The notes beneath the pieces are model-generated. The model was not told the DNA's origin. It saw nothing but the letters and a program-made list of their open reading frames with translations, and did not search any database. Positions 1 to 64,000 of a DNA stretch of 64,000 bases are shown piece after piece. How positions within the stretch are numbered: the stretch's first letter is position 1; each line of letters opens with the position of its first letter. The stretch comes from Pseudomonadota bacterium. GTDB lineage: Bacteria > Pseudomonadota > Alphaproteobacteria > Rhodobacterales > Rhodobacteraceae. A program made the translations under genes and the position numbers. The DNA lies in the NCBI GenBank assembly GCA_020161655.1, contig JAIUPC010000008.1, forward strand, positions 124,001 to 188,000. Reading direction: 5' to 3'.

Positions 1-135
1 AGCTTCAACGGTGCCTTCCTTGCCGCCCTGCTGACGGGCAAGGATGAGGCCACGGCGATGGACTGGGGCCACCGCACCGCCAGCGCCGTCATCGGCCAGC
101 CCGGCGCCATCGTCTCGGAAACGCCCCGGTTTTGA
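1..135 (+). CDS. PfkB-family sugar kinase, C-terminal fragment (probably 2-dehydro-3-deoxygluconokinase)
   Basis: Only the last 44 codons lie in the window; the gene begins upstream of base 1 and ends in TGA. The visible part starts with SFNGAF, which in PfkB kinases follows the Gly-Ala-Gly-Asp catalytic signature (the GAGD itself would be just outside the window), and continues with the usual C-terminal helices and a GAI strand. This arrangement is typical of ketohexo- or ketodeoxy-sugar kinases such as KdgK, which phosphorylates 2-keto-3-deoxygluconate in the cytoplasm. The substrate cannot be assigned from this piece. It converges on the biotin operon with an 88-base gap. Confidence 0.65.
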   Translation, partial: SFNGAFLAALLTGKDEATAMDWGHRTASAVIGQPGAIVSETPRF

Positions 136-223
136 GGCCGCTGCGGAGGCGGGTCCCTCTCAGACCGCATTCCCCGGCGAAGTTTACCTGCCTTTGCGCC
201 CGGAGGCTGGTCCGCGATCCAGA

Positions 224-1207
224 TCAGGGCTGCCAGACCACCGCGCCCCAGATCAGCCCGGCGCCGAAGGCCGACATAAGGACCGGGCCGGGCCGTAGGC
301 CCCTCCCCTCTGCCAGATGCCAGGACAGGGCCAGCGGCATGGTCGCCGCCGAGGAATTGCCATGCAGGGACAGAGTCCCGAGCCAGTCCGCCGCCTGAAG
401 TCCGACCTTCTGCCCCACCTTCTCGACGATGCGGCGATTGGCCTGATGCGGTAGCCAGGTGGCGACGTCGGTGGCCTCAATCCCCGCCTCGGCCAGCGCC
501 TGCCGCGCCGACCCGGCCATGCCCTCGACCGCGCGGGCAAAGACCGTGCGGCCATCCGGCATCCGCATGGTCAGCCCGCCGGCGCCCGACGCGGTGAAGG
601 GCAGGCGCGACCCGCCCCGCTCGATGCGGATGTGGTCATAGCCGGCCCCGTCCGACCGAAGCACCACGGCACGGGGGCCGCGCGTCGGATCGTCGGAGGG
701 ACGCAACAGAACAGCGCCGGCCGCATCGGCGAAAAGCACGCGGCTGGCAACCTCACTGAGGTCGATCCGGCGTGAGAGGAGATTGGCGGCGATCACCAGC
801 ACCGACTTGCCGGTCAGCCGGACATGGCCGGCGCCGAGGGTCAGCGCGTGCAGGAAACCGGCACAGGCCCCGGCAAGATCAACCGCCCCGCAGCCGAGAC
901 CGAGCCTGTGGGCAACCAGCGGCGCGGTCGGCGGCAAAAGATGGTCCGGCGTCGATGTGGCCAGAAGGAGAAGCCCCACCTCCTCCGGGCTGGCCCCGGC
1001 CCCGCGCAGGGCCATCGCGCCCGCCGGCACGGCAAGGTCGCTCAGCGCCTGATCCGCGGCGGCGTAATGGCGTGTCCTGATCCCGGTCCGGCTTTCGATC
1101 CAGTCGTCGGGCAGGCCCATGTCCCGCTCGATCTCGGCATTGCCGACCTGCCGTTCGGGGAGGCAATGCCCGAAACCCGCCCAAGAGACACCCCTAGCCA
1201 AAGACAT
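224..1207 (-). CDS. bioZ: BioZ, 3-oxopimeloyl-ACP synthase (KAS III-like)
   Basis: This 327-residue protein has the beta-ketoacyl-ACP synthase III fold signature. The Cys-His-Asn triad is visible as C115 in GACAGF, H254 in LPHQANRR and N284 in LHGNSS. A FabH-like gene at the end of a biotin operon is BioZ in alphaproteobacteria, where it is known to condense glutaryl-CoA with malonyl-ACP to give 3-oxopimeloyl-ACP, the entry to the pimelate moiety of biotin. The ATG at 1207 was chosen because it overlaps the bioA stop by 14 bases; a longer upstream reading has low-complexity, non-conserved sequence. No bioC or bioH is in the window, consistent with BioZ supplying the precursor. An ordinary FabH role is less likely given the context. 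Confidence 0.88.
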   Translation of the reverse strand: MSLARGVSWAGFGHCLPERQVGNAEIERDMGLPDDWIESRTGIRTRHYAAADQALSDLAVPAGAMALRGAGASPEEVGLLLLATSTPDHLLPPTAPLVAHRLGLGCGAVDLAGACAGFLHALTLGAGHVRLTGKSVLVIAANLLSRRIDLSEVASRVLFADAAGAVLLRPSDDPTRGPRAVVLRSDGAGYDHIRIERGGSRLPFTASGAGGLTMRMPDGRTVFARAVEGMAGSARQALAEAGIEATDVATWLPHQANRRIVEKVGQKVGLQAADWLGTLSLHGNSSAATMPLALSWHLAEGRGLRPGPVLMSAFGAGLIWGAVVWQP

Positions 1208-2447
1208 CGGCGGCCTCCAGCATCGCGTCATGGCAGGCGCTGAGCTCGGCACCGGTGCTGCAATAGGGCGGCAGCAGGTAGACCGTGTTGCCAAGGGGCC
1301 GGATCAGCAGGTTGCGGGCGGCGAAGAAGCGCAGAAGCTCCGGCCCGAGGGTTGACATGTAGCTGCCCGAGGCACCGATTTCGGCGGCCAGGATGGTGCC
1401 GAACTGGCGCGCACCGGAAAGGCGCGGATGCGCGGCAAGTCGCGTCAGGCCCTGCGTCTGGACGGCGGCAACCCGGTCGATCCCGGCCTGAACCGGCTCA
1501 TCGTCCCAGAGTTCCAGATTGGCCAGCGCAGCCGCGCAGGCAATCGGGTTGGCGGTGTAGGAAGAGGAATGGAAGAATGTCTTCGCCCGGTCCTCCGACC
1601 AGTGCGACAGGAAGATCTCCTCCCGGCAAAGCGTGACGGCCAGCGGCAGATGCCCGCCGGTGATGCCCTTCGACAGGCACAGGATGTCCGGCGCCACCCC
1701 GGCATGGTCGCAGGCGAGAAAGCGGCCGCTGCGTCCCCATCCGGTCATCACCTCGTCCGCGATCAGGAGAATGCCGTGGCGGGCGCAGATCGCGGCCATC
1801 TCGGCAAGAACCCATGAGGGATAGAACATCATCCCCCCCGCGCCCAGCGCCAGAGGCTCGATCAGCAGGGCCGCCGTGTCGGGGCGGCGCGCGAGAGCCT
1901 CAAGCGCGTCAAGTGTCGCCTGCTCGGCGCCTTCAGCGGGAAACGGGATGCGGTCGACGGCGAAGAGCAGGGGGTCGTAAGGCTGGGTGAAGACGCCGCG
2001 TTCCCCCGCCGACATGGTGCCGACCGTATCGCCGTGGTAGCCGTTCTCCATCACCACGATCCGGTGCCGCGCCTCGCCCCGGTGGCGGAAACGGCCAAGC
2101 GCCATCTTCAGCGCCACCTCGACCGAGGTGGAGCCGGAATCGCTGAAAAAGACCCTTGTCAGCGGCGCGGGCAGCCGTTTCAGCAGACGCGCGGCAAAGC
2201 CTTCGGCGGGCTCATGCGTATGGCCCGCGAAGATCACCTGATCGAGCTTGCCAGCCTGCTCGCGGATCGCCCGGACGATATGCGGATGGCAATGGCCATG
2301 CGTCACCACCCACCAGGACGAGATCGCATCGAAGATCCGCACGCCGTCGGTATCGGTCAGCCAGGCACCCTCTGCCGACCTGATCGCGCGCATCTGGGGG
2401 AAGAGCGCATGCTGGGTGAATGGGTGCCAGATCGGTGAGGTTTTCAT
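1194..2447 (-). CDS. bioA: BioA, adenosylmethionine-8-amino-7-oxononanoate aminotransferase
   Basis: The 417-residue protein is a class III aminotransferase that converts 8-amino-7-oxononanoate (KAPA) to 7,8-diaminopelargonic acid with S-adenosylmethionine as amino donor. The N-terminus WHPFTQH is typical of BioA, followed by the [10 protein letters not shown] segment that lines the substrate site. The PLP-binding region shows D231 in [12 protein letters not shown] and the Schiff-base lysine K260 in LSKGITGG. The ATG at 2447 overlaps the bioD stop codon (ATGA), and the length matches the family. It is the fourth gene of the bioBFDAZ operon. Confidence 0.95.
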
Positions 2448-3061
2448 GGCAGCTGGAACCGATCTTCCGGGAAACAGGCATCGAAGGCGGCGCGCAGGCT
2501 GCCCGGCTTCAGGCTTTGCAGGATGGGCAGGCGGCCAAGCCGCCGGGTTTCGCCCATGCGGCAGATCGTGGCTTCGACCTCGGGCGCTTCCGGCCCGATG
2601 AAGGCCACGCCATGCAGCGGCACGCCGGCGCCGCGCAGGGCCGCGATGGAGAGAAGGCTGTGGTTTATCGTGCCAAGCGCCGTCCGGGCGCAAAGGATTA
2701 CCGGCAGTTGCCAGCGGGCGAACACGTCGAGATAGGTGGTGTCGTCGGTCAGGGGCACCATGAGGCCGCCCGCGCCCTCGATCACCAAGGGGCGCTCCGG
2801 CGGCAGGGTCAGGGTCCCGGTGTCGATGGTCGCGCCCTCCGCCCTCGCGGAGATATGGGGCGAGGCCGGCAGCTTCAGCCGATAGCCCTCGGGAAGCGTA
2901 GGCCGGCCGGAGAGGCGCGCGACGATCTCGCTGTCGGTCTCCTCCTCAAGCCCGGATTGCACCGGCTTCCAGTAGGTCGCGCGAAGACGGGCGGTCAGGC
3001 CGGCGGCGAAGACGGTCTTGCCAATGCCGGTATCGGTTCCGGTAACAACGAAGGCGGTCAT
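2444..3061 (-). CDS. bioD: BioD, dethiobiotin synthetase
   Basis: The 205-residue protein carries the dethiobiotin synthetase P-loop GTDTGIGKT at residues 8-16 and the [10 protein letters not shown] motif near residue 95. It closes the ureido ring of diaminopelargonate using CO2 and ATP to form dethiobiotin in the cytoplasm. The ATG at 3061 overlaps the bioF stop by 4 bases and the stop overlaps the bioA start, so the three genes are translationally coupled. The length is slightly short compared with the roughly 220 residues of enterobacterial BioD, but the motifs are complete. Confidence 0.95.
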
Positions 3062-4182
3062 GCCAGCACCTCCTTGAGCGCTGCGAAGGCCGCAGAGATG
3101 GCGGCATCCTCGGGGTTCAGTGTCAGCGACAGGCGCAACCGCTCCTCTCCTTTCGGCACGGTCGGCGCGCGGATGGCGCGGATGTCGAAGCCCCGCGCCT
3201 GCAAGGCTTCGGCGGCCCTCAGCACGTTCGCGTCGCCGGGCAGCAGCACCGGCTGGATCTGGCTTCCGGTCGGCTGAAGGCCGAAGGACCGGGCCAGTTC
3301 GCCCGCCTGCGCCACCCGCGCCAGAAGCCGCTCGCGCCGCATGGGATCGCTGGCGAGATGGGCAAGAACGCCGCGCAGCACCTCGGCCAGAAGCGGCGAG
3401 GGCGCTGTCGAATAGATGAAGCCCCGCGCCCGGTTTACGAGCGTGTCGACCAGCGGCGCCGCCGCCGAGACGAGCGCGCCCTGCACGCCCAGCGCCTTGC
3501 CGCAGGTGTGGAGGCTGATGACATTTTCCCGACCGGCAATGTCGGCGGCGAGGCCACGACCGCCCGGCCCCCAAATGCCAGTGGCATGGGCCTCGTCCAC
3601 GATGAGGAAGGCATCGTGGCGGTCGGCGATGGCCATGAGATCGGCAAGGGGCGCACGGTCGCCGTCCATGCTGAAGAGGCTCTCGGTGGCGATCCAGACA
3701 TGACCCTTGCCGCCCGCCTTGCGCCAGCCAATCAGCGCCGCCTCGGCAGCACCGGCATCGTTGTGGCCGAAGGCGCGCGCCTCGGCCGCGCCAAGCCGCA
3801 TGCCATCACGCGAACTCGCATGGATCAGCGCATCATGAAGCACCAGATCGCGCGCCTGCGGCAGGGCGGAGAAGATAGCAAGGTTTGCGGTATAGCCCGA
3901 TCCGAAGTAGAGCGCCGCCCCGGTGCCGAAATGGCTGGCCGCTTCGGACTCAAGCATCGCGAAGCTGTCGTGACTGCCGCGCAAAAGCCGCGCGGCACCG
4001 GCACCGGGCGGGATGCCACGTGCCAGCGCCTCCACCGTCAGGTCGCGGACAAGGGCGGAGCCGGCCAGCCCGAGATAGTCGTTCGAGGCGAAATCCGCCC
4101 CGGCGATGGGTGCCAGCCGCCTCAGCCGACCGCGCTGGCCAAGGCTGTCGAGCAGCCCGAGGTGGGCGTCAAGGAGGCTCAT
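3058..4182 (-). CDS. bioF: BioF, 8-amino-7-oxononanoate synthase
   Basis: This 374-residue alpha-oxoamine synthase joins pimeloyl-ACP (or pimeloyl-CoA) and L-alanine to give KAPA. Visible motifs are the SNDYLGLA segment at residues 33-40, the DEAHATG motif near residue 196, which holds the PLP pyridine-binding aspartate, and the PLP lysine K229 in TCGKALG. The ATG overlaps the bioB stop codon, and the stop overlaps the bioD ATG. Pimeloyl-ACP would come from BioZ plus fatty acid synthesis in this organism. Confidence 0.95.
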
Positions 4183-5174
4183 TCCGCTGATTTACAGACC
4201 TGTCCCGACGCTTCTTCGGGCAGGATGCCGAGCCGGGCGAAAAGGCGCTGATCCTTGTCCTCGCCGGGATTGGCAGCGGTCAGAAGCGTATCGCCCATGA
4301 AGATCGAATTGGTGCCGGCGAAAAAGCAGAGCGCCTGCATCTCGTCGCTCATCGCGGTGCGGCCGGCGGAAAGCCGCATGTGGCTTTTCGGCATGAGGAT
4401 GCGGCCGAGCGCCACCACCCGCACGAAGTCGATGGGATCGACGGGGGCGGCCTCGGCAAGGGGGGTGTCGGCGATGGGGATCAGCATGTTGATCGGCACG
4501 CTTTCGGGATGCTCGGGCAGGGTCGCCAGCGCCAGAAGCATGTCGATACGGTCGCCCGCAGTTTCGCCCATGCCAAGGATTCCGCCGGAACAGACCCTGA
4601 TTCCGGCCTCACGCACGCGGGCAAGGGTGTCGATCCGGTCGGCGAAAGTGCGAGTCGTGATGACCTTGGAGTAGAAGGCCTCCGACGTGTCGATGTTGTG
4701 GTTGTAGTAATCGAGCCCGGCACCCTTCAACCTGAGCACCTGGCGGTCGTCGAGCACCCCGAGCGTCATGCAGGTTTCCATGCCCAGCGCCCGCACGCCG
4801 CGCACCATCGCCTCGATCGCCGGCATGTCGCGGTCCTTCGGCTCGCGCCAGGCAGCGCCCATGCAGTAGCGCGTGGCGCCCGCATCCTTGGCCTTGCGCG
4901 CCTCGGCCAGCACCCGCTCCACCTCCATCAGCTTCGAGGCGGGCAAAGTGGCGCCGTTCCGCGCCGACTGGCTGCAATAGCTGCAATCCTCGGCGCAGCC
5001 GCCGGTCTTGACCGACAGAAGCCGGCTCATCTGAACGCGGTTCGGGTCGAAATAGGCCCGGTGAAGGGTCTGAGCCTGAAAGAGGAGGTCCATGAACGGC
5101 TGGCCGTAGATCGCCTCAGCCTCGGCGCGGGTCCAGTCGCTGCGGACCGCGCCGGATTGGCTATCCTTGGGCAT
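4179..5174 (-). CDS. bioB: BioB, biotin synthase (radical SAM)
   Basis: The 331-residue protein inserts sulfur into dethiobiotin. The radical SAM cluster motif CxxxCxxC is present at C60, C64 and C67 ([13 protein letters not shown]), and the YNHN(I)DTS and PINMLIPI segments typical of BioB follow; R in LSAGR(T) near the C-terminus matches the [2Fe-2S] arginine region. Three in-frame ATGs lie upstream; 5174 was chosen because a GGGGGAG ribosome site sits 6 bases before it, while for the ATG at 5180 the same site would abut the codon. It is the first structural gene of the operon and is preceded by a predicted BioR operator. Confidence 0.95.
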
Positions 5175-5238
5175 CGGCATCTCCCCCTTGCGGCCGTGCC
5201 TTCTGCGGAGCATGGCCATTTCAGTGCTGGATGCGTTA

Positions 5239-5248
5239 AAATCTATAG
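5239..5248 (-). promoter_or_regulatory. Possible second, degenerate BioR half box in the bioB leader
   Basis: The 10-mer AAATCTATAG matches 7 of 10 positions of the BioR consensus type TTATCTATAA. It begins 41 bases from the perfect box, about four helical turns, which would allow cooperative binding. The surroundings are the only AT-rich part of the leader, so chance similarity to a promoter -10 element is equally possible. Confidence 0.35.
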
Positions 5249-5279
5249 AAAGTCCATATCGGCGCGCATCCCTGCAATA

Positions 5280-5289
5280 TTATCTATAA
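5280..5289. promoter_or_regulatory. BioR operator upstream of bioB
   Basis: The sequence TTATCTATAA is a perfect match to the palindromic site recognised by the GntR-family biotin repressor BioR of alphaproteobacteria. It lies about 106 bases before the bioB start and overlaps the TAG stop codon of bioR (5284-5286), so the coding end of the repressor gene doubles as its own operator. I infer biotin-dependent repression of bioBFDAZ through this site. Confidence 0.85.
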
Positions 5290-5949
5290 ATTGCGCTGGA
5301 GGTGCCCGCGCCGGATATGCCGGGTCAGAAGAGTGGCGGCCTTGTCGGCATCCCCGGCCCGAAGCGCAGCAAGAATGCCGAGATGATCGCGATCCTCGCG
5401 CGGCAAAGACATGGGGCGCTGACCGCCCAAGAGCTTGGCCCCGCGCCGGACCCGTGCTTGTAGCATCATGATCTCATCCAGAAGGATCGGCATCGGGCAG
5501 GGGGCGATCAAAAGCCCGTGGAACCCGTGATTGGCTGCCTCCCAGTCCTCATCCGTCAGCGCTTGGCTGCAAGCCCGGTCAGCCTCGGCCAGCACGGAAA
5601 GATAACCGGGCGGAAAATGCGGCGCGGCATGGCGCAAGGCGAGGCCCTCAAGCACCGCGCGCATTTCGATGGCCTCGAAATGCTGCTGGGCGTCGATACC
5701 GGCAACCCGCACCCCGCGACGGGGGAAGGCAACGGCCAGCCCCATTGCCTCCAGCCGCAGGAACGCCTCACGCACCGGAACGTGGCTGGCCGAAAAGCGC
5801 GCCGCGATGTCGTTCTGGCGAAGCCGCACTCCGGGCGGCAGACGGCCATCCCAGATCTCGGCGGCAAGGCTTTCGACGATCCGGTCGGCGAGCGTCGGGT
5901 CTGGATCAGGCTTCATGAATTGCGCGTCCCTTCGCCCCTGTTCTGCCAT
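5284..5949 (-). CDS. bioR: BioR, GntR-family biotin operon repressor
   Basis: The protein (221 residues from the chosen ATG) has an N-terminal GntR winged helix, with LADRIVESLAAEIWDGRLPPG leading into the recognition helix region SASHVPVREAFLRL, followed by a helical FCD ligand-binding domain. Its position directly before bioB, together with a perfect BioR box at its 3' end, identifies it as the biotin repressor of alphaproteobacteria. A GGATGGA purine run precedes the ATG at 5949; a second ATG at 5916 is also possible. I found no BioR box upstream of bioR itself, so autoregulation is not supported by the sequence. Confidence 0.85.
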   Translation of the reverse strand: MAEQGRRDAQFMKPDPDPTLADRIVESLAAEIWDGRLPPGVRLRQNDIAARFSASHVPVREAFLRLEAMGLAVAFPRRGVRVAGIDAQQHFEAIEMRAVLEGLALRHAAPHFPPGYLSVLAEADRACSQALTDEDWEAANHGFHGLLIAPCPMPILLDEIMMLQARVRRGAKLLGGQRPMSLPREDRDHLGILAALRAGDADKAATLLTRHIRRGHLQRNL

Positions 5950-6098
5950 TCCATCCGCCTCGCGGTCGAGGATGGACGGGTGCCAAGCTCTCAGCGGGAG
6001 TGGGCGAAGTGTCAATGGTTTCAGACAGGCAATCCGGTGCCGGGGCTTGACCCGCATGCCGGGCCAGCCGAATCTGCCAGTGTCTTTGCCGCCCCGGA

Positions 6099-7538
6099 AT
6101 GCGCCCCATGCTCTTGATCCTCTGTCACATCGCCATCGTCATCTTCTGCACCTTCCACATCCTCCTCCGCCGGCACCGGGCGCCGGAATCGCGGCTCGCC
6201 TGGCTGGTGATGGTCTTTGCGCTGCCCTATGTCGGCGCGCTGGCCTATCTTCTTCTCGGCAATACCAACATCGGCAGAAAGCGCGTGCTGCGCCTGACCC
6301 ATGCCTTCGCCTCGCTGGCGCGCCCTGAAGCGGCGCCGGGCTGGGATGCGCCCGAACATGCGGTGCAACTGCCTGATGAGGTGGAGCCGCTCTTCCGGGT
6401 CGGCCACTCCATCTCCGGCTATCCGGCGGTCGGCGGCAACAGCGCCCGCCTGATGGCGGATTCCGATGCCACCATTGCCCAGATGATCGCCGACATTGAC
6501 GCGGCCACCGAAACCGTCCACCTGATGTTCTACATCTGGCTGACCGACCACAACGGCACCCGCATGGCCGAGGCGCTGATGCGGGCGGCCAAGCGCGGCG
6601 TCACCTGCCGCGCGGCGGTCGATGACCTTGGCTCGCGCGATCTCATCAAGAGCCAGCTCTGGCGCGACATGGGCGCGGCGGGCGTGACGCTCGCCCGCGC
6701 GCTGCAGATCGGAATGCCGCTGATCAGGGTCTTTTCCGGCCGGATTGACCTGCGCAATCACCGCAAGATCATGGTCGTCGACAACTGCATCACCTTTTGC
6801 GGCAGCCAGAACTGCGCCGATCCGGCGTTTTTGCCCAAGGCGAAATTCGCCCCTTGGGTCGATGCGGTGATGCGCTTCGAAGGGCCGGTAGTGAGGGAAA
6901 ACCAGCATCTCTTCGCCACCGACTGGATGGAAGTCACCGGTGAGGATCTGTCGCCGCTACTTCGCGCACCGATGCCCCCGGCCAGTCCCGGCTTCACCGC
7001 GCAGGTGGTGGGCACCGGCCCCACCATGCGCGCCTCGGCGATGCCGGAGATGTTCGTCTCGCTGATCCACTCCGCGCGCCGCGATCTTTTCGTGACCACG
7101 CCCTATTACGTCCCCGATGCGGCCCTGCAATCCGCGCTCACGGCGGCGGCCTGGCGCGGTGTCGATGTCACGATCATCTTACCGGCGCGGAACGACGATT
7201 TCGCCGTCGGCGCCGCAAGCCGCAGCTACTACGCCGACCTTCTTGCCGCCGGGGTGAAGATCCACGAGTTCCAGCCGGGGCTGCTTCATGCCAAGTCGCT
7301 GACGCTTGACGGCAAAGTCACCCTGATCGGTTCGGCCAACATGGACCGGCGGAGCTTTGACCTGAATTACGAGAACAACATCCTCCTGTGCGATGAGGCG
7401 ACCACGGCCGCCATGCGGGCGCGGCAGCTTGAGTATCTCGCACAGAGCCGCCCCGTCACGCGGGACGAGGTCGATGGCTGGCCGGTGCACCGCCGGCTCT
7501 GGAACAACGCGCTGACCATCGTGGGGCCGGTTCTCTGA
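6099..7538 (+). CDS. Cardiolipin synthase-like phospholipase D family protein
   Basis: This 479-residue protein has two N-terminal membrane segments (about residues 4-23 and 33-53) and two HKD catalytic motifs: H221-K223-D228 in RNHRKIMVVD and H397-K399-D404 in LLHAKSLTLD. Both are followed by the GS(Q/A)N segment expected of phospholipase D enzymes. The architecture is that of bacterial ClsA-type cardiolipin synthase, which condenses two phosphatidylglycerol molecules at the inner membrane. Two near ATGs (6099, 6108) are possible starts. The neighbours are membrane and phospholipid genes on the same strand, in agreement with a lipid role. Confidence 0.88.
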   Translation: MRPMLLILCHIAIVIFCTFHILLRRHRAPESRLAWLVMVFALPYVGALAYLLLGNTNIGRKRVLRLTHAFASLARPEAAPGWDAPEHAVQLPDEVEPLFRVGHSISGYPAVGGNSARLMADSDATIAQMIADIDAATETVHLMFYIWLTDHNGTRMAEALMRAAKRGVTCRAAVDDLGSRDLIKSQLWRDMGAAGVTLARALQIGMPLIRVFSGRIDLRNHRKIMVVDNCITFCGSQNCADPAFLPKAKFAPWVDAVMRFEGPVVRENQHLFATDWMEVTGEDLSPLLRAPMPPASPGFTAQVVGTGPTMRASAMPEMFVSLIHSARRDLFVTTPYYVPDAALQSALTAAAWRGVDVTIILPARNDDFAVGAASRSYYADLLAAGVKIHEFQPGLLHAKSLTLDGKVTLIGSANMDRRSFDLNYENNILLCDEATTAAMRARQLEYLAQSRPVTRDEVDGWPVHRRLWNNALTIVGPVL

Positions 7539-7617
7539 CCGGTCTCGCGCTTGCCCAAGACCTGCGGCGATCCTAGTCTCCCAGCGGGCACCGGCCCGAA
7601 CCTGAAAGGACAAGCCC

Positions 7618-8268
7618 GTGGCCGCCTTCCTCAGAACCCTGCTGGGTGAAACCGTAGCGCCGGTGCGCTTCCTGATTTTCGGGCTTCTGCTGATTGGCGG
7701 CCTCCTGGCCGGTCTGGCTGTCGGGGCTGACTGGCGTATCGCCCTTCTCGGCGGCTTCGATCTCGGAGTCGTGGCTTTTCTGGCAAGCTCGTTGGCGCTT
7801 CTCAGGGCCGATCCGGCGCGAATGCGGGCGATTGCTGCGGCGAACGACGCCAACCGCACCGCGCTTCTGGCGATCACCGTGGTGCTGACACTGGTGGTGC
7901 TGGTGGCGGTCGCGACCCTGATCGCGCGCCCGGCATCGCCGGTCTGGGGCGAGGTTGCCCTGATCGTGGCCACCTTGGCGCTGTCCTGGACCTTCGCAAA
8001 CACCGTCTTCATGCTGCATTACGCCCATCTCTATTATCTGCAGGCCGATGGCAGCGATCGGGGCGGGGTGGAAGTGCCCGGCACCGACAAGCCCGATTAT
8101 CGCGACTTCATGTATTTCGCCTTCACCCTCGGCATGACCTTCCAGACCTCGGACGTGCAGATCACCGGGCGGCACATACGGCAGGTGGTCCTGCTCCACT
8201 GCACGCTGGCGTTCCTCTTCAACATGGGCATTCTCGCCTTCACGGTGAATGCGATCGGCGGGATGTAG
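7618..8268 (+). CDS. DUF1345 family membrane protein
   Basis: The 216-residue protein begins with GTG after the purine-rich GAAAGGA site. It contains about five hydrophobic segments (near residues 18-37, 42-63, 82-104, 110-130 and 188-210) and the conserved C-terminal region PDYRDFMYFAFTLGMTFQTSDV seen in DUF1345 proteins; that stretch resembles the pore region of small cation channels, but a channel function is only a suggestion. It follows the cardiolipin synthase-like gene by 79 bases. The biochemical role is unknown. Confidence 0.75.
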   Translation: MAAFLRTLLGETVAPVRFLIFGLLLIGGLLAGLAVGADWRIALLGGFDLGVVAFLASSLALLRADPARMRAIAAANDANRTALLAITVVLTLVVLVAVATLIARPASPVWGEVALIVATLALSWTFANTVFMLHYAHLYYLQADGSDRGGVEVPGTDKPDYRDFMYFAFTLGMTFQTSDVQITGRHIRQVVLLHCTLAFLFNMGILAFTVNAIGGM

Positions 8269-8398
8269 GGCGCCCGTGCCGGGGTGAACCCCGGATGCGC
8301 CGCAATTTCCTCTACCCATTGACGGCCCCTGCGGCCAAACATGGCGCAGGCCCCCGCAGCCGCCGCGACGATCGGGGGGTTGGCGACTGGAGAAACGG

Positions 8399-9019
8399 AT
8401 GATCGACGCCCGCCTTCTGCCGATCCAGCGCGCCCTCTTTCGGCCCTTCGCCGAAGCATTGGCGCGGGCCGGGGTGCGGGCGGACCGCATCTCTCTCGCG
8501 GGGTTCGGCCTTGGCCTTGCCGCCGTGGCCGCCATCGCTGCCGGATACAATCTGGCCGGTCTGGCGCTGATCCTTGGAAACCGGCTCTTCGACGGGCTCG
8601 ACGGTGCCGTCGCCCGCATCGCCGGGCCGACCGATCGGGGCGCTTTTCTCGACGTGGCGCTCGACTTCGTCTTTTACGCGCTGGTGCCGCTTGGCTTCGC
8701 GTTGGCCGATCCGGGCGCCAATGGCCTGCCCGCCGCAACCCTGATCGCGGCCTTCGTCGGCACCGGGTCGTCCTTCCTCGCCTTCGCCGTGATCGCCGCC
8801 AAGCGGGGCAAAAGCGCCGCCGACTACCCGGACAAGGGCATCCACTACATAGGCGGGCTGACGGAAGGGTTCGAGACCATCGCGGTCTTCGCGTTCATGT
8901 GTATTCTTCCCGGCTACTTCCCCGTGCTAGCTTACGGCTTCGCCGCCGCCTGCGCGGTGACGACGGTGCTGAGATTGCGCCGTGGCTGGACCGCGTTCAA
9001 GGGAAGCACCGCCGATTGA
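8399..9019 (+). CDS. CDP-alcohol phosphatidyltransferase family protein
   Basis: The 206-residue integral membrane protein carries the full CDP-alcohol phosphotransferase signature D65xxD68G69xxA72R73 then G81xxxD85xxxD89, which binds the CDP-diacylglycerol or CDP-alcohol and metal. Such enzymes transfer a phosphatidyl group to an alcohol such as glycerol phosphate, inositol or serine. The acceptor cannot be assigned. It stands near a cardiolipin synthase-like gene, so a role in making or remodelling membrane phospholipids is plausible. A 130-base gap separates it from the DUF1345 gene. Confidence 0.85.
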   Translation: MIDARLLPIQRALFRPFAEALARAGVRADRISLAGFGLGLAAVAAIAAGYNLAGLALILGNRLFDGLDGAVARIAGPTDRGAFLDVALDFVFYALVPLGFALADPGANGLPAATLIAAFVGTGSSFLAFAVIAAKRGKSAADYPDKGIHYIGGLTEGFETIAVFAFMCILPGYFPVLAYGFAAACAVTTVLRLRRGWTAFKGSTAD

Positions 9020-9071
9020 AGATGCTGGCCAGAAAAACAACACTACTCCCCGCAAAACCCAAGGAAGCTTC

Positions 9072-10259
9072 ATGAAACCGACCCTGATCGTGGCGGCGCT
9101 GGCGGGCCTCTTGGCCACTCCGGCGCTGGCTGACTGGTCCGCGACACTCGCAGCGGCGCGTGGCCAGACCGTCTACTGGAACGCCTGGGGCGGTGACGAG
9201 CGCACCAATGCCTTCATCGCCTGGGTCGGACGGGAGACGGAGAGGCTTTACGGCGTGCGGGTCGAACAGACCAAGCTGACCGACACCGCCGAGGCCGTGA
9301 CCCGCGTAATCGCGGAGAAGGCCGCCGGGCAGGATAGCGGCGGTTCGGTCGACCTCATCTGGATCAACGGGCCGAACTTTCTGGCCATGAGGGAACAGGG
9401 GCTGTTGCACGGGCCTTTCGCGGCGGACTTGCCGAATGCGAAGTTCCTCGACCTGACCGAAACCTCGCCGAACGCTATCGACTTCACCGTGCCGGTCGAG
9501 GGGATGGAAAGCCCCTGGCGGCTGGCGAAGTTCGTCTTCAACTACGACACCGCCCGCGTCGATGCACCGCCGCAGACGATGGCGGATTTCGCCGACTGGG
9601 CGGCAGCGCATCCGGGGCGCTTCACCCACCCTGACCCGTCGAACTTCATGGGGGCCACCTTCCTCAAACAGGCGCTGATCGAACTCGCCCCCGATCCGGC
9701 GCTCCTGCAACAGCCCGTGACCGAGGAAGCCTTCGCCGCGACTACAGCGTCCCTTTGGACCTGGTACGATGCCCTCCGCCCGAACCTCTGGCGCAAGGGC
9801 GAAAGCTTTCCTGCCAACGAATCCGTCCAGACCCAGTTGCTGAATGACGGCGAGATCGACATGGCGATGTCTTTCGATCCCGCATCGACCGCCGCGCAGA
9901 TCAAGGCGGGGCTACTTCCTGAAACCGTGCGGGTCTTCGTCCCCGAGGGCGGCAGCATCGGCAACGTCAGCTTCGTCGCCATCCCTTACAACGCCGCCCA
10001 CAAGGAAGGCGCGGAGGTGGTGGCGAACTTCCTTCTGGAACCGGCCACGCAGGCGCGGATGCAGAATATCGAGGTGCTGGGGTCGTTCTCGGTCCTTGAT
10101 CCCGCGAAGCTTGACGAGACTGCGAAGGCCGCCTTCGCTGCCCTGCCAGCCGCCGACGCGCTCCCCGCGCTCGCCGATCTCGGCCCGACGCTTCTGGAGC
10201 CGCACGCCAGCTGGATGACGCGCCTGACGGAGGAATGGGCGCGGCGTTACACCAAGTGA
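9072..10259 (+). CDS. ynjB: YnjB-family ABC transporter substrate-binding protein
   Basis: The 395-residue protein starts with a Sec signal peptide (MKPTLIVAALAGLLATPALA) after the ribosome site AAGGAAG, so it is periplasmic. The mature part begins DWSATLAAARGQTVYWNAWGG, typical of the YnjB branch of the Fe3+/thiamine/polyamine type binding proteins, and is followed at once by YnjC-like and YnjD-like genes. The substrate of YnjBCD systems is not established to my knowledge; thiamine-like compounds have been suggested by similarity. The last 25 bases overlap the permease gene. No TPP riboswitch precedes it, unlike the thiB operon in the same window. Confidence 0.82.
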   Translation: MKPTLIVAALAGLLATPALADWSATLAAARGQTVYWNAWGGDERTNAFIAWVGRETERLYGVRVEQTKLTDTAEAVTRVIAEKAAGQDSGGSVDLIWINGPNFLAMREQGLLHGPFAADLPNAKFLDLTETSPNAIDFTVPVEGMESPWRLAKFVFNYDTARVDAPPQTMADFADWAAAHPGRFTHPDPSNFMGATFLKQALIELAPDPALLQQPVTEEAFAATTASLWTWYDALRPNLWRKGESFPANESVQTQLLNDGEIDMAMSFDPASTAAQIKAGLLPETVRVFVPEGGSIGNVSFVAIPYNAAHKEGAEVVANFLLEPATQARMQNIEVLGSFSVLDPAKLDETAKAAFAALPAADALPALADLGPTLLEPHASWMTRLTEEWARRYTK

Positions 10260-11965
10260 CGGCCACCGGGCCGGACGGGCGCTGGCTGCGCGGGGCGGTT
10301 CTGGCCACCGTGCTGGCGGGCTTTGTCGCGCCCATCGCGGCGGGCCTCTGGCAGACCGGGCGCGCGGCTTTCGGCATCCTGCCGGCGATCGGCGCCAGCG
10401 CCCCGTCGCTTGATGCCTGGCAGGGGCTTCTGGCCGTTCCCGGCCTTGCCACGGCGGTGCGGCATTCGCTGGTCACCGGGCTTGGCGCCACGATCCTGTC
10501 CCTGGCCATCGCGCTCGGGTTCTCTGCCATCATCCATGCCCGGATGTCCGCCCGGAAAAGCGCGCGGGCGCTGGCCCCATTCCTCGCCGTGCCCCATGCC
10601 GCCATGGCGATCGGGTTGGCCTTTCTTCTCTCCCCCTCAGGCTGGGTCGCTCGCTTGCTCGCGCCCTTCGCCGGATGGGAGGCGCCGCCCGACATCGCTT
10701 CAGTCAACGATGCGCTCGGCCTCTCGCTGACGCTTGGCCTTGTGGTCAAGGAACTGCCCTTCCTCCTTCTGGTGATCCTCACGGCGCTGACGCAGATCCC
10801 GGTGGCGCGGCAGATGGCGGCGGGGAGGGCGCTCGGCTACGGTCACGGCATCGTCTGGGCCAAGGTGATCCTGCCGCAGGTCTGGCCCTTGATCCGCCTG
10901 CCGGTGCTGGTGGTGCTGGCCTACTCGCTCTCGGTCGTCGACATGGCGATGATCCTCGGCCCCTCCAATCCGCCGACGCTGGCGGTTCTCCTGACCCGGC
11001 TTTTCTTCGCGCCCGACATCCAGATGCTGCTGCCGGCCTCTGCCGGGGCGATCCTGCAGCTCGGCCTCGTCGTCCTTGCCTTCGCGGGCCTCCTCTTGGC
11101 CGAGGCAATCGCCCGCTACACCGGCCGCTGGTGGCTGAGGCGCGGCGGCCGCGGGCTGAGTTGGGAGCCAATCCTCGCCTCCATGACGGCGCTGGCGCTT
11201 GCCCTCGCGGCAATTGGTGCGTTGGCCATCCTGACGCTCGCCTTCTGGTCGGTCGCCTGGCGCTGGCCCTGGCCGCTTCTCCTGCCGGAAAGCTGGTCAG
11301 CGCAGGCGTGGATTTCGGCGGGCGGGGGCTTTGGCCGGGCGCTCAAGGCGACACTGGTGCTTGCCTTCGCGACGACTGCACTGTCTCTGGTCCTCGCAAT
11401 AGCCTGGCTTGAGGGCGAGGACCGTTATGACGGCAAGCGCGCGGGCTGGGCGGAGGCCCTGATCTACCTGCCGCTTCTCGTGCCGCAGATCGCCTTCCTC
11501 TTCGGGCTGAACCTGCTCTTCCTGAAGGCCGGCTTCAACGGCGGCATCGCCCTCGCCATCTGGGCGCAGGTGCTTTTCGTCTTTCCATACGTGATGATCA
11601 CCCTTTCCGACCCCTGGCGAGCCATGGACCCAAGGCTTGACCACGCGGCGGCGGCCCTTGGTGCCGGGCCGTGGCGGCGGCTCTTCCGCATCAAGCTGCC
11701 GGTGCTTCTTGCCCCCGTCGCCACCGCCGCCGCCGTCGGCATCGCGGTATCGGTGGCGCAGTACTTGCCGACGCTCTTCATGGGCGCAGGCCGCATCGCC
11801 ACCCTGACGACCGAGGCGGTGACGCTGTCATCGGCCTCCGACCGCAGGATCACGGCGGTCTACGCGAGCCTGCAGGCGGCGCTGCCCTTCCTCGCCTATA
11901 CCCTCGCCATCGCCGTGCCCGCGTACATCCACCGCCACCGCCGGGATCTGAGGGGGGGAGCATGA
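10235..11965 (+). CDS. ynjC: YnjC-family ABC transporter permease, fused two-domain
   Basis: The 576-residue inner-membrane protein contains two binding-protein-dependent permease modules. Each has a cytoplasmic coupling-loop (EAA-like) motif: AAGRALGYGHGIVWAKVILP in the first half and AAAALGAGPWRRLFRIKLP in the second. About 12 membrane segments are visible. It overlaps ynjB by 25 bases and its stop overlaps the ynjD start (ATGA), so the three subunits are translationally coupled. It provides the membrane pore of the importer. Confidence 0.85.
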   Translation: MGAALHQVTATGPDGRWLRGAVLATVLAGFVAPIAAGLWQTGRAAFGILPAIGASAPSLDAWQGLLAVPGLATAVRHSLVTGLGATILSLAIALGFSAIIHARMSARKSARALAPFLAVPHAAMAIGLAFLLSPSGWVARLLAPFAGWEAPPDIASVNDALGLSLTLGLVVKELPFLLLVILTALTQIPVARQMAAGRALGYGHGIVWAKVILPQVWPLIRLPVLVVLAYSLSVVDMAMILGPSNPPTLAVLLTRLFFAPDIQMLLPASAGAILQLGLVVLAFAGLLLAEAIARYTGRWWLRRGGRGLSWEPILASMTALALALAAIGALAILTLAFWSVAWRWPWPLLLPESWSAQAWISAGGGFGRALKATLVLAFATTALSLVLAIAWLEGEDRYDGKRAGWAEALIYLPLLVPQIAFLFGLNLLFLKAGFNGGIALAIWAQVLFVFPYVMITLSDPWRAMDPRLDHAAAALGAGPWRRLFRIKLPVLLAPVATAAAVGIAVSVAQYLPTLFMGAGRIATLTTEAVTLSSASDRRITAVYASLQAALPFLAYTLAIAVPAYIHRHRRDLRGGA

Positions 11966-12603
11966 GCCTCGACCTTTTCGGCGTCACCATCAGCCTCCGC
12001 CACGGCGCTGCACTTTTCCCGCCGCTCACCCTTTCGGTGGCGCCGGGAGAGGTCGCGACGGTGATGGGGCCGTCGGGCATCGGCAAATCCACCCTCCTCG
12101 ACGCGCTCGGCGGGCATCTGCCGCGAAGGTTCGAGATGGCGGGGCAGGTCCTGCTCGATGGCCGCGATGTGACCGCCCTGCCGGCAGAGGCGCGGCGCAT
12201 CGGGATGCTCTTCCAGGATGCCGTTCTTTTCCCGCATCTCTCGGTCGGCGACAACCTCGCCTTCGGGCTGTCGCAAACGGTGCGGGGCCGCGCCGCGAGA
12301 CTGGCAAGGGTAGAGGCGGCGCTGGATCAGGCCGGGCTTGCCGGCATGGCCGGTCGCGATCCTGCGACGCTTTCGGGCGGGCAGCGGGCGCGGGCGGCGC
12401 TGATGCGAACGCTTCTTTCGGACCCCTTGGCGCTTCTCCTCGACGAGCCCTTTTCAAAGCTCGATGCCGGGCTGAAGGAAGACGTCCGCCGCTTCACATT
12501 CGCGCATATCCGCGACCGCGGCATTCCGGCGCTGATGGTCACGCATGACCCTGAGGATGCGCAGGCGGCGGCGGGACCGGTGATCCAGATGGCTGGACCC
12601 TAA
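11962..12603 (+). CDS. ynjD: YnjD-family ABC transporter ATP-binding protein
   Basis: The 213-residue ATPase has Walker A GPSGIGKST at residues 36-44, the Q-loop FQD near residue 84, the signature LSGGQ at 137-141 and Walker B with D161-E162 in LLLDEP, then the switch histidine in VTHD. It lacks any C-terminal regulatory extension, which fits YnjD. A GGGGGGAG ribosome site lies inside the end of ynjC. It energises the YnjBCD importer at the cytoplasmic face. Confidence 0.88.
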   Translation: MSLDLFGVTISLRHGAALFPPLTLSVAPGEVATVMGPSGIGKSTLLDALGGHLPRRFEMAGQVLLDGRDVTALPAEARRIGMLFQDAVLFPHLSVGDNLAFGLSQTVRGRAARLARVEAALDQAGLAGMAGRDPATLSGGQRARAALMRTLLSDPLALLLDEPFSKLDAGLKEDVRRFTFAHIRDRGIPALMVTHDPEDAQAAAGPVIQMAGP

Positions 12604-12636
12604 CCCGCCGCTGCCCTTTCGCAAGCGTGCAGTGCG

Positions 12637-13305
12637 CTACTTGCTGAGCATGGAGAACAGCAGCGGCTCGACTTCGTTGAAGCCCTCCCAGATCATCTTC
12701 AGCGAGACGTAGAGGATGATGAGCAGACCGACATAAGCGATCCAGCGGTGCTTGTTCAGAAGCTTGGCGATGAAGGTGGCGGCAAGACCCATCAATGCGA
12801 TGGACAGGATCAGACCGATGACAAGGACCGAAGGATGGTCGCGCGCGGCACCTGCGACTGCGAGCACGTTGTCGAGGCTCATCGACACGTCGGCGACGAC
12901 GATCTGAGTCGCCGCCTGCGCGAAGGTCTTGCGCGGCGCGCCGCCGGCAACGGTGTTGTCCTGATTGATGTCCTCGCCAGTCAGGGCCTCGGTCGCCTCG
13001 GTCTCGGCGTCGTAGTTGTGCTGAAGTTCGCGCCACATTTTCCAGCAGACCCAGAGCAGAAGGATGCCGCCGGCGAGCAGGAGGCCGACGATCTGCAGGA
13101 GCTGCGTGGTGACGGCTGCGAAGCCGATCCGCATCACCGTCGCGGCGAAAATGCCGATGATGATGGCCTTGGCGCGTTGCTCTTTCGGCAGACCCGCTGC
13201 GGCAAGGCCGATGACAATGGCATTGTCCCCCGCCAGCACGAGGTCGATGCCGATCACCTGGAGAAGGGCGGTAAAGCCCTCAGGGGTGAAGATTTCCATT
13301 AACAT
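12637..13305 (-). CDS. TerC family integral membrane protein (YjbE-like)
   Basis: This 222-residue protein has the TerC signature: an acidic intramembrane motif GIDLVLAGDNAIVIG near the N-terminus and a repeat VVADVSMSLDNVLAVAG in the middle, with about seven membrane segments. TerC-family proteins are linked to metal (notably manganese) export and tellurite resistance; the YjbE branch is usually this short. Four in-frame ATGs cluster at 13299-13311; 13305 was chosen because it lies 8 bases after GGAG. It follows the AbrB-type gene after a palindromic hairpin and converges on ynjD with a 33-base gap. The substrate is not shown by sequence. Confidence 0.85.
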   Translation of the reverse strand: MLMEIFTPEGFTALLQVIGIDLVLAGDNAIVIGLAAAGLPKEQRAKAIIIGIFAATVMRIGFAAVTTQLLQIVGLLLAGGILLLWVCWKMWRELQHNYDAETEATEALTGEDINQDNTVAGGAPRKTFAQAATQIVVADVSMSLDNVLAVAGAARDHPSVLVIGLILSIALMGLAATFIAKLLNKHRWIAYVGLLIILYVSLKMIWEGFNEVEPLLFSMLSK

Positions 13306-13324
13306 CATCATAACTCCGTAGGGT

Positions 13325-13342
13325 GCGGCCCGCGCGGGCCGC
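13325..13342. terminator. GC-rich 18-base palindrome between the AbrB-type and terC genes
   Basis: GCGGCCC-GCGC-GGGCCGC is a perfect inverted repeat placed between two minus-strand genes. It has no following T run in the minus direction, so it is more likely an intercistronic transcript-stabilising or partial termination hairpin than a strong intrinsic terminator. Confidence 0.5.
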
Positions 13343-13348
13343 AAATGG

Positions 13349-14401
13349 TTAACGGTCGGTGCCTGAGTCGCCGCTGGCGCGATATAGGCGGAAGAGCATC
13401 GGGGCGCCAAGGATGACGACGAGAATCCGGACGAGGTGGTGCGCGATAACAAAGCCGAGGTCGGCGCCGGAAACAATGGCAAGCATCGACATCTCTGCCT
13501 GACCGCCGGGGGTGAAGGCAAGAAAAGCCTCGACCGGCGGCGCAAGGCCGAACCAGGTGACGAATTCCGTGGCGATCCCGGCAAGGACGGCGAGGATGAG
13601 GACGAAGGCCGCGCCACCGGCCACGGTATCGCGCAGTTCGCGCAGCGTGACGCCGGCATAGTTCACGCCGATGCCCATGCCGATCAGGAACTGCGCCGCC
13701 AGAAGCGCCTCGCGCGGGGGGCGCTGGTGCAGTAACCCGGCCAGCGACAGGATCGCGGCGACGATCAGGGGGCCGATGATGGCGGCGCCGAAAAGCCCGA
13801 TGCGCTCACCGCCCTTCCAGCCGATCAGCGCCGCCACGATCATCAACCCGATCTCGGTCGGGGGAATGTCGGCGGCAGGCTCCCCCACCGGATGCGTCAG
13901 CCGGACGCCGAAGACGTTGACGAGGATCACCGGCGCCAGGACCATGATCACCAGAAGCCGCGTGACATGGACCAGCGACAGTTGCCGGACATTGGCCCCG
14001 GCCTCCTGCCCGAAGATGGTCATGTCCGCCGCCCCGCCCGGCATCGCGCAGTAGAAGGCCGTCACCGGATCGAACTTGCAGACGCGGCGGAAGAAGGGAA
14101 CGCCGACGAGGCCGATCACCGCGACATAGACCGGCACCACGGCGACCGAGGCCAGCATCTGCGGCAGCTTGGCGATCAGCGCCGGGGTGACGGCGGCGCC
14201 GACGGCGACACCGAGGACAGAGCGCGCCGCGACCGAAACCTGTCCGAGGTTCTTCAGCGGCGCACCGACAAGGGCGGCCAGCAAGCAAGCGGCCATTGGC
14301 CCGAAGAGAAACGGCAGCGGCAGGTGCAATAGCGCAAATGTCCCGACCCCAGCGAGGCCGGTAACGATGGTCAGGAGCTGCTTCGTCAGAGTGGCGCGCA
14401 T
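13349..14401 (-). CDS. AbrB family membrane transporter
   Basis: The 350-residue protein is almost entirely hydrophobic with about ten membrane segments and two copies of the AbrB-type duplication; the halves each contain a PGG-centred loop (CAMPGGAADMTIFGQEAG and FTPGGQAEMSMLAIVSGAD). This is the family annotated as AbrB or putative ammonia monooxygenase and is found as a transporter-like membrane protein of uncertain substrate. It lies just downstream of the cupin and dehydrogenase genes on the same strand (15-base gap), so it may be the last part of the organic-acid cluster rather than an isolated gene. Confidence 0.8.
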   Translation of the reverse strand: MRATLTKQLLTIVTGLAGVGTFALLHLPLPFLFGPMAACLLAALVGAPLKNLGQVSVAARSVLGVAVGAAVTPALIAKLPQMLASVAVVPVYVAVIGLVGVPFFRRVCKFDPVTAFYCAMPGGAADMTIFGQEAGANVRQLSLVHVTRLLVIMVLAPVILVNVFGVRLTHPVGEPAADIPPTEIGLMIVAALIGWKGGERIGLFGAAIIGPLIVAAILSLAGLLHQRPPREALLAAQFLIGMGIGVNYAGVTLRELRDTVAGGAAFVLILAVLAGIATEFVTWFGLAPPVEAFLAFTPGGQAEMSMLAIVSGADLGFVIAHHLVRILVVILGAPMLFRLYRASGDSGTDR

Positions 14402-14416
14402 CCCTTTACCCGCCCG

Positions 14417-14824
14417 TCACTTCGGCGCATGGCCATGTTCGGCGTCGATGGTCCGCGTGTCGCCGGTGGCGACCATGGTGCGGGTGGCATCGACGGTGGC
14501 ATAGGTCCAGAAGATGCGCATGGGCCGGTCGGTCGGATTACGGAAGCGGTGCGGCACTTTGGCGGGAATCCAGGTCGTGTCATTGGTCGAAAGCCGGTGC
14601 TCGACGCCGTCGATCTCGGCGATGGCCTCGCCTTCGATCACCATCACGCTTTCCTCGCAATTGTGGAAATGGAGGCCGATGGCGGCACCGGGATCAAAGG
14701 CGGTGATGCCGTTGATCATGCTTGTGGACCCGCAGCGGCGGGTGACGAGCGGCGTGGTCCGCGCGCCGCCGCCACGGTCGTTGGTCTTCATCTCGTGCGG
14801 GCGGAGGATGGCGGGTTCGGGCAT
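14417..14824 (-). CDS. Small cupin-domain protein
   Basis: The 135-residue protein has a single cupin barrel. Motif 1 is visible as LHFHNCEESVMVIEGE, which supplies two histidines and a glutamate for a metal, and motif 2 as WIPAKVPHRFRN with the final histidine. The ATG at 14824 has GAGG 7 bases upstream and lies 9 bases after the aldehyde dehydrogenase stop. Single-domain cupins serve as small isomerases, lyases or oxygenases on sugars and organic acids; the reaction is not assignable. The context suggests a role in the TctABC-linked catabolic cluster. Confidence 0.8.
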   Translation of the reverse strand: MPEPAILRPHEMKTNDRGGGARTTPLVTRRCGSTSMINGITAFDPGAAIGLHFHNCEESVMVIEGEAIAEIDGVEHRLSTNDTTWIPAKVPHRFRNPTDRPMRIFWTYATVDATRTMVATGDTRTIDAEHGHAPK

Positions 14825-14832
14825 GGGAGACC

Positions 14833-16209
14833 TCATGTCGCGGGACCGATCCAGACGGTCTTGATGTTGACGAATTCGCGGATGCCCCAGACGCCAAGCT
14901 CGCGCCCATAGCCGGATCTCTTGATGCCGCCGAAAGGATAGCGCGGGTCGGAGGCGGTCATGCCGTTGACGAAGACCGCGCCCGCCTCGATGCGGGAGGC
15001 GAGCGCCCTGCCCCGTGCTGGGTCACCGGTCCAAAGCGCGGCACCAAGCCCGTAGTCGCTGTCATTGGCCATGGCGATGGCCTCGTCGGCGTCCTTGGCC
15101 CGGATGATCGCCGCGACGGGGCCGAAGGTTTCCTCGCGGAAGGCCACCATGCCGGGCTTGACGTGATCAAGGACCGTCGGCGGGTAGTAGAAGCCTTCGC
15201 CTGGCAGTGGCTCCCCGCCCAGCCGCAGCACCGCGCCTTCGGCAATGGACCGCTCTACCTGCCCGTGCAGCGTGTCGCGCAGGTTGCCGCGCGCCATGGG
15301 GCCGATCTTCGTATCCCGCGCCATCGGATCGCCGACCTTCAGCGCCGCGGCCTTGGCAACGAAGATATCGGCGAACCTGTCGGCCACCGCCTCCTCGACG
15401 ATGAACCTTTTGGCGTTCACGCAGCTTTGCCCGACGTTCACGTAGCGCGCCTTGACCGCCGTCTCCGCCGCCGTCTCAAGATCGGCGTCGGCCAGCACGA
15501 TGAAAGGGTCCGATCCGCCAAGCTCCAGCACCTGCTTCTTCAGCGCCCTGCCCGCCTGCGAGGCGACGATGGACCCGACCTCGGTCGAGCCGGTCAGCGT
15601 CACGGCGGAAATGCGGTCATCGGCGATGATCCCGGCGACCTTCGAGGTGTCGACGAGAAGCGTCGTGGTCAGCCCCTTCGGCACGCCGGCCTTCTCCATC
15701 ACCTCCTGCACCGCCAGGGCGCATTCCGGCACGTTGTTGGCGTGTTTGAGGATCGCGCCATTGCCTGCTGCCAGCGCCGGGGCGGCGAAGCGGAAATACT
15801 GCCAGAAGGGGTAGTTCCACGGCATGATCGCCAGCACGACGCCCAAGGGTTCGAAGGCGACGACGCTTTCGGTGGCACTGGACGGCACCGGCTCATCGGC
15901 AAGGAAGGCCGCCGCATGTTCGGCGTAGTAGTCGCAGTTCCAGGCGCATTTCTCGATTTCCGCGTCGGCCTCGGCGATGGGCTTGCCCATCTCGCGCACG
16001 ATCATTTCGGCATAGCGCGCCTTGCCGGCGCGCAAGGTCGCGGCGATGCGGGGCAGAAACTTTACCCGTTCCGAAACCGGCACCAGCCGCCACTGCCGCT
16101 GTGCTTTCGCGGCAGCTTCAAGGGCAGTATCGACGGCCGCATCGTCCTGTAGCGAGAAGCTGCGGATCGGCTGGCCCGTCGTGGGGTTGATAGAGGTGAT
16201 CTCGGTCAT
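14833..16209 (-). CDS. NAD(P)-dependent aldehyde dehydrogenase (succinate-semialdehyde dehydrogenase type)
   Basis: The 458-residue enzyme shows the aldehyde dehydrogenase active site: E229 in LELGGSDPF and the nucleophile C263 in GQSCVNAKR, with the cofactor segments MPWNYPFW and TGSTEVG. It resembles the short succinate-semialdehyde dehydrogenase branch that lacks an N-terminal extension. The ATG overlaps the stop of the hydroxypyruvate isomerase gene by 4 bases. In this cluster it could oxidise tartronate semialdehyde, succinate semialdehyde or another short aldehyde; sequence alone does not decide. Confidence 0.85.
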   Translation of the reverse strand: MTEITSINPTTGQPIRSFSLQDDAAVDTALEAAAKAQRQWRLVPVSERVKFLPRIAATLRAGKARYAEMIVREMGKPIAEADAEIEKCAWNCDYYAEHAAAFLADEPVPSSATESVVAFEPLGVVLAIMPWNYPFWQYFRFAAPALAAGNGAILKHANNVPECALAVQEVMEKAGVPKGLTTTLLVDTSKVAGIIADDRISAVTLTGSTEVGSIVASQAGRALKKQVLELGGSDPFIVLADADLETAAETAVKARYVNVGQSCVNAKRFIVEEAVADRFADIFVAKAAALKVGDPMARDTKIGPMARGNLRDTLHGQVERSIAEGAVLRLGGEPLPGEGFYYPPTVLDHVKPGMVAFREETFGPVAAIIRAKDADEAIAMANDSDYGLGAALWTGDPARGRALASRIEAGAVFVNGMTASDPRYPFGGIKRSGYGRELGVWGIREFVNIKTVWIGPAT

Positions 16210-16985
16210 GCGGTGATCCTTTGCGACAGGAGCGCCTTCCAGCCGGGCAGGAAGGCCGCACTTGCCGAGGTGGCAACGGAGGGGATGTATTCGAAACCGA
16301 TGGCACCCGCGTATCCCGCGCCCTGCAAGGCGGCGAGGATGCGCGGGAAGTCGAGCGTACCGGTTCCCGGCTGATGCCGTCCGGGATGGTCGGCGATATG
16401 GACATGGCCGACGCGGGCTGCGTTGGCTGTGATCCAGAGGGAGGGATCGACGCCAAGGGCGGCGGCATTGTAGGTGTCGAACAGCTGCGCGGCGCCGAAG
16501 CGGTCCTGCACCTCGGACGCATAGGCGAGCGTTGCCAGATGGTAGCCGGGGATGGCGATCGCCTCGACAAGCAGCCTGAGGCCGGTGCCCCGGAGCCGCT
16601 CCGCCGCCCAGTCGAGATTGGCGGCATAGGTCTTGCGCGCTCCGGCGTCGTCCAGCGGGGCAAGTCCCGCCATCGGATGGACAAACCCCGCGCCGACACC
16701 CAGCGCATAGTCCGCCGCCCGGTCAAAGCCGCGCCGGAAATCCGCCTCTCGCCCCCGCAGCGCCGCAAGGCCCTTCTCGACTTCGGCCGGGTCGCCCATG
16801 CCCGATGTGACTTGCGTGAAGGTCAGGCCCAGATCGCGGATGAGGGCGCGCATTTCCCCGGCGGGCAGCGCCCAGGGTTCCGGATGTTCGATGGCGGTGA
16901 AGCCATCGCGGGCGGCAGCAACGGGCCGGTCCGCCAGCGGCAGCTCGGCGTAAAGATAGCCGATATGCGCGGAAAGCCGGTTCAT
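16206..16985 (-). CDS. Hydroxypyruvate isomerase family protein (TIM barrel)
   Basis: The 259-residue protein is an AP-endonuclease/xylose-isomerase-like TIM barrel. Metal-binding positions of the family are visible in LLVEAIA, QLFDTYNAA, VGHVHIADHPGRHQPGTG and FEYIPS. The HIADHPGRHQPGTG segment is highly typical of hydroxypyruvate isomerase, which interconverts hydroxypyruvate and tartronate semialdehyde in glyoxylate and tartrate metabolism. It overlaps genes on both sides by 4 bases, so it is expressed with the Ldh2-family dehydrogenase upstream and the aldehyde dehydrogenase downstream. Confidence 0.82.
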   Translation of the reverse strand: MNRLSAHIGYLYAELPLADRPVAAARDGFTAIEHPEPWALPAGEMRALIRDLGLTFTQVTSGMGDPAEVEKGLAALRGREADFRRGFDRAADYALGVGAGFVHPMAGLAPLDDAGARKTYAANLDWAAERLRGTGLRLLVEAIAIPGYHLATLAYASEVQDRFGAAQLFDTYNAAALGVDPSLWITANAARVGHVHIADHPGRHQPGTGTLDFPRILAALQGAGYAGAIGFEYIPSVATSASAAFLPGWKALLSQRITA

Positions 16986-18046
16986 GCCGCCTTCCCCGCC
17001 GGAAAGGTCACGCCCGCCGCTTTCCCCTCGGCGGTCAGGTCCGCGACGACATTGGCCGTCACCGGGATGCCATCACGCCGCCGCTGATCCTCGCGCCGCT
17101 GTTCCGGCTCGCCGGGCAGCATGATCTCATCCACCCCTGCCGCGCGGGGCAGCGCCTTGATGCGGGCGTAGAATTCATCCATCCGCGCGCCGAAATCATC
17201 CATCGACAGGAAAAGATCGGGCCGGATCGCGAAGAAGAGATGGCCGACGTTCTGCGGCTCGGAATGGTCGAAGTAGAGGCTTTTCACGTCGCCGCCGAAA
17301 TTCGCGCCGGTCAGGACACCCGAGAGAAGGTCCATCAGCGTGCCGAGGACCGACCCCTTCACCCCGCCGAAAGGCAGGCAGACGCCTTCGAACGCCTTCG
17401 CCGCATCGGTCGTGGGGTTGCCGTCGACATCCAGCGCCAGGCCTTCGGGGATCGGGTCGCCCTTCATCGCGGCAAGCCGGATCTTGCCGCGCGCGATCAC
17501 CGTCATCGCCATGTCCATGACGTAGGGCGGATGCTTGCCACCGGGGATGCCCGCCGCGATGGGGCTGGCGCCGAGGAAGGACGTGCGCCCGCCCCACATG
17601 GCGATGGCAGGCGAGGAGTTGGTGAAGATGAGCGAGATATAGCCCCGCTCGATGGCGCGGAGAGCATAGCAGGCGCCCATGCCGAAATGGGTGGAGCGAT
17701 GCACCCCAGCAAGCCCGATGCCCATTTCCCCGGCGATGTCGCAGGCCGTGTTCATGGCGATATGCGAGGGGATGAACCCCATGCCGTTGTCGCCATCGAC
17801 CGAGGCGACGGCGCCGGCGACCCTCGCTACCTTCACATCGGGCCTCGGGTTCACCAGACCCCGGCGCAGACGCTCCAGATACATCGGGATGCGGCTGATA
17901 CCGTGGCTGTCGACGCCGCGAAGATTGGCCTTTACGAGATCGCCAGCGATCAGCGTCGCATCCTCGCGACTCATCCCGGCGGAAAGGAACATCGCGGTGG
18001 CGTAGTCGGTCAGGGCTTCAGGTCGGAAGGTGAGCGTATCGGCCAT
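16982..18046 (-). CDS. Ldh2-family (malate/L-lactate dehydrogenase type) NAD(P)-dependent oxidoreductase
   Basis: The 354-residue protein carries the Ldh2/YlbC signature: ANLRGVDSHGISR with the catalytic-site histidine, THFGMGACYALRAIERG, and the MDMAMTVIARGKI nucleotide-binding stretch. Members reduce or oxidise 2-hydroxy acids such as malate, ureidoglycolate, sulfolactate or 2,3-diketogulonate. Its place between TctA and hydroxypyruvate isomerase suggests that it oxidises a hydroxy acid imported by TctABC. The start at 18046 is 78 bases after the tctA stop. The C-terminal tail is arginine-rich (EPEQRREDQRRRDG) as in this family. Confidence 0.85.
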   Translation of the reverse strand: MADTLTFRPEALTDYATAMFLSAGMSREDATLIAGDLVKANLRGVDSHGISRIPMYLERLRRGLVNPRPDVKVARVAGAVASVDGDNGMGFIPSHIAMNTACDIAGEMGIGLAGVHRSTHFGMGACYALRAIERGYISLIFTNSSPAIAMWGGRTSFLGASPIAAGIPGGKHPPYVMDMAMTVIARGKIRLAAMKGDPIPEGLALDVDGNPTTDAAKAFEGVCLPFGGVKGSVLGTLMDLLSGVLTGANFGGDVKSLYFDHSEPQNVGHLFFAIRPDLFLSMDDFGARMDEFYARIKALPRAAGVDEIMLPGEPEQRREDQRRRDGIPVTANVVADLTAEGKAAGVTFPAGKAA

Positions 18047-18124
18047 TTTCAGGCTCCATCAGGGTGCACCGTCCAGCCCGGCTGCGAAAGGCGGCCGGTC
18101 GGAAGGTCGTTGGAGGGGTATTCG

Positions 18125-19639
18125 TCAGCCGGAAATGTCTTCCGACTGCGCTATCTTGCGGGTCCGGCGCCAGTGAAGGACGGCCGGAACCGTGATTACG
18201 AAGAAGGCAATCGCGATCAGCAGGGCCGAGAGCGGGGTGGAAACGAAGACCATCGGATCGCCCTGCCCGATGGCCAGCGCCCGGCGCATCTGCACCTCTG
18301 CCATCGGCCCGAGGATGAGGCCGATGAGAACCGGCGCGATGGGGAAGTCATAGACCCGCATCGCATAGCCCATGAGGCCGACGACGAACATCATGGCGAG
18401 ATCAACCCATGAGTTCGAAACGCCCCAGATACCGACGAGCGAGAAGATCAGGATACCCGCGTAAAGATAGGGTCGCGGGATGAATAGAAGCCGCACCCAG
18501 AGCCCCGCCAAGGGCAGGTTGAGGATGAGGAGCATCAGGTTGCCGACATAGAGCGAGGCGATGAGGCCCCAGACGAGATCGCCGGAGTTGATGAAGAGAA
18601 GCGGCCCCGGTTGCAGACCGTAGTTCTGGAACGCGGCCAGCATGATCGCCGCCGTGGCCGAGGTCGGCAGGCCAAGCGTCAGAAGCGGCACCAGCACGCC
18701 GGCGGCGGAGGCGTTGTTCGCGGCCTCCGGCCCCGCCACGCCCTCGATGGCGCCATGGCCGAATTCCTCGGGGTGCTTGGTCAGCTTGCGCTCGACGGTA
18801 TAGGACAGGAAGGTCGGGATCTCGGCCCCGCCCGCCGGCAGCGCGCCGATGGGAAAGCCGAAAAAGGTGCCCCTGAGCCAGGGCTTCCAGGACCGCTTCC
18901 AGTCCTCCTTCGTCATCCAGATGCCGCCCGCCAGGGGGTTGAGGTTCGGCTTCTGCATTCCGTAGCGGCTGGCGACGTAGAGAGTCTCGCCGATGGCGAA
19001 GAGTGAGACGAGGACGACCGTCATCTCCACCCCGTCCATGAGGTCGGGGACACCGAAGGTCAGGCGCTGCTGGCCGGTGGCCTTGTCGATGCCGACGAGA
19101 CCCAGGGAAAGCCCGATGAAGAGCGAGACGAAGCCCCTGACCTTGGAAGTGCCCATCACCACCGAGACCGAAAGGAAAGCCAGAAGCATCAGCGCGAAAT
19201 AGTCCTGCGGCTTGAAGATGAACGCCAGTTCCGCAATCGGCGGCGCAAGGAAGGTGAGGCCCAGCGTGCCGATGGTGCCCGCCACGAACGAGCCGATGGC
19301 TGCGGTGCAAAGGGCGGCCGCGCCGCGACCGTTCCGCGCCATGCGGTTGCCTTCCAGCGCGGTCATCATCGCGCCGCTTTCGCCCGGCGTGTTCAGGAGG
19401 ATCGAGGTGGTCGAGCCGCCATACATGGCGCCGTAGAAGATGCCGGCGAACATGATGAAGGCCGCCGTCGGCTCGATATAGACCGTCACCGGCAAAAGAA
19501 GCGCGATGGTCAGCGCGGGGCCGATGCCGGGAAGGACGCCGATGGCGGTGCCCATGAAGGTGCCGAGAAAGGCCCACATCAGGTTTTGGGGCTGAAGGGC
19601 GATGCTGAAGCCGTGCATCAGGCCGGTGATCGGGTCCAT
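18125..19639 (-). CDS. tctA: TctA, tripartite tricarboxylate transporter large membrane subunit
   Basis: The 504-residue inner-membrane protein has about 12 membrane segments and the family signatures [21 protein letters not shown] and the [19 protein letters not shown] loop that are diagnostic of TctA. It forms the transport channel for carboxylates delivered by the periplasmic TctC protein, driven by an ion gradient. The ATG at 19639 is two bases after the tctB stop. It is followed by catabolic dehydrogenase genes, which points to import of their substrate. Confidence 0.93.
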
Positions 19640-19641
19640 GC

Positions 19642-20115
19642 TTACACCCCCAGAAGCGGCAGGAAGCCGCCCAGCTGCACGCCGAGCTTGCGGAAGAGCC
19701 ACCAGCTTGTGGCCGAGAAGGCAAGGCCGATGGCCGCGTTAAGGAGCCAGCGCTCCGACTTGAAGGCCGCGGCGACCAGAACAAAGCAGCCAGTGCAGGT
19801 GATGACGAAGCCAAGCTTCGGCATCGTCAGCATCGGCAATGCGCAGGCCGCCGCCGCGAAGCCAAGCGCCTTATAGGAGACGGCGTGAGTTTCGCTCACG
19901 TCCTCCGCCTCCTGTTCTTCGAACGGAACGCCCTGGCGGATCTGTACCGCGAGCATCAGGCCCAGGAGAACCAGCCCGGCCCCGACGGCCGACGGCAGGA
20001 AGCCGGGACCGATGTAGGCGTATTGGTCGAACTGGGGAAGCTCCGCTGCCTTAAGAAGGACAATGGCTCCCCAGCCCACGGTGCCTGCGGCGATCCAGTA
20101 GGGGCGTTCCGTCAT
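19642..20115 (-). CDS. tctB: TctB, tripartite tricarboxylate transporter small membrane subunit
   Basis: The 157-residue protein has four predicted membrane segments (about residues 6-22, 40-60, 84-105 and 112-150) and the conserved [16 protein letters not shown] region of TctB. It partners TctA. The gene sits between tctC (27-base gap) and tctA (2-base gap), the standard CBA order. The length matches the family. Confidence 0.9.
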
Positions 20116-20142
20116 TTTTTCATCCTTTCAGGACGGGGCGGT

Positions 20143-21093
20143 TTACTGGACCAGCCCGGCTTCTTTCAGGATTTCGCCGATGCGCGTCTTTTCGGTCTCA
20201 AGGAAGGCAGCGAAGTCGTCACCGGCAAGGAAGGCGTCTTCCCAGCCCTGCTTCGCCAGGATGTCCTTCCACGCCGGACCTTCGTGCATCTTGGTGAAAC
20301 GGTCGAGCCACATGGCCTTGCCTTCCGCCGACATTTCCGGCGCGCCCATGATGCCGCGCCAGTTGCCGACAACCACATTGATTCCCGATTCCTTCAGGCT
20401 CGGCGCCTCGATGCCGTCGACCTTGGCCTCCGAAGTGACGGCGATGATGCGGATGCGACCCGCATCGGCCATCGGCTTGAATTCGGACACGCCGGATACG
20501 GCGACGGTGATGGCGCCGCCGCCAAGGGCCGTCACGACCTCGGCGCCGCTGTCATAGGGGATGTAGTTCAGCGCCTTCGGGTCAAGCCCGCTTTCCTTGG
20601 CCAGAAGCGCCATGACAATATGGTCGACGCCGCCGGCAGAGCCGCCGCCGATGGAGACGCCGCCGATGTTCTCCTTCATCATCTTCACGAGGTCATCGAC
20701 GGTCTGGATCGGCGAATCCGTGGCAACGGCGATGACGCCGGTGTCGTTCGTCAGCCGCACGAGGGGCGTCACGTCGCTGAGCGTGACGGGCGAGGCGTTC
20801 AAGAGAATGCCGCCGACCATGATCACGCCCATCGACATGACCGCATTGTCGTTGCCCTTGTTGGCGCCGACGAATTCGGCAAGGCCGATGGTGCCGCCAG
20901 CACCGCCCTTGTTGGTGAAGGTCGCGCCATCGGTGAAGATGCCGTCGGCGGACATTGCGTCGAACGGCATCCGGGCCGTGGCATCATAGCCGCCGCCTGC
21001 GCCGCCCGGCGCCATCACCACTGCCGGCTCTGCGAAGGCCGCGAAGCCGGTGAACGCAACGGCAACGCCTGCTGCGAGTATCTTTCTGATCAT
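20143..21093 (-). CDS. tctC: TctC-family periplasmic solute-binding protein
   Basis: The 316-residue protein starts with a Sec signal peptide (MIRKILAAGVAVAFTGFAAFA) and then the family opening VVMAPGGAGGGYDATAR, where TctC proteins bind the carboxylate. Further family features are TFTNKGGAGGTIG and the SIGGGSAGGVDH loop. It captures an organic acid in the periplasm for TctAB. It has its own 240-base upstream region with a perfect inverted repeat that resembles a GntR operator, so a promoter probably lies there even though the DUF4387 gene upstream is on the same strand. Confidence 0.92.
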   Translation of the reverse strand: MIRKILAAGVAVAFTGFAAFAEPAVVMAPGGAGGGYDATARMPFDAMSADGIFTDGATFTNKGGAGGTIGLAEFVGANKGNDNAVMSMGVIMVGGILLNASPVTLSDVTPLVRLTNDTGVIAVATDSPIQTVDDLVKMMKENIGGVSIGGGSAGGVDHIVMALLAKESGLDPKALNYIPYDSGAEVVTALGGGAITVAVSGVSEFKPMADAGRIRIIAVTSEAKVDGIEAPSLKESGINVVVGNWRGIMGAPEMSAEGKAMWLDRFTKMHEGPAWKDILAKQGWEDAFLAGDDFAAFLETEKTRIGEILKEAGLVQ

Positions 21094-21170
21094 TGTTTTC
21101 CTCCCTTTTGATGCGGGCATGGCGCCCGTTTGCAGCCCGAGTGGCCACGACGACAGAGCGCCCTCCACAT

Positions 21171-21196
21171 TTGTCGTACGAATCTACATACGACAA
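21171..21196. promoter_or_regulatory. Inverted-repeat operator upstream of tctC
   Basis: Perfect 8-base arms TTGTCGTA (21171-21178) and TACGACAA (21189-21196) are separated by 10 bases. The left part TTGTCGTACGA also fits the TNGTNNNACNA pattern common for GntR/FCD regulators. The site ends 78 bases before the tctC ATG. The same TTGTCGT core recurs upstream of the gntR and isopropylmalate-dehydrogenase-family genes of this cluster, so it is probably bound by the regulator encoded at 23036-23914. Confidence 0.7.
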
Positions 21197-21333
21197 TGCT
21201 GCGAAGCAAGCAATCGCCCTGTCGCGCGCCGGAACGGGCAACAGGGACAGACTGCGGCGAGCGCGCGGCGTTTTCAACCATTTGTCGCCTTGCGGGCCAT
21301 CAATGACACGCGCGGCCCGCCTGGGCGCCCGTT

Positions 21334-21636
21334 TCAGTCGATCTCCAGCTCTTCCAGAAGGCAGCCCCAGCCAGCCCCGTGCATGTCGCGGTCGGTGCGT
21401 TTGCCCTGCACCACCGGGCGCGGGACCGAGAATTTGACGACGTTCAGCGCCGGGATGTCGAAGCGCTTCAGAAGCTGCCGGTCGACGCCGTAAAGCCCCG
21501 CCACTACCTCGTCCTTCAGGCTTTTGCTCACCCGCAAGAAGGTGTCGCTGTCACCGCAAAAAACGTCGATGGTCAGCCAGAAGGGGCCGGCGTTCTTTGA
21601 ACGGACCTTGCTGACGATGCTTCCCAGCTCAGGCAT
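21334..21636 (-). CDS. DUF4387 family protein
   Basis: The 100-residue protein begins MPELGSIVSKVRSKNAGPFWLTIDVF, the conserved opening of DUF4387, and includes ALNVVKFSVPRPVVQG near the C-terminus. The ATG at 21636 overlaps the end of the AtuA-family gene by 8 bases, so the two are translationally coupled. The pair is commonly found together, and the small protein may be a subunit or lid of the larger one. The biochemical function is not known to me. No signal peptide or membrane segment is visible. Confidence 0.85.
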   Translation of the reverse strand: MPELGSIVSKVRSKNAGPFWLTIDVFCGDSDTFLRVSKSLKDEVVAGLYGVDRQLLKRFDIPALNVVKFSVPRPVVQGKRTDRDMHGAGWGCLLEELEID

Positions 21637-22987
21637 TGCCGACCTCATGCACGTCAAGGGTGAAAGCCGCCATCGGATCGTCAAGCTCCATCACATGGTT
21701 GAGGCAGAATTCGTAGAGCGCGCCCCTTTGCATTTCCGCCGGTGAAAAGGGGAAGGCGAAGGTCGGCATCGGCTCGTCCTCGGTCAGGGGATGATGGAGG
21801 AGGTAGGGGTTCATGATCTTCGCCGCCTCGGCCGCCTGTTCCTGCGTGGGGCAGGTCAGGATGCCAAGGATGCCGACCTCGACCGGAACATCACGACGGT
21901 TCTCCAGCGTGCCGAGCGTCGCATCCATGCCGATCAGCCGGATATCGACGTCGAAGTCACCGGGCGAAAGGCCCATCCGCGCCTCGATCTTGGCGCGCAC
22001 CTTTGCCGCGACATCGGCGGCCCATTCCCGCGCGTTCTGCACGTAACGCCGGTCGCGCATCACCGCGAGACCGACCGACTGGTGGCCGACGACCCGTGCG
22101 CCCTCAAGCTTGACCGTGTAGCGCCCCTTCACCCATTTCGAGCCTTCGACCCGTACCCGGCGCTTGTCGAGCGGCTGGTAGTCGGACCCGGTGACATCGA
22201 GATGCCCGCCCGGTTCATGGAGAATGAAGGGGTCGGAATTTTCGTAAAGCATATGCGCCGAAACGGTGTAAGGCGTAGCCGCCGCTTCGGGCGCCATCGG
22301 CTCGACGGTGAAACCCGCCGCGTCAAAGTCGATCTGGATCACGCCGGAGTTCGGATGCGTGGTGGCGAGCGCCCCGCATTCGCCGATCTTGGCGCCGTGC
22401 CAGGCGGCACCCGGATGGTCGCCGCGCAGGATCGGCAGCGCGGCGATGATCGCGGTATCCGTGGTGCGCCCGGCGATGACGATATCGGCTCCGGTCGCCA
22501 GCGCCGCCGCGACCTGCTCAACCCCGGCGAGGGCGACGATGTTGCTGCAATCGTCGATGATCGCTTCGGACACCTCCGGTGCGGCCGGCAGGGCGCGGAG
22601 CCGGCCATCCGCCAGCGCTGCCTTGACCCGCCCCTTCGGCTGGCCGGAGCGGATGGTGGCCACCCGGACCTGCATCCCTTCTTCCGCCGCAATCTCCCGC
22701 GTGATGCCCAGAAGCCAGTCCACCGTCTGATCCGCGCCGCAGGTTCCCGCCGTGCCGATCACCAAGGGCACCCCGGCTTTCGCCCGCGCCTGCATCAGTT
22801 CGCGCCATTCCACCTTCGTCGAGGCGCGGGAGTATTTCGACACGCCGCGCCCCAGATAGGACGGGCCGCTGTCGGTCGATCCGCCGTCGATGGCGATGAT
22901 GTCGGGCCCATTGGCAAGGCCGCGTTCAAGTGCGCCCCGGTCATAGCCAAGGCCAAGCGCCCCCGCAGGGATCAGAACCCGGGTCAT
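21629..22987 (-). CDS. AtuA-family protein (DUF1446)
   Basis: The 452-residue cytoplasmic protein has the N-terminal AtuA/DUF1446 features GALGLGYDRGALERGL, IAIDGGSTDSGPSYLG and GTAGTCGADQTVDW, and later DIVIAGRTTDTAI and NSDPFILHEPGG. AtuA is needed for acyclic terpene degradation in Pseudomonas, but its reaction is not defined, and most homologues sit in unrelated carboxylic-acid clusters with DUF4387 and Tct transporters, as here. The gene lacks the geranyl-CoA carboxylase partners AtuC and AtuF nearby, which argues against terpene use. I infer an enzyme acting on the imported acid or its CoA ester, with low certainty. Confidence 0.8.
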   Translation of the reverse strand: MTRVLIPAGALGLGYDRGALERGLANGPDIIAIDGGSTDSGPSYLGRGVSKYSRASTKVEWRELMQARAKAGVPLVIGTAGTCGADQTVDWLLGITREIAAEEGMQVRVATIRSGQPKGRVKAALADGRLRALPAAPEVSEAIIDDCSNIVALAGVEQVAAALATGADIVIAGRTTDTAIIAALPILRGDHPGAAWHGAKIGECGALATTHPNSGVIQIDFDAAGFTVEPMAPEAAATPYTVSAHMLYENSDPFILHEPGGHLDVTGSDYQPLDKRRVRVEGSKWVKGRYTVKLEGARVVGHQSVGLAVMRDRRYVQNAREWAADVAAKVRAKIEARMGLSPGDFDVDIRLIGMDATLGTLENRRDVPVEVGILGILTCPTQEQAAEAAKIMNPYLLHHPLTEDEPMPTFAFPFSPAEMQRGALYEFCLNHVMELDDPMAAFTLDVHEVGNA

Positions 22988-23035
22988 CAGCGTACCTCCT
23001 TGATCCGTTTCAACAGTTCACCGCTGAAATGCGGC

Positions 23036-23914
23036 TCAGAACATCTCGGCCCGCGCCTTGCGGTCCTTGGCCTTGCCGAGATGGGCGAACATCAGATCCG
23101 CCGCCAGCCCGGTATCGCCTGCATCGAGCGCATCGAGAATGCCCATATGTTCGGCATTCTGACCCCGGACCTGATCGGTGTTCAAGGTCTGGCGGTATTC
23201 GACGAGGCGGCGAAGCTGGTTGAGCTTCTGGACGGAGGAGAGAAGGAAGCGGTTGCCGGAAAGCTCCGCCAGCCCTTCGTGAAACTCGGAATTCGTCTCG
23301 AAAAGCTCCATCTGGCTCAGCTTCTGCCAGCCGCCTTCGGCAATCATGGTCTGCCGGCGCCTGAGGTCCGCCAGAATGTTCCGATCCAGCCGGAACGATG
23401 GCGAGCGCAGGCCGTGCGTCTCGATCACCTGCCGAAGCTCGTAGCATTCGCGGTACGCTTCGACCGAATCGATCAGCGCCGCGAAGGTCCAGCCCCGTCC
23501 CTCGTTCCGTTCGATCCAGCCCTCGCCGGAAATACGGGTCAGCACCCGGCGGAGCGCCAGCCGCGAGATGCCGTAGCGGCGCATCAGGTCGTTTTCGCTG
23601 ACACGGTCGGGAAGGTGTTTCGACAGGCGTTCATCCGCGATCTTCAGGTAGATCGCCTCGTCGGAGGTCTCATCTGCGGGCGGCGCGGCGTCGGCCTGGG
23701 CCAGCCCCGGATCGCAGAGAAAGAAGCCCTTGTTCGGCACCTTTTGCAGGATACCCTGTTCGGCAAGGATGCCCAGCGCGGACCGGATCGGCTGGCGCGA
23801 GGTGCCAAGGATGTCCTGCAGGCCCGCTTCGGTCAGATGCGCGCCCTCGGCCATGTCCGAGGTGCGGATGTGGCGGATGATGCGATCCGCGAGGGAGCGG
23901 TGGAGCTCGTTCAT
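23036..23914 (-). CDS. GntR/FCD-family regulator with two predicted winged helices
   Basis: The 292-residue protein has an ordinary GntR winged helix at about residues 2-67 (LADRIIRHIRTSD, then the recognition helix SRQPIRSALGIL and the wing VPNKGFF). A second winged-helix-like segment follows at about 86-150 (AIYLKIADERLSKHLPDRVSENDLMRRYGISRLALRRVLTRISGEGWIERNEGRGWTF in outline), then a helical FCD domain. It is about 60 residues longer than usual FCD regulators of 220-240 residues. A GTG 9 bases upstream (23923) is an alternative start; no clear ribosome site supports either. A TTGTCGTTT site lies just upstream, which suggests autoregulation. Confidence 0.82.
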   Translation of the reverse strand: MNELHRSLADRIIRHIRTSDMAEGAHLTEAGLQDILGTSRQPIRSALGILAEQGILQKVPNKGFFLCDPGLAQADAAPPADETSDEAIYLKIADERLSKHLPDRVSENDLMRRYGISRLALRRVLTRISGEGWIERNEGRGWTFAALIDSVEAYRECYELRQVIETHGLRSPSFRLDRNILADLRRRQTMIAEGGWQKLSQMELFETNSEFHEGLAELSGNRFLLSSVQKLNQLRRLVEYRQTLNTDQVRGQNAEHMGILDALDAGDTGLAADLMFAHLGKAKDRKARAEMF

Positions 23915-23945
23915 GACCGGCACAGGAATGGCATTATGTTCCGAT

Positions 23946-23954
23946 AAACGACAA
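23946..23954 (-). promoter_or_regulatory. Candidate GntR site upstream of the gntR gene
   Basis: The minus strand reads TTGTCGTTT, the same 9-mer found at 25080-25088 and sharing TTGTCGT with the tctC operator. It lies 23-31 bases before the possible GTG start and in the 42-base gap between the two genes, a place expected for autoregulation. Confidence 0.5.
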
Positions 23955-23965
23955 CGGCCCCCGAT

Positions 23966-25030
23966 TCAATCCAGCACTGCCGCCGCGACCCTTTCGGCAA
24001 AGGCGCGCGTCCCGAGCTGCCCGCCAAGGTCGCTCGTCCGCGTCCCGGCATCGGCGACCACCCTATCAAGCGCGGCCATGATTTCCGTCCCGGCCGCAGC
24101 GAGGGCCGGCTGCCGTCGCTTTTCGCCCAGCCATTCAAGGAGCATCCCCGCCGAGCCGATCAGCGAGGCGGGATTGGCGATGTCGCGCCCCGCAATGTCC
24201 GGGGCGGAGCCGTGCTGCGCCTGCGCCATGGCGATCTCATCCCCGGCATTGACGGAGGCGGCAAGGCCGAGGCTGCCGGAAAGCTCGGAGGCGAGGTCCG
24301 AGAGGATATCGCCGAACATGTTGGTGGTGACGATCACGTCGAAGGCCTCGGGCCGGCGGACCAGATGGGCGCAGGCGGCGTCGATGATCAATTCGTCATA
24401 GGCCACGTCCGGATAACGCGCCGCCACCTCGCGGCAACAGGCCAGGAAGAGGCCGTCGGTGATCTTCAGCACATTGCCCTTGTGGACCGCCGTCACCTTC
24501 CGTCGCCGCGTCATCGCCCCGGCGAAGGCAGCCTCGGCGATGCGCAGGGACGCCTTCCGGGTGATGCGGCGCATCGCAAGTGTCACATCCGCCGTCACCT
24601 GCAACTCCCCCGGCCCGGTTTCCATGCAGCGGTCGGCATAGAAGCCTTCGGTATTCTCGCGGTAGATCACAAGGTCGAATGTCGCCCCCGTACGCGAGGG
24701 CAGCCCGGCCCTTGTCCGCGCCGGACGGATGTTGGCGTAAAGGTCGAGCCGCTTGCGAAGTTCGCCGGACGGGTTCAGCCCCCCGGCCTCGCGCGGCGGA
24801 TAGTCCATATGGGACACCGGCCCAAGGATCAGCGCATCCGCCGCCCGCGCCGCCGCGAAGGCGGCCTCCGGCAGTGTCGAGCCCTGTGCGTTCAGCGCAC
24901 CGAAACCGATGGCGATCTCGGCGAAGTCGAAGCCAAGCCCGTGCTTCCGGTCCGCTGCCTGAAGCACCGTCCTTGTCGCTGCGGTGATCTCCGGGCCGAT
25001 CCCGTCGCCGGGAAGGAAAGCGATCTTCAT
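23966..25030 (-). CDS. Isocitrate/isopropylmalate dehydrogenase-family enzyme
   Basis: The 354-residue NAD-dependent decarboxylating dehydrogenase shows [11 protein letters not shown] at the N-terminus, [22 protein letters not shown] with substrate-binding arginines, [12 protein letters not shown] with the catalytic-site tyrosine region, and [18 protein letters not shown] with the catalytic lysine. D-rich metal motif residues lie in [10 protein letters not shown]. The YRENTEG variant occurs in the tartrate/homoisocitrate/isopropylmalate branch. No leuCD genes are near, so leucine synthesis is unlikely, and a role on a 2-hydroxydicarboxylic acid such as malate, tartrate or a 3-substituted malate is inferred from the Tct context. 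Confidence 0.82.
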
Positions 25031-25079
25031 GGCAGGCCTCCGCCTGTTCAGTGGATCTAGTTATGTCTTTTATATGTAC

Positions 25080-25088
25080 AAACGACAA
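25080..25088 (-). promoter_or_regulatory. Candidate GntR site in the divergent IPMDH-family/cupin promoter region
   Basis: The minus strand reads TTGTCGTTT followed by GTACATA, in an AT-rich 115-base gap between the divergent genes starting at 25030 (minus) and 25146 (plus). The shared TTGTCGT core with the sites at 21171-21196 and 23946-23954 suggests a common regulator that could control both directions. Confidence 0.55.
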
Positions 25089-25145
25089 TTTTGCAAGTCC
25101 CGGACTTGCGGCATACTGTCGGGCAGGCACATCGGAGGGACGGAA

Positions 25146-25541
25146 ATGGAGATCACTCGCGCAGGCACCACCCCGTCGCGACAGGGGCCGACCGAATGGT
25201 TCACCGGCACCGTCCGCCTCGAGAGCCTGATGAATAGCCACGACCCCGCGCGGGTGCAGGGTGTCACCGTCACCTTCGAACCCGGCGCGCGCACCAACTG
25301 GCATACCCACCCGCTCGGCCAGACCCTGATCGTGACCGCTGGCCTTGGCCGCGCGCAGCGCTGGGGCGGCCCGGTCGAGGAGATCCGCCCCGGCGACGTG
25401 GTCTGGTTCGCCCCCGGCGAAAAGCACTGGCACGGCGCGGGCACGGCGACAGCGATGACCCACATCGCCGTACAGGAAGTCCAGGACGGCCGCGCGGTCG
25501 ACTGGCTGGAGAAGGTCAGCGACGCGGATTACGGCGTCTGA
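25146..25541 (+). CDS. Cupin-domain protein
   Basis: The 131-residue protein is a single cupin with motif 1 as [16 protein letters not shown], holding two histidines, and motif 2 as [17 protein letters not shown]. It is preceded by the strong ribosome site GGAGGGACGGAA. This type is similar to small cupins near carboxymuconolactone decarboxylases, but the reaction is unknown. It is transcribed away from the IPMDH-family gene and shares a candidate operator with it, so it probably belongs to the same regulon. Its last 13 bases overlap the end of the convergent RND gene. Confidence 0.82.
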
Positions 25542-28500
25542 CCACCCTTCTCCTCCTTCACCCGGAACACGGCGAGGTATAGCGCCGGGGCGAAGACGAG
25601 GGTGATGACGGTCCCGGCGATGATGCCGCCCATCATCGCATAGGCCATCGGCCCCCAGAAGATCTGCCGCGAGATCGGGATCAGCGCGAGGCTCGCCGCT
25701 GCCGCGGTGAGGAGGATCGGCCGCGCGCGGGCGTCCGAGGCCTCGAAGACCGCGGTCCAGGCGGAATGGCCGCGCGCCCTTAGCACCTCCACCTCGTCGA
25801 TGAGGATGATGGAGTTGCGGATCAGGATGCCGATCAGCGCGAGGACGCCCAGGATGGCGACGAAGCCCAGAGGCGCGCCCGAAGGCACCAGCGCCGCGAC
25901 GACGCCAATGAGGCCAAGCGGCGCCACGCAGATCACGACGAAGGCGAGCCGGAAGCTCTGCATCTGGATCATGATAAGCGTCAGCATGATGAGGATCATC
26001 AAGGGCACCACGGCGGCAATCGGCGCCTGGCTGTCGGCTGAGCTTTCGACGGTGCCGCCGACAACAGCCTCGTAGCCGGGCGGCAGCGCGGCGTTGAAGG
26101 CGTCGACCTGTTCCTTCAGCGCGGCGACGATGGTCGCGGGCTGGTCCTTGGTGGTGATCGCCGCCTTCACCGTCACGGTCGGCATCCGGTCGCGCTGGTG
26201 GATCACCGGCTGCTCGGTCCCGTAGCTGAAGGTCGCGACAGAGCGAAGCGGGATCGCGCGCCCGTCGCCGGTCGACAGCTGAAGGTCGGGCAAGGCCTCG
26301 ACGATCTCACGCGACTGGGCATCGCCGCGGGCGATGATGTCGACGAGATAGGCGTCGTCGCGAAGTTCCGTGACGGGCACACCGGCATAGATCGCGTTCA
26401 GTCCCGCCGCGATGTCGCGCTGGGTGATGCCCATTTGCCGGGCCTTGTCCTGCAAGATGTCGACCCGGACGACCCGCGCCGGCTCGTTCCAGTCCATGAC
26501 GATGTATTTCAGCCGCGGGTCCGAGGCGACGATCGCTGTCAGGTCGCGGGCCTTGTCCCTCAGCGTTTCGAGGTCGGGGCCGGACATGCGGTATTGCACG
26601 GGGCGGCCGACCGGAGGGCCGATCTCCAGAAGCTTCACGTAGATGTCGATTCCGGGAAACTCGTTTTCGGCGATGCCCCTCAGCTTCAACTGAAGCGCGT
26701 TCCGCGCCTCGACCGAGGGCGTCAGGATCACGATCTGACCGACGTTCGGTTCCGGCGTCATCACGTCATAGGAGAGGATGAACCGCGGCGCGCCGCGACC
26801 GACATAGGACGACCAGTAAAGCACGTTCTCATCATCGGTCAGGTAGCCCTCCATCCGGTCCATCTGGGCCTTGGTCTCGGTGATCGAGGCGTTCTGCGGC
26901 AGGGTGAAATCCAGCACCAGTTCTGGCCGGTCGGAGCTTGGGAAGAACTGTTGTTCGACAAAACGCATGCCGAAGATCGACAGTGCGAAGGTGGCGACGG
27001 TCAGCGCGATGGTCAGCCAGCGGTGCCGCATGGCCCAAAGAAGTACAGCGTGGAACATCCGCCGCACCCGGCCCGGTTCGGCGGAGTGATGCTTCATCTC
27101 TTTCGGCAGGAAGGTCACGCCCAGCAGCGGAGCGAAGAGGACCGCCACGATCCATGACACCAGAAGCGAGACCGCGATCACCACGAAGAGCGAAAAGGTG
27201 AACTCGCCCGCCGCCGAGGAGTTGAGGCCGATGGGGATGAAGCCCGCCACCGTCACCAAAGTTCCCGACAGCATCGGGAAGGCTATGGAAGTCCAGGCGT
27301 AGGAGGCGGCACTCGTCAGGCTCTCGCCCTTTTCCAGCCGCGAGATCATCGTCTCGATGGCGATCATCGCGTCATCGACCAGAAGCCCGAGCGCGATGAT
27401 GAGCGCACCGAGCGAAATCCTCTGCAGGGTGAAGCCGGTGTATTCCATCACCACGAAGGTGATGGCGAGAACGAGGGGGATGGTCAGCGTCACCACCAGC
27501 CCGGCGCGCATCCCGAGCGAGATGAAGCTGACGGCAAGGACGATCAGCACGGCTTCGAGGAGCGCCTGAAGGAAATGGCCGACCGCTTCGTCAACCGCAT
27601 GGGGCTGGTTCGCCACCTGATGGATCTCGATGCCCACCGGCAGGTCGGCCTCGGCCGTGGCCATGACCTTTTCCAGTTCCTTCCCGAAGTCGACGATGTT
27701 GGCGCCCTGCCGCATCCCGACGGCGAGGCCGACCGCCTCTTGCCCCCGGTAGCGGAAGAGTTCCGCCGGCGGGTCTTCGTAGCCGCGCCGGATATCTGCC
27801 ACGTCGGTCAGCCGGAAAAAGCGGTCTCCGACACGCAGGTTGATGTCCTCAAGGCTCTCGGTGCCGGAAAACTGCCCGCCGATCCTGACGACCACACGTT
27901 CCGGCCCGGCTTCGATCACGCCCGAAGGCACGATGGCGTTCTGGGCGGCAAGCGTCGCCTGCACCGCCTGCTGGTTCAGGCCAAGCGCCGCGAGACGGTC
28001 GGTGGAGAATTCGAGATAGATCACCTCGTCCCGGGTGCCGAAAATCTCGACCTTGCCGGCATCGGGCAGCGCCTGCACCGCGCGCCGCACGGTTTCGACG
28101 CGGTCGCGCACCTCGCGCGGGGAAAACCCGTCCGAAGTGAAGGCATAGATGTTGCCGAAGACGTCGCCGAAACTGTCGTTGAACTGGAAGCCCACGAATT
28201 CGGCCGGAAACTCCGGCCGGATGTCGGCCATCATGTTGCGGACCTTCTGCCAGATGCGCGGCAGTTCCTTTGCATCCGTCGTCGGCAGCAGCTCAAGATA
28301 GACGATGGCGGTTCCGGGCCGGGTGACGGAGCGGGTGAAATCCAGCTCGTCCAGATCCTCGAGCTTCTTCTCGATCCGGTCGGTGACCTGGGTCAGCGTC
28401 CGCTCGACATCGGCGCCGGGCATGGAGGCGGAGATGATCATGGTCTTGATCGCGAAGTTCGGGTCTTCCTCGCGGCCGATGGCGAAATAGGCCATCACGC

Positions 28501-28582
28501 CGGCAAGGATCGACACGATCATCAGGAACCAGACGAAGGACCGGTGCTTCAAGGCCCAGTCGGAAAGGTTGAACGTGTTCAT
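25529..28582 (-). CDS. RND-type efflux transporter permease (AcrB/MexB superfamily)
   Basis: The 1017-residue protein has the RND layout of an N-terminal membrane helix, a large periplasmic loop (about residues 35-330), a bundle of membrane helices, a second loop and a second bundle. The proton-relay aspartate pair is visible in [14 protein letters not shown]. It exports drugs, solvents or metabolites from the inner leaflet or periplasm together with a periplasmic adaptor and an outer-membrane channel. No outer-membrane TolC-like gene is in the window, so a shared channel must be used. The ATG overlaps the stop of the adaptor gene by 4 bases. The substrate is unknown. Confidence 0.93.
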
Positions 28583-29643
28583 TCTGTGATCCGCGGGCCG
28601 ACAAGCTGGCCGTCCTGAAGGGAATGGATGCCACGGGTGACGACCTCGTCACCGGGACGGAGGCCTGAAGTCACGAGGACGAAATCGCGGAAGCGGACGC
28701 CCAGCGCCACGGGGGCGCGGCGGACGCTGTTCGCGGCCCGGTCCACCACCCAGACGGCGGGAGCCGCGTCGGGATCGAGAACCGCGCCCATCGGCAGGAC
28801 GATGGAGGACTTTTCCCCGACGACCGGGGTGACATTGGCAAGGGCGCCCAGCCGGAAGGCGGCGGGTGGCGCCTGCAGGATCAGATGCGCGCGCCGGGTA
28901 CGGGTGTTGCGCTCGGCCACCGGGTCGATCCGGTCAAGGATCGCGCGCACCGAGACCGCGCTGTTGGCGACAAGGCGGGCGACGAACTCCTGACCGTTTC
29001 GCGCCGCTGCGGCGTCTTCCTCGCTCAGGTCGATCACGATCTCGCGTTCGGCGGTGCCGGAAAGCTGCAGGACGGGTTGGCCCGCGCTCAAGGATGCGCC
29101 CGGCTCCTGATAGATCGTCGTCACCACGCCGTCCCATGGCGCCTTCAGCGTTGCCAGCGCGCGCATATCGGCAGCGCGTGCCTGCGCGGCCTCGGCCTGC
29201 TCAAGCCGGGCGTCCGCAGCAACAAGGGCGCGTTCCGCGTCGTCGAGCCGGGTCTGCGCACCGACCCCGCGCACCACCAGTTCGCGGGCGCGGTCGCGCG
29301 CATCGCGGGCGGAATTCCTTTGCGCCGTCGCCACGGCGATGCCGGCGTCAGCGGTGCGCAGGTCGGCCTCAAGAACTTCGGGGTCGAGCCGGGCAAGTAT
29401 CTCGTCCCGCGCCACGACATCGCCACGCTCCACAGGGCGCGCGGCGATGGTGCCGCCCATCGGGAAACCGAGGTCAACCTCGACCTTTGCCGCGACCGTG
29501 CCGATGAAGCTGACCGCAAGCTCGCCCGAGGGCGCCACAATCTCGGACACGACCGGACGCGGCGGGGCGTCGGCCGCGGGCGCGGCTTCTTCAGCCGCAG
29601 CAGGGACCGCGAAGGCAAGGATGAGGAAGGTCCAGCGCATCAT
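28579..29643 (-). CDS. RND efflux periplasmic adaptor (membrane fusion protein), second of pair
   Basis: The 354-residue protein starts with a signal peptide (MMRWTFLILAFAVPAAA) and has the HlyD/AcrA organisation: a lipoyl half-motif VDLGFPMGGTIAARPVERGDVVARDEILARLDP, a coiled coil (about residues 120-160, rich in Ala, Arg, Glu), the second lipoyl half TLKAPWDGVVTTIYQEPGASL, and a beta-barrel region. It links the RND pump to an outer-membrane channel. It overlaps both neighbours by 4 bases, so the operon is adaptor-adaptor-pump. Confidence 0.88.
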   Translation of the reverse strand: MMRWTFLILAFAVPAAAEEAAPAADAPPRPVVSEIVAPSGELAVSFIGTVAAKVEVDLGFPMGGTIAARPVERGDVVARDEILARLDPEVLEADLRTADAGIAVATAQRNSARDARDRARELVVRGVGAQTRLDDAERALVAADARLEQAEAAQARAADMRALATLKAPWDGVVTTIYQEPGASLSAGQPVLQLSGTAEREIVIDLSEEDAAAARNGQEFVARLVANSAVSVRAILDRIDPVAERNTRTRRAHLILQAPPAAFRLGALANVTPVVGEKSSIVLPMGAVLDPDAAPAVWVVDRAANSVRRAPVALGVRFRDFVLVTSGLRPGDEVVTRGIHSLQDGQLVGPRITE

Positions 29644-30707
29644 TCCGCCTCTCCTGCGGCACGGACCACCCGACCGGGATAGAGAAGCTGCGCCCCGTGA
29701 CCGACGACGAAGTCACCCTTGCCGATGCCGCCCGAAAGCACGATCGAGCCGGACTGGTAGCTTTCGACCGTCACAGGCGTCAGCGCGACCGACTTGGTGG
29801 CCGGATCGACTTTCCAGACCGCCGGCCCGGCGGCAGTGGCCGAAAGCACGGCATAGGGCAGGACGATCCTCTTTTCCCCCGCCATCATGGCGGTGCCGCG
29901 CACCGCTTCGCCATAGGAAAGTCCGGGCGGCGGATCGGCGATGGTCAGCGTCACCGCCACCGTTCCCGTCACCGGATCGACGAGCGGCGAGACTTCGCTG
30001 ACCGTGCCGATAAACTCCTGCGCCGGATCGGAAAGACGCGACATGCGCACGGTCTTTTCCGGTATCTGACCGGTCAAAAGCACCTCCGGCACCTCGAATG
30101 CCGCTTCCATCCCGTTCGAGAGGGCAAGTTCCAACACCGGCTGTGCCGCACCAACGACCTGCCCCGCCTCGGCCATGCGGTCGGTAACGGTTGCATCCTG
30201 TGGCGCCTTCAGTTCGGTGTCGTTCAACGCCTTTCGCGCCCGGTCAAGATCGGCTCTGGCCTGCGCCAGCACGCCGGCCTTGATCTGGAGCGCGTCCTCG
30301 GCCGCGTCGCGGGCCGCGCGGGTCGTTGCGCCCTGCTGAAGAAGCGCATCGGCGCGGGTGAAATCGGCGTTGGCCTGCTGGCTGTCGGCCCGCGCGGTCG
30401 CAAGCCCCGCCTCGGCGGACCGCAGCGCCTGTTCCTGCTGCACCGGATCGAGCCGCGCCAGAAGCGCGCCCAAAGTCACCTTCTGGCCTTCCTCGACAAG
30501 GATTTCCACCACCCGCCCGGCAATCGGGAACGAGGCAACGACCGAGTCGCTCGCCCGGATCTCGCCAGTCAGGGAATGCTCCACCCGCATTTCGACCGGC
30601 TCTGCGGTGATGATCTCGACGGCCAGCGGCTCCATCGTGCTTGCGGTTTGGGCCACAAGGACCAGTCCGGTCGCCATCAGACCGGCATTCAATACCAAGC
30701 GCAGCAT
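29640..30707 (-). CDS. RND efflux periplasmic adaptor (membrane fusion protein), first of pair
   Basis: The 355-residue protein has a hydrophobic signal sequence (MLRLVLNAGLMATGLVLVAQTAS) and adaptor motifs: VVASFPIAGRVVEILVEEGQKVTLGALLARLDP for the first lipoyl half, a coiled coil of about 60 residues, then LKAPQDATVTDRMAEAGQVVG. It is only distantly similar to the second adaptor by eye. The ATG at 30707 was chosen because GGGGGGTG lies 4 bases upstream. Two unequal adaptors with one pump are typical of pumps that may use a hetero-oligomeric adaptor ring. An inverted repeat 74 bases upstream is a candidate operator. Confidence 0.87.
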   Translation of the reverse strand: MLRLVLNAGLMATGLVLVAQTASTMEPLAVEIITAEPVEMRVEHSLTGEIRASDSVVASFPIAGRVVEILVEEGQKVTLGALLARLDPVQQEQALRSAEAGLATARADSQQANADFTRADALLQQGATTRAARDAAEDALQIKAGVLAQARADLDRARKALNDTELKAPQDATVTDRMAEAGQVVGAAQPVLELALSNGMEAAFEVPEVLLTGQIPEKTVRMSRLSDPAQEFIGTVSEVSPLVDPVTGTVAVTLTIADPPPGLSYGEAVRGTAMMAGEKRIVLPYAVLSATAAGPAVWKVDPATKSVALTPVTVESYQSGSIVLSGGIGKGDFVVGHGAQLLYPGRVVRAAGEAE

Positions 30708-30780
30708 GACACCCCCCACGGACCGCTGATTCGGCCGCCGTTTGCGCAATCATCTCCGCAACGGAAATCGGGCGCAATAT

Positions 30781-30798
30781 CTGAACAGATGAGTTCAG
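30781..30798. promoter_or_regulatory. Inverted repeat upstream of the RND efflux operon, TetR-type operator candidate
   Basis: The arms CTGAAC and GTTCAG are perfect inverted repeats separated by 6 bases, in the 145-base gap before the first adaptor gene. This geometry suits TetR/AcrR regulators that commonly control RND pumps. No TetR gene lies in the window, so the regulator would be encoded elsewhere. Confidence 0.5.
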
Positions 30799-30852
30799 TT
30801 TTGGTGACGTGGGGTCAAATGGCGCGGGTAAAGCGGCCCCGGCAGGCCCAGT

Positions 30853-31785
30853 TCAGGATTCGCCCGTCGGTCGCGACCGGCCGCGCCAGGCTTTGCCGGG
30901 CCGGGTCGCGGCCATGTCGAATTCCTGGAAGTGGTCGCCAAGTGCAATCATCTCGTCGAACCGCTTCCTGGAAGCGGCACCGAGACGGTCGGCAGTAAAA
31001 TGGATCAGAAGGTTGGCGGCAACCGCGAGCGATGCCGCCGAATCCCAGACCGTGTTGACGTAGGTGTTCATCTCCAGCACGTCATCAGTGAATTCGCGGG
31101 CCCAATGGCTGTAGCGGTCGGTCATGATGACGAGGGGAATGCCGAACTCCACCGCCTTCCGCGCCAGAAGCACGCCCTTGCGGGCATAGGCTGCGGTATC
31201 GACCATGAAAATCAGCGAGGTGGCCGGATCGCTTTCCAGCACCTCGGCAAAGACGCCTGCCGAACCAACGGCAAAGCGCACGCCGGAGCGCACGTATTTC
31301 AGCCGGCTGGCGAAATCCATGGCGACGCCCTGGGTTGCCTGGAAACCGACAACATGGATCAGGGGCGTATCTGCAAGCCGCGTCACGATCCTTTCCCAGC
31401 CCGGCGTCGTCGCCATCTCATAGGCGCGGCGCACGGCCATCAGCTCGCTCTCAAGGCTTTTGGCCAGCGTCCCGACATCCGTGGACCGTTCGGAGAAGCG
31501 CACCGCCACGTCGTCGAGGATGGTTGCATCTGCCGAGGGGGCGGGGCGGAACTGTTCCTTGAGGTCGCGGAGGTTCGCGTAGCCAAGACTGCGAAGGAAC
31601 CGGATCAGGGTCATCTCGCTGACGCCGCTGGCGGCGGCGATCTGGGCGCCGGTGTTGAAGTGGAGCATGTCGAGGTTATCGCGCATCCAGGCGGCGATGG
31701 CGCGCTCGGACGGGGTCAGGTTCCCCTCCCGCGCATTCAGGGCCTGAAACAGCGCCTCATGTGCTGGTCGCAAACCCTCGCCCAC
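30853..31785 (-). CDS. MurR/RpiR family transcriptional regulator
   Basis: The 310-residue protein has an N-terminal RpiR helix-turn-helix (NTGAQIAAASGVSEMTLIRFLRSLGYANLRDLKEQF in outline, residues about 44-79) and a C-terminal SIS sugar-isomerase-like domain (LIHVVGFQATQGVAMDF and LIFMVDTAAYARKGVLLARKA). SIS domains usually sense phosphosugars or related metabolites. The GTG start is 1 base after the stop of the ABC ATPase gene, so it is the last gene of the peptide-import operon and probably regulates it and the divergent dmpA-like gene. Confidence 0.87.
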   Translation of the reverse strand: MGEGLRPAHEALFQALNAREGNLTPSERAIAAWMRDNLDMLHFNTGAQIAAASGVSEMTLIRFLRSLGYANLRDLKEQFRPAPSADATILDDVAVRFSERSTDVGTLAKSLESELMAVRRAYEMATTPGWERIVTRLADTPLIHVVGFQATQGVAMDFASRLKYVRSGVRFAVGSAGVFAEVLESDPATSLIFMVDTAAYARKGVLLARKAVEFGIPLVIMTDRYSHWAREFTDDVLEMNTYVNTVWDSAASLAVAANLLIHFTADRLGAASRKRFDEMIALGDHFQEFDMAATRPGKAWRGRSRPTGES

Positions 31786-31786
31786 A

Positions 31787-33382
31787 TCACGCCCTTTCGG
31801 CCATGGCCTGATCCATGTCGGGCGCCGCCGCGATCAGATCGCGGGTGTATTCCGTCGACGGAGAGGCAAAGAGATCGGCGGTGGCGCCGGTCTCCACAAG
31901 GCGGCCGCCCTGGAACACCGCCACCCGGTCGCAGAATTTGCGCACCACCGTGAGATCATGGCTGATGTAGATCACGGTGAGGTCATGTTCCTTGCGCAGT
32001 CGGGTCAGGAGCCGGAGTATTTGCGCCTGCACCGTCACGTCAAGCGCCGATGTCACCTCGTCGGCAATCAGAAGCCGCGGCGACAGGGCGAGCGCACGGG
32101 CAATGCCGACACGCTGGCACTGGCCGCCCGAAAGCGCGCGCGGGCGGCGGGTGGCAAAACTGCGCGGCAGTTCGACCATGTCCATCAGTTCCAGCGCCCG
32201 CTCCATGGCGGCGGATTTGCTGGCAAGGCCGTGGCGCCAGATCGGCTCGGCGATGGTCTGCTGCGCGGTCATCCGGGGGTTGAGGCTGTCGAACGGGCTC
32301 TGGAACACCATCTGGACGGCCCGGCGGTAGGCGGTCAGGTCGGCGCCCGAAAGGTCGGCGACGGATTTGCCCTCGAACATGACGCGGCCACCGGTCGGGG
32401 TGATGAGGCGCACGATGGTCCGCGCCACGGTCGACTTGCCGGAGCCGCTTTCGCCGACGATGCCGAAGCATTCGCCCTTGCGGACGGAAAGGTTGACGCC
32501 GTCGACCGCGCGGACGATGCCGCCGCCCGAACGGGTCGGGAAATGAACGGCCACATCCTTCAGGTCGACCAGTCCGGCAGGCGCCTCTTGCGGTTCCGCC
32601 ATCTGCGGCAGGCGGCCGGGCTGGGCGCCGATCAGAAGGCGGGTGTATTCATGCTGCGGGTTGGTCACCACGTCACGGACCGGGCCGGATTCAATCACCT
32701 CGCCGCCGCGCATGACGATCACGCGGTCGCAGATCTCGGCGATGACGCCGAGATCATGCGACACCAGCGCCATGGTGAGGCCGCTTTCGCGGTTGAGGTC
32801 GCGCAGAAGCTGGAGGATGCCCGCCTGCACCGTCACGTCGAGCGCGGTGGTGGGTTCGTCGGCCAGCAGAAGGCGCGGCTTGCAGGCCAGCGCGGAGGCG
32901 ATCAGGACGCGCTGTTTCATGCCGCCGGAAAGCTGGTGCGGCCAGGCATCCATGCGCGAGGCCGCATCGCGGATGCGCACGGATTCGAGAAGCTTCAGCG
33001 CCTCGGCCCTCGCTTCGGCGGCAGAGAGGCCAAAGTGAAAGCGCAGGGGTTCGGCGACATGGTCGCCAATGGTCATCAGCGGATCGAGGTGGGAGGCCGG
33101 GTTCTGGAAGATCATCGAGATCTCGCGCCCGCGTACCGCCTGGATCTCTGCCGGGCCGGACAGATCGCGGCCATCGTAGATCATGCGCCCGCCGATGGTC
33201 GCGCGGCGCGGCAGCAGGCCGAGAAGCGCGCGGCAGGTCACCGACTTGCCGGAGCCGCTTTCGCCGACGATGCCGAGGATCTCACCGGGCTTGAGGTCGA
33301 AGCTGACGTTGCGGACGGCCGCGACCGGGCCCTTCTCGCTCGGGAAGGTGACCGAAAGTCCCTGGACTGAAACGAGGCTCAT
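31787..33382 (-). CDS. Dipeptide/oligopeptide-type ABC transporter ATPase, two fused nucleotide-binding domains
   Basis: The 531-residue protein is a DppD-DppF-type fusion. Domain 1 has Walker A GESGSGKSV, signature LSGGMKQR and Walker B LLLADEPTTALD; domain 2 has GESGSGKST, LSGGQCQR and LLIADEVTSALD. Each ends with the C-terminal extension typical of oligopeptide ATPases (PQHEYTRLLIGA and PSTEYTRDLIAA). In domain 2 the residue after the Walker B DE is Val rather than Pro, a common substitution. The ATG overlaps the permease stop by 4 bases. It energises uptake by the adjacent DppB/DppC-type permeases. Confidence 0.92.
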   Translation of the reverse strand: MSLVSVQGLSVTFPSEKGPVAAVRNVSFDLKPGEILGIVGESGSGKSVTCRALLGLLPRRATIGGRMIYDGRDLSGPAEIQAVRGREISMIFQNPASHLDPLMTIGDHVAEPLRFHFGLSAAEARAEALKLLESVRIRDAASRMDAWPHQLSGGMKQRVLIASALACKPRLLLADEPTTALDVTVQAGILQLLRDLNRESGLTMALVSHDLGVIAEICDRVIVMRGGEVIESGPVRDVVTNPQHEYTRLLIGAQPGRLPQMAEPQEAPAGLVDLKDVAVHFPTRSGGGIVRAVDGVNLSVRKGECFGIVGESGSGKSTVARTIVRLITPTGGRVMFEGKSVADLSGADLTAYRRAVQMVFQSPFDSLNPRMTAQQTIAEPIWRHGLASKSAAMERALELMDMVELPRSFATRRPRALSGGQCQRVGIARALALSPRLLIADEVTSALDVTVQAQILRLLTRLRKEHDLTVIYISHDLTVVRKFCDRVAVFQGGRLVETGATADLFASPSTEYTRDLIAAAPDMDQAMAERA

Positions 33383-34233
33383 GACGAAACCCTCAGGCGG
33401 CGCGACAACCCGTCGCTGACGAGGATGAAGCCAAGGCTGAGTGTCACCATGGCGATGCCGGGAAAGAGACAGATCCACCAGGCCTGAAGGACATAGGGCT
33501 GGCCGTCGGCGATCATCACGCCCCATTCGGCCGTCGGCGGCTGGGCGCCAAGGCCGAGGAAGCCAAGCGATGCACCGGCGAGAATGACCATCACCGCGTC
33601 GGTCCAGGCATAGATGGTGATCGAGCCGAGGACGTTCGGCAGCACATGGCGAAGGATGATGACGAAGTCGGAAAACCCGAGTGCGCGGGCAGCCTGCACA
33701 TATTCCAGCCGCTTGACGACCAGAACCTCGGCCCGGACGAGGCGGGCATAGGCGACCCAGGCCACCAGCGCGAGGGCAATGATGTAGTTGACGAGGCCGG
33801 GCCCAAGGACGCCGACGATGGCGATGACAAGGATGAAGAACGGAAAGGCCACGGTGATGTCGAGAATGCGCATCAGGATCGTGTCGGTCAGGCCGCCGAA
33901 ATAGCCGGCGATCAGGCCAACGGTCACCCCGACGACAAGCGGCGCGATGACCCCGGCGAAGCCCATCCATATGTCGATCCGCGCCCCATATATGACGCGC
34001 GAGAAGACATCGCGGCCAAGGTGATCGGTGCCGAACCAATGCACGCCATCGGGCGGTGCCAGCATCGCCACCAGATCGAGCGCATTCGGATCATAGGGCG
34101 CGAAAACCCCGGCGCCGACGGCTGCGATCAGCCAGGCTAGAAGCAGCGCCGCGCCCAGCGCCGCCTCGATCGTCCCGTGGCGAAAACGCGGGGCGGCGGG
34201 GTGGACGGATGCGGTTGAGGCGAGGTCGGTCAT
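33379..34233 (-). CDS. DppC-type ABC transporter permease
   Basis: The 284-residue inner-membrane protein has an N-terminal OppC-type membrane helix, the HWFGTDHLGRDVFSRVIYGARI segment that is nearly invariant in DppC/OppC proteins, five further membrane segments and the coupling loop AARALGFSDFVIILRHVLPN. It pairs with the DppB-type subunit. It overlaps genes on both sides by 4 bases. Confidence 0.92.
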   Translation of the reverse strand: MTDLASTASVHPAAPRFRHGTIEAALGAALLLAWLIAAVGAGVFAPYDPNALDLVAMLAPPDGVHWFGTDHLGRDVFSRVIYGARIDIWMGFAGVIAPLVVGVTVGLIAGYFGGLTDTILMRILDITVAFPFFILVIAIVGVLGPGLVNYIIALALVAWVAYARLVRAEVLVVKRLEYVQAARALGFSDFVIILRHVLPNVLGSITIYAWTDAVMVILAGASLGFLGLGAQPPTAEWGVMIADGQPYVLQAWWICLFPGIAMVTLSLGFILVSDGLSRRLRVSS

Positions 34234-35168
34234 TCGGAAGTCCTCGGGTCGATGGCGGCCGTGAAGATGTCGATGGCGAGGGTGATCGCAACGGTGGCGA
34301 TGGCATAGACGAGGGTCAGGCCCTGGATGACGAAGTAGTCGCGCCCAAGGACCGAGCCGACCATCAGCGCGCCAAGGCCGGGGACGGCATAGACGATCTC
34401 CACCACGACCGATCCGCCGATCAGGAAGGCAATCATCACGCCGAGAAGGTTCAGCGTCGGCAGCACCGAATTGCGCAGGATGTGGCGGCGGAAGATATAG
34501 CCCTCGGGCAGGCCCTTGGCGCGGCTCGCGGCGACGTAATCCGCCTCGGTCTGTTCGATCAACGCGGCGCGCAGGTTCCGCGTAAGTAGCGGCGCGAGCC
34601 AGAGCGACGTGGATACGGCTGGCAGGAACAGGTGGTGGAGATGTTCGACAAAGCCGTCACCATAGCCCGAGACCGGAAACCAGCCGAGCTTGACGCCGAA
34701 GTACCGCGCGAAGAGGACGCCGAGCCAGAACACCGGGATCGTCATCCCGAGGATGGAGATGACGCGGATAAGCTGGTCAGGCCAGCGGCCTTCGTTGCGC
34801 GCAGCGATCACTGCCATCAGGATCGTGGCCGGCAGCGCGATCACCAGCACATAGGCCACCAGGAACAGGGTACGCGGCAGGTATTGCAGCACAAGGTCGA
34901 GGACCGGAATGCGGAACTTCAACGACTGCCCGAGATCGCCGGTGAGCGTATTGCCGATATAGGAGAGGTATTGCGCCCAGATCGGCCGGTCGAGGCCCCA
35001 TTCCTGGCGCATTGCGGTGACCGCTTCCTCGGTGGCGCGGGGACCAAGGACCATCCGCACCGGATCACCGGGGATCATCATGATGAGGAAGAAGCTGACA
35101 AGGCTGATGCCGATCAGCACCGGCACGATCTGCAGGAGCCTGCGGCCGATGAAGGAGATGCTGTTCAT
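34230..35168 (-). CDS. DppB-type ABC transporter permease
   Basis: The 312-residue protein has the family N-terminus RRLLQIVPVLIGISLVSFFLI, the IPGDPVRMVLGPRAT loop, six membrane segments and the coupling motif AASRAKGLPEGYIFRRHILRN. The ATG at 35168 follows GGGGGCGGA. A 13-base-pair hairpin separates it from the upstream binding-protein gene, which probably lets the binding protein be made in excess. It forms half of the import channel. Confidence 0.92.
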   Translation of the reverse strand: MNSISFIGRRLLQIVPVLIGISLVSFFLIMMIPGDPVRMVLGPRATEEAVTAMRQEWGLDRPIWAQYLSYIGNTLTGDLGQSLKFRIPVLDLVLQYLPRTLFLVAYVLVIALPATILMAVIAARNEGRWPDQLIRVISILGMTIPVFWLGVLFARYFGVKLGWFPVSGYGDGFVEHLHHLFLPAVSTSLWLAPLLTRNLRAALIEQTEADYVAASRAKGLPEGYIFRRHILRNSVLPTLNLLGVMIAFLIGGSVVVEIVYAVPGLGALMVGSVLGRDYFVIQGLTLVYAIATVAITLAIDIFTAAIDPRTSE

Positions 35169-35212
35169 TCCGCCCCCTGAGGCATTGGCCCAAGCCTGGC
35201 CTTTCACATGGC

Positions 35213-35242
35213 GATGCGCCGGGGGCGGACCCCCGGCGCATC
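35213..35242. terminator. Strong intercistronic hairpin after the binding-protein gene
   Basis: The arms GATGCGCCGGGGG and CCCCCGGCGCATC form a perfect 13-base-pair stem with a 4-base loop (CGGA), between the binding-protein stop (35250) and the DppB-type start (35168), both on the minus strand. There is no T run after it, so partial termination or 3'-end protection of the binding-protein message is more likely than full termination. Confidence 0.75.
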
Positions 35243-35249
35243 CCTATGG

Positions 35250-36755
35250 TCACTGCGTGATTTCCGCGCCTTCAAGCGTCCACTGCAGCGCAGGGGTCAT
35301 GCGAAGGCCGGTCAGCTTCTTGCTGTAAGCGTTCGCAAAGGGCGGGTAGTAAAGCGGGATGTCGGCAACCTCGGTCGTGGTGATACGCTGGATATCGGCG
35401 TAGATCTGGGCACGCTTGGTCTCATCGAGTTCGGCGGCGCCGGCCTCGACCAGCTTGTCCACTTCGGGGTTGGCGTAGTTCGTGTAGTAGGCCTTGTTGC
35501 CGCAGGTGCCGCAGACCGCCCAGCGCACGGCGAGGTCGGGATCGGTGGTCTCGTTGTACCACCAGGTCGGCGTCGCGTCGTAGTCGCCTTCGGTGAGGCG
35601 GGTCCAGAAGGTGCCCGCATCGGTCTTTTCGATCTTCGACTTGATGCCGATCTGGCCCCAGAGCGCCTGCATCAGGACCGCCTGCTTTTCGCGCTCGGGT
35701 TCATCGGTGATGAGGATGGTAATCTCGCGTCCGTCGTAGCCCGATGCATCCAGCGCAGTCTTGGCCGCCGCAGGATCGAAGCCATTCACCTTCAGCTCCG
35801 GGTCGTAGAACTTCAGGGCGTTCGGCAGCGTGCTGTTGGCCGGCGTCGCCGCGCCAAAGGTCACTGCGTTCGACATGGCAACGGTATCAAGCGCCATCGC
35901 CGCGGCCTGCCGGCCCTCAAGCGTGTCGAAGGGCGGGCGGGTGTGGTTCATCAGGACGATGTAGATCACCGTCGAAGGCTCAAGCGGCATCTCGATGCTC
36001 TCGTTCGCTTGAACCTCGGCCACCTGCGACCAGGGAATCTCGCGCGCTGCATCAAGCTCGCCCGACAGCATCATCGAGACGCGGGTATTCGAATCGGCGA
36101 CCTCGATCAGCTCGGCACCTTCGTTCTTCGGGTAGCCCTCGCGCCAGTAGTTCGGATTCGGAGCAATGAGCAGACGGTCGTTCGGCACCCATTTCTCGAC
36201 CATGTAGGGACCGGAGGTCACGACGTTCTCAACAAAAGCCTTTTCGCCGCGCGCCTCGACATCCTTTTTCGAGACGATGCCGATGTTGAAGACCTCAAGG
36301 TTGCCGAGGAACGGCGCGAAGGCGCTCTTGAGGGTGAGTTTCACGGTCTTGGCATCGACCGCCTCCGCCTTGTCGAGCATCTGCATCGGCGCAGGATAGG
36401 CCGAATCCGGCGTGTCGCGGACTCGGAGGAGGGAGAAGACCACATCATCGGCGGTGATCGCGTCGCCGTTCGAGAATTTCGCATCCCTGAGCGTCAGCGT
36501 GACGACCGTGCCGTCCGGGGCCACTTCCCACTTTTCGGCGAGAGCCGGCGCCAGCGCCCTGGTCTCATCGACCCGCAAAAGGCGGGAGTAGAGCTGGCCG
36601 AAGGTCTCGATACTGCCGGCGTTGGCCGACCGGATCGGGTCGAGCGTGGTGGTGGGGTAGGGCGAGCCGATGCGGATCTTTTCCGCCATGGCAGGGCCGG
36701 CACAGACCAGCGCCACGGCCGCGGCCGTCAGAAGATGTCCCAAACGTAGTGGCAT
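35250..36755 (-). CDS. DppA/OppA-family periplasmic substrate-binding protein
   Basis: The 501-residue protein begins with a signal peptide ending PAMA-EKIRIG and continues as a family 5 extracellular binding protein: TTTLDPIRSANAGS, then VAPDGTVVTLTLRDAKFSNGDAITADDVVFSL, the hallmark stretch of DppA-like proteins. It delivers a peptide or other compound to the DppBC permease. It is divergently transcribed from a DmpA-like aminopeptidase gene 106 bases away, so short peptides, possibly D- or beta-amino-acid peptides, are the likely substrate, though nickel, glutathione and opine binders also exist in this family. Confidence 0.9.
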   Translation of the reverse strand: MPLRLGHLLTAAAVALVCAGPAMAEKIRIGSPYPTTTLDPIRSANAGSIETFGQLYSRLLRVDETRALAPALAEKWEVAPDGTVVTLTLRDAKFSNGDAITADDVVFSLLRVRDTPDSAYPAPMQMLDKAEAVDAKTVKLTLKSAFAPFLGNLEVFNIGIVSKKDVEARGEKAFVENVVTSGPYMVEKWVPNDRLLIAPNPNYWREGYPKNEGAELIEVADSNTRVSMMLSGELDAAREIPWSQVAEVQANESIEMPLEPSTVIYIVLMNHTRPPFDTLEGRQAAAMALDTVAMSNAVTFGAATPANSTLPNALKFYDPELKVNGFDPAAAKTALDASGYDGREITILITDEPEREKQAVLMQALWGQIGIKSKIEKTDAGTFWTRLTEGDYDATPTWWYNETTDPDLAVRWAVCGTCGNKAYYTNYANPEVDKLVEAGAAELDETKRAQIYADIQRITTTEVADIPLYYPPFANAYSKKLTGLRMTPALQWTLEGAEITQ

Positions 36756-36861
36756 TCGATGCTCCCAGTCGTGTCCAGATTCTTATGTTGTCTTTATATC
36801 ATGCCGCAAGTAATGTTATAAATCTATAGCAATCTTCTCGACACAATCATGGAGCTCTGAG

Positions 36862-37950
36862 ATGGCGAAGAAACGTGCCCGGGACCTTGGTCTCGACGTT
36901 CCAGGTGTGCCCGGCCCGCTGAATGCGATCACCGACGTGCCGGGGGTCGAGGTGGGTCTGACCACGATCATCTCGGGCGACGGACCGCTGCAAACGCCGA
37001 ATGGCCCGGTGCGCACCGGCGTCACCGCGATCCTGCCGCGCGGCCATGACAATGAGCTAAGCCCAGTCTGGGCCGGGATTTATGCGCTGAACGGCAATGG
37101 CGAGATGACCGGCTCGCACTGGATCAAGGACGGTGGCTATTTCTACGGGCCGGTCCTCATCACCAATACCCAGTCGGTCGGCATGGCCCATCACGCGGCG
37201 GTCGGCTGGATGATCGACCACTACCCCGAGATCAAGGAAGGTCACATCTGGTGCATGCCGGTGGTCGCGGAAACCTATGATGGCTGCCTGAACGACATCA
37301 ACGGTCGCCACGTGAAGGAAGAGCATGTCCGGGCGGCGATTGATTCGGCCAAGGGCGGCGCAGTGGAGGAAGGCGCCGTCGGCGGCGGCACCGGCATGAT
37401 CGCCTATGAGTACAAGGGTGGCACCGGCACCGCCTCGCGCAAGGTCGGCGATCATACCGTCGGCGTTCTGGTCCAGGCCAACCACGGCATCCGCGACTGG
37501 CTGACCGTCTTCGGCACCCGTGTCGGCCACCTGATGCGCGACGACCTTCTTTTTGAGCGGGAGCGCGGCTCGATCATCGTCGTCGTCGCAACCGATGCGC
37601 CGATGATGCCGCACCAATTGCAACGCCTCGCCCGCCGCGCCGCCATCGGCATCGGCCGCAACGGTACCCCCGGCGGCAACAACTCCGGTGACATCTTCCT
37701 TGCCTTCAGCACTGCCAACCGGCGGAGCCGGGATTCGATGGAGACGGGTGTGCTCAGCTTCGACTGGCTCAGCGACAATGACTTCGATCCCTATTACCTC
37801 GCCGCCGTCGAGGCGACCGAGGAAGCGGTCATCAACGCCATGCTCGCCGCCGAGGATTTCCAGGTGCTGAAACCCGCCGGCAAGACCTGCCGTGCGATCC
37901 GGCCCGAGGCCCTGCTCGCCGCCATCGCGCAGGCGAAAAGCGGCGCTTGA
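36862..37950 (+). CDS. DmpA-like P1 family (S58) aminopeptidase
   Basis: The 362-residue protein is an N-terminal-nucleophile hydrolase of the DmpA/BapA type: LGLDVPGVPGPLNAITDVPGVEVG at the start, GGGTGMIAYEYKGGTGTASR in the middle, and the self-cleavage region PGGNNSGDIFLAFST, where S275 is expected to become the new N-terminal nucleophile after autoproteolysis. Family members release N-terminal residues, including L- and beta-amino acids, from short peptides or act on D-amino-acid esters. No signal peptide is visible, so it acts in the cytoplasm on imported substrate. It is divergent from the peptide importer. Confidence 0.88.
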   Translation: MAKKRARDLGLDVPGVPGPLNAITDVPGVEVGLTTIISGDGPLQTPNGPVRTGVTAILPRGHDNELSPVWAGIYALNGNGEMTGSHWIKDGGYFYGPVLITNTQSVGMAHHAAVGWMIDHYPEIKEGHIWCMPVVAETYDGCLNDINGRHVKEEHVRAAIDSAKGGAVEEGAVGGGTGMIAYEYKGGTGTASRKVGDHTVGVLVQANHGIRDWLTVFGTRVGHLMRDDLLFERERGSIIVVVATDAPMMPHQLQRLARRAAIGIGRNGTPGGNNSGDIFLAFSTANRRSRDSMETGVLSFDWLSDNDFDPYYLAAVEATEEAVINAMLAAEDFQVLKPAGKTCRAIRPEALLAAIAQAKSGA

Positions 37951-38141
37951 GGGCCGCGGTGGCCGGGGAAAAAGGCTCTGCACAGGGGTTGTGCGCTGGT
38001 CGGCATGGAAATCCGGCCAGTTCTGCACGACTTTGGAGGCAGCAAAGACGGAGCCGCAGATGAACCCGCATCCTTTCCTTCACCCTGCCCCGACCGCCAG
38101 CGCGCTGCGCTGGCCCCATCAGCTTCAGAGGGGGGTTCGCC

Positions 38142-39122
38142 ATGGGCAGGCTTGAACGCGGGGTCTGGCAGGACGTCTGGTATGACACGGCGAACACCGG
38201 CGGGCATTTCCAGCGCAGCACTACGAGCTGGCGGAACTGGATCACCCCCAACGGGGCGCCGGGACCGACCGGCACCGGCGGCTTTGCCGCCGAAAGCGGG
38301 CGCTATCACCTCTACGTCTCTTACGCCTGTCCCTGGGCGCACCGGACGCTGATCTTCCGCGCGCTGAAGGGACTTGCGCCGCATATCGGTGTCTCCTCCG
38401 TCCATCCCGACATGCTGTCGGAAGGGTGGGAGTTCCGCAGCGATTTTCCGGGCGCCACCGGCGACGTTCTTTTCGCCCTGCCCTATCTGCGCGACATCTA
38501 CCTGAAGGCCGACCCGGTGGCATCGGGCCGCGTCACGGTGCCAGTCCTCTGGGACAAGAAGGGCGGCACCATCGTTTCGAACGAAAGCGCCGAGATCATC
38601 CGCATGTTCAACTCGGCCTTCGACGGGCTGACCGGGATGCGCAACGACTTCTACCCCGAGGCGCTGCGAGAAGGCATCGACGCGCTGAACGACCGGATCT
38701 ATGACGGCTTCAACAACGGCGTCTACCGCGCTGGCTTCGCCACCTCGCAGGCGGCCTATGACGAGGCAGTTGCAGGCGTCTTCGCCTCGATGGACTGGAT
38801 AGAGGATCATCTGGCGCGGAACCGCTACCTCGCCGGCGATCGCGTGACCGAGGCCGACTGGCGGCTTTTCACCACGGCTGTCCGCTTCGATACGGTCTAC
38901 CACACCCATTTCAAATGCAACCGCGCCTGGCTTCGGGAATACCCCAACCTCTGGGCCTGGACGCGCGAGATGTACCAATGGCCGGGCGTCGCCGAGACTG
39001 TGCATTTCGACCATATCGTGCGGCATTATCACTACAGCCACGCCACGATTAACCCCTACCGCATCCTGCCGATCAATCCCGCGATCGACTGGCAGGCGCC
39101 GCATGGCCGCGACCACCTGTAG
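38142..39122 (+). CDS. Glutathionyl-hydroquinone reductase (xi-class glutathione transferase)
   Basis: The 326-residue protein has the Xi-class signature YACPWAHRTL with the catalytic cysteine C63, preceded by the long N-terminal lobe (SSWRNWI-type TSWRNWITPNG) and followed by NESAEIIRMFNSAF and the C-terminal FDTVYHTHFKCNR segment. These enzymes reduce glutathionyl-hydroquinones to free hydroquinones using a second glutathione, and so salvage quinone adducts in the cytoplasm. The 191 bases before it contain no convincing gene. The next genes are also quinone-related, which supports the assignment. Confidence 0.9.
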   Translation: MGRLERGVWQDVWYDTANTGGHFQRSTTSWRNWITPNGAPGPTGTGGFAAESGRYHLYVSYACPWAHRTLIFRALKGLAPHIGVSSVHPDMLSEGWEFRSDFPGATGDVLFALPYLRDIYLKADPVASGRVTVPVLWDKKGGTIVSNESAEIIRMFNSAFDGLTGMRNDFYPEALREGIDALNDRIYDGFNNGVYRAGFATSQAAYDEAVAGVFASMDWIEDHLARNRYLAGDRVTEADWRLFTTAVRFDTVYHTHFKCNRAWLREYPNLWAWTREMYQWPGVAETVHFDHIVRHYHYSHATINPYRILPINPAIDWQAPHGRDHL

Positions 39123-39146
39123 GCGCGAGCCCTTCCGGCCTGAGGC

Positions 39147-40070
39147 TCAGCGCGCCTCCATCTCCCATGGCTTGCCGCCCTCCAGTTCGGCTGCGAGATG
39201 GTCGATGAGGGCGCGGAGCTTGGCCGGCATCGGCGATATCGGCGGCCAGACCGCCAGCACCGGAAGCGTCCGGGTCTCCTGATCGGCAAGCACCTGCCTG
39301 AGCTGCCCTTCGGTGATCGCCCGAGCCGCGACGAACTCCGGCAGGACGGCAAGGCCCAAGCCGGCCACAGCCAGATCGCGGATCGCTTCGCCGTTGTTGA
39401 GGACCAGCCGGCCCGCGACCTGCGGGGAATCGAACCTGCCACCCCGGCGGAACTGCCAGAGCTGCGCATTGGCCATGTGGCTGTAGCCGATGACCTGATG
39501 CGCGCCCAGATCGGCGGGGGCTTCCGGCACGCCGTGGCGCTCAAGATAGGCCTGACTTGCCACCACCATCGTCCGGCTTTCGCAAAGCTTGCGCTGCATC
39601 AGCGCCGCATCGCGCGCCTCGCCGATGCGGATGCCGACGTCGAAGCCCTCACGTGAAAGGTCGCGCATGCGGTCGTCATATTCGATCCGCAGTTCAAGCG
39701 CCGGATGGGCGGCGGCAAAACGCGCAAGGATCGGCGTCAGATGCATCGTCCCGAAGGACATCGGCGCGGCGATGGCAAGCGAGCCTTGCAAGGGCGCCGC
39801 CCCGTCCATCGACCAGGCGGCACTTTCCGCCGCCGCGTGCAGGTCCGCCAGCGCCGGGCGCAACCTTTCGGCCAGCCTCAGCGCCGCCTCGGTCGGGACG
39901 ATCCGCCCGGCGTTGCGACGAAAGAGCGCCGCCCCCACCGCCACCTCGAAATCCGTGATGCGCTTCGAGATCACCGATTTCGACAGGTTGAGCCGGACCG
40001 CTGCCCCCGTCACGGTGCCCAGTTCCATCACCGCGAGGAAGGTCTCGATCTCATCCAGCGAATAGCGCAT
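39147..40070 (-). CDS. LysR family transcriptional regulator
   Basis: The 307-residue protein has the LysR N-terminal helix-turn-helix (LDEIETFLAVMELGTVTGAAVRLNLSKSVISKRI in outline) and a C-terminal periplasmic-binding-protein-like effector domain. The subgroup is that of LysR proteins next to oxidoreductase genes. It is divergent from the VOC-family gene across a 116-base gap, which probably holds their shared promoters and operator. The ATG at 40070 starts the conserved MRYSLDEIETF; upstream in-frame sequence is not conserved. Confidence 0.9.
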   Translation of the reverse strand: MRYSLDEIETFLAVMELGTVTGAAVRLNLSKSVISKRITDFEVAVGAALFRRNAGRIVPTEAALRLAERLRPALADLHAAAESAAWSMDGAAPLQGSLAIAAPMSFGTMHLTPILARFAAAHPALELRIEYDDRMRDLSREGFDVGIRIGEARDAALMQRKLCESRTMVVASQAYLERHGVPEAPADLGAHQVIGYSHMANAQLWQFRRGGRFDSPQVAGRLVLNNGEAIRDLAVAGLGLAVLPEFVAARAITEGQLRQVLADQETRTLPVLAVWPPISPMPAKLRALIDHLAAELEGGKPWEMEAR

Positions 40071-40186
40071 GGCGGCAGGATAGCCGGCGCCGTTCCGTTC
40101 GCAAGGACCGAACGCCCCGTTCGACACCCAGCCGCTGACAGGTGACGACATTTGCCCCACATTGGAGGCAACGAAAGGAGACCATC

Positions 40187-41128
40187 ATGGACCTTACCGG
40201 CATTCACCACCTGACGGCGATCACCGCCGACGCGCCCGCCAACAACCGCTTCTACACTGAGACACTTGGCCTCAGGCGCGTCAAGAAGACCGTCAACCAG
40301 GACGACACTTCGGCCTATCACCTCTTCTTCGCCGATGGCGCCGGCAGCGCGGGATCGGACCTGACTTTCTTCGACTGGCCTGTGGGCCGCGAACGCCGCG
40401 GCACCCGCTCGATCAGCCGCACCGGCCTCAGGGTGCCGGCGGCGAGCCTTGATTACTGGGCCGGGCGGTTCAGCGACAAGAAGCTGACGGCGGGCGGCAT
40501 CGCCACGCTCGACGGTCGCTGCTCCATCGACTTCGAGGACCCCGAGGGCCAGCGTTTCCGCCTGACCGCCGATGGCGCCAATGCCGGCCACTCCTGGGAC
40601 CGGAGCCCGGTTCCAGCCGAACACCAGATCCTCGGCCTTGGCCCGATCACCATCTCGGTCCCCGAACTTGCGCCGACCGAAACCGTGCTGAGCCGGGTGA
40701 TGAACCTTCGCCGGGTCCGCGATTACGCCAGCCCCGATGGCGAAGGACAGGTGCATGTCTTCGAGATGGGCGCAGGCGGCGCGGCGGCCGAGTTGCACGT
40801 GGCCGTGCAGCCTGACCTGCCAACGGCGCGGCAAGGCGCGGGCGCGGTGCATCACGTCGCCTTCCGCACGCCCGACGTTCCGGCGATCCACGGCTGGGCG
40901 AACCGGCTGAACGAGCTTCGGGTGCCGAATTCCGGCGAGGTCGAACGCTACTACTTCCGCAGCCTCTACTTCCGCGAACCGGGCGGGAACCTTTTCGAGA
41001 TCGCCACCGACGGGCCGGGATTCGCGGTTGACGAACCCTTCGAGACGATGGGCGAAAGGCTGTCGCTGCCGCCCTTCCTTGAAGGCCGCCGCGCGCAGAT
41101 CGAGGCCGGGCTGAAACCGATCGACTGA
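40187..41128 (+). CDS. VOC-superfamily ring-cleaving dioxygenase (MhqO-like, hydroquinone-type)
   Basis: The 313-residue protein has two vicinal-oxygen-chelate modules. The first starts GIHHLTAITADAPANNRFYTETLGL, giving a metal histidine; the second half has GAVHHVAFRTPD and REPGGNLFEIATD, which would supply the second histidine and the glutamate ligand. This pattern matches the extradiol dioxygenases that open hydroquinones, such as MhqO of Bacillus and LinE-related proteins. It may also be a glyoxalase-like protein. A GGAG site precedes the ATG. It stands between a glutathionyl-hydroquinone reductase and an NADPH-dependent FMN reductase. Confidence 0.8.
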   Translation: MDLTGIHHLTAITADAPANNRFYTETLGLRRVKKTVNQDDTSAYHLFFADGAGSAGSDLTFFDWPVGRERRGTRSISRTGLRVPAASLDYWAGRFSDKKLTAGGIATLDGRCSIDFEDPEGQRFRLTADGANAGHSWDRSPVPAEHQILGLGPITISVPELAPTETVLSRVMNLRRVRDYASPDGEGQVHVFEMGAGGAAAELHVAVQPDLPTARQGAGAVHHVAFRTPDVPAIHGWANRLNELRVPNSGEVERYYFRSLYFREPGGNLFEIATDGPGFAVDEPFETMGERLSLPPFLEGRRAQIEAGLKPID

Positions 41129-41224
41129 AGCGGGGCCAGGGGCTGGTCAAGCCAAAGCCCACCCCTTAACAAGATGCGCGCCGGACCCGGTCCCGCGCGT
41201 TTTATGCGACATGCGGAGTTGGTG

Positions 41225-41764
41225 ATGAAAACGATCCTCGGACTATCCGGCAGCCTCAGGAAGGCTTCCTTCAACGCCGGCCTTCTGCGCGCCGCCACCG
41301 AGGTTGCGCTTGAAGGGGCGGAAATCACCATCGGTTCGATCCGCGAAGTCCCGCTTTACGACGGCGATCTTGAAGCGGCAGAGGGCCTGCCTGCGTCGGT
41401 CAAAAGACTGCAAGACCAGCTCGCCAATGCCGACGGCCTCCTGCTCGTCACGCCCGAATACAACAACGGCATTCCGGGCGTCTTCAAGAACGCGGTCGAC
41501 TGGATGTCACGCGGGCCGGGGCTGGCGATGTTCCTCGGCAAGCCGGTGGCGGTCCTTGGCGCATCACCGGGCGGCTTCGGCACGGTGATGGCGCAGGCGC
41601 AATGGTTGCCGGTCCTTCGCACCCTGAAAGCCGCGCATTGGAGCGATGGCCGGATGCTGGTCGCCCGCGCCGGCACGCATTTCGACGATCAGGGCAACCT
41701 GACCGACCCCGCCACACGCGAACAACTCGCGGCCTTCCTGAAGGGCTTTGCGGCGAGTCTCTAG
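41225..41764 (+). CDS. NADPH-dependent FMN reductase / quinone reductase family flavoprotein
   Basis: The 179-residue flavodoxin-like protein has the FMN phosphate-binding loop LSGSLRKASFN near the N-terminus and the TPEYNNGIPGVFKNAVDW motif that binds the flavin ring, as in ChrR- and azoreductase-type NAD(P)H:quinone oxidoreductases. Two-electron reduction of quinones to hydroquinones would feed the upstream dioxygenase. The gene is 96 bases downstream of the VOC gene on the same strand. Confidence 0.88.
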   Translation: MKTILGLSGSLRKASFNAGLLRAATEVALEGAEITIGSIREVPLYDGDLEAAEGLPASVKRLQDQLANADGLLLVTPEYNNGIPGVFKNAVDWMSRGPGLAMFLGKPVAVLGASPGGFGTVMAQAQWLPVLRTLKAAHWSDGRMLVARAGTHFDDQGNLTDPATREQLAAFLKGFAASL

Positions 41765-41927
41765 TTACAACACCATTGGCTCACTGGCAGCGCTGGTCTG
41801 GCGCTATGAAGGCGATGACGTCTTTGCCTTCATGCAGGCGATGGGGCTCATGAACGACCACGCCGAAGGCTGCGTCTTCCGCGCCGAAGCCTTGGCCGCG
41901 CGGGGGGCGCTGAAGCTGCCTTCGTGA
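41763..41927 (+). pseudogene. tag: Remnant of a DNA-3-methyladenine glycosylase I (tag) C-terminus
   Basis: In the frame ending TGA at 41925-41927 the sequence reads ALVWRYEGDDVFAFMQAM then GLMNDHAEGC, which is the C-terminal signature of Tag (compare the family motif TVYAFMQAMGLVNDH, ending in zinc-type His and Cys residues). No start codon or N-terminal two-thirds (the catalytic and hhh-zinc cysteine region) is present; the reading begins inside the FMN reductase stop. A functional copy would be elsewhere in the genome. I infer deletion of the 5' part of the gene. Confidence 0.7.
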
Positions 41928-41962
41928 TAGGGCCTGATCTTGGATTCGCGAGGCCAGAGCAA

Positions 41963-42700
41963 TCAAGCAGGCCCAAGGCCTTGCGTCCGCAAGCCTTCGT
42001 ACATCCCCGCAACAACGGCCTGCGTCTGGTCGGCCAATGCACGCGCGTCATCGTCCTTGAGCCCCGAGGTCGGGATCGGCGCGCCGAAACGGACGTGAAT
42101 GGTCCCGGCCCGCGCCCGTATCGACCCTAGCGGCAAGAGCCGGTGCCCGCCGTAAAACACCAGCGGAATGATCGGCACCTGCGCCCGAATGGCGATCAGG
42201 CTCGCGCCGACCTTGAACCTCGCCACGCCATCCCGGCCCGACAGCCGGCCCTCTCCTCCCCAGGCGATCCGCTCGCCGGCCTTGACCGCCTGCACCATCT
42301 TTTCAAGCAGCCGCTCGGTGGCCGCACGATTGCCGCGGGGGACAAGTTCGATCGCCGCCCTGCGGGTCGCTGACCGCCCGAACGGGAGAAATGCGTATAA
42401 ATCCGCCGCCGCGGCACGGTCGACATATGGCCACATGACCGTGCCGAAAGCGGCAACATCCGCGAAGGAGGTTTCGTTGTAGCAGACGACACAGCCTCTG
42501 CCTGGTTCGGGCGGCGTGCCGCCGACATTGACGCTGATCCGGCAGGTTTCAAGGAAACGGGTGAAGTGCGCCTCGATCAGACGGCGCGCGTGGTGGTGGT
42601 CCTTCGCAGTCAATGCAATGCGCAAGTTCACGAAAGGCGCGCCGGTGAGCCATCTTGCAGATGCCCTGCCGCCCCGAAGGATCTCGCCCAGAGTTCCCAT
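41963..42700 (-). CDS. PlsC-like acyltransferase family protein lacking the catalytic histidine
   Basis: The 245-residue protein aligns with lysophosphatidate/glycerolipid acyltransferases but is altered in the active site. The catalytic NHxxxxD motif reads N75-E76-T-S-F-A-D81, so the histidine is replaced by glutamate. The EGTR motif reads E150-G151-R152, without the threonine. The following block VPIIPLVFYGGHRLLP is normal. The protein may be an inactive or changed-specificity acyltransferase. A normal ribosome site (CGGGAGAA) precedes the ATG. It is transcribed like aroC, 54 bases downstream of it. Confidence 0.72.
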   Translation of the reverse strand: MGTLGEILRGGRASARWLTGAPFVNLRIALTAKDHHHARRLIEAHFTRFLETCRISVNVGGTPPEPGRGCVVCYNETSFADVAAFGTVMWPYVDRAAAADLYAFLPFGRSATRRAAIELVPRGNRAATERLLEKMVQAVKAGERIAWGGEGRLSGRDGVARFKVGASLIAIRAQVPIIPLVFYGGHRLLPLGSIRARAGTIHVRFGAPIPTSGLKDDDARALADQTQAVVAGMYEGLRTQGLGPA

Positions 42701-42754
42701 GGTTCTCCCGTGCAGCGGCCCCTGACATAAGGCGCGCGAAGCCTTGGGAACTTC

Positions 42755-43858
42755 TTACCCGATCTTCCCGCCCGCGTCCCCGATCTGGCCACGGTGCAGC
42801 AGCAGGTGATCAAGTATCACGCAGGCCATCATCGCCTCGCCCACCGGCACGGCGCGGATGCCGACGCAGGGGTCGTGGCGGCCCTTGGTGATGATCTCGG
42901 TTTCCTCGCCGGTGATGGTGATGGTCTTGCGCGGGGTGAGGATGGAGGAGGTCGGCTTCACCGCGAAGCGCACCACCACGTCCTGGCCGCTGGAAATCCC
43001 GCCAAGGATGCCGCCGGCGTGGTTCGAGCTGAAGCGCGGCTTGCCGTCATTGCCCATGAAGATCTCGTCGGCGTTTTCCACGCCGGTCAGTTCCGCCGCC
43101 GCCATGCCCTCGCCGATCTCCACGCCCTTCACGGCGTTGACCGACATCATCGCGGCGGCAAGGTCGGAATCGAGCTTGCCGTAGATCGGCGCGCCAAGGC
43201 CTGCCGGCACGCCGGAGGCCACGACCTCGACCACTGCGCCGACGGAGTTGCCCGACTTCCGCAATTCATCCAGATGCTCGGCCCAGATCGCGGCGGCGGC
43301 GGCATCGGGGCACCAGAAGGGATTGCGCCCGATTTCCGCCATGTCGAAGCGGTCGCGGTCGGCTTTCAGGCGCCCCATCTGCACCATGTAGCCGGTGATC
43401 TTCACCTCAGGCGCCAGAAGCCCGAGCGCCGCCCGCGCCACACCGCCCGCCGCCACCCGCGCCGCCGTCTCGCGCGCCGAGGACCGGCCGCCGCCGCGTG
43501 GATCGCGGATGCCGTACTTCTGCCAATAGGTGATGTCGGCGTGACCGGGCCGGAAGCTCAGGGCGATGTCGCCATAATCCTTCGACCGCTGGTCGGTATT
43601 TTCGATCATCAGCTGGACCGGGGTGCCAGTGGTGCGCCCTTCGTAGGTGCCCGAAAGGATGCGCACCGCATCGGCCTCACGCCGTTGGGTCGTGTATTTG
43701 TTCTGGCCGGGCTTCCGCCGGTCGAGCCAATGCTGGAGCATGGCTTCATCAATCGCGACCCCCGGCGGGCAGCCGTCGACCACAGCACCAAGCGCCGGCC
43801 CGTGGCTTTCGCCCCATGTGGTGACGCGGAAGAGATGACCGAAGGTGTTGAAGCTCAT
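42755..43858 (-). CDS. aroC: AroC, chorismate synthase
   Basis: The 367-residue enzyme catalyses the last step of the shikimate pathway, converting 5-enolpyruvylshikimate-3-phosphate to chorismate with reduced FMN. The signature motifs are [18 protein letters not shown] at the N-terminus, [20 protein letters not shown] in the middle and [16 protein letters not shown](D) in the C-terminal half. The length is as expected for the bacterial enzyme. The ATG at 43858 starts the conserved [11 protein letters not shown]. Confidence 0.97.
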
Positions 43859-44090
43859 GCCGTGCCCCCTGATGCCTGCCGGGCATAGCGCCGCCCTGCC
43901 ATCCGCATCAAGTCCCTTTCGGCCTTGAATTCCCGCCGGGCGACCCCAAATGACCGATGCGGGCCGGGCCCCTCTGACGGTGAAAGCCGTGATGTCGGAC
44001 CGCAATCGGGAAAAATCGCCCGATGGTCAGCCCGGCTCCTGCCCTCTTTTGCGGCTTTTCCATCGGTGCACAATTTGAGGGACAAGAGGG

Positions 44091-45080
44091 ATGGAAATCC
44101 TGCTGACTGCATTTCTCGGCACGCCAATCTGGATGTGGCTTGCGTTCATCGGCATCGTCATCACGTTGCTGGTGCTTGATCTCGGCCTGCTGAATCGCGG
44201 CAACCATGAGATCAGCGTATCCAAGAGCCTGCGCCTCTCGGCGCTTTACATCACGCTTGGCGTGGCCTTTTCCGGCTTCGTCTGGTGGCAGATGGACGGC
44301 GAGGCGGCGAAGAACTACCTGACCGCCTTCGTCGTCGAAAAGACGCTGGCGATGGACAACGTCTTCGTCATCGCGCTGATCTTCGGCTATTTCGCCATTC
44401 CGCGCGCCTATCAGCACCGGGTCCTCTTCTGGGGTGTCCTCGGCGTGATCGTCCTCAGGGGCATCATGATCGGTCTTGGTGCGACGCTGGTGGCGGAATA
44501 CCACTGGGTCCTCTACATCTTCGCGGCCTTTCTTGTCTTCACCGGCATCAAGATGGTGGTGACGGATGACACCGCCGTCGACATCAGCCAGAACAGGTTC
44601 CTGCGCTTCATGCGCCGCCGCCTGAACGTGACCGACAAGCTCCATGGCTCGGCCTTCTTCGTCAAGGAGGCGCATCCGAAGACCGGCAAGCTCGTGACCT
44701 TCGCGACGCCCCTGTTCCTCGCGCTGGTGATGGTGGAGATCGCCGACCTTGTCTTTGCGGTCGATTCGGTGCCGGCAGTCTTTGCAATCACCACCGATCC
44801 CTTCATCGTCTACACCTCGAACATCTTCGCCATCCTCGGCCTTCGCGCGCTCTACTTCGCGCTCGCCGCGATCATCCACCGCTTCCACTACCTGAAATAC
44901 GCGCTTGGCGTGCTTCTGGTCTTCATCGGGTCGAAGATCTTCGTCGCCGACCTGATGGGGTGGGAGAAGTTCCCGGCGGACTTGTCTCTGGGCATCACCT
45001 TCGTGATCCTTGCCGCCGGCGTGGGCTGGTCGCTCTGGAAAACCCGCGGCGGGGCCGAGGGCGACCAGGCGCACGGCTGA
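44091..45080 (+). CDS. TerC family membrane protein (Alx-like)
   Basis: The 329-residue protein has about nine membrane segments and the TerC repeats VVEKTLAMDNVFVIALIFGYF and LVFAVDSVPAVFAITTDPF, with conserved aspartates inside the membrane. It is of the longer Alx type, in contrast with the short YjbE type at 12637. Such proteins are implicated in manganese or metal export and secreted-enzyme metalation. I looked for a yybP-ykoY manganese riboswitch in the 232 bases upstream and did not find one. The start follows GGGACAAGAGGG. Confidence 0.88.
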   Translation: MEILLTAFLGTPIWMWLAFIGIVITLLVLDLGLLNRGNHEISVSKSLRLSALYITLGVAFSGFVWWQMDGEAAKNYLTAFVVEKTLAMDNVFVIALIFGYFAIPRAYQHRVLFWGVLGVIVLRGIMIGLGATLVAEYHWVLYIFAAFLVFTGIKMVVTDDTAVDISQNRFLRFMRRRLNVTDKLHGSAFFVKEAHPKTGKLVTFATPLFLALVMVEIADLVFAVDSVPAVFAITTDPFIVYTSNIFAILGLRALYFALAAIIHRFHYLKYALGVLLVFIGSKIFVADLMGWEKFPADLSLGITFVILAAGVGWSLWKTRGGAEGDQAHG

Positions 45081-45097
45081 TCGCTTCATCCTCCTCA

Positions 45098-45124
45098 CCT
45101 CGCCGGGCCTTGCGTCCGGCGAGG
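45098..45124 (+). terminator. Hairpin after the terC-like gene
   Basis: Nine-base perfect arms CCTCGCCGG and CCGGCGAGG with a 9-base loop lie 18 bases after the terC stop and before the TPP riboswitch. The downstream sequence (ATCGTTCT) is only partly T-rich, so termination may be moderate, but the placement insulates terC from the thi operon. Confidence 0.6.
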
Positions 45125-45143
45125 ATCGTTCTATGTTCACCGC

Positions 45144-45231
45144 CACCTCGGGGTGCTCTGGCAACAGGGCTGAGATGCGGCAACGCGGACCCGTTGAACC
45201 TGAACCGGTTAAGACCGGCGGAGGGAAGGTG
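45144..45231 (+). ncRNA. TPP riboswitch (THI box) upstream of thiB
   Basis: The aptamer core is easily read: GGGGTGCTCTGG, then GGGCTGAGATG, then CGGACCCGTTGAACCTGA, AACCGGTTAAGACCGG and GGAGGGAAGGTG, the signature of the thiamine pyrophosphate riboswitch. The closing stem pairs CACCT (45144) with AGGTG (45231). The thiB ribosome site GGAGGA lies about 40 bases downstream, so control of translation initiation or of a termination hairpin is expected. When TPP is plentiful, expression of thiBPQ is predicted to fall. Confidence 0.95.
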
Positions 45232-45283
45232 AGGCGCCCGCGCCAAGACCGTCTCCGCCCGCCTGACCATTGGAGGATGAGAG

Positions 45284-46273
45284 ATGATGAAATCCCTGAT
45301 GATCGCGGGTCTTCTGCTGCCAACTGCCTTGCTGGCCGAAGACAAGCCCGTGCTCAATATCTACACCTACGACAGCTTCATTTCCGAGTGGGGCCCCGGC
45401 CCCAAGGTCGAGGCGGCGTTCGAGGCGGAATGCGGCTGTGACGTGAAGTTCACCGGCTCCGGTGATGGCGCGGCGCTGCTTGCGCGGCTCCTGCTGGAAG
45501 GCGACACGACCGAGGCCGACGTTGTCCTTGGCCTCGATACCAACCTGACCGCCAAAGCCGCCGAAAGCGGGCTTTTCGCCGACAGCGGCCTCAAGGACGT
45601 GGCCTATGACCTGCCCGTGGCCTGGGACGATCCGGTCTTCGTGCCCTATGACTGGGGTTACTTCGCCTTCGTCTATGACAAGACCAAGGTGACGGAGGTT
45701 CCTGCGGATTTCGAGGCGCTCGCCGCTTCGAACCTGAAGGTGGTGATCGAGGACCCGCGCTCATCAACACCCGGCCTCGGGCTTCTCCTCTGGGTCAAGT
45801 CCGCTTACGGCGACAAGGCGGAGGAGGTCTGGAAGAACCTCGCCGACAACATCGTCACCGTCACCCCCGGCTGGACCGAGGCTTACGGCCTCTTCCTGAA
45901 AGGCGAGGCGGACATGGTCCTGTCCTACACCACCTCGCCCGCCTATCACCTGATCGCCGAAAACGATGACAGCAAGGCGGCGGCCCCCTTCAACGAAGGC
46001 CATTACCTGCAGGTCGAAGTCGCGGCCAAGGTCGCCACCACCGACCAGAGCGAACTTGCCGACCGCTTCCTTGCCTTCATGGTGACGGACGGCTTCCAGT
46101 CGGTGATCCCGGAGACGAACTGGATGTACCCTGCCGTCATGCCGAAGGGCGGCATCAACGCCGGTTTCGACACGCTCATCACCCCGGCGAAGGCGCTTCT
46201 CTATCCGGCGGGTGAGGCGGCAAAGGTGCGCGATGCGGCCCTTGCCGAATGGCAGGCGGCGCTCAGCCGCTGA
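45284..46273 (+). CDS. thiB: ThiB, thiamine/TPP periplasmic binding protein
   Basis: The 329-residue protein has a signal sequence (MMKSLMIAGLLLPTALLA) and the family start VLNIYTYDSFISEWGPGPKVEAAFEAECGC, which is diagnostic of ThiB, followed by TSPAYHLIAE and PGWTEAYGLFLKGEAD segments seen in thiamine-binding proteins. It captures thiamine or its phosphate ester in the periplasm. The preceding TPP riboswitch confirms the pathway. Two ATGs occur in tandem (45284, 45287). It overlaps thiP by a TGATG junction. Confidence 0.95.
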   Translation: MMKSLMIAGLLLPTALLAEDKPVLNIYTYDSFISEWGPGPKVEAAFEAECGCDVKFTGSGDGAALLARLLLEGDTTEADVVLGLDTNLTAKAAESGLFADSGLKDVAYDLPVAWDDPVFVPYDWGYFAFVYDKTKVTEVPADFEALAASNLKVVIEDPRSSTPGLGLLLWVKSAYGDKAEEVWKNLADNIVTVTPGWTEAYGLFLKGEADMVLSYTTSPAYHLIAENDDSKAAAPFNEGHYLQVEVAAKVATTDQSELADRFLAFMVTDGFQSVIPETNWMYPAVMPKGGINAGFDTLITPAKALLYPAGEAAKVRDAALAEWQAALSR

Positions 46274-47805
46274 TGCCGTCGCGGCTGACCCTGATGGCCG
46301 GGGGGGCGGCGGCATTCGTCGCCCTCCTGACGCTCGGCACGCTTGCCGCAGTGATCGCCCGGGCGGGCGGCGCCGGCTGGCCCGGCGTCGCCGACTGGGC
46401 GGCGCTGCGCTTCACCGTGCTGCAGGCGGCGCTCTCAGCCTTTCTCAGCGTGGCTTGCGCCATTCCGGTCGCCCGCGCCCTCGCCCGCCGCCGCTTTCCG
46501 GGGCGCGGTATCTTCATCACGCTTCTCGGCGCACCCTTCATCCTGCCGGTCATCGTGGCGGTGATGGGGCTTCTCGCGATCTTCGGGCGCTCTGGCGCGC
46601 TGAACGGCATCCTTGGCGCCTTCGGCGTCGAGCCTCTGTCGGTCTACGGGCTGAAGGGCGTCGTCCTGGCCCATGTCTTTATCAACCTGCCGCTGGCAGT
46701 ACGGCTGATCCTGCAGGGCTGGCTGGCCATCCCCGCCGAACGCTTCCGGCTTGCGGCGGCGCTCGGCTTCGGTCCGCGCGACATTGCCCGCCATCTTGAA
46801 CGCCCGATGCTGCGCGAAGTGGTGCCGGGCATCGCGGTGACGATCTTCCTCATCTGCCTGACGAGCTTTGCCGTCGCCCTGACCCTTGGCGGCGGGCCGA
46901 AGGCGACGACCATCGAACTCGCGATCTTTCAGGCCTTTCGCTTCGACTTCGACCTTGGCCGCGCGGCGATGCTGGCGGCGATGCAACTGGTGATCTGCGC
47001 GGCGACGGCAGCACTCGCGGCGCGGCTCAGCCTGCCGCCGGCCTTCGGCGCCGGGCTGGATCTGGCCGCACAGCACTGGGATGCGGCTTCGCCCCTGTCC
47101 CGGCTGGCCGACGCTGCGGCAATCGGGCTCGCGGCGCTGTTGCTGCTGGCGCCCCTTGCGGCGGTGATCGCTGCCGGGCTGCCGGGCGTGTTCCGCCTAC
47201 CGCTGGCGGTCTGGCAGTCCGCGCTGTGGTCGGTCGCGGTATCGCTCGCCGCCACAGCGCTCGCGCTGCTGCTGGCCCTGCCCATTGCGCTGGGCCGTGG
47301 AAGGGTTCTTGAGATCACCGGAATGCTGCCCCTCGCCACCTCCGCGCTGGTCGTCGGCACCGGGCTGTTCCTGATCCTGCGCCCCGTTGCCTCGCCTGCA
47401 TCGCTCGCCATGCCGGTCACGGCGCTGGTGAACGCGGTGATGGCGCTGCCGTTCTGCCTCCGCGCCCTGATCCCAGCCGCGCGGCAGGTGGAGGCCGACT
47501 ACGCCCGCCTCGCCGACAGCCTTGGTCTGACCGGCCTCGCGCGGCTCCGCTACCTGACGTTGCCGCGCCTCCGCCGTCCGCTTGGCTTCGCCGCCGGGCT
47601 GACCGCCGCCATGTCGATGGGCGATCTTGGCGTCGTCGCCCTTTTCGCCGACCCTGACCGCGCCACCCTGCCCCTGCAGCTTTACCGGCTGATGTCGGCC
47701 TATAGGATGGAGGATGCGGCGGCGGCGGCGGTACTTCTCATGGCGCTGAGTTTCGCGCTGTTCTGGCTCTTTGATCGAGGAGGGCGCACCGATGCTGCAG
47801 CTTGA
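46273..47805 (+). CDS. thiP: ThiP, thiamine ABC transporter permease
   Basis: The 510-residue inner-membrane protein has two fused permease modules with about 12 membrane segments and coupling loops LAAALGFGPRDIARHLERP and LADSLGLTGLARLRYLTLP. Its ATG shares one base with the thiB stop (TGATG). It forms the channel for thiamine and works with the ATPase encoded next. A longer reading beginning at 46249 inside thiB is possible but less likely. Confidence 0.93.
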   Translation: MPSRLTLMAGGAAAFVALLTLGTLAAVIARAGGAGWPGVADWAALRFTVLQAALSAFLSVACAIPVARALARRRFPGRGIFITLLGAPFILPVIVAVMGLLAIFGRSGALNGILGAFGVEPLSVYGLKGVVLAHVFINLPLAVRLILQGWLAIPAERFRLAAALGFGPRDIARHLERPMLREVVPGIAVTIFLICLTSFAVALTLGGGPKATTIELAIFQAFRFDFDLGRAAMLAAMQLVICAATAALAARLSLPPAFGAGLDLAAQHWDAASPLSRLADAAAIGLAALLLLAPLAAVIAAGLPGVFRLPLAVWQSALWSVAVSLAATALALLLALPIALGRGRVLEITGMLPLATSALVVGTGLFLILRPVASPASLAMPVTALVNAVMALPFCLRALIPAARQVEADYARLADSLGLTGLARLRYLTLPRLRRPLGFAAGLTAAMSMGDLGVVALFADPDRATLPLQLYRLMSAYRMEDAAAAAVLLMALSFALFWLFDRGGRTDAAA

Positions 47806-48487
47806 GAACGTGACCGTCACGCAGGACGACTTCCGCCTTGCCGCTGACCTGACCATCCGCGAAGGCGCGCGGGTGGCGGTGATCGGGCCGTCCGGTGCGG
47901 GGAAATCGACGCTTCTTTCGGTGATTGCCGGCTTTTATCCGCCTGCCTCGGGGCGCGTCCTCTGGCAGGACCGCGACCTGACGGACCTGCCGCCCGGCGA
48001 CCGCCCGCTGTCGATCCTGTTTCAGGACCAGAACCTGTTTCCGCATCTCACCGTGGCCGAGAATGTCGGGCTTGGCATCAGGTCCGACCTGCGCCTGTCG
48101 CCCGAAGACCGGGGGAGGGTCGCCGAGGCGCTTGAGCGTGTCGGCCTGTCGGGTATGGGCGACCGCCGCCCCGGCACGCTGTCGGGCGGCCAGCAAAGCC
48201 GCGTGGCCCTCGCCCGCGTCCTTCTGCGCGCTCGGCCCCTGATGCTTCTCGATGAGCCTTTCGACGCGCTCGGCCCCGCGCTCAGGGCCGAGATGCTGGA
48301 CCTTGTGGCAGAGATCGCCGGCGCGATGGGGGCGACCGTGCTGATGGTCAGCCACAACCCCGCCGATGCGCTTCGTATCGCGCCCGAGACGATCCTTTTG
48401 GCCGATGGCCGCGCCCATCCGCCGCGAGGCACGGCGGAGCTTCTGGAAAATCCGCCGCCGGCACTTGCCGCCTATCTCGGGAAATGA
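47792..48487 (+). CDS. thiQ: ThiQ, thiamine ABC transporter ATPase
   Basis: The 231-residue ATPase has Walker A GPSGAGKST, signature LSGGQQSR, Walker B LMLLDEPFD and the switch histidine in VSHNP. It lacks a C-terminal regulatory domain, like ThiQ. The ATG at 47792 follows GAGGAGGG inside the last codons of thiP, so it overlaps thiP by 14 bases. It drives thiamine import. Confidence 0.95.
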   Translation: MLQLENVTVTQDDFRLAADLTIREGARVAVIGPSGAGKSTLLSVIAGFYPPASGRVLWQDRDLTDLPPGDRPLSILFQDQNLFPHLTVAENVGLGIRSDLRLSPEDRGRVAEALERVGLSGMGDRRPGTLSGGQQSRVALARVLLRARPLMLLDEPFDALGPALRAEMLDLVAEIAGAMGATVLMVSHNPADALRIAPETILLADGRAHPPRGTAELLENPPPALAAYLGK

Positions 48488-48489
48488 AA

Positions 48490-48517
48490 GGGGCGCGCTC
48501 CTCTCGGACCGCGCCCC
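48490..48517 (-). terminator. Bidirectional hairpin between thiQ and petC
   Basis: The arms GGGGCGCG (48490-48497) and CGCGCCCC (48510-48517) flank a 12-base loop in the 54-base gap between convergent operons. In the minus direction the stem is followed by CTTTCATTTC, which is T-rich, so it is a better terminator for petABC than for thiBPQ. Confidence 0.7.
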
Positions 48518-48541
48518 AACTCGTTCACCCTGCCGCTGCGG

Positions 48542-49321
48542 TCAGTGCTTGCCCTTGTAGGGCGCCCAGATCCGCTTGTTGGTGAGATAGAGAAGTACCG
48601 AGATCAGGCTGAGGAACAGCACGGCGACAAGTCCCGCCTTCTTGCGATCCATCATCTTCGGCTCGGCAGCCCACATCAGGAAGGCCGACACGTCTTCGGC
48701 CATCTGTTGGACTGTGGCCTCGGTCCCATCCTGATAGGTTATCAACTCATCCGACAGCGGCGGCGTCATCGCGATCAGGCCGCTCGGGAAAGTATGGTTC
48801 CCATAGAACGTAGTGCCCGCCTGCTCGACCTCTTCTCCGGTGTAACCCGTCAGCAGGGAGTAAATGTACTCCGGACCACCGATACCCCTGAAGAACTGGT
48901 TAATGCCAGTACCATAGGGTCCGCGGAAACCCGCGCGCGCTTTGGCCATCAGGCTGAGATCGGGCGCGTTCTCCAGCGACGAACTCGGGAAGTGATCGCT
49001 CGGAGTCGCAGGTCGGTCTTCCCCGGTTTCCGCGTCGGTCACTGTGAACTGTGCCGCATAGGCTCGGACCTGATCTTCCGGCAAGCCAGGTCCGCCCTCA
49101 TCGGCCAGCGACCGGATCGGCACCAGCTTCATGCCGTGGCACGCCGAACAGACTTCGGTGTAGACCTGCAAGCCGCGCTGCAACTGGTTCTCTTCGAACT
49201 TCCCGAAAGGACCTTCGAACGAGAAGGCCAAATCTTCGACGAGGCCACCCTCGGCTGCCAACACGGTCCCTCCCGACAAAGCCAGGACGGAAGCGGCGGT
49301 GATTGCGATTTTTCTCAGCAT
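48542..49321 (-). CDS. petC: PetC, cytochrome c1
   Basis: The 259-residue protein has a signal peptide ([24 protein letters not shown]), a single covalent haem-binding motif CSACH ([16 protein letters not shown]), the axial methionine in [12 protein letters not shown] and a C-terminal membrane anchor ([17 protein letters not shown]). It transfers electrons from the Rieske protein to cytochrome c2 in the periplasm as part of the bc1 complex. The ATG at 49321 has GGAAAGGATC upstream. It lies 19 bases after petB. Confidence 0.96.
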
Positions 49322-49340
49322 CTCAATCGATCCTTTCCGC

Positions 49341-50663
49341 TCATTCTGCGGGGTGCGATTTGGCACCATAGTGCGCATTGAAGTCATCCTCGATCGTCGC
49401 GGGCTGGGGCAGCGGCTTCTCGATGATTCCGAGAAGCGGCAGGATCACGAGAAAGTAAGCGAACCAATAGGCCGCGCCGATCAGCGAGATCGTGGAGTAG
49501 GGCGGCTCGGCAGGCATGGCGCCACACCACATCAGGACCACGAAGTCGATGATGAGGAGATAGAACCACCAGCGGAACATCGGCCGGTACTTGCCCGAGC
49601 GGACGTTCGACGTGTCAAGCCAGGGGACCAGTGCCATCACGGCGATCGCGCCGAACATCGCGATGACGCCGAAGAACTTCGCGTCGACGATGCCGAAGGT
49701 GATCCATTCCGTCAGCATGACGATCCAGACGTCCGAGGTGAAGGCGCGCAGGATCGCGTAGAAGGGCAGGAAATACCATTCAGGCACGATATGCGCGGGC
49801 GTCGATAGCGGGTTCGCCTCGAGGTAGTTGTCGGGGTGGCCAAGGTAGTTCGGCATGAAACCGACGACGGCGAAGAACACGACCAGAATGACGGCGAGCG
49901 CAAACAGGTCCTTGATGACGAAGTAGGGCCAGAAGGGCAGCGTGTCCTTTTCCGCCTCGGCCTTCGATCCGCGCCGCACCTCGACACCGGTCGGGTTGTT
50001 GTTGCCTGTCGTGTGGAAGGCCCAGATGTGGACCGCCACGAGCGCTGCGATCACGAACGGCAGGAGATAGTGGAGCGAGAAGAAGCGGTTCAGCGTCGCG
50101 TTGTCGACCGCAGGCCCGCCCAGAAGCCAGGTCTGGATCGACGGGCCGATGCCGGGGATCGCGCCGAAGAGGCCGGTGATCACCGTGGCGCCCCAGAAGG
50201 ACATCTGGCCCCAGGGCAGGACGTAGCCCATGAAGGCGGTGCCCATCATCGCGACGAAGATCAGGATGCCGACGATCCAGGTCACTTCGCGCGGCGCCTT
50301 GTAGCTGCCGTAGAAAAGGCCGCGGAAGATGTGGACATAGACCGCGAAGAAGAAGAGCGATGCGCCATTGGCATGGAGGTAGCGCAGAAGATAGCCGCCG
50401 TTGACGTTGCGCATGATGTGTTCGACCGAGGCGAAGGCCATGTCGACATTCGGCGTGTAATGCATCGCCAGAACGACGCCGGTCGCGATCTGCAAGACGA
50501 GGCAGAACGCCAGCACGATGCCCCAGATCCACCACCAGTTCAGGTTCTTCGGCGTCGGGATCATCAGCGTGTCATAGGCGAGGCTGACGATCGGCAGACG
50601 CCGGTGCAGCCACTGCTCGAAACCCGTCTTCGGCTCGTAGTGATCGTGTGGAATTCCAGCCAT
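49341..50663 (-). CDS. petB: PetB, cytochrome b of the bc1 complex
   Basis: The 440-residue protein has eight membrane helices, the four haem-ligating histidines in the second and fourth helices (in [30 protein letters not shown] and [11 protein letters not shown]) and the PEWY motif of the ubiquinol oxidation site ([14 protein letters not shown]). It carries the low- and high-potential haems b of the Q cycle in the inner membrane. It is about as long as Rhodobacter cytochrome b and starts [11 protein letters not shown] as in that group. Confidence 0.97.
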
Positions 50664-50673
50664 GTCTCTTCCC

Positions 50674-51237
50674 TCAGCCGAGTTTCAGGGTGGTTTCGTC
50701 GGTGAAGGCGGCGACCGGAACGTCGAGGTTGCGCGGTGCGGGACCTTTCCGGATGCGACCCGAGGTGTCGTAGTGCGAGCCGTGGCAGGGGCAGAACCAG
50801 CCGCCGAAGTCGCCGGCGCCATCGCCGAGCGGTACGCAGCCGAGATGGGTGCAGACGCCGATCATCACCAGCCATTCGCCGGCCTCGTCGAGGCTGCGGT
50901 TCTCATCGGTCGCTTCGGTCCCGGTGGGACGGTTGGCATTCTCCGCCATCGGATCGACAAGATCGGTCAGCGGCACGGCGCGGGCCGCATCGATTTCTTC
51001 CTGTGTGCGGCGGCGGATGAAGACCGGCTTGCCCCGCCATTTCACCGTCAGCTGGGTCCCGGTGGCAACGCCCGAGACGTCGACGAAGATCGAGGACAGC
51101 GCCTGAACGTCGGCGGAGGGGTTCATCTGGTCTACCAGCGTCCAGACGGCGGCGCCCGTCGCGACGGTTCCGGCCCCTGCGGTGGCGTAGTAGAGGAAGT
51201 CCCTCCGGGTACCTGCGTGGTCTTCTGCGTGGGACAC
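50674..51237 (-). CDS. petA: PetA, Rieske iron-sulfur protein
   Basis: The 187-residue protein contains the two [2Fe-2S] cluster boxes [10 protein letters not shown] and CPCHGSHYD, an N-terminal twin-arginine-type signal-anchor ([29 protein letters not shown]) and a periplasmic head. A GTG start at 51237 was chosen because it gives the conserved N-terminus [18 protein letters not shown] seen in Rhodobacter Rieske proteins, with GGGGAGAG upstream; earlier in-frame ATG gives an unlikely 18-residue extension. It is the first gene of petABC and its promoter must lie in the 214-base gap to 51451. Confidence 0.96.
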
Positions 51238-51451
51238 GAAGCTCTCTCCCCTTTTGTGACCGGGCGACCGGCCCTGCAATACATCGGCCACGGTCGCCCG
51301 CAGCCTTTAACGGCGGTTATTAGCCGTCAAAATCCGGGGCGTCCAGCAGACAATCAGGCCCAAGCACAGGCGATGCGAGCATTATGTCGCAGTTGCCGCA
51401 ATCGCACCATTGCTTCGCAGGCGCGGGAAAGGGGGAGGCGGCGGCAGGTGT

Positions 51452-52063
51452 CTATGCCTTGGGTTCGGTCGCCGTCATGCTGTCGCGCGTGGCGAAACCC
51501 TCATACCACTTGGCCAGCGCGGGCCGGCCGGTGCGCCATCCGCGCGCCCCGTGGCGGAAATCGAGGTAGGAAAGCGCGCAGCCGATCGCCACCTGCCCCA
51601 TGTCCAGGGGGCCGTTCAGATGGGCGATCCAGCGCGCTTCGAGCGTGTCGAGCGCGCGTGCGACCTTGGACCACTGGCCTTCGACCCAGGGCTCGAAGCG
51701 GATCGCCTCGGGCCTGAGCCGCGATTCGTAGACCATGAGGATTGCCGCGTCGATCATGCCATCCCCGGTGGCTTCCAGCGTCAGCGTATCCCAGAGCCGC
51801 GGCTTCGCCGGATAAAGCCTGCCGCCGGCGCGGTCGTCGAGATACCGGCAGATCACCCGGCTGTCGTAGATCGCCGGGCCATCCGGGCGTTCGAGCGCCG
51901 GGATCTTGCCGAGCGGGTTCTGCGCGACCGGCATGCCCGACGAATCCAGGGGCGTACCGGCGGCGACAACCTCTTCCACCTCGGCAGTCAGGCCGGTTTC
52001 GCGGATCAGGATGCTGACCTTGCGGCCAAAAGGCGTGGTCGGAGAGGTGTGGAGCTTCAGCAT
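51452..52063 (-). CDS. Glutathione S-transferase family protein
   Basis: The 203-residue protein has a thioredoxin-like N-terminal domain (LKLHTSPTTPFGRKVSILIRETGL, IPALERPDGPAIYDSRVICRYLDD with the glutathione-binding Ser/Pro) and an all-helical C-terminal domain. The position of the catalytic residue in the SPTTPFGRK loop suggests a beta- or theta-like, YfcF/GstB-type transferase without a known substrate. It is cytoplasmic. It is separated from petA by 214 bases and has its own ATG at 52063. Confidence 0.87.
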   Translation of the reverse strand: MLKLHTSPTTPFGRKVSILIRETGLTAEVEEVVAAGTPLDSSGMPVAQNPLGKIPALERPDGPAIYDSRVICRYLDDRAGGRLYPAKPRLWDTLTLEATGDGMIDAAILMVYESRLRPEAIRFEPWVEGQWSKVARALDTLEARWIAHLNGPLDMGQVAIGCALSYLDFRHGARGWRTGRPALAKWYEGFATRDSMTATEPKA

Positions 52064-52161
52064 CAGGTCCTCGGGCTTGGTGGATGAGAGTAAGGGGCGA
52101 AAAGAACGGGCTGGCCGTCCCGCTGTCAAGCGCCGGGGCGGTCACATCCCCGACAGCGCGC

Positions 52162-52782
52162 TTACCACGGCGGCGACCGCATCAGCGCGGCAAGCGCGGC
52201 GACCTCCTGCCCCGGCGTCCCGGCATGAACGCCCTCCGCCGCGCCTAGGCGTGCCGGTTCGGGCTTGTTCTGCGACAGTTTCCAGGTGCCGTCGACGCTG
52301 TCGATGGTCAGCCGCAAAGGGACGATGGCGCGCATCATCCGCGCCAGCACCTCTTCGGTCATCTTGGCTGTCCGCCACGGCTTTTTCGGCGCCAGCCGGC
52401 TCTCGAAAACCTCCGACAGCCGGTCGATCTGGCTCCGCAGCGCCTCGGCCGGAAAAAGCTCCAGCCTACCGCGCAGGTGGACGGCGACGTAGTTCCAGGT
52501 CGGAACCTGATCCTCCATCCCGTACCAATCCGGCGAGACATAGCCATCGGCGCCGGTGACGGCGAGAAGTGCCGGCATCGGCGCCGTCAGCGCCCGCGCC
52601 ACCGGGTTCGACCGGACGAGATGGATGTCGAGAGTGTCGCCACCCGGCGACAGGACGAAAGGCACATGCGCGGCGAGAGGGCCGTTGTCGCCATTGACGG
52701 TCAAGAGGCCGAAGCCGCGGTCGCGGGCGAAGGCCAGGTTGGCGTCGCGGGTTGCCTGCCGGTAGATCTGATTGGGGTGCAT
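52162..52782 (-). CDS. PaiB-like FMN-binding protein
   Basis: The 206-residue protein is of the FMN-binding negative transcriptional regulator (PaiB) family: MHPNQIYRQATRDANLAFARDRGFGLLTVNG, LSPGGDTLDIHLVRSNP and VSPDWYGMEDQVPTWNYVAVHLRG are characteristic. It has the FMN-binding split-barrel fold. PaiB in Bacillus represses sporulation and protease genes, but in proteobacteria the role is uncertain. The ATG at 52782 has CCGGAGGACAGG upstream. No operon partner is clear. Confidence 0.85.
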   Translation of the reverse strand: MHPNQIYRQATRDANLAFARDRGFGLLTVNGDNGPLAAHVPFVLSPGGDTLDIHLVRSNPVARALTAPMPALLAVTGADGYVSPDWYGMEDQVPTWNYVAVHLRGRLELFPAEALRSQIDRLSEVFESRLAPKKPWRTAKMTEEVLARMMRAIVPLRLTIDSVDGTWKLSQNKPEPARLGAAEGVHAGTPGQEVAALAALMRSPPW

Positions 52783-52895
52783 CCTGTCCTCCGGCGGGAT
52801 TCTCTGCTGCCCGGTTGCCGACTTGTCATCTTCAATCTTGTGCTGGTGACAATCTCGCGCGATCAAACGGTCGATGAATGCAACCGGGATTCGCG

Positions 52896-53828
52896 ATGCC
52901 TGTGCCGGACTATCAAACGCTCATGCTGCCCCTCCTGCGCGCGATCGCGGAAGGGGCAACTAGCGTCGCGGATTGCTTGCCAAGATTGCGCGGCGAGTTT
53001 TCGATAAGCGAAGACGACGCGTCGGCACTCACTCCGAGTGGCCGGACAACCATCCTCGCCAGCCGGGCTCACTGGGCGCGAACCTATCTTTCAAAGGCTG
53101 GTCTGCTGTCGTCACCCGCACGCAACGTTCACGAAATCACTGATCTCGGGCGGCAGGTTCTGAGTCAAAGTCCTGCGCGGATTGACAACGACTTTCTTGC
53201 AAGATTCGACGGCTTTCATCACTGGCGCACGCGCGGACACGAGACGGCTATCGAAGGCCCTCCGGTTCAGCATGAACTCGCGGCACCCTCCTCAGAGACG
53301 CCGGAGGAACTGATAGCGCGTGCCCATGCAGAGCTGCACGGAGCCCTTGCGGATGAGCTTTTGACGCTGATGCAGGACATGAAACCGGCGAGGTTCGAGC
53401 ATCTCATTCTCGATCTTTTAAAATCAATGGGTTACGGCGCAGGCTCCTTGGGAAGCCTCCACACGACCCCTGTGACTGGAGACGGCGGGATAGACGGCAT
53501 CATTCATGAGGACGCTCTTGGTCTGGATGCGGTCTATATTCAAGCCAAGCGCTATGCCGCGGACAATAAGGTAAGCCGCCCGGCCATACAGCAATTTGTC
53601 GGCAGTCTGACCGGCGAGGGCGCGACGAAGGGAGTGTTCGTTACAACGTCCGATTTTTCGCGCGAGGCGCGTGAATATCTGCGAAAGGTCCAGCACAGGA
53701 TCGTCTTGATTGGTGGTCGCGAGTTGGCTGAACTGATGGTGCGCCACGGTATCGGTGTCCGCACCCGCCAGACATACGAAATTAAGGGCGTTGACGAAGA
53801 CTACTTCTCCGAAAGCGGCGCCATCTGA
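52896..53828 (+). CDS. mrr: Mrr-type restriction endonuclease (type IV)
   Basis: The 310-residue protein begins MPVPDYQTLMLPLLRAI, the winged-helix-like N-domain of Mrr, and ends in a PD-(D/E)xK nuclease: the catalytic segment GDGGIDGIIHEDALGLDAVYIQAKRY gives an aspartate, an aspartate and the Q-A-K variant of the last lysine box. Mrr cleaves modified (methylated) DNA and protects against phage and foreign DNA. An ATG 18 bases upstream (52878) is an alternative start. AT-richer stretches such as CTTTTAAAATCAATGGG make it compositionally unlike the neighbours, which suggests gain by transfer. Confidence 0.9.
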   Translation: MPVPDYQTLMLPLLRAIAEGATSVADCLPRLRGEFSISEDDASALTPSGRTTILASRAHWARTYLSKAGLLSSPARNVHEITDLGRQVLSQSPARIDNDFLARFDGFHHWRTRGHETAIEGPPVQHELAAPSSETPEELIARAHAELHGALADELLTLMQDMKPARFEHLILDLLKSMGYGAGSLGSLHTTPVTGDGGIDGIIHEDALGLDAVYIQAKRYAADNKVSRPAIQQFVGSLTGEGATKGVFVTTSDFSREAREYLRKVQHRIVLIGGRELAELMVRHGIGVRTRQTYEIKGVDEDYFSESGAI

Positions 53829-53852
53829 CGACGCCAATCGCTTCAACTCCGG

Positions 53853-55106
53853 CTATGCAAGCAGCCGCTCGCCCGCCGCACCAGTGATCCGCGCCTCCAC
53901 AATAGCGCCTTCGGGCTGATCGGTCGCGAAAGCCACCTCGGTGAATTGCTCGGTCCGGCCCATGCGCGGGCTTTCGGTCAGGATGCGGTGGCTCTGGCCC
54001 TTCTGCGCCATGAGGTGCCGGGCCAGCGCCGCATCGCCTTCCGCCCGCAGCCGCGCCGCACGCTCGCGAATCTCCGGTCCCCTGACCTGCGGCATCCGCG
54101 CGGCGGGGGTGCCCTTTCTCGGGCTGAACGGGAAGACGTGGAGGAAGGTCAGGTCGCAATCGCCGACAAGCTTCAGCGAATTCTCGAACATCGCCTCCGT
54201 CTCCGTCGGGAAGCCCGCGATGATGTCGGCGCCGAAGATGATGTCGGGCCTGAGCCGCCGCGCCTCTTCGCAGAAGCGAATCGCGTCGACACGAAGGTGC
54301 CGTCGCTTCATCCGCTTCAGGATCATGTCGTCGCCGGCCTGAAGGCTGAGGTGCAGATGCGGCATCAGGCGCGGCTCGGTGGCGATGGCCTGCATCAGGT
54401 TTTCGTCCGCCTCGATCGAATCGATGGAGGAAATCCGCAGCCGCGCGAGGTCGGGCACCAGCCTCAGGATGCGCATGACGAGATCGCCAAGGCGCGGTTC
54501 GCCCGGCAGGTCGGCGCCCCATGAGGTCAGGTCGACCCCGGTCAGCACGACCTCAAGGAAGCCACGGTCCACCAGCCGCTTGATCTGGTCGACCACGACG
54601 CCCGCCGGAACCGACCGCGAATTGCCGCGACCGTAGGGAATGATGCAGAAGGTGCAGCGGTGGTCGCAGCCGTTCTGGACCTGAACATAGGCTCTGTGCC
54701 GGCCGAAACCGTCGATCAGGTGGCCGGCGGTTTCCTTGACCGACATGATGTCGTCGACCATCACCCGCTCGGTCTCACCGATCAGGTCCGGGGCGGCCAT
54801 CGCGGCCCAGGTCGCCGGCTCCATCTTTTCGGTGTTGCCGATCACCCGCGTCACCTCTGGCATCGCCGCGAAGGTTTCCGGCTCGGTCTGGGCGGCGCAT
54901 CCCGTCACGATCACCGCAGCACCGGGGTTTTCGCGGGCGAGCTTGCGGATCTCCTGCTTGGCCTTCCGCACCGCCTCTGCCGTCACCGCGCAGGTGTTCA
55001 CCACGACCGCGCCGTCCAGGCCGGCGGCGGCGGCGAGTTCCTTCATCGCCTCCGTCTCATAGGCGTTGAGACGGCAGCCGAGGGTGGAAAAGACCGGCGG
55101 TTTCAT
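53853..55106 (-). CDS. mtaB: MtaB, tRNA t6A37 methylthiotransferase
   Basis: The 417-residue protein is a MiaB-family radical SAM enzyme that adds a methylthio group to N6-threonylcarbamoyladenosine at tRNA position 37. The UPF0004 domain has [25 protein letters not shown] and IVTGCAAQT for the auxiliary iron-sulfur cluster. The radical SAM motif CxxxCxxC occurs in [26 protein letters not shown]-like C-terminus is less clear, which is common for MtaB. The ATG overlaps the dapF stop by 4 bases. Confidence 0.9.
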
Positions 55107-55936
55107 GGATGGGCAGCGATGAATTCGGGCGTGAGCCAGCCGTCGAAGACCCGCGCCGTGGGGCCGGTCATCCAGACGCCATCCTCGCGCCAGTCGATCT
55201 CAAGCGGGCCTCCATCGAGGTCGAGCGTGACATGCCGTCCGGTCAGCCCGCGCAGATGGGCGGCGACGGCGGTGGCGCAGGCACCCGATCCGCAGGCAAG
55301 GGTGATGCCGGCACCGCGTTCCCAGACCCGCATGCGAAGGCGGTCGGGGCCGGTGACGCTGGCAAATTCGACATTGGTGGCGTTGGGGAAGAGCGGATGA
55401 TGCTCCATCGCGCTGCCTTCGCGCGGCAGGTCCACGGCCCCGGCATCGGCGACGAAGAAGACGCAATGCGGATTGCCCATGCCGACGGCGGCCGGATCGC
55501 CCGCGACGGGCAGGTGGAGAAGGTCCGCATCTTCGGCCAGCGGCACGCCCCGCCAGTCGAGGATCGGATCGCCCATGTTGACGCTGATAAGCCCGTCGGC
55601 CCGGCGAACCGCGCCCAGAGTGCCGCGTTCGGTGACGAAGCTGACCGAGTCACTCGCCGACATGACGAGATCGGCGACACAGCGCGAGGCATTGCCGCAG
55701 GCGCCCGCCCGGCTGCCATCCGAATTCCAGAAATCGAGCGCATAGTCCGCCCCCGCGACATCGCGGATTTCGGCCAGCTGGTCGAAGCCCACGCCCCGGT
55801 GCCGGTCGCCCAGCGCTGCGGCCAGTGCCGGCGTGGTCACCGCTCCGCGCCCGCGTGAATCAATGATCACGAAGTCATTGCCGGCGCCGTGCATCTTGAT
55901 GAACGGCAGGCCGTCGGAGGGGCGCGCATCCTTCAT
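55103..55936 (-). CDS. dapF: DapF, diaminopimelate epimerase
   Basis: The 277-residue enzyme interconverts LL- and meso-diaminopimelate for lysine and cell-wall synthesis. Its two active-site cysteines occur in GACGNASRC and [12 protein letters not shown], and the N-terminus [15 protein letters not shown] is diagnostic. The gene is coupled by ATGA with mtaB, a common arrangement in Rhodobacterales. It is divergent from the tRNA-Lys gene. Confidence 0.97.
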
Positions 55937-55992
55937 GCCCCGCCATATACGCCCGGCCCTTTGATTTTGCCAGTCACCGCCCGCTTTTGCTC

Positions 55993-56021
55993 TTGACCAC
56001 CCATGCCGGGGTTCATAAAGA
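55993..56021 (+). promoter_or_regulatory. Promoter of the tRNA-Lys gene
   Basis: TTGACC (55993-55998) and TAAAGA (56016-56021) are separated by 17 bases and end 12 bases before the mature tRNA start. The -35 box is near consensus; the -10 box is weaker. The assignment is based on position and spacing. Confidence 0.5.
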
Positions 56022-56033
56022 GCGCCCTGTGAT

Positions 56034-56109
56034 GGGCCGGTAGCTCAGTTGGTAGAGCAACTGACTTTTAATCAGTAGGTCTCGGGTTCGAGCCCCGACC
56101 GGCTCACCA
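56034..56109 (+). tRNA. tRNA-Lys (anticodon UUU)
   Basis: The 76-base cloverleaf is complete. The acceptor GGGCCGG pairs with CCGGCTC (one G-U), the D arm carries GCTCAGTTGGTAGAGC, the anticodon stem ACTGA/TCAGT encloses the loop CTTTTAA with TTT at 56067-56069, and the T arm is TCGGG-TTCGAGC-CCCGA. The CCA end is encoded (56107-56109). Confidence 0.97.
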
Positions 56110-56137
56110 CCATCACCCAGAAATGTGCAGGCGCGGT

Positions 56138-57016
56138 CTACTTCGACCGCCGGAAGAACCTTGCGCGGGCGTAGAGGTCTTCAAGCCTTTTCATCCGCGC
56201 CTGCGTCTCGTCCCAGGTCAGGCCTTGGACGGCGGCCAGCAGCGTCTCCACCAACACTTGAAGCGCCACGGTCGAATCCCAGGCCGAGGGCGCCTCGATA
56301 TGTGCGGAAAGCCGGAAGCGGGCGTGTTCGGCGGCGGGGCTGACCCATTGGTCGGTCATCAGGATGACCTCCACGCCCTGCTCGGCGGCCATCTCCACCA
56401 GCGCCAGCACGCTGTTTTCATAGCGCCGGATGTCGAAGGCCAGAAGCACGTCGCCCGCCGTCATGTCGATAAGCGCGGGCGGCCAGGCGCCGGGCACGTC
56501 AGAAATCAGCGTCACGTCGCGGCGGATGACCTTCATGTGGGTGACGAAGTAGTCGGCCATTGCATGGGTGATGCGCCCGCCCACGGCGAAGAGTTTTCGC
56601 GCCGGATCGGCCATCAGCCGGGTGATCGCGTCGAATTCGGCATGGTCGATCTGGCTGAGCGTGGCCTGAAGATTGCCGACGACCGTGTCGGCAAAACGGT
56701 TGAGAATATGCGCGTCGGGCGCGCCTTCGGCCCAGCGGTCATGCTTGGCGATGGGCGAGATCAGGCGTTCCTCGACCTCGCTCCGCACCACAGCCTGAAA
56801 GTCGGGATAGCCCTTGTAGCCAAGCTTCTGCGCCAGCCGCACCACTGTCGGCGTCGACACCTCGGCCGCTTTCGCAAGGGCAGTGATCGAGCCGAGCATC
56901 GCCACCGGATAGTGCCGTGTGATATGGTTGGCCAACTGGCGTTCGGTGCGGGTCAGGCCATCGAACGAGGCCCTGATATGCTGTTCGACCGTGGCAGCAG
57001 GCTTCGGCAAGCGCAT
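56138..57016 (-). CDS. MurR/RpiR family transcriptional regulator
   Basis: The 292-residue protein has an RpiR helix-turn-helix near the N-terminus (AMLGSITALAKAAEVSTPTVVRLAQKLGYKGYPDFQAVV in outline) and a SIS domain (KLFAVGGRITHAMADYFVTHM and VEVILMTDQWVSPAAEHARF). It is divergently transcribed from the formylglutamate-amidohydrolase-family gene and the rest of the catabolic cluster, so it probably regulates it. The SIS domain suggests a small-molecule effector, perhaps a pathway intermediate. Confidence 0.88.
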   Translation of the reverse strand: MRLPKPAATVEQHIRASFDGLTRTERQLANHITRHYPVAMLGSITALAKAAEVSTPTVVRLAQKLGYKGYPDFQAVVRSEVEERLISPIAKHDRWAEGAPDAHILNRFADTVVGNLQATLSQIDHAEFDAITRLMADPARKLFAVGGRITHAMADYFVTHMKVIRRDVTLISDVPGAWPPALIDMTAGDVLLAFDIRRYENSVLALVEMAAEQGVEVILMTDQWVSPAAEHARFRLSAHIEAPSAWDSTVALQVLVETLLAAVQGLTWDETQARMKRLEDLYARARFFRRSK

Positions 57017-57069
57017 TCCTCCGGCAAAGCGCCCGCCGAATGAACAGGGTGCGCCCGTAACTAATGTAA

Positions 57070-57080
57070 CAGAATTTCTG
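57070..57080. promoter_or_regulatory. Palindrome in the rpiR/N-formylglutamate amidohydrolase intergenic region
   Basis: CAGAA-T-TTCTG is a perfect odd-centred palindrome 54 bases before the RpiR start and about 72 bases before the downstream ATG. The AT-rich half-sites resemble GAA/TTC-type operators of RpiR proteins. A single short palindrome can occur by chance. Confidence 0.4.
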
Positions 57081-57151
57081 CGTTTGAAACTATCTTGACA
57101 GAATGCCCCGATGCAAGAGAACCTGCGCGCGCAGAATTGGGGAAAACCTGC

Positions 57152-57931
57152 ATGTCAACCGGACACACTGGAAGCCGCTCTGCGGTGGTCCACATCGAGA
57201 ACGGCGATGCGCCGGGACCGTTCCTCATTGTCTGCGAACATGCCTCGAACCACATCCCGCCCGCCTACGGCACGCTCGGGCTCGACGGGGCGGCGCGCAA
57301 GGCCCATATCGCCTGGGACCCCGGCGCGCTGGGAGTCGCGCGGCGGCTGGCGCAAAATCTCGATGCCCCGCTGGTCCATGCAGGTGTTTCGCGGCTGGTC
57401 TATGACCTGAACCGCCCGCCAAGCTCCGCCGGCGCCATGACCCGGCAGAGCGAAAGCTATGTGATTCCGGGCAACCAGACCCTGACCCCGGAAGCGCGCC
57501 AGAAGCGGACGAGCGAGATCTGCCTGCCTTTCCACGACGCGCTTCATGCCGAGATCGCGCGGCGGATGGCGATCGGCACGCCGCCCGTCCTCGTGACCAT
57601 CCACAGCTTCACCCCGGTCTGGTTCGGCAAGCCGCGCGCGGTTGAATTCGGCATCATCCACGATGCCGACCCGACGCTCGCCAAGGCCGTCCTTGCCGAG
57701 GCGAAGGCGCGGACCGGGCTCGACTGCCGCCTGAACGAACCCTATTCGGCGGCGGACGAGGTGACCCATACCCTTCGCCTCCACGCCACACCCTACGGGC
57801 TGAAAAGCGTGATGCTTGAGGTCAGGAACGACCTGATCGCCGATCCTGTCGCCGAAACCGCGATGGCCGACGGGCTGACGCCGGTGCTTTCAGCGGCGCT
57901 TCGCGCCTGCACGCAAGAGGTGGCGGCATGA
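57152..57931 (+). CDS. N-formylglutamate amidohydrolase family protein
   Basis: The 259-residue protein has the FGase family features FLIVCEHASNHIPPAYGTLGL, the metal-site region VYDLNRPP and VTIHSFTPVWFG, and a zinc-type histidine arrangement (CEHAS...IHSF...). HutG enzymes hydrolyse N-formylglutamate in histidine degradation, but no hut genes are near. Here the gene leads a cluster with an amino-acid permease and a glutamine-synthetase-like ligase, so the substrate may be another N-acyl or gamma-glutamyl compound. The ATG at 57152 follows GGGGAAAAC. Confidence 0.82.
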   Translation: MSTGHTGSRSAVVHIENGDAPGPFLIVCEHASNHIPPAYGTLGLDGAARKAHIAWDPGALGVARRLAQNLDAPLVHAGVSRLVYDLNRPPSSAGAMTRQSESYVIPGNQTLTPEARQKRTSEICLPFHDALHAEIARRMAIGTPPVLVTIHSFTPVWFGKPRAVEFGIIHDADPTLAKAVLAEAKARTGLDCRLNEPYSAADEVTHTLRLHATPYGLKSVMLEVRNDLIADPVAETAMADGLTPVLSAALRACTQEVAA

Positions 57932-58047
57932 CGGGCCGGCCCAACCAGAAATCCCCAAACCGGCGCCGCGCCCTGCGCCGGGTGGAAATCCTGCACCACG
58001 TCGCGGCCTCGCCGCCATGCGGGCAGGAACGGGCGCAACCAAAATAA
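57928..58047 (+). CDS. Possible 39-residue basic small protein
   Basis: An ATG at 57928 overlaps the upstream stop (ATGA) and opens a 39-codon frame that ends TAA before the permease ribosome site. The product is rich in Arg, Gln and Pro (PNQKSPNRRRALRRVEI), with one Cys, and has no recognisable domain. It may be a real coupled leader protein or simply leftover coding-like sequence. Confidence 0.25.
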   Translation: MTGRPNQKSPNRRRALRRVEILHHVAASPPCGQERAQPK

Positions 58048-58084
58048 AGCCGCAGACAGATGCGGCGAAAACAGGAGGGACGAT

Positions 58085-59638
58085 GTGACCGACTACAGTG
58101 ACAAGGACCACCATGAGGATGTGAAGATCCTGCATGGCATGGGCTACGCCCAGGAGCTTTCGCGCTCCATGTCGAAGTTCTCGAACTTCGCGATTTCCTT
58201 CTCGATCATCTGTATCCTGTCGGGAGGGATCAACTCCTTCGCTCAGGCGATCAGCTCCGTCGGCGGCGCCGGCGCGGGGATCGGCTGGATCGTCGGCTGT
58301 ATCATTTCGGGTATGTTCGCGCTCTCCATGGCGCAGATCGCATCGGCCTTCCCGACGGCGGGCGGGCTTTACCACTGGGGCTCGATCCTCGGGAACCGGT
58401 TCTGGGGCTGGCTGACCGCCTGGCTCAACCTTCTCGGCCTCATCACCGTTCTTGGTGCCATCAACATCGGCACCGCGTATTTCTTTGCCGGGACCTTCGG
58501 GTCGATGTTCGGCTTCACCGGGACCGACTGGCAGATCGTGGGCTTCGTCGCGGTGATCACCATCATCCAGGCGATCTTCAACCATATCGGCATCAAGGCC
58601 ACGACCTTCCTGACCGACATCTCGGGATACATCATCTTCGCCACCACTGCCGTGCTGGTCCTGGCCTGCCTCTACTTCGCTCCGGCCATCGACATCTCCA
58701 GACTCTGGACCTTCACCAACTACTCCGGCGAGGCGGGCGGCAATGTCTTCCCGCAATCCGACAGCATCGGCTACCTCTTCCTGCTTTCGCTGCTGCTGCC
58801 GGTCTACACGATCACCGGCTATGACGCCTCGGCCCACACTTCCGAGGAAACCAAGAACGCCGCCCATTCGGTGCCGCGCGGTATCGTTTCCGCAGTCTTC
58901 TGGTCGTCGATCGTCGGCTGGATCATGATCTCTGCGATCACGCTGGCCATCCCGGACATGAACGCGGCGGCGGCGCAGGGCTGGGGCATGTTCTTCGGCA
59001 CGATGGATGCGATCATGCCGGCGGGCCTCAAGATGGCGCTCTACTTCTTCATCCTGATCGCCCAGCTTCTCTGCGGCCTCGCCACCGTGACTTCGGCAAG
59101 CCGCATGCTCTTCGCTTTCTCGCGCGATGACGGTGTTCCGGTCTTCTCGAAGGCGCTCGCAGCGGTGTCGCCGAAGTACCGGACCCCGGTGAACGCAATC
59201 TGGACGGCGACGGTGCTCTGCATCCTCTATGTCGTGCTTGCACTCTCGATCAAGGTGGCGGGAACCTCGATCTACGTGATCGTGGTGAACTCGACGCTGG
59301 TGTTCCTGTTCCTCTCGTTCACCATCCCGCTGGTTGCGGCTATGCTGAACTATGGCGGGCCGAAATGGCCGCAGCCCGGCCCCTGGGCCATGTCTGCGGG
59401 TCTTTACAAGCTCGTCACCGTCCTGTCGGTTGTCGGCATGGGGATCATCCTCTTCATCGCCGTCGCACCGCCGAACGAGCGGGTGCTCTACGTCGTCCTT
59501 GGCTTCATCGCGATTGCGCTGGTGCTCTGGGTGCTGGTGGAGAACCGCCGCTTCGAAGGCCCCCCGACGGGCGAGCGGATCGCTGCCCGCAAGTCCGCCA
59601 TCGCGGCGGCAGAAGCGGCCGTGGGCGAACGGACCTAG
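58085..59638 (+). CDS. APC superfamily amino acid/amine permease (GABA permease type)
   Basis: The 517-residue protein has about 12 membrane helices and the ACT/GABA-permease signatures GGINSFAQAISSVGG, ASAFPTAGGLYHWGS and GYDASAHTSEETKNAAHSVPRGI. The start is GTG at 58085, because the ATG two bases before is followed at once by TGA; AGGAGGG is correctly spaced. It imports an amine or amino acid across the inner membrane to feed the catabolic enzymes downstream. The exact substrate is unknown. Confidence 0.88.
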   Translation: MTDYSDKDHHEDVKILHGMGYAQELSRSMSKFSNFAISFSIICILSGGINSFAQAISSVGGAGAGIGWIVGCIISGMFALSMAQIASAFPTAGGLYHWGSILGNRFWGWLTAWLNLLGLITVLGAINIGTAYFFAGTFGSMFGFTGTDWQIVGFVAVITIIQAIFNHIGIKATTFLTDISGYIIFATTAVLVLACLYFAPAIDISRLWTFTNYSGEAGGNVFPQSDSIGYLFLLSLLLPVYTITGYDASAHTSEETKNAAHSVPRGIVSAVFWSSIVGWIMISAITLAIPDMNAAAAQGWGMFFGTMDAIMPAGLKMALYFFILIAQLLCGLATVTSASRMLFAFSRDDGVPVFSKALAAVSPKYRTPVNAIWTATVLCILYVVLALSIKVAGTSIYVIVVNSTLVFLFLSFTIPLVAAMLNYGGPKWPQPGPWAMSAGLYKLVTVLSVVGMGIILFIAVAPPNERVLYVVLGFIAIALVLWVLVENRRFEGPPTGERIAARKSAIAAAEAAVGERT

Positions 59639-59653
59639 TCAACGAAGAACAAC

Positions 59654-59677
59654 GGCGCGGCGGTCCTACGCCGCGCC
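59654..59677 (+). terminator. Perfect 9-bp hairpin between permease and ligase genes
   Basis: The arms GGCGCGGCG and CGCCGCGCC enclose GTCCTA in the 66-base gap between two same-strand genes. No T run follows (GGACCAACAAAAG), so it is probably an intercistronic stabiliser or partial terminator that changes the permease to ligase ratio. Confidence 0.65.
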
Positions 59678-59704
59678 GGACCAACAAAAGGGAGAGAGGC
59701 TGAA

Positions 59705-61069
59705 ATGCCCGCAAATCTGACATTCGATGCCTTGAAGAAGGCCGTGGCCGCCGGTGAGATCGACACCGTCCTCGTCGCCATGGTCGACATGCAGGGCCGC
59801 CTCATGGGCAAGCGCTTCGTCGCGCAACACTTCGTCGAGAGCGCCTGGGAGGAAACGCATTGCTGCAACTACCTTCTGGCCGTCGATGTCGAGATGTTCA
59901 CCGTCCCCGGCTACAAGTCGGCTGGCTGGGAAAAGGGCTATGGCGACTACACCATGAAGCCCGACCTTTCGACGCTGCGCCGCATTCCGTGGCTTGAGGG
60001 CACCGCACTTTGCATGGCCGATCTTCTCGACCATCACACGCATGAAGAGGTCAGCGTTTCGCCTCGCGCCATCCTCAAGCGGCAGGTCGCCCGCGCCAAG
60101 GCGATGGGCTTTGACGCGATGATGGCGACCGAGCTGGAATTCTTCCTGTTCCAGGACAGCTTCGAAGCGATTCACGACAGCAATTTCCAGACGATGCAGC
60201 CGCTTGGCCGGCACAATATCGACTACGCGATCTTCGGCACGACCAAGGAAGAATGCGTGATGCGCGCCGTTCGCAACGGCCTCTGGGGCGCCGGCATCCC
60301 GATCGAGAATTCGAAAGGTGAGGCCGAGGTCGGGCAGGAGGAGGTCAACGCCAAGTATTCCGACGCTCTCGACACCTGCGACATGCATGCGATCATCAAG
60401 AACGGCGTGAAGGAGATTGCCCATCAACAGGGCCGCGCCGTGACCTTCATGGCCAAGTACGACCATCGCCGCGCCGGCTCATCGAGCCATGTCCACCAGT
60501 CGCTGTGGAAGAACGGCAAGCCTGCCTTCCGGGATGAGAATGACCCGCATGGCATGTCGGCGCTGATGAAGCACTACATCGCCGGGCAACTGGCCTATGC
60601 GCGCGAGATCACGCCTTTGCTCGCGCCCTACATCAACAGCTACAAGCGCTTCGTGGTCGGCATGTTCGCCCCGACGAAGGCGGTCTGGAGCCTTGATAAC
60701 CGCACCGCCGGCTTCCGCGTCTGCGGCGAAAACTCGAAGGCGGTCCGTGTGGAATGCCGGATCGGGGGCGCCGACCTCAACCCCTACATGGCCTGCGCCG
60801 GGCTTCTGGCCGCCGGCCTTGCCGGGATCGAGCAGAAGCTGGAACTCGAACCTGCCATCGGCGGCGACATTTACAACGCCAAGCGCGTGCGCGAAATTCC
60901 CCATACGCTGGGCGAGGCGGCGGCATTGATGGCGAAGTCGAAGATGCTCCGCGCCGCTTTCGGCGATGATGTGGTTGACCATTACGTCCATGCGGCGGAA
61001 TGGGAGATTCAGGAACAAAACCGCGTGGTGACCGATTGGGAACTGAAGCGGGGATTTGAGCGGCTTTGA
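59705..61069 (+). CDS. Glutamine synthetase family ligase (gamma-glutamylamine synthetase type)
   Basis: The 454-residue protein is a type I-like glutamine synthetase homologue with altered metal-site detail, as in FluG/PuuA/GlnT branches: ATELEFFLF (catalytic Glu pair), AEVGQEEVNAKYSDAL, SSSHVHQSLWKNG with the ATP/metal histidine, NRTAGFRVCGENSKAVRVECRIGGADLNPYMA. It lacks the tyrosine adenylylation context of GlnA. Such enzymes attach L-glutamate through its gamma carboxyl to an amine using ATP, the first step of several polyamine and ethanolamine-like routes. The next genes are an aldehyde and an alcohol dehydrogenase. Confidence 0.85.
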   Translation: MPANLTFDALKKAVAAGEIDTVLVAMVDMQGRLMGKRFVAQHFVESAWEETHCCNYLLAVDVEMFTVPGYKSAGWEKGYGDYTMKPDLSTLRRIPWLEGTALCMADLLDHHTHEEVSVSPRAILKRQVARAKAMGFDAMMATELEFFLFQDSFEAIHDSNFQTMQPLGRHNIDYAIFGTTKEECVMRAVRNGLWGAGIPIENSKGEAEVGQEEVNAKYSDALDTCDMHAIIKNGVKEIAHQQGRAVTFMAKYDHRRAGSSSHVHQSLWKNGKPAFRDENDPHGMSALMKHYIAGQLAYAREITPLLAPYINSYKRFVVGMFAPTKAVWSLDNRTAGFRVCGENSKAVRVECRIGGADLNPYMACAGLLAAGLAGIEQKLELEPAIGGDIYNAKRVREIPHTLGEAAALMAKSKMLRAAFGDDVVDHYVHAAEWEIQEQNRVVTDWELKRGFERL

Positions 61070-61108
61070 AGCCGCCTGCGGGCGCGCGTTGCGCCAAGTG
61101 AGGACCAG

Positions 61109-62493
<1,385 letters not shown>

Positions 62494-62497
<4 letters not shown>

Positions 62498-63642
62498 ACG
62501 TGCCTACCGCCAACTGGTCCTACCCCACCGCCATCAAGTTCGGGCCGGGGCGCATCAAGGAACTGGCCGATCACTGCAAGGCCGTCGGCATCAAGAAGCC
62601 GCTTCTCGTCACCGACAAGGCGCTCGCCTCGCTGCCGATCACGGCGCAGGCGCTTGGCATCCTCGACGCCGCAGGCCTTGGCCGCGCGGTCTTTTCCGAG
62701 GTTGATCCGAACCCGAACGAGAAGAACATGGCCGACGGCCTCGCCGTCTACCGTGCGGGCGGGCACGACGGCGTCGTCTGCTTCGGCGGCGGCTCCGCGC
62801 TCGACCTTGGCAAGATGATCGCGCTGATGGTCGGGCAGACGGTCTCGGTCTGGGATCTTGAGGATATCGGCGACTGGTGGACCCGGGCCGATGCGTCAAA
62901 GATCGCGCCGATCATTGCGGTGCCGACGACGGCCGGGACGGGGTCCGAGGTCGGGCGCGCGGGCGTCCTCACCAATTCGGAGACGCACAAAAAGAAGATC
63001 ATCTTCCACCCGAAGCTCCTGCCCTCGGTCACCATCTGCGACCCGGAGCTGACGGTCGGCATGCCGCGCTTCATCACCGCCGGCACCGGCATGGACGCGC
63101 TCGCCCATTGCCTTGAGGCCTATTGCAGCCCCTTCTACCACCCGATGTCGCAGGGCATCGCGCTGGAAGGCATGCGGCTGGTGTTCGAAAACCTGCCCAA
63201 GGTCTACGACAACCCCAACGATCTTGAGGCGCGGGCACATATGATGAGCGCCGCCGCCATGGGTGCCGTCGCCTTCCAGAAGGGCCTTGGCGCCATCCAT
63301 TCGCTCAGCCACCCGGTCGGCGCGGTCTACGGCACCCATCACGGCACCACGAATGCCGTGGTGATGCCAATGGTGCTGGAGTTCAACCGCCCCGCCATCG
63401 AGGACCGGATCGAAAAGGCCGCGGCCTATCTTGGCTTTGACGGCGGCTTCCCTGGTTTCCACGATCAGGTCATGGAACTTCGGGCGAAACTTGGCATCCC
63501 CGAAAACCTCTCGGCCATGAGCGTGCAGTTCGCCGATCTCGACATGCTGACCGAGATGGCGCTGGAAGACCCGTCCTGCGGCGGCAACCCCATCGCGATG
63601 ACGAAGGACAACACCCGCAAGCTTTACGACGCCTGCATGTGA
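62494..63642 (+). CDS. Iron-containing alcohol dehydrogenase
   Basis: The 382-residue enzyme is a group III, iron-dependent alcohol dehydrogenase. The metal ligands fit D201 and H205 in GTGMDALAHCLEA, H269 in AIHSLSHPVG and H283 in GTHHGTTNAV, with the NAD(P) loop CFGGGSALDLGK near residue 98. It converts an alcohol to an aldehyde, or the reverse, and pairs with the coupled upstream aldehyde dehydrogenase. The substrate in this cluster is not known; an amino alcohol or its gamma-glutamyl derivative would fit. Confidence 0.88.
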
Positions 63643-63651
63643 GTGGTGGGA

Positions 63652-63670
63652 GGGGCGGCAGGACCGCCCC
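63652..63670 (+). terminator. Hairpin after the iron alcohol dehydrogenase gene
   Basis: The arms GGGGCGG and CCGCCCC enclose CAGGA and are followed by TTTCTTCC, the layout of a weak intrinsic terminator. The next gene begins 20 bases later, so read-through or reinitiation is likely. Confidence 0.65.
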
Positions 63671-63689
63671 TTTCTTCCCTGGGGGGAAG

Positions 63690-64000
63690 ATGGAAACGGT
63701 CGAAATCGCGGTCATCGGCGCCGGTATCGTCGGTCTTGCCATCGCACATCGGCTGGCCTCGGCGGGGCGCGAGGTCCTGCTGATCGACCGGGCAGAGCCG
63801 GGGTCCGGCGCGTCCTATGGCAATGCCGGGACCATCGCCGATTATGCCGTGCAGCCGGTCGGCACGCCGGATGTGCTGAGGAACCTGCCGGGTCTTCTTC
63901 TGGACCGGAACTCGCCGCTGGCCATCCGCAAGGCGGCGCTGCCGACGCTCGCCCCATGGCTTTTGCGCTTCGCGCGTCAGTCGCTGCCGGGGGCGGCGAA
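63690..64000 (+). CDS. FAD-dependent amine/amino-acid oxidoreductase (DadA-like), N-terminal part
   Basis: The gene runs off the right edge of the window. Its first 103 residues have the dinucleotide-binding fingerprint VIGAGIVGLAIAHRLASAG and the downstream DRAEPGSGASYGNAGTIADYAVQPVGTP segment typical of D-amino-acid dehydrogenase-like (DAO family) flavoproteins. It starts after the strong site GGGGGGAAG. As the last visible gene of the gamma-glutamylation-type cluster it could oxidise the glutamylated amine. The C-terminal catalytic part is outside the window, so the substrate is open. Confidence 0.78.
   Translation, partial: METVEIAVIGAGIVGLAIAHRLASAGREVLLIDRAEPGSGASYGNAGTIADYAVQPVGTPDVLRNLPGLLLDRNSPLAIRKAALPTLAPWLLRFARQSLPGAA

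Follow-up and report, generated by a model that had tools for sequence, protein, structure and literature searches.

What is the function of a gene cluster that joins a tripartite carboxylate importer to an AtuA/DUF4387 protein pair, and both to dehydrogenases and an isomerase of unrelated families? The window, a stretch of 64,000 nucleotides from a member of the Rhodobacteraceae, contains such a cluster (Table 1). A previous reading of the letters alone (the sequence-only reading) could match the full gene set to no pathway that it could name, and our literature search likewise found no named operon with such a set. Our analysis makes it probable that the cluster is a catabolic operon under GntR control whose substrate is a di- or tricarboxylic acid with a tertiary hydroxyl group, of the 2-R-malate type (citramalate-like). 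TctCBA would import the acid, AtuA/DUF4387 would cleave it without CoA, and accessory enzymes would deal with the products.

All genes listed in the sequence-only reading were recovered by Pfam, 11 on the minus strand and a divergent cupin gene on the plus strand. Its downstream boundary at position 14417 does not hold: the gene for an AbrB-family membrane protein, which it overlooked, begins 15 bp downstream on the same strand and belongs to the operon, being present in 9 of 12 window-type loci, with one of the remaining three ending before the AbrB position. Several start/stop pairs in the operon overlap by 4 or 8 bp; the proposed ATG of DUF4387 overlaps the AtuA stop by 8 nt, and that of TctA lies 2 nt past the TctB stop. 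The divergent cupin is indeed there, as a (R)-mandelonitrile-lyase-like protein (191 bits versus a cut-off of 140 for NF049940), but it occurs in 0 of 80 related loci; it therefore probably lies outside the system, and we rejected it as a member.

Table 1. Genes and putative regulatory sites of the operon, and the divergent cupin beside it, with positions in the window.
Feature	Positions	Strand	Basis or remark
AbrB-family (PF05145) membrane protein, last operon gene	13349..14401	-	Pfam AbrB 256 bits
Small cupin, travels with the Ldh2-Hyi module	14417..14836	-	Pfam Cupin_2
Aldehyde dehydrogenase (ALDH)	14833..16209	-	Pfam Aldedh 479 bits
Hyi/OtnI-like isomerase, xylose-isomerase-like, divergent	16206..16985	-	Pfam AP_endonuc_2
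Ldh2-family 2-hydroxyacid dehydrogenase	16982..18046	-	Pfam Ldh_2 402 bits
TctA large membrane subunit	18125..19639	-	Pfam TctA 509 bits
TctB small membrane subunit	19642..20115	-	Pfam TctB
TctC periplasmic solute receptor	20143..21168	-	Pfam TctC 82 bits
Putative palindromic operator TTGTCGTA-N10-TACGACAA	21171..21196	.	upstream of TctC
DUF4387 small subunit, CmlB-like	21334..21636	-	Pfam DUF4387 83 bits
AtuA-family large subunit, CmlA-like lyase (by homology)	21629..22987	-	Pfam AtuA
GntR/FCD-family regulator, probable operon regulator	23036..23923	-	Pfam GntR + FCD
Putative operator half-site TTGTCGTTT	23946..23954	-	upstream of GntR gene
Iso_dh (IPMDH/isocitrate-DH-family beta-decarboxylating dehydrogenase)	23966..25030	-	Pfam Iso_dh 310 bits
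Putative operator half-site TTGTCGTTT	25080..25088	-	upstream of IPMDH-like gene
Divergent cupin	inside ORF 24984..25541	+	NF049940

Co-occurrence of these genes in other genomes had been set as the check on the cluster, and the same order indeed recurs across the Rhodobacteraceae and Rhizobiaceae, in Shinella, Neorhizobium, Rhodobacter, Cypionkella, Tabrizicola and Xinfangfangia, although the gene set is incomplete in some of them. All 11 uncut window-type loci hold TctCBA, AtuA and DUF4387, while every other gene is absent from at least two; retrieval of these loci by AtuA favours the AtuA count, but neither DUF4387 nor the Tct proteins were used to find them. TctCBA, AtuA and DUF4387 thus form an invariant core, to which the IPMDH-like dehydrogenase and a Ldh2-Hyi-(ALDH)-cupin module are accessory: Ldh2 is found in 8 of 12 window-type loci at 86-89% identity, the small cupin in the same 8 as Ldh2 and Hyi, and ALDH in 5 of 12. 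The hydroxy-acid route first proposed, through importer, pair and two dehydrogenases, consequently stands for the importer and the pair, but the dehydrogenases, like the isomerase and ALDH, are not core members. In the type B loci of the Rhodobacteraceae, the pair is present in 68 of 68, with its own TctA in 65 and TctC in 63; no enzyme besides importer and pair recurred in most of them, families in up to 13 loci being not all annotated. A two-component system and a solute-binding protein each occur in 45-48 of the 80 loci.

The putative operator sites in Table 1 add a regulatory link. The presence of the half-site before TctC agrees with the presence of a GntR ortholog (at least 77% identity) in 13 of 13 window-type loci including the window, so that relatives have the site exactly when they have the ortholog, and the palindrome is a likely operator; its pattern was picked after inspection of the sequence, so that the comparison with shuffled sequences was not blind. 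Promoter and terminator scans gave no more matches than in shuffles. The variation of the accessory genes between loci is what might be expected if genes had gathered by chance without a joint pathway. The order conserved across genera and the overlapping start/stop pairs indicate instead that the arrangement is not accidental, and together with a shared site that precedes three genes and tracks the GntR gene they leave a chance assembly hardly credible.

The chemistry of the core can be approached through its two little-known proteins. AtuA chemistry had been called undefined, a statement now outdated since the only solved relative of the pair has been deposited as a citramalate lyase, an enzyme of C-C cleavage, instead of the hydratase, racemase or CoA enzyme envisaged before. 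AtuA matches subunit A of this lyase (9erq_A, E 3.2e-77, residues 3-440 of 452 aligned), and the adjacent DUF4387 protein matches subunit B (9erq_B, E 1.3e-11), bearing out the idea of a coupled pair; L147 and L148 contain natural AtuA-DUF4387 fusions. A search with the AF2 model of AtuA (pLDDT 86) returned 9evf_A as the single PDB match at E <= 0.001 (TM 0.84, 35% identity), an entry deposited as "Citramalate lyase - ADP - pyruvate complex"; in both entries the chains are deposited as CmlA/CmlB. An alignment of 40 AtuA proteins, one of them the CmlA relative from E. coli O157:H7, has 25 invariant columns, among them D34, D39, R174, D177, K200, E203, C204, H245, Y248, E249, K293, E295 and E370. 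Our literature search found no description of CmlAB, whose function is given by the depositors' names and titles, and nothing on DUF4387 or joining AtuA with a tripartite transporter; by its listing, none of the work found on citramalate lyase since 2022 concerned a CmlAB-type enzyme. Of 295 genomes sampled from the window's family, 81 encode such a protein (at least one match at E <= 1e-60 and at least 53% identity; two of the 81 are partial).

In neither of two trees does the window AtuA share a clade with the characterised CmlA. In a 40-row tree it belongs to a clade of 29 rows that is separated from CmlA (100/100, branch 1.39); in a 35-row tree, which has 13 rows added relative to the first and includes intermediates, the gap to CmlA is shorter (0.25 + 0.48), and the window lies outside a 4-row CmlA clade (100/98) and in an 18-row clade that excludes L215, L217 and L218. 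At about 35% identity and from outside the CmlA clade, the window pair could differ from CmlA in its substrate and even in its exact reaction.

Relatives elsewhere are found beside genes of organic-acid metabolism. In E. coli O157:H7, genes very close to the solved pair adjoin methylaspartate ammonia-lyase, and this pair and L137 both lie beside methylaspartate mutase/ammonia-lyase and class I fumarase, which make up a route to (S)-citramalate; a third case is indicated by neighbouring locus tags in a Prevotella table (PMC10434189). The E. coli O157:H7 pair is mislabelled as 3-methylaspartate ammonia-lyase and acyl-CoA synthetase. Relatives of family f67, nearer to the window than CmlA is, adjoin enzymes of 2-/3-substituted malates. 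Among 10 loci fetched from 12 places found, two of which supplied the query proteins, a citrate synthase homolog occurs in 10, CitMHS in 9, PrpD in 6 (and in a seventh at 30%) and LeuCD in 3; seven belong to the 18-row clade of the window (100/100) and three lie just outside. Other AtuA/DUF4387 loci have quite different neighbours, namely ABC transporters of the peptide type together with an AAT-family protein, a TRAP subunit and an amidase, or TonB receptors; L144, where DUF4387 stands beside a short AtuA fragment only, was left aside. With such varied neighbours, and with no citrate synthase match in L143, L145 and L146 of the window's clade, the chemistry cannot be read from genomic context by itself. 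The contexts found are organic-acid ones or transporters, and we rejected a terpene function for AtuA, its name being inherited.

The citrate synthase homologs beside these relatives might also point to a role in synthesis or to one that involves CoA. The neighbours in family f67, of aconitase, PrpD and citrate-synthase type, and the position of the window AtuA outside the CmlA clade would suit an enzyme that is not a lyase but a hydratase, an isomerase or CoA-linked, and that works next to LeuCD, PrpD or citrate-synthase homologs. We consider this unlikely because the window AtuA has the fold of CmlA and shares the 25 invariant positions with it, and because a hydratase or isomerase would presumably need a partner enzyme, whereas in type B loci no enzyme besides the importer and the pair recurs in most.

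We therefore return to a lyase, and suggest the following course for the pathway. TctC would bind the acid and TctAB carry it inside, in line with the importer for a hydroxy-carboxylic acid that had been proposed and that our results support. AtuA/DUF4387 would then split the 2-R-malate, with no CoA, and so yield an acetate unit along with the 2-oxo acid R-CO-COO-. Crystallisation of the solved relative with ADP and pyruvate suggests activation by ATP, which presumably would turn the terminal carboxylate into an acyl phosphate and so allow a retro-Claisen cleavage to acetyl phosphate or acetate. The Ldh2 and Hyi-like proteins would act on the 2-oxo acid, and the IPMDH-like enzyme might carry out the oxidative decarboxylation of an isomeric 3-R-malate or related malate. 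The genome encodes phosphotransacetylase, acetate kinase and MOFRL glycerate-kinase domains, which could absorb the products. Pfam assigned none of the operon genes to CitDEF subunits or a CoA transferase, as in a citrate-lyase or citramalyl-CoA route. As to the substrate, our guess is citramalate (R = CH3) or a relative with an OH- or COOH-bearing R, not a plain alkyl one.

The accessory enzymes bear on this choice. The IPMDH-like enzyme stays below the equivalog cut-offs of LeuB (TIGR00169, 234.2 versus 353.2 bits), tartrate dehydrogenase (TIGR02089, 233.9 versus 470.4 bits) and Icd; among solved chains it scores best against isocitrate and homoisocitrate dehydrogenases. In what we take to be its substituent-recognition loop, all 9 aligned window-type enzymes that cover the region (the window and 8 others; a tenth, L037, is too partial) carry a 10-residue NPS loop, which is polar, not alkyl-type. 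The label hydroxypyruvate isomerase is sound for the Hyi-like protein at family level but not as a Hyi assignment: it reaches 181.8 versus 353.45 bits for TIGR03234 and 166 of 325 for the 2-oxo-tetronate isomerase equivalog, and it has Asn in place of the DxxH His, which E. coli Hyi, YgbM and the 8 other window-type proteins all retain. Given the presumed role of this histidine, the step may be altered or dead. The nearest NCBIfam models for ALDH are succinate-semialdehyde-type, with scores under their cut-offs. Our literature search found nothing joining hydroxypyruvate isomerase with a tripartite transporter.

The simplest use of the core would be plain utilisation of (S)- or (R)-citramalate, with Ldh2, Hyi, ALDH and the IPMDH-like enzyme as side activities or passengers. 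The activity deposited for the solved relative and the type B loci, most of which have no other recurring enzyme beside importer and pair, are consistent with it; yet pyruvate and acetate require no Ldh2, Hyi or IPMDH, and the conservation of Ldh2, the position of AtuA outside the CmlA clade and the polar IPMDH loop make this narrower reading possible but doubtful. IPMDH, Hyi and Ldh2 families together recall tartrate and glyoxylate metabolism, and with the MOFRL glycerate-kinase domain in the genome they might suggest a tartrate or D-malate type pathway, in which the IPMDH-like enzyme would be key (as tartrate dehydrogenase or DmlA), Hyi and Ldh2 would handle oxaloglycolate-derived hydroxypyruvate and the AtuA pair would be auxiliary. 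This is quite improbable, as the enzyme scores far below the tartrate dehydrogenase cut-off, its recognition loop is unlike that of DmlA, and 3 of the 12 window-type loci lack its gene but none lacks AtuA/DUF4387 (the loci having been found by AtuA). Finally, we speculate, with only a small chance of being right, that the lyase of the window clade has a new specificity and acts on a 2-substituted malate that carries a hydroxyl group. Examples are itatartarate from fungi, which would yield hydroxypyruvate and an acetyl unit, and hydroxycitrate from plants, which would yield oxaloglycolate and an acetyl unit. The hydroxylated oxo acid could then be taken up by either of two modules, the Ldh2-Hyi or the IPMDH-like one. 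If so, the operon would provide a degradation route for such acids through an ATP-using, CoA-free C-C lyase; we found no such route in the literature passages retrieved.

AtuA/DUF4387 genes can carry misleading names, as in E. coli O157:H7. With the link to a lyase that needs no CoA, the protein present in 81 of the 295 sampled genomes acquires a function open to experiment, and several separate acid-catabolic operons come into view. The link also offers a likely answer on the fate of (S)-citramalate, which a 2015 paper on E. coli O157:H7 left unclear (PMC4682846).

Among known systems, the importer is an ordinary tripartite tricarboxylate transporter, with TctA, TctB and TctC together in the window and nothing unusual in its make-up. 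The IPMDH-like enzyme shares family-wide homology with LeuB, homoisocitrate and isocitrate dehydrogenases but falls under the tested equivalog cut-offs, and its NPS loop is unlike the corresponding loops of E. coli LeuB, DmlA and Icd. The erythronate/threonate pathway (OtnI and partners) likewise has a Hyi/OtnI-family isomerase; here, however, the isomerase is under cut-off and the kinase and aldolase families of that pathway are absent from the operon Pfam hits, and we ruled it out. With CmlAB (PDB 9erq, 9evf) the window pair has in common its two-subunit make-up, near full-length homology, the large-subunit fold and the invariant residues, but it differs in sequence and clade, and its operon has its own TctCBA importer and lacks methylaspartate pathway genes (no MutE, Mal or fumarase by Pfam among the genes scanned between positions 8982 and 29643). 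The methylaspartate (glutamate fermentation) island of E. coli O157:H7 holds ECs_0760/ECs_0759, the close relatives of the solved pair; there, intracellular glutamate is the presumed source of citramalate (PMC4682846), whereas the operon described here has an importer of its own.

Although a sequence-only reading had called the chemistry of the AtuA family undefined, the AtuA/DUF4387 pair at the heart of the operon represents a variant form of a lyase type whose structure was solved recently. The window AtuA protein matches subunit A of an enzyme deposited as citramalate lyase (CmlA; PDB 9erq_A) with an E-value of 3.2e-77, and the DUF4387 protein matches subunit B (CmlB; 9erq_B) with one of 1.3e-11. 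An AlphaFold2 model of AtuA built from 24 rows (pLDDT 86) has a sole match at E <= 0.001, chain 9evf_A (TM 0.84, 35% identity), from an entry titled "Citramalate lyase - ADP - pyruvate complex", and 25 alignment columns are invariant across 40 AtuA rows. At the junction read in the window, the DUF4387 ATG overlaps the AtuA stop codon; the 4.08-Mb genome holds a single DUF4387 copy, and in two genomes the proteins are naturally fused in one chain of 716 or 693 residues. Judged from sequence, the window pair probably works like CmlAB, and we call it CmlAB-like rather than orthologous.

In a 40-row AtuA tree, in which the program flagged long branches, the window protein lies in a 29-row clade separate from CmlA (branch 1.39, 100/100). 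A second tree of 35 rows, with 13 rows added and fewer close relatives, places it in an 18-row clade (100/100) within a 23-row set (100/99), outside the four-row CmlA clade (100/98); the gap to CmlA is smaller here because intermediates were added. The window AtuA is sister to Shinella proteins (98/96 and 99/96) and nested among Rhodobacteraceae, a topology suggestive of transfer between orders.

Pfam bears out every gene that the first reading had named, as a single minus-strand run from 25030 to 14417; the operon it came upon is real but extends further, to an AbrB gene that it overlooked. Overlaps of 4 bp occur at the Ldh2/Hyi, Hyi/ALDH and ALDH/cupin junctions. Among the best 80 of 420 relatives found, 12 neighbourhoods are of the window type (L031-L042) and 68 of a second type, B. 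Scored at >=55% identity, the window-type loci confirm that the genes co-occur elsewhere: AtuA is present in 12/12 by construction, as the loci were retrieved with it, and DUF4387 and the Tct genes, not used as queries, are found in 12/12 and (TctC, TctB and TctA each) 11/12, L031 ending before the latter. IPMDH (9/12) is absent from L032, L033 and L035; Ldh2, Hyi and cupin (8/12 each) are together absent from L037, L038 and L041; AbrB occurs in nine, window-type GntR in seven and ALDH in five. The divergent cupin, which had been counted with the cluster, is carried by none of the 12. Type B loci combine DUF4387 (68/68) with more distant TctA (65/68) and TctC (63/68); IPMDH and GntR have no match in the 68, and Ldh2 (1/68), Hyi (3/68), ALDH (4/68) and AbrB (4/68) match only below 55% identity. 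The ORF clusters found repeatedly in type B loci (45-48/80 loci), each identified by the Pfam domains of a single member, encode TctB, the sensor and the regulator of a two-component system, and a solute-binding protein. The literature searched yielded no description of the full gene set, in line with the first reading, which could name no matching pathway.

Features located in the window and in related loci
Feature	Location	Strand	Remark
AbrB (PF05145)	13349-14401	-	Pfam
Inverted repeat with TTGTCGTWT site	21171-21196		upstream of TctC
TTGTCGTWT site	23946-23954		upstream of GntR
TTGTCGTWT site	25080-25088		upstream of IPMDH
Divergent cupin	24984-25541	+	above NCBIfam cut-off for (R)-mandelonitrile lyase
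RND efflux pair	25529-29643		adjoins divergent cupin
ECs_0759 (E. coli O157:H7 Sakai)	L111 46934-47251		annotated acyl-CoA synthetase; matches 9erq chain B, 193 bits
ECs_0760 (E. coli O157:H7 Sakai)	L111 47248-48618		annotated 3-methylaspartate ammonia-lyase; matches 9erq chain A, 970 bits
AtuA-DUF4387 fusion	L147 8119-10269		single chain
AtuA-DUF4387 fusion	L148 8169-10250		single chain

The motif TTGTCGTWT, picked after inspecting the sequence, occurs three times in 64 kb (0.23 expected; three reached by 1/100 shuffles), and the shorter TTGTCGT(A/T) has further copies at 20846, within TctC, and at 63212. The site before TctC is a perfect 8-bp inverted repeat, TTGTCGTA-N10-TACGACAA, shared with L031 and L032; in the other loci with the site, only its first half is exact and the second is imperfect. 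The exact half-site precedes TctC in the window and in 7/7 loci with a window-type GntR ortholog (in the cut L031, it follows DUF4387) and in 0/5 without, an agreement of 13/13 among related loci and hence not 13 independent events; it precedes GntR in 5/7. TTGTCGT(A/T) is found 41 times across the 1.34 Mb of the 68 type B loci versus 31 times, some inside TctC, in 0.22 Mb of window-type loci. Because the half-site before TctC tracks GntR, the window GntR is likely the regulator of the operon and the site its putative operator.

In family f67, 11/198 genomes hold 12 AtuA/DUF4387 places, of which ten were retrieved (L142, L149, L211-L218). Using queries from L142 and L149, we found a citrate synthase homolog in 10/10, CitMHS in 9/10, D-2-hydroxyacid dehydrogenase in 6/10, PrpD in 6/10 (a seventh at 30%) and LeuCD in 3/10; this cluster, which in some loci includes DUF1302/DUF1329, appears to represent an acid pathway of its own. 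Of the ten loci, seven (L142, L149, L211-L214, L216) fall in the window's 18-row clade, and L215, L217 and L218 just outside it. Of the clade's loci outside f67, L143 has LeuCD, CitMHS and D-2-hydroxyacid dehydrogenase, L146 CitMHS and a TonB receptor, and L145 a TonB receptor and an MFS transporter; citrate synthase had no match in these three. Since most neighbours near the window's clade act on or carry 2-/3-substituted malates, they support this class as substrate. Counting against it, CmlA-side pairs also adjoin peptide-type ABC transporters with an AAT-family protein, or a TRAP subunit and an amidase. A third setting with similar gene sets comprises L138, L141, L151, L153 and L154; L151 carries genes for a peptide-type ABC transporter and for a protein of the acyl-CoA:6-aminopenicillanate acyltransferase family.

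In our model, TctCBA, of an importer family, would bring in the acid, and the AtuA/DUF4387 pair would cleave a C-C bond, yielding a 2-oxo acid and acetate or acetyl phosphate. Because a free carboxylate accepts electrons poorly in a retro-Claisen cleavage and 9evf contains ADP, we infer that the reaction would pass through an acyl-phosphate step. The genome encodes phosphotransacetylase, acetate kinase and MOFRL glycerate-kinase domains.

The top-scoring solved chains for the IPMDH-like protein are isocitrate and homoisocitrate dehydrogenases. Its aligned loop, which we take to be the substituent-recognition loop of the family, reads NPS(G/S)xLR in the window-type enzymes that cover it (L037 is too partial), in contrast to GALLPLR in LeuB, GSLLKFR in DmlA and SLNVALR in Icd, and hints at a polar substituent. 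Ldh2 is highly conserved (86-89% identity in window-type loci). The supposed hydroxypyruvate isomerase is Hyi-like but scores below both equivalog cut-offs tested; it evolves fast (57-71% identity among window-type loci), and the window protein carries Asn at a position occupied by His in eight other window-type proteins and in E. coli Hyi and YgbM. A bold reading, not the best-supported one, takes the substituent R as CH2OH, making the substrate itatartarate and the oxo acid hydroxypyruvate; if true, it would account for Hyi and Ldh2. Itatartarate and its lactone do occur as fungal metabolites; in the sections of PMC9875883 consulted, a lactonase yields itatartarate, whose further conversion is only conjectured.

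In the Sakai record of E. coli O157:H7, ECs_0760 and ECs_0759 neighbour the methylaspartate ammonia-lyase gene. Despite their annotations, their products closely resemble subunits A and B of the solved citramalate lyase, aligning end to end or nearly so; L137, a related locus, shares this context, with MutE, Mal and fumarase. According to the sections of PMC4682846 consulted, the glutamate-fermentation island of E. coli O157:H7 has a DUF1446 gene, its function then unassigned, next to that for methylaspartate ammonia-lyase; they describe the fate of (S)-citramalate as unclear. ECs_0760/ECs_0759 likely fill the step left open in that account.
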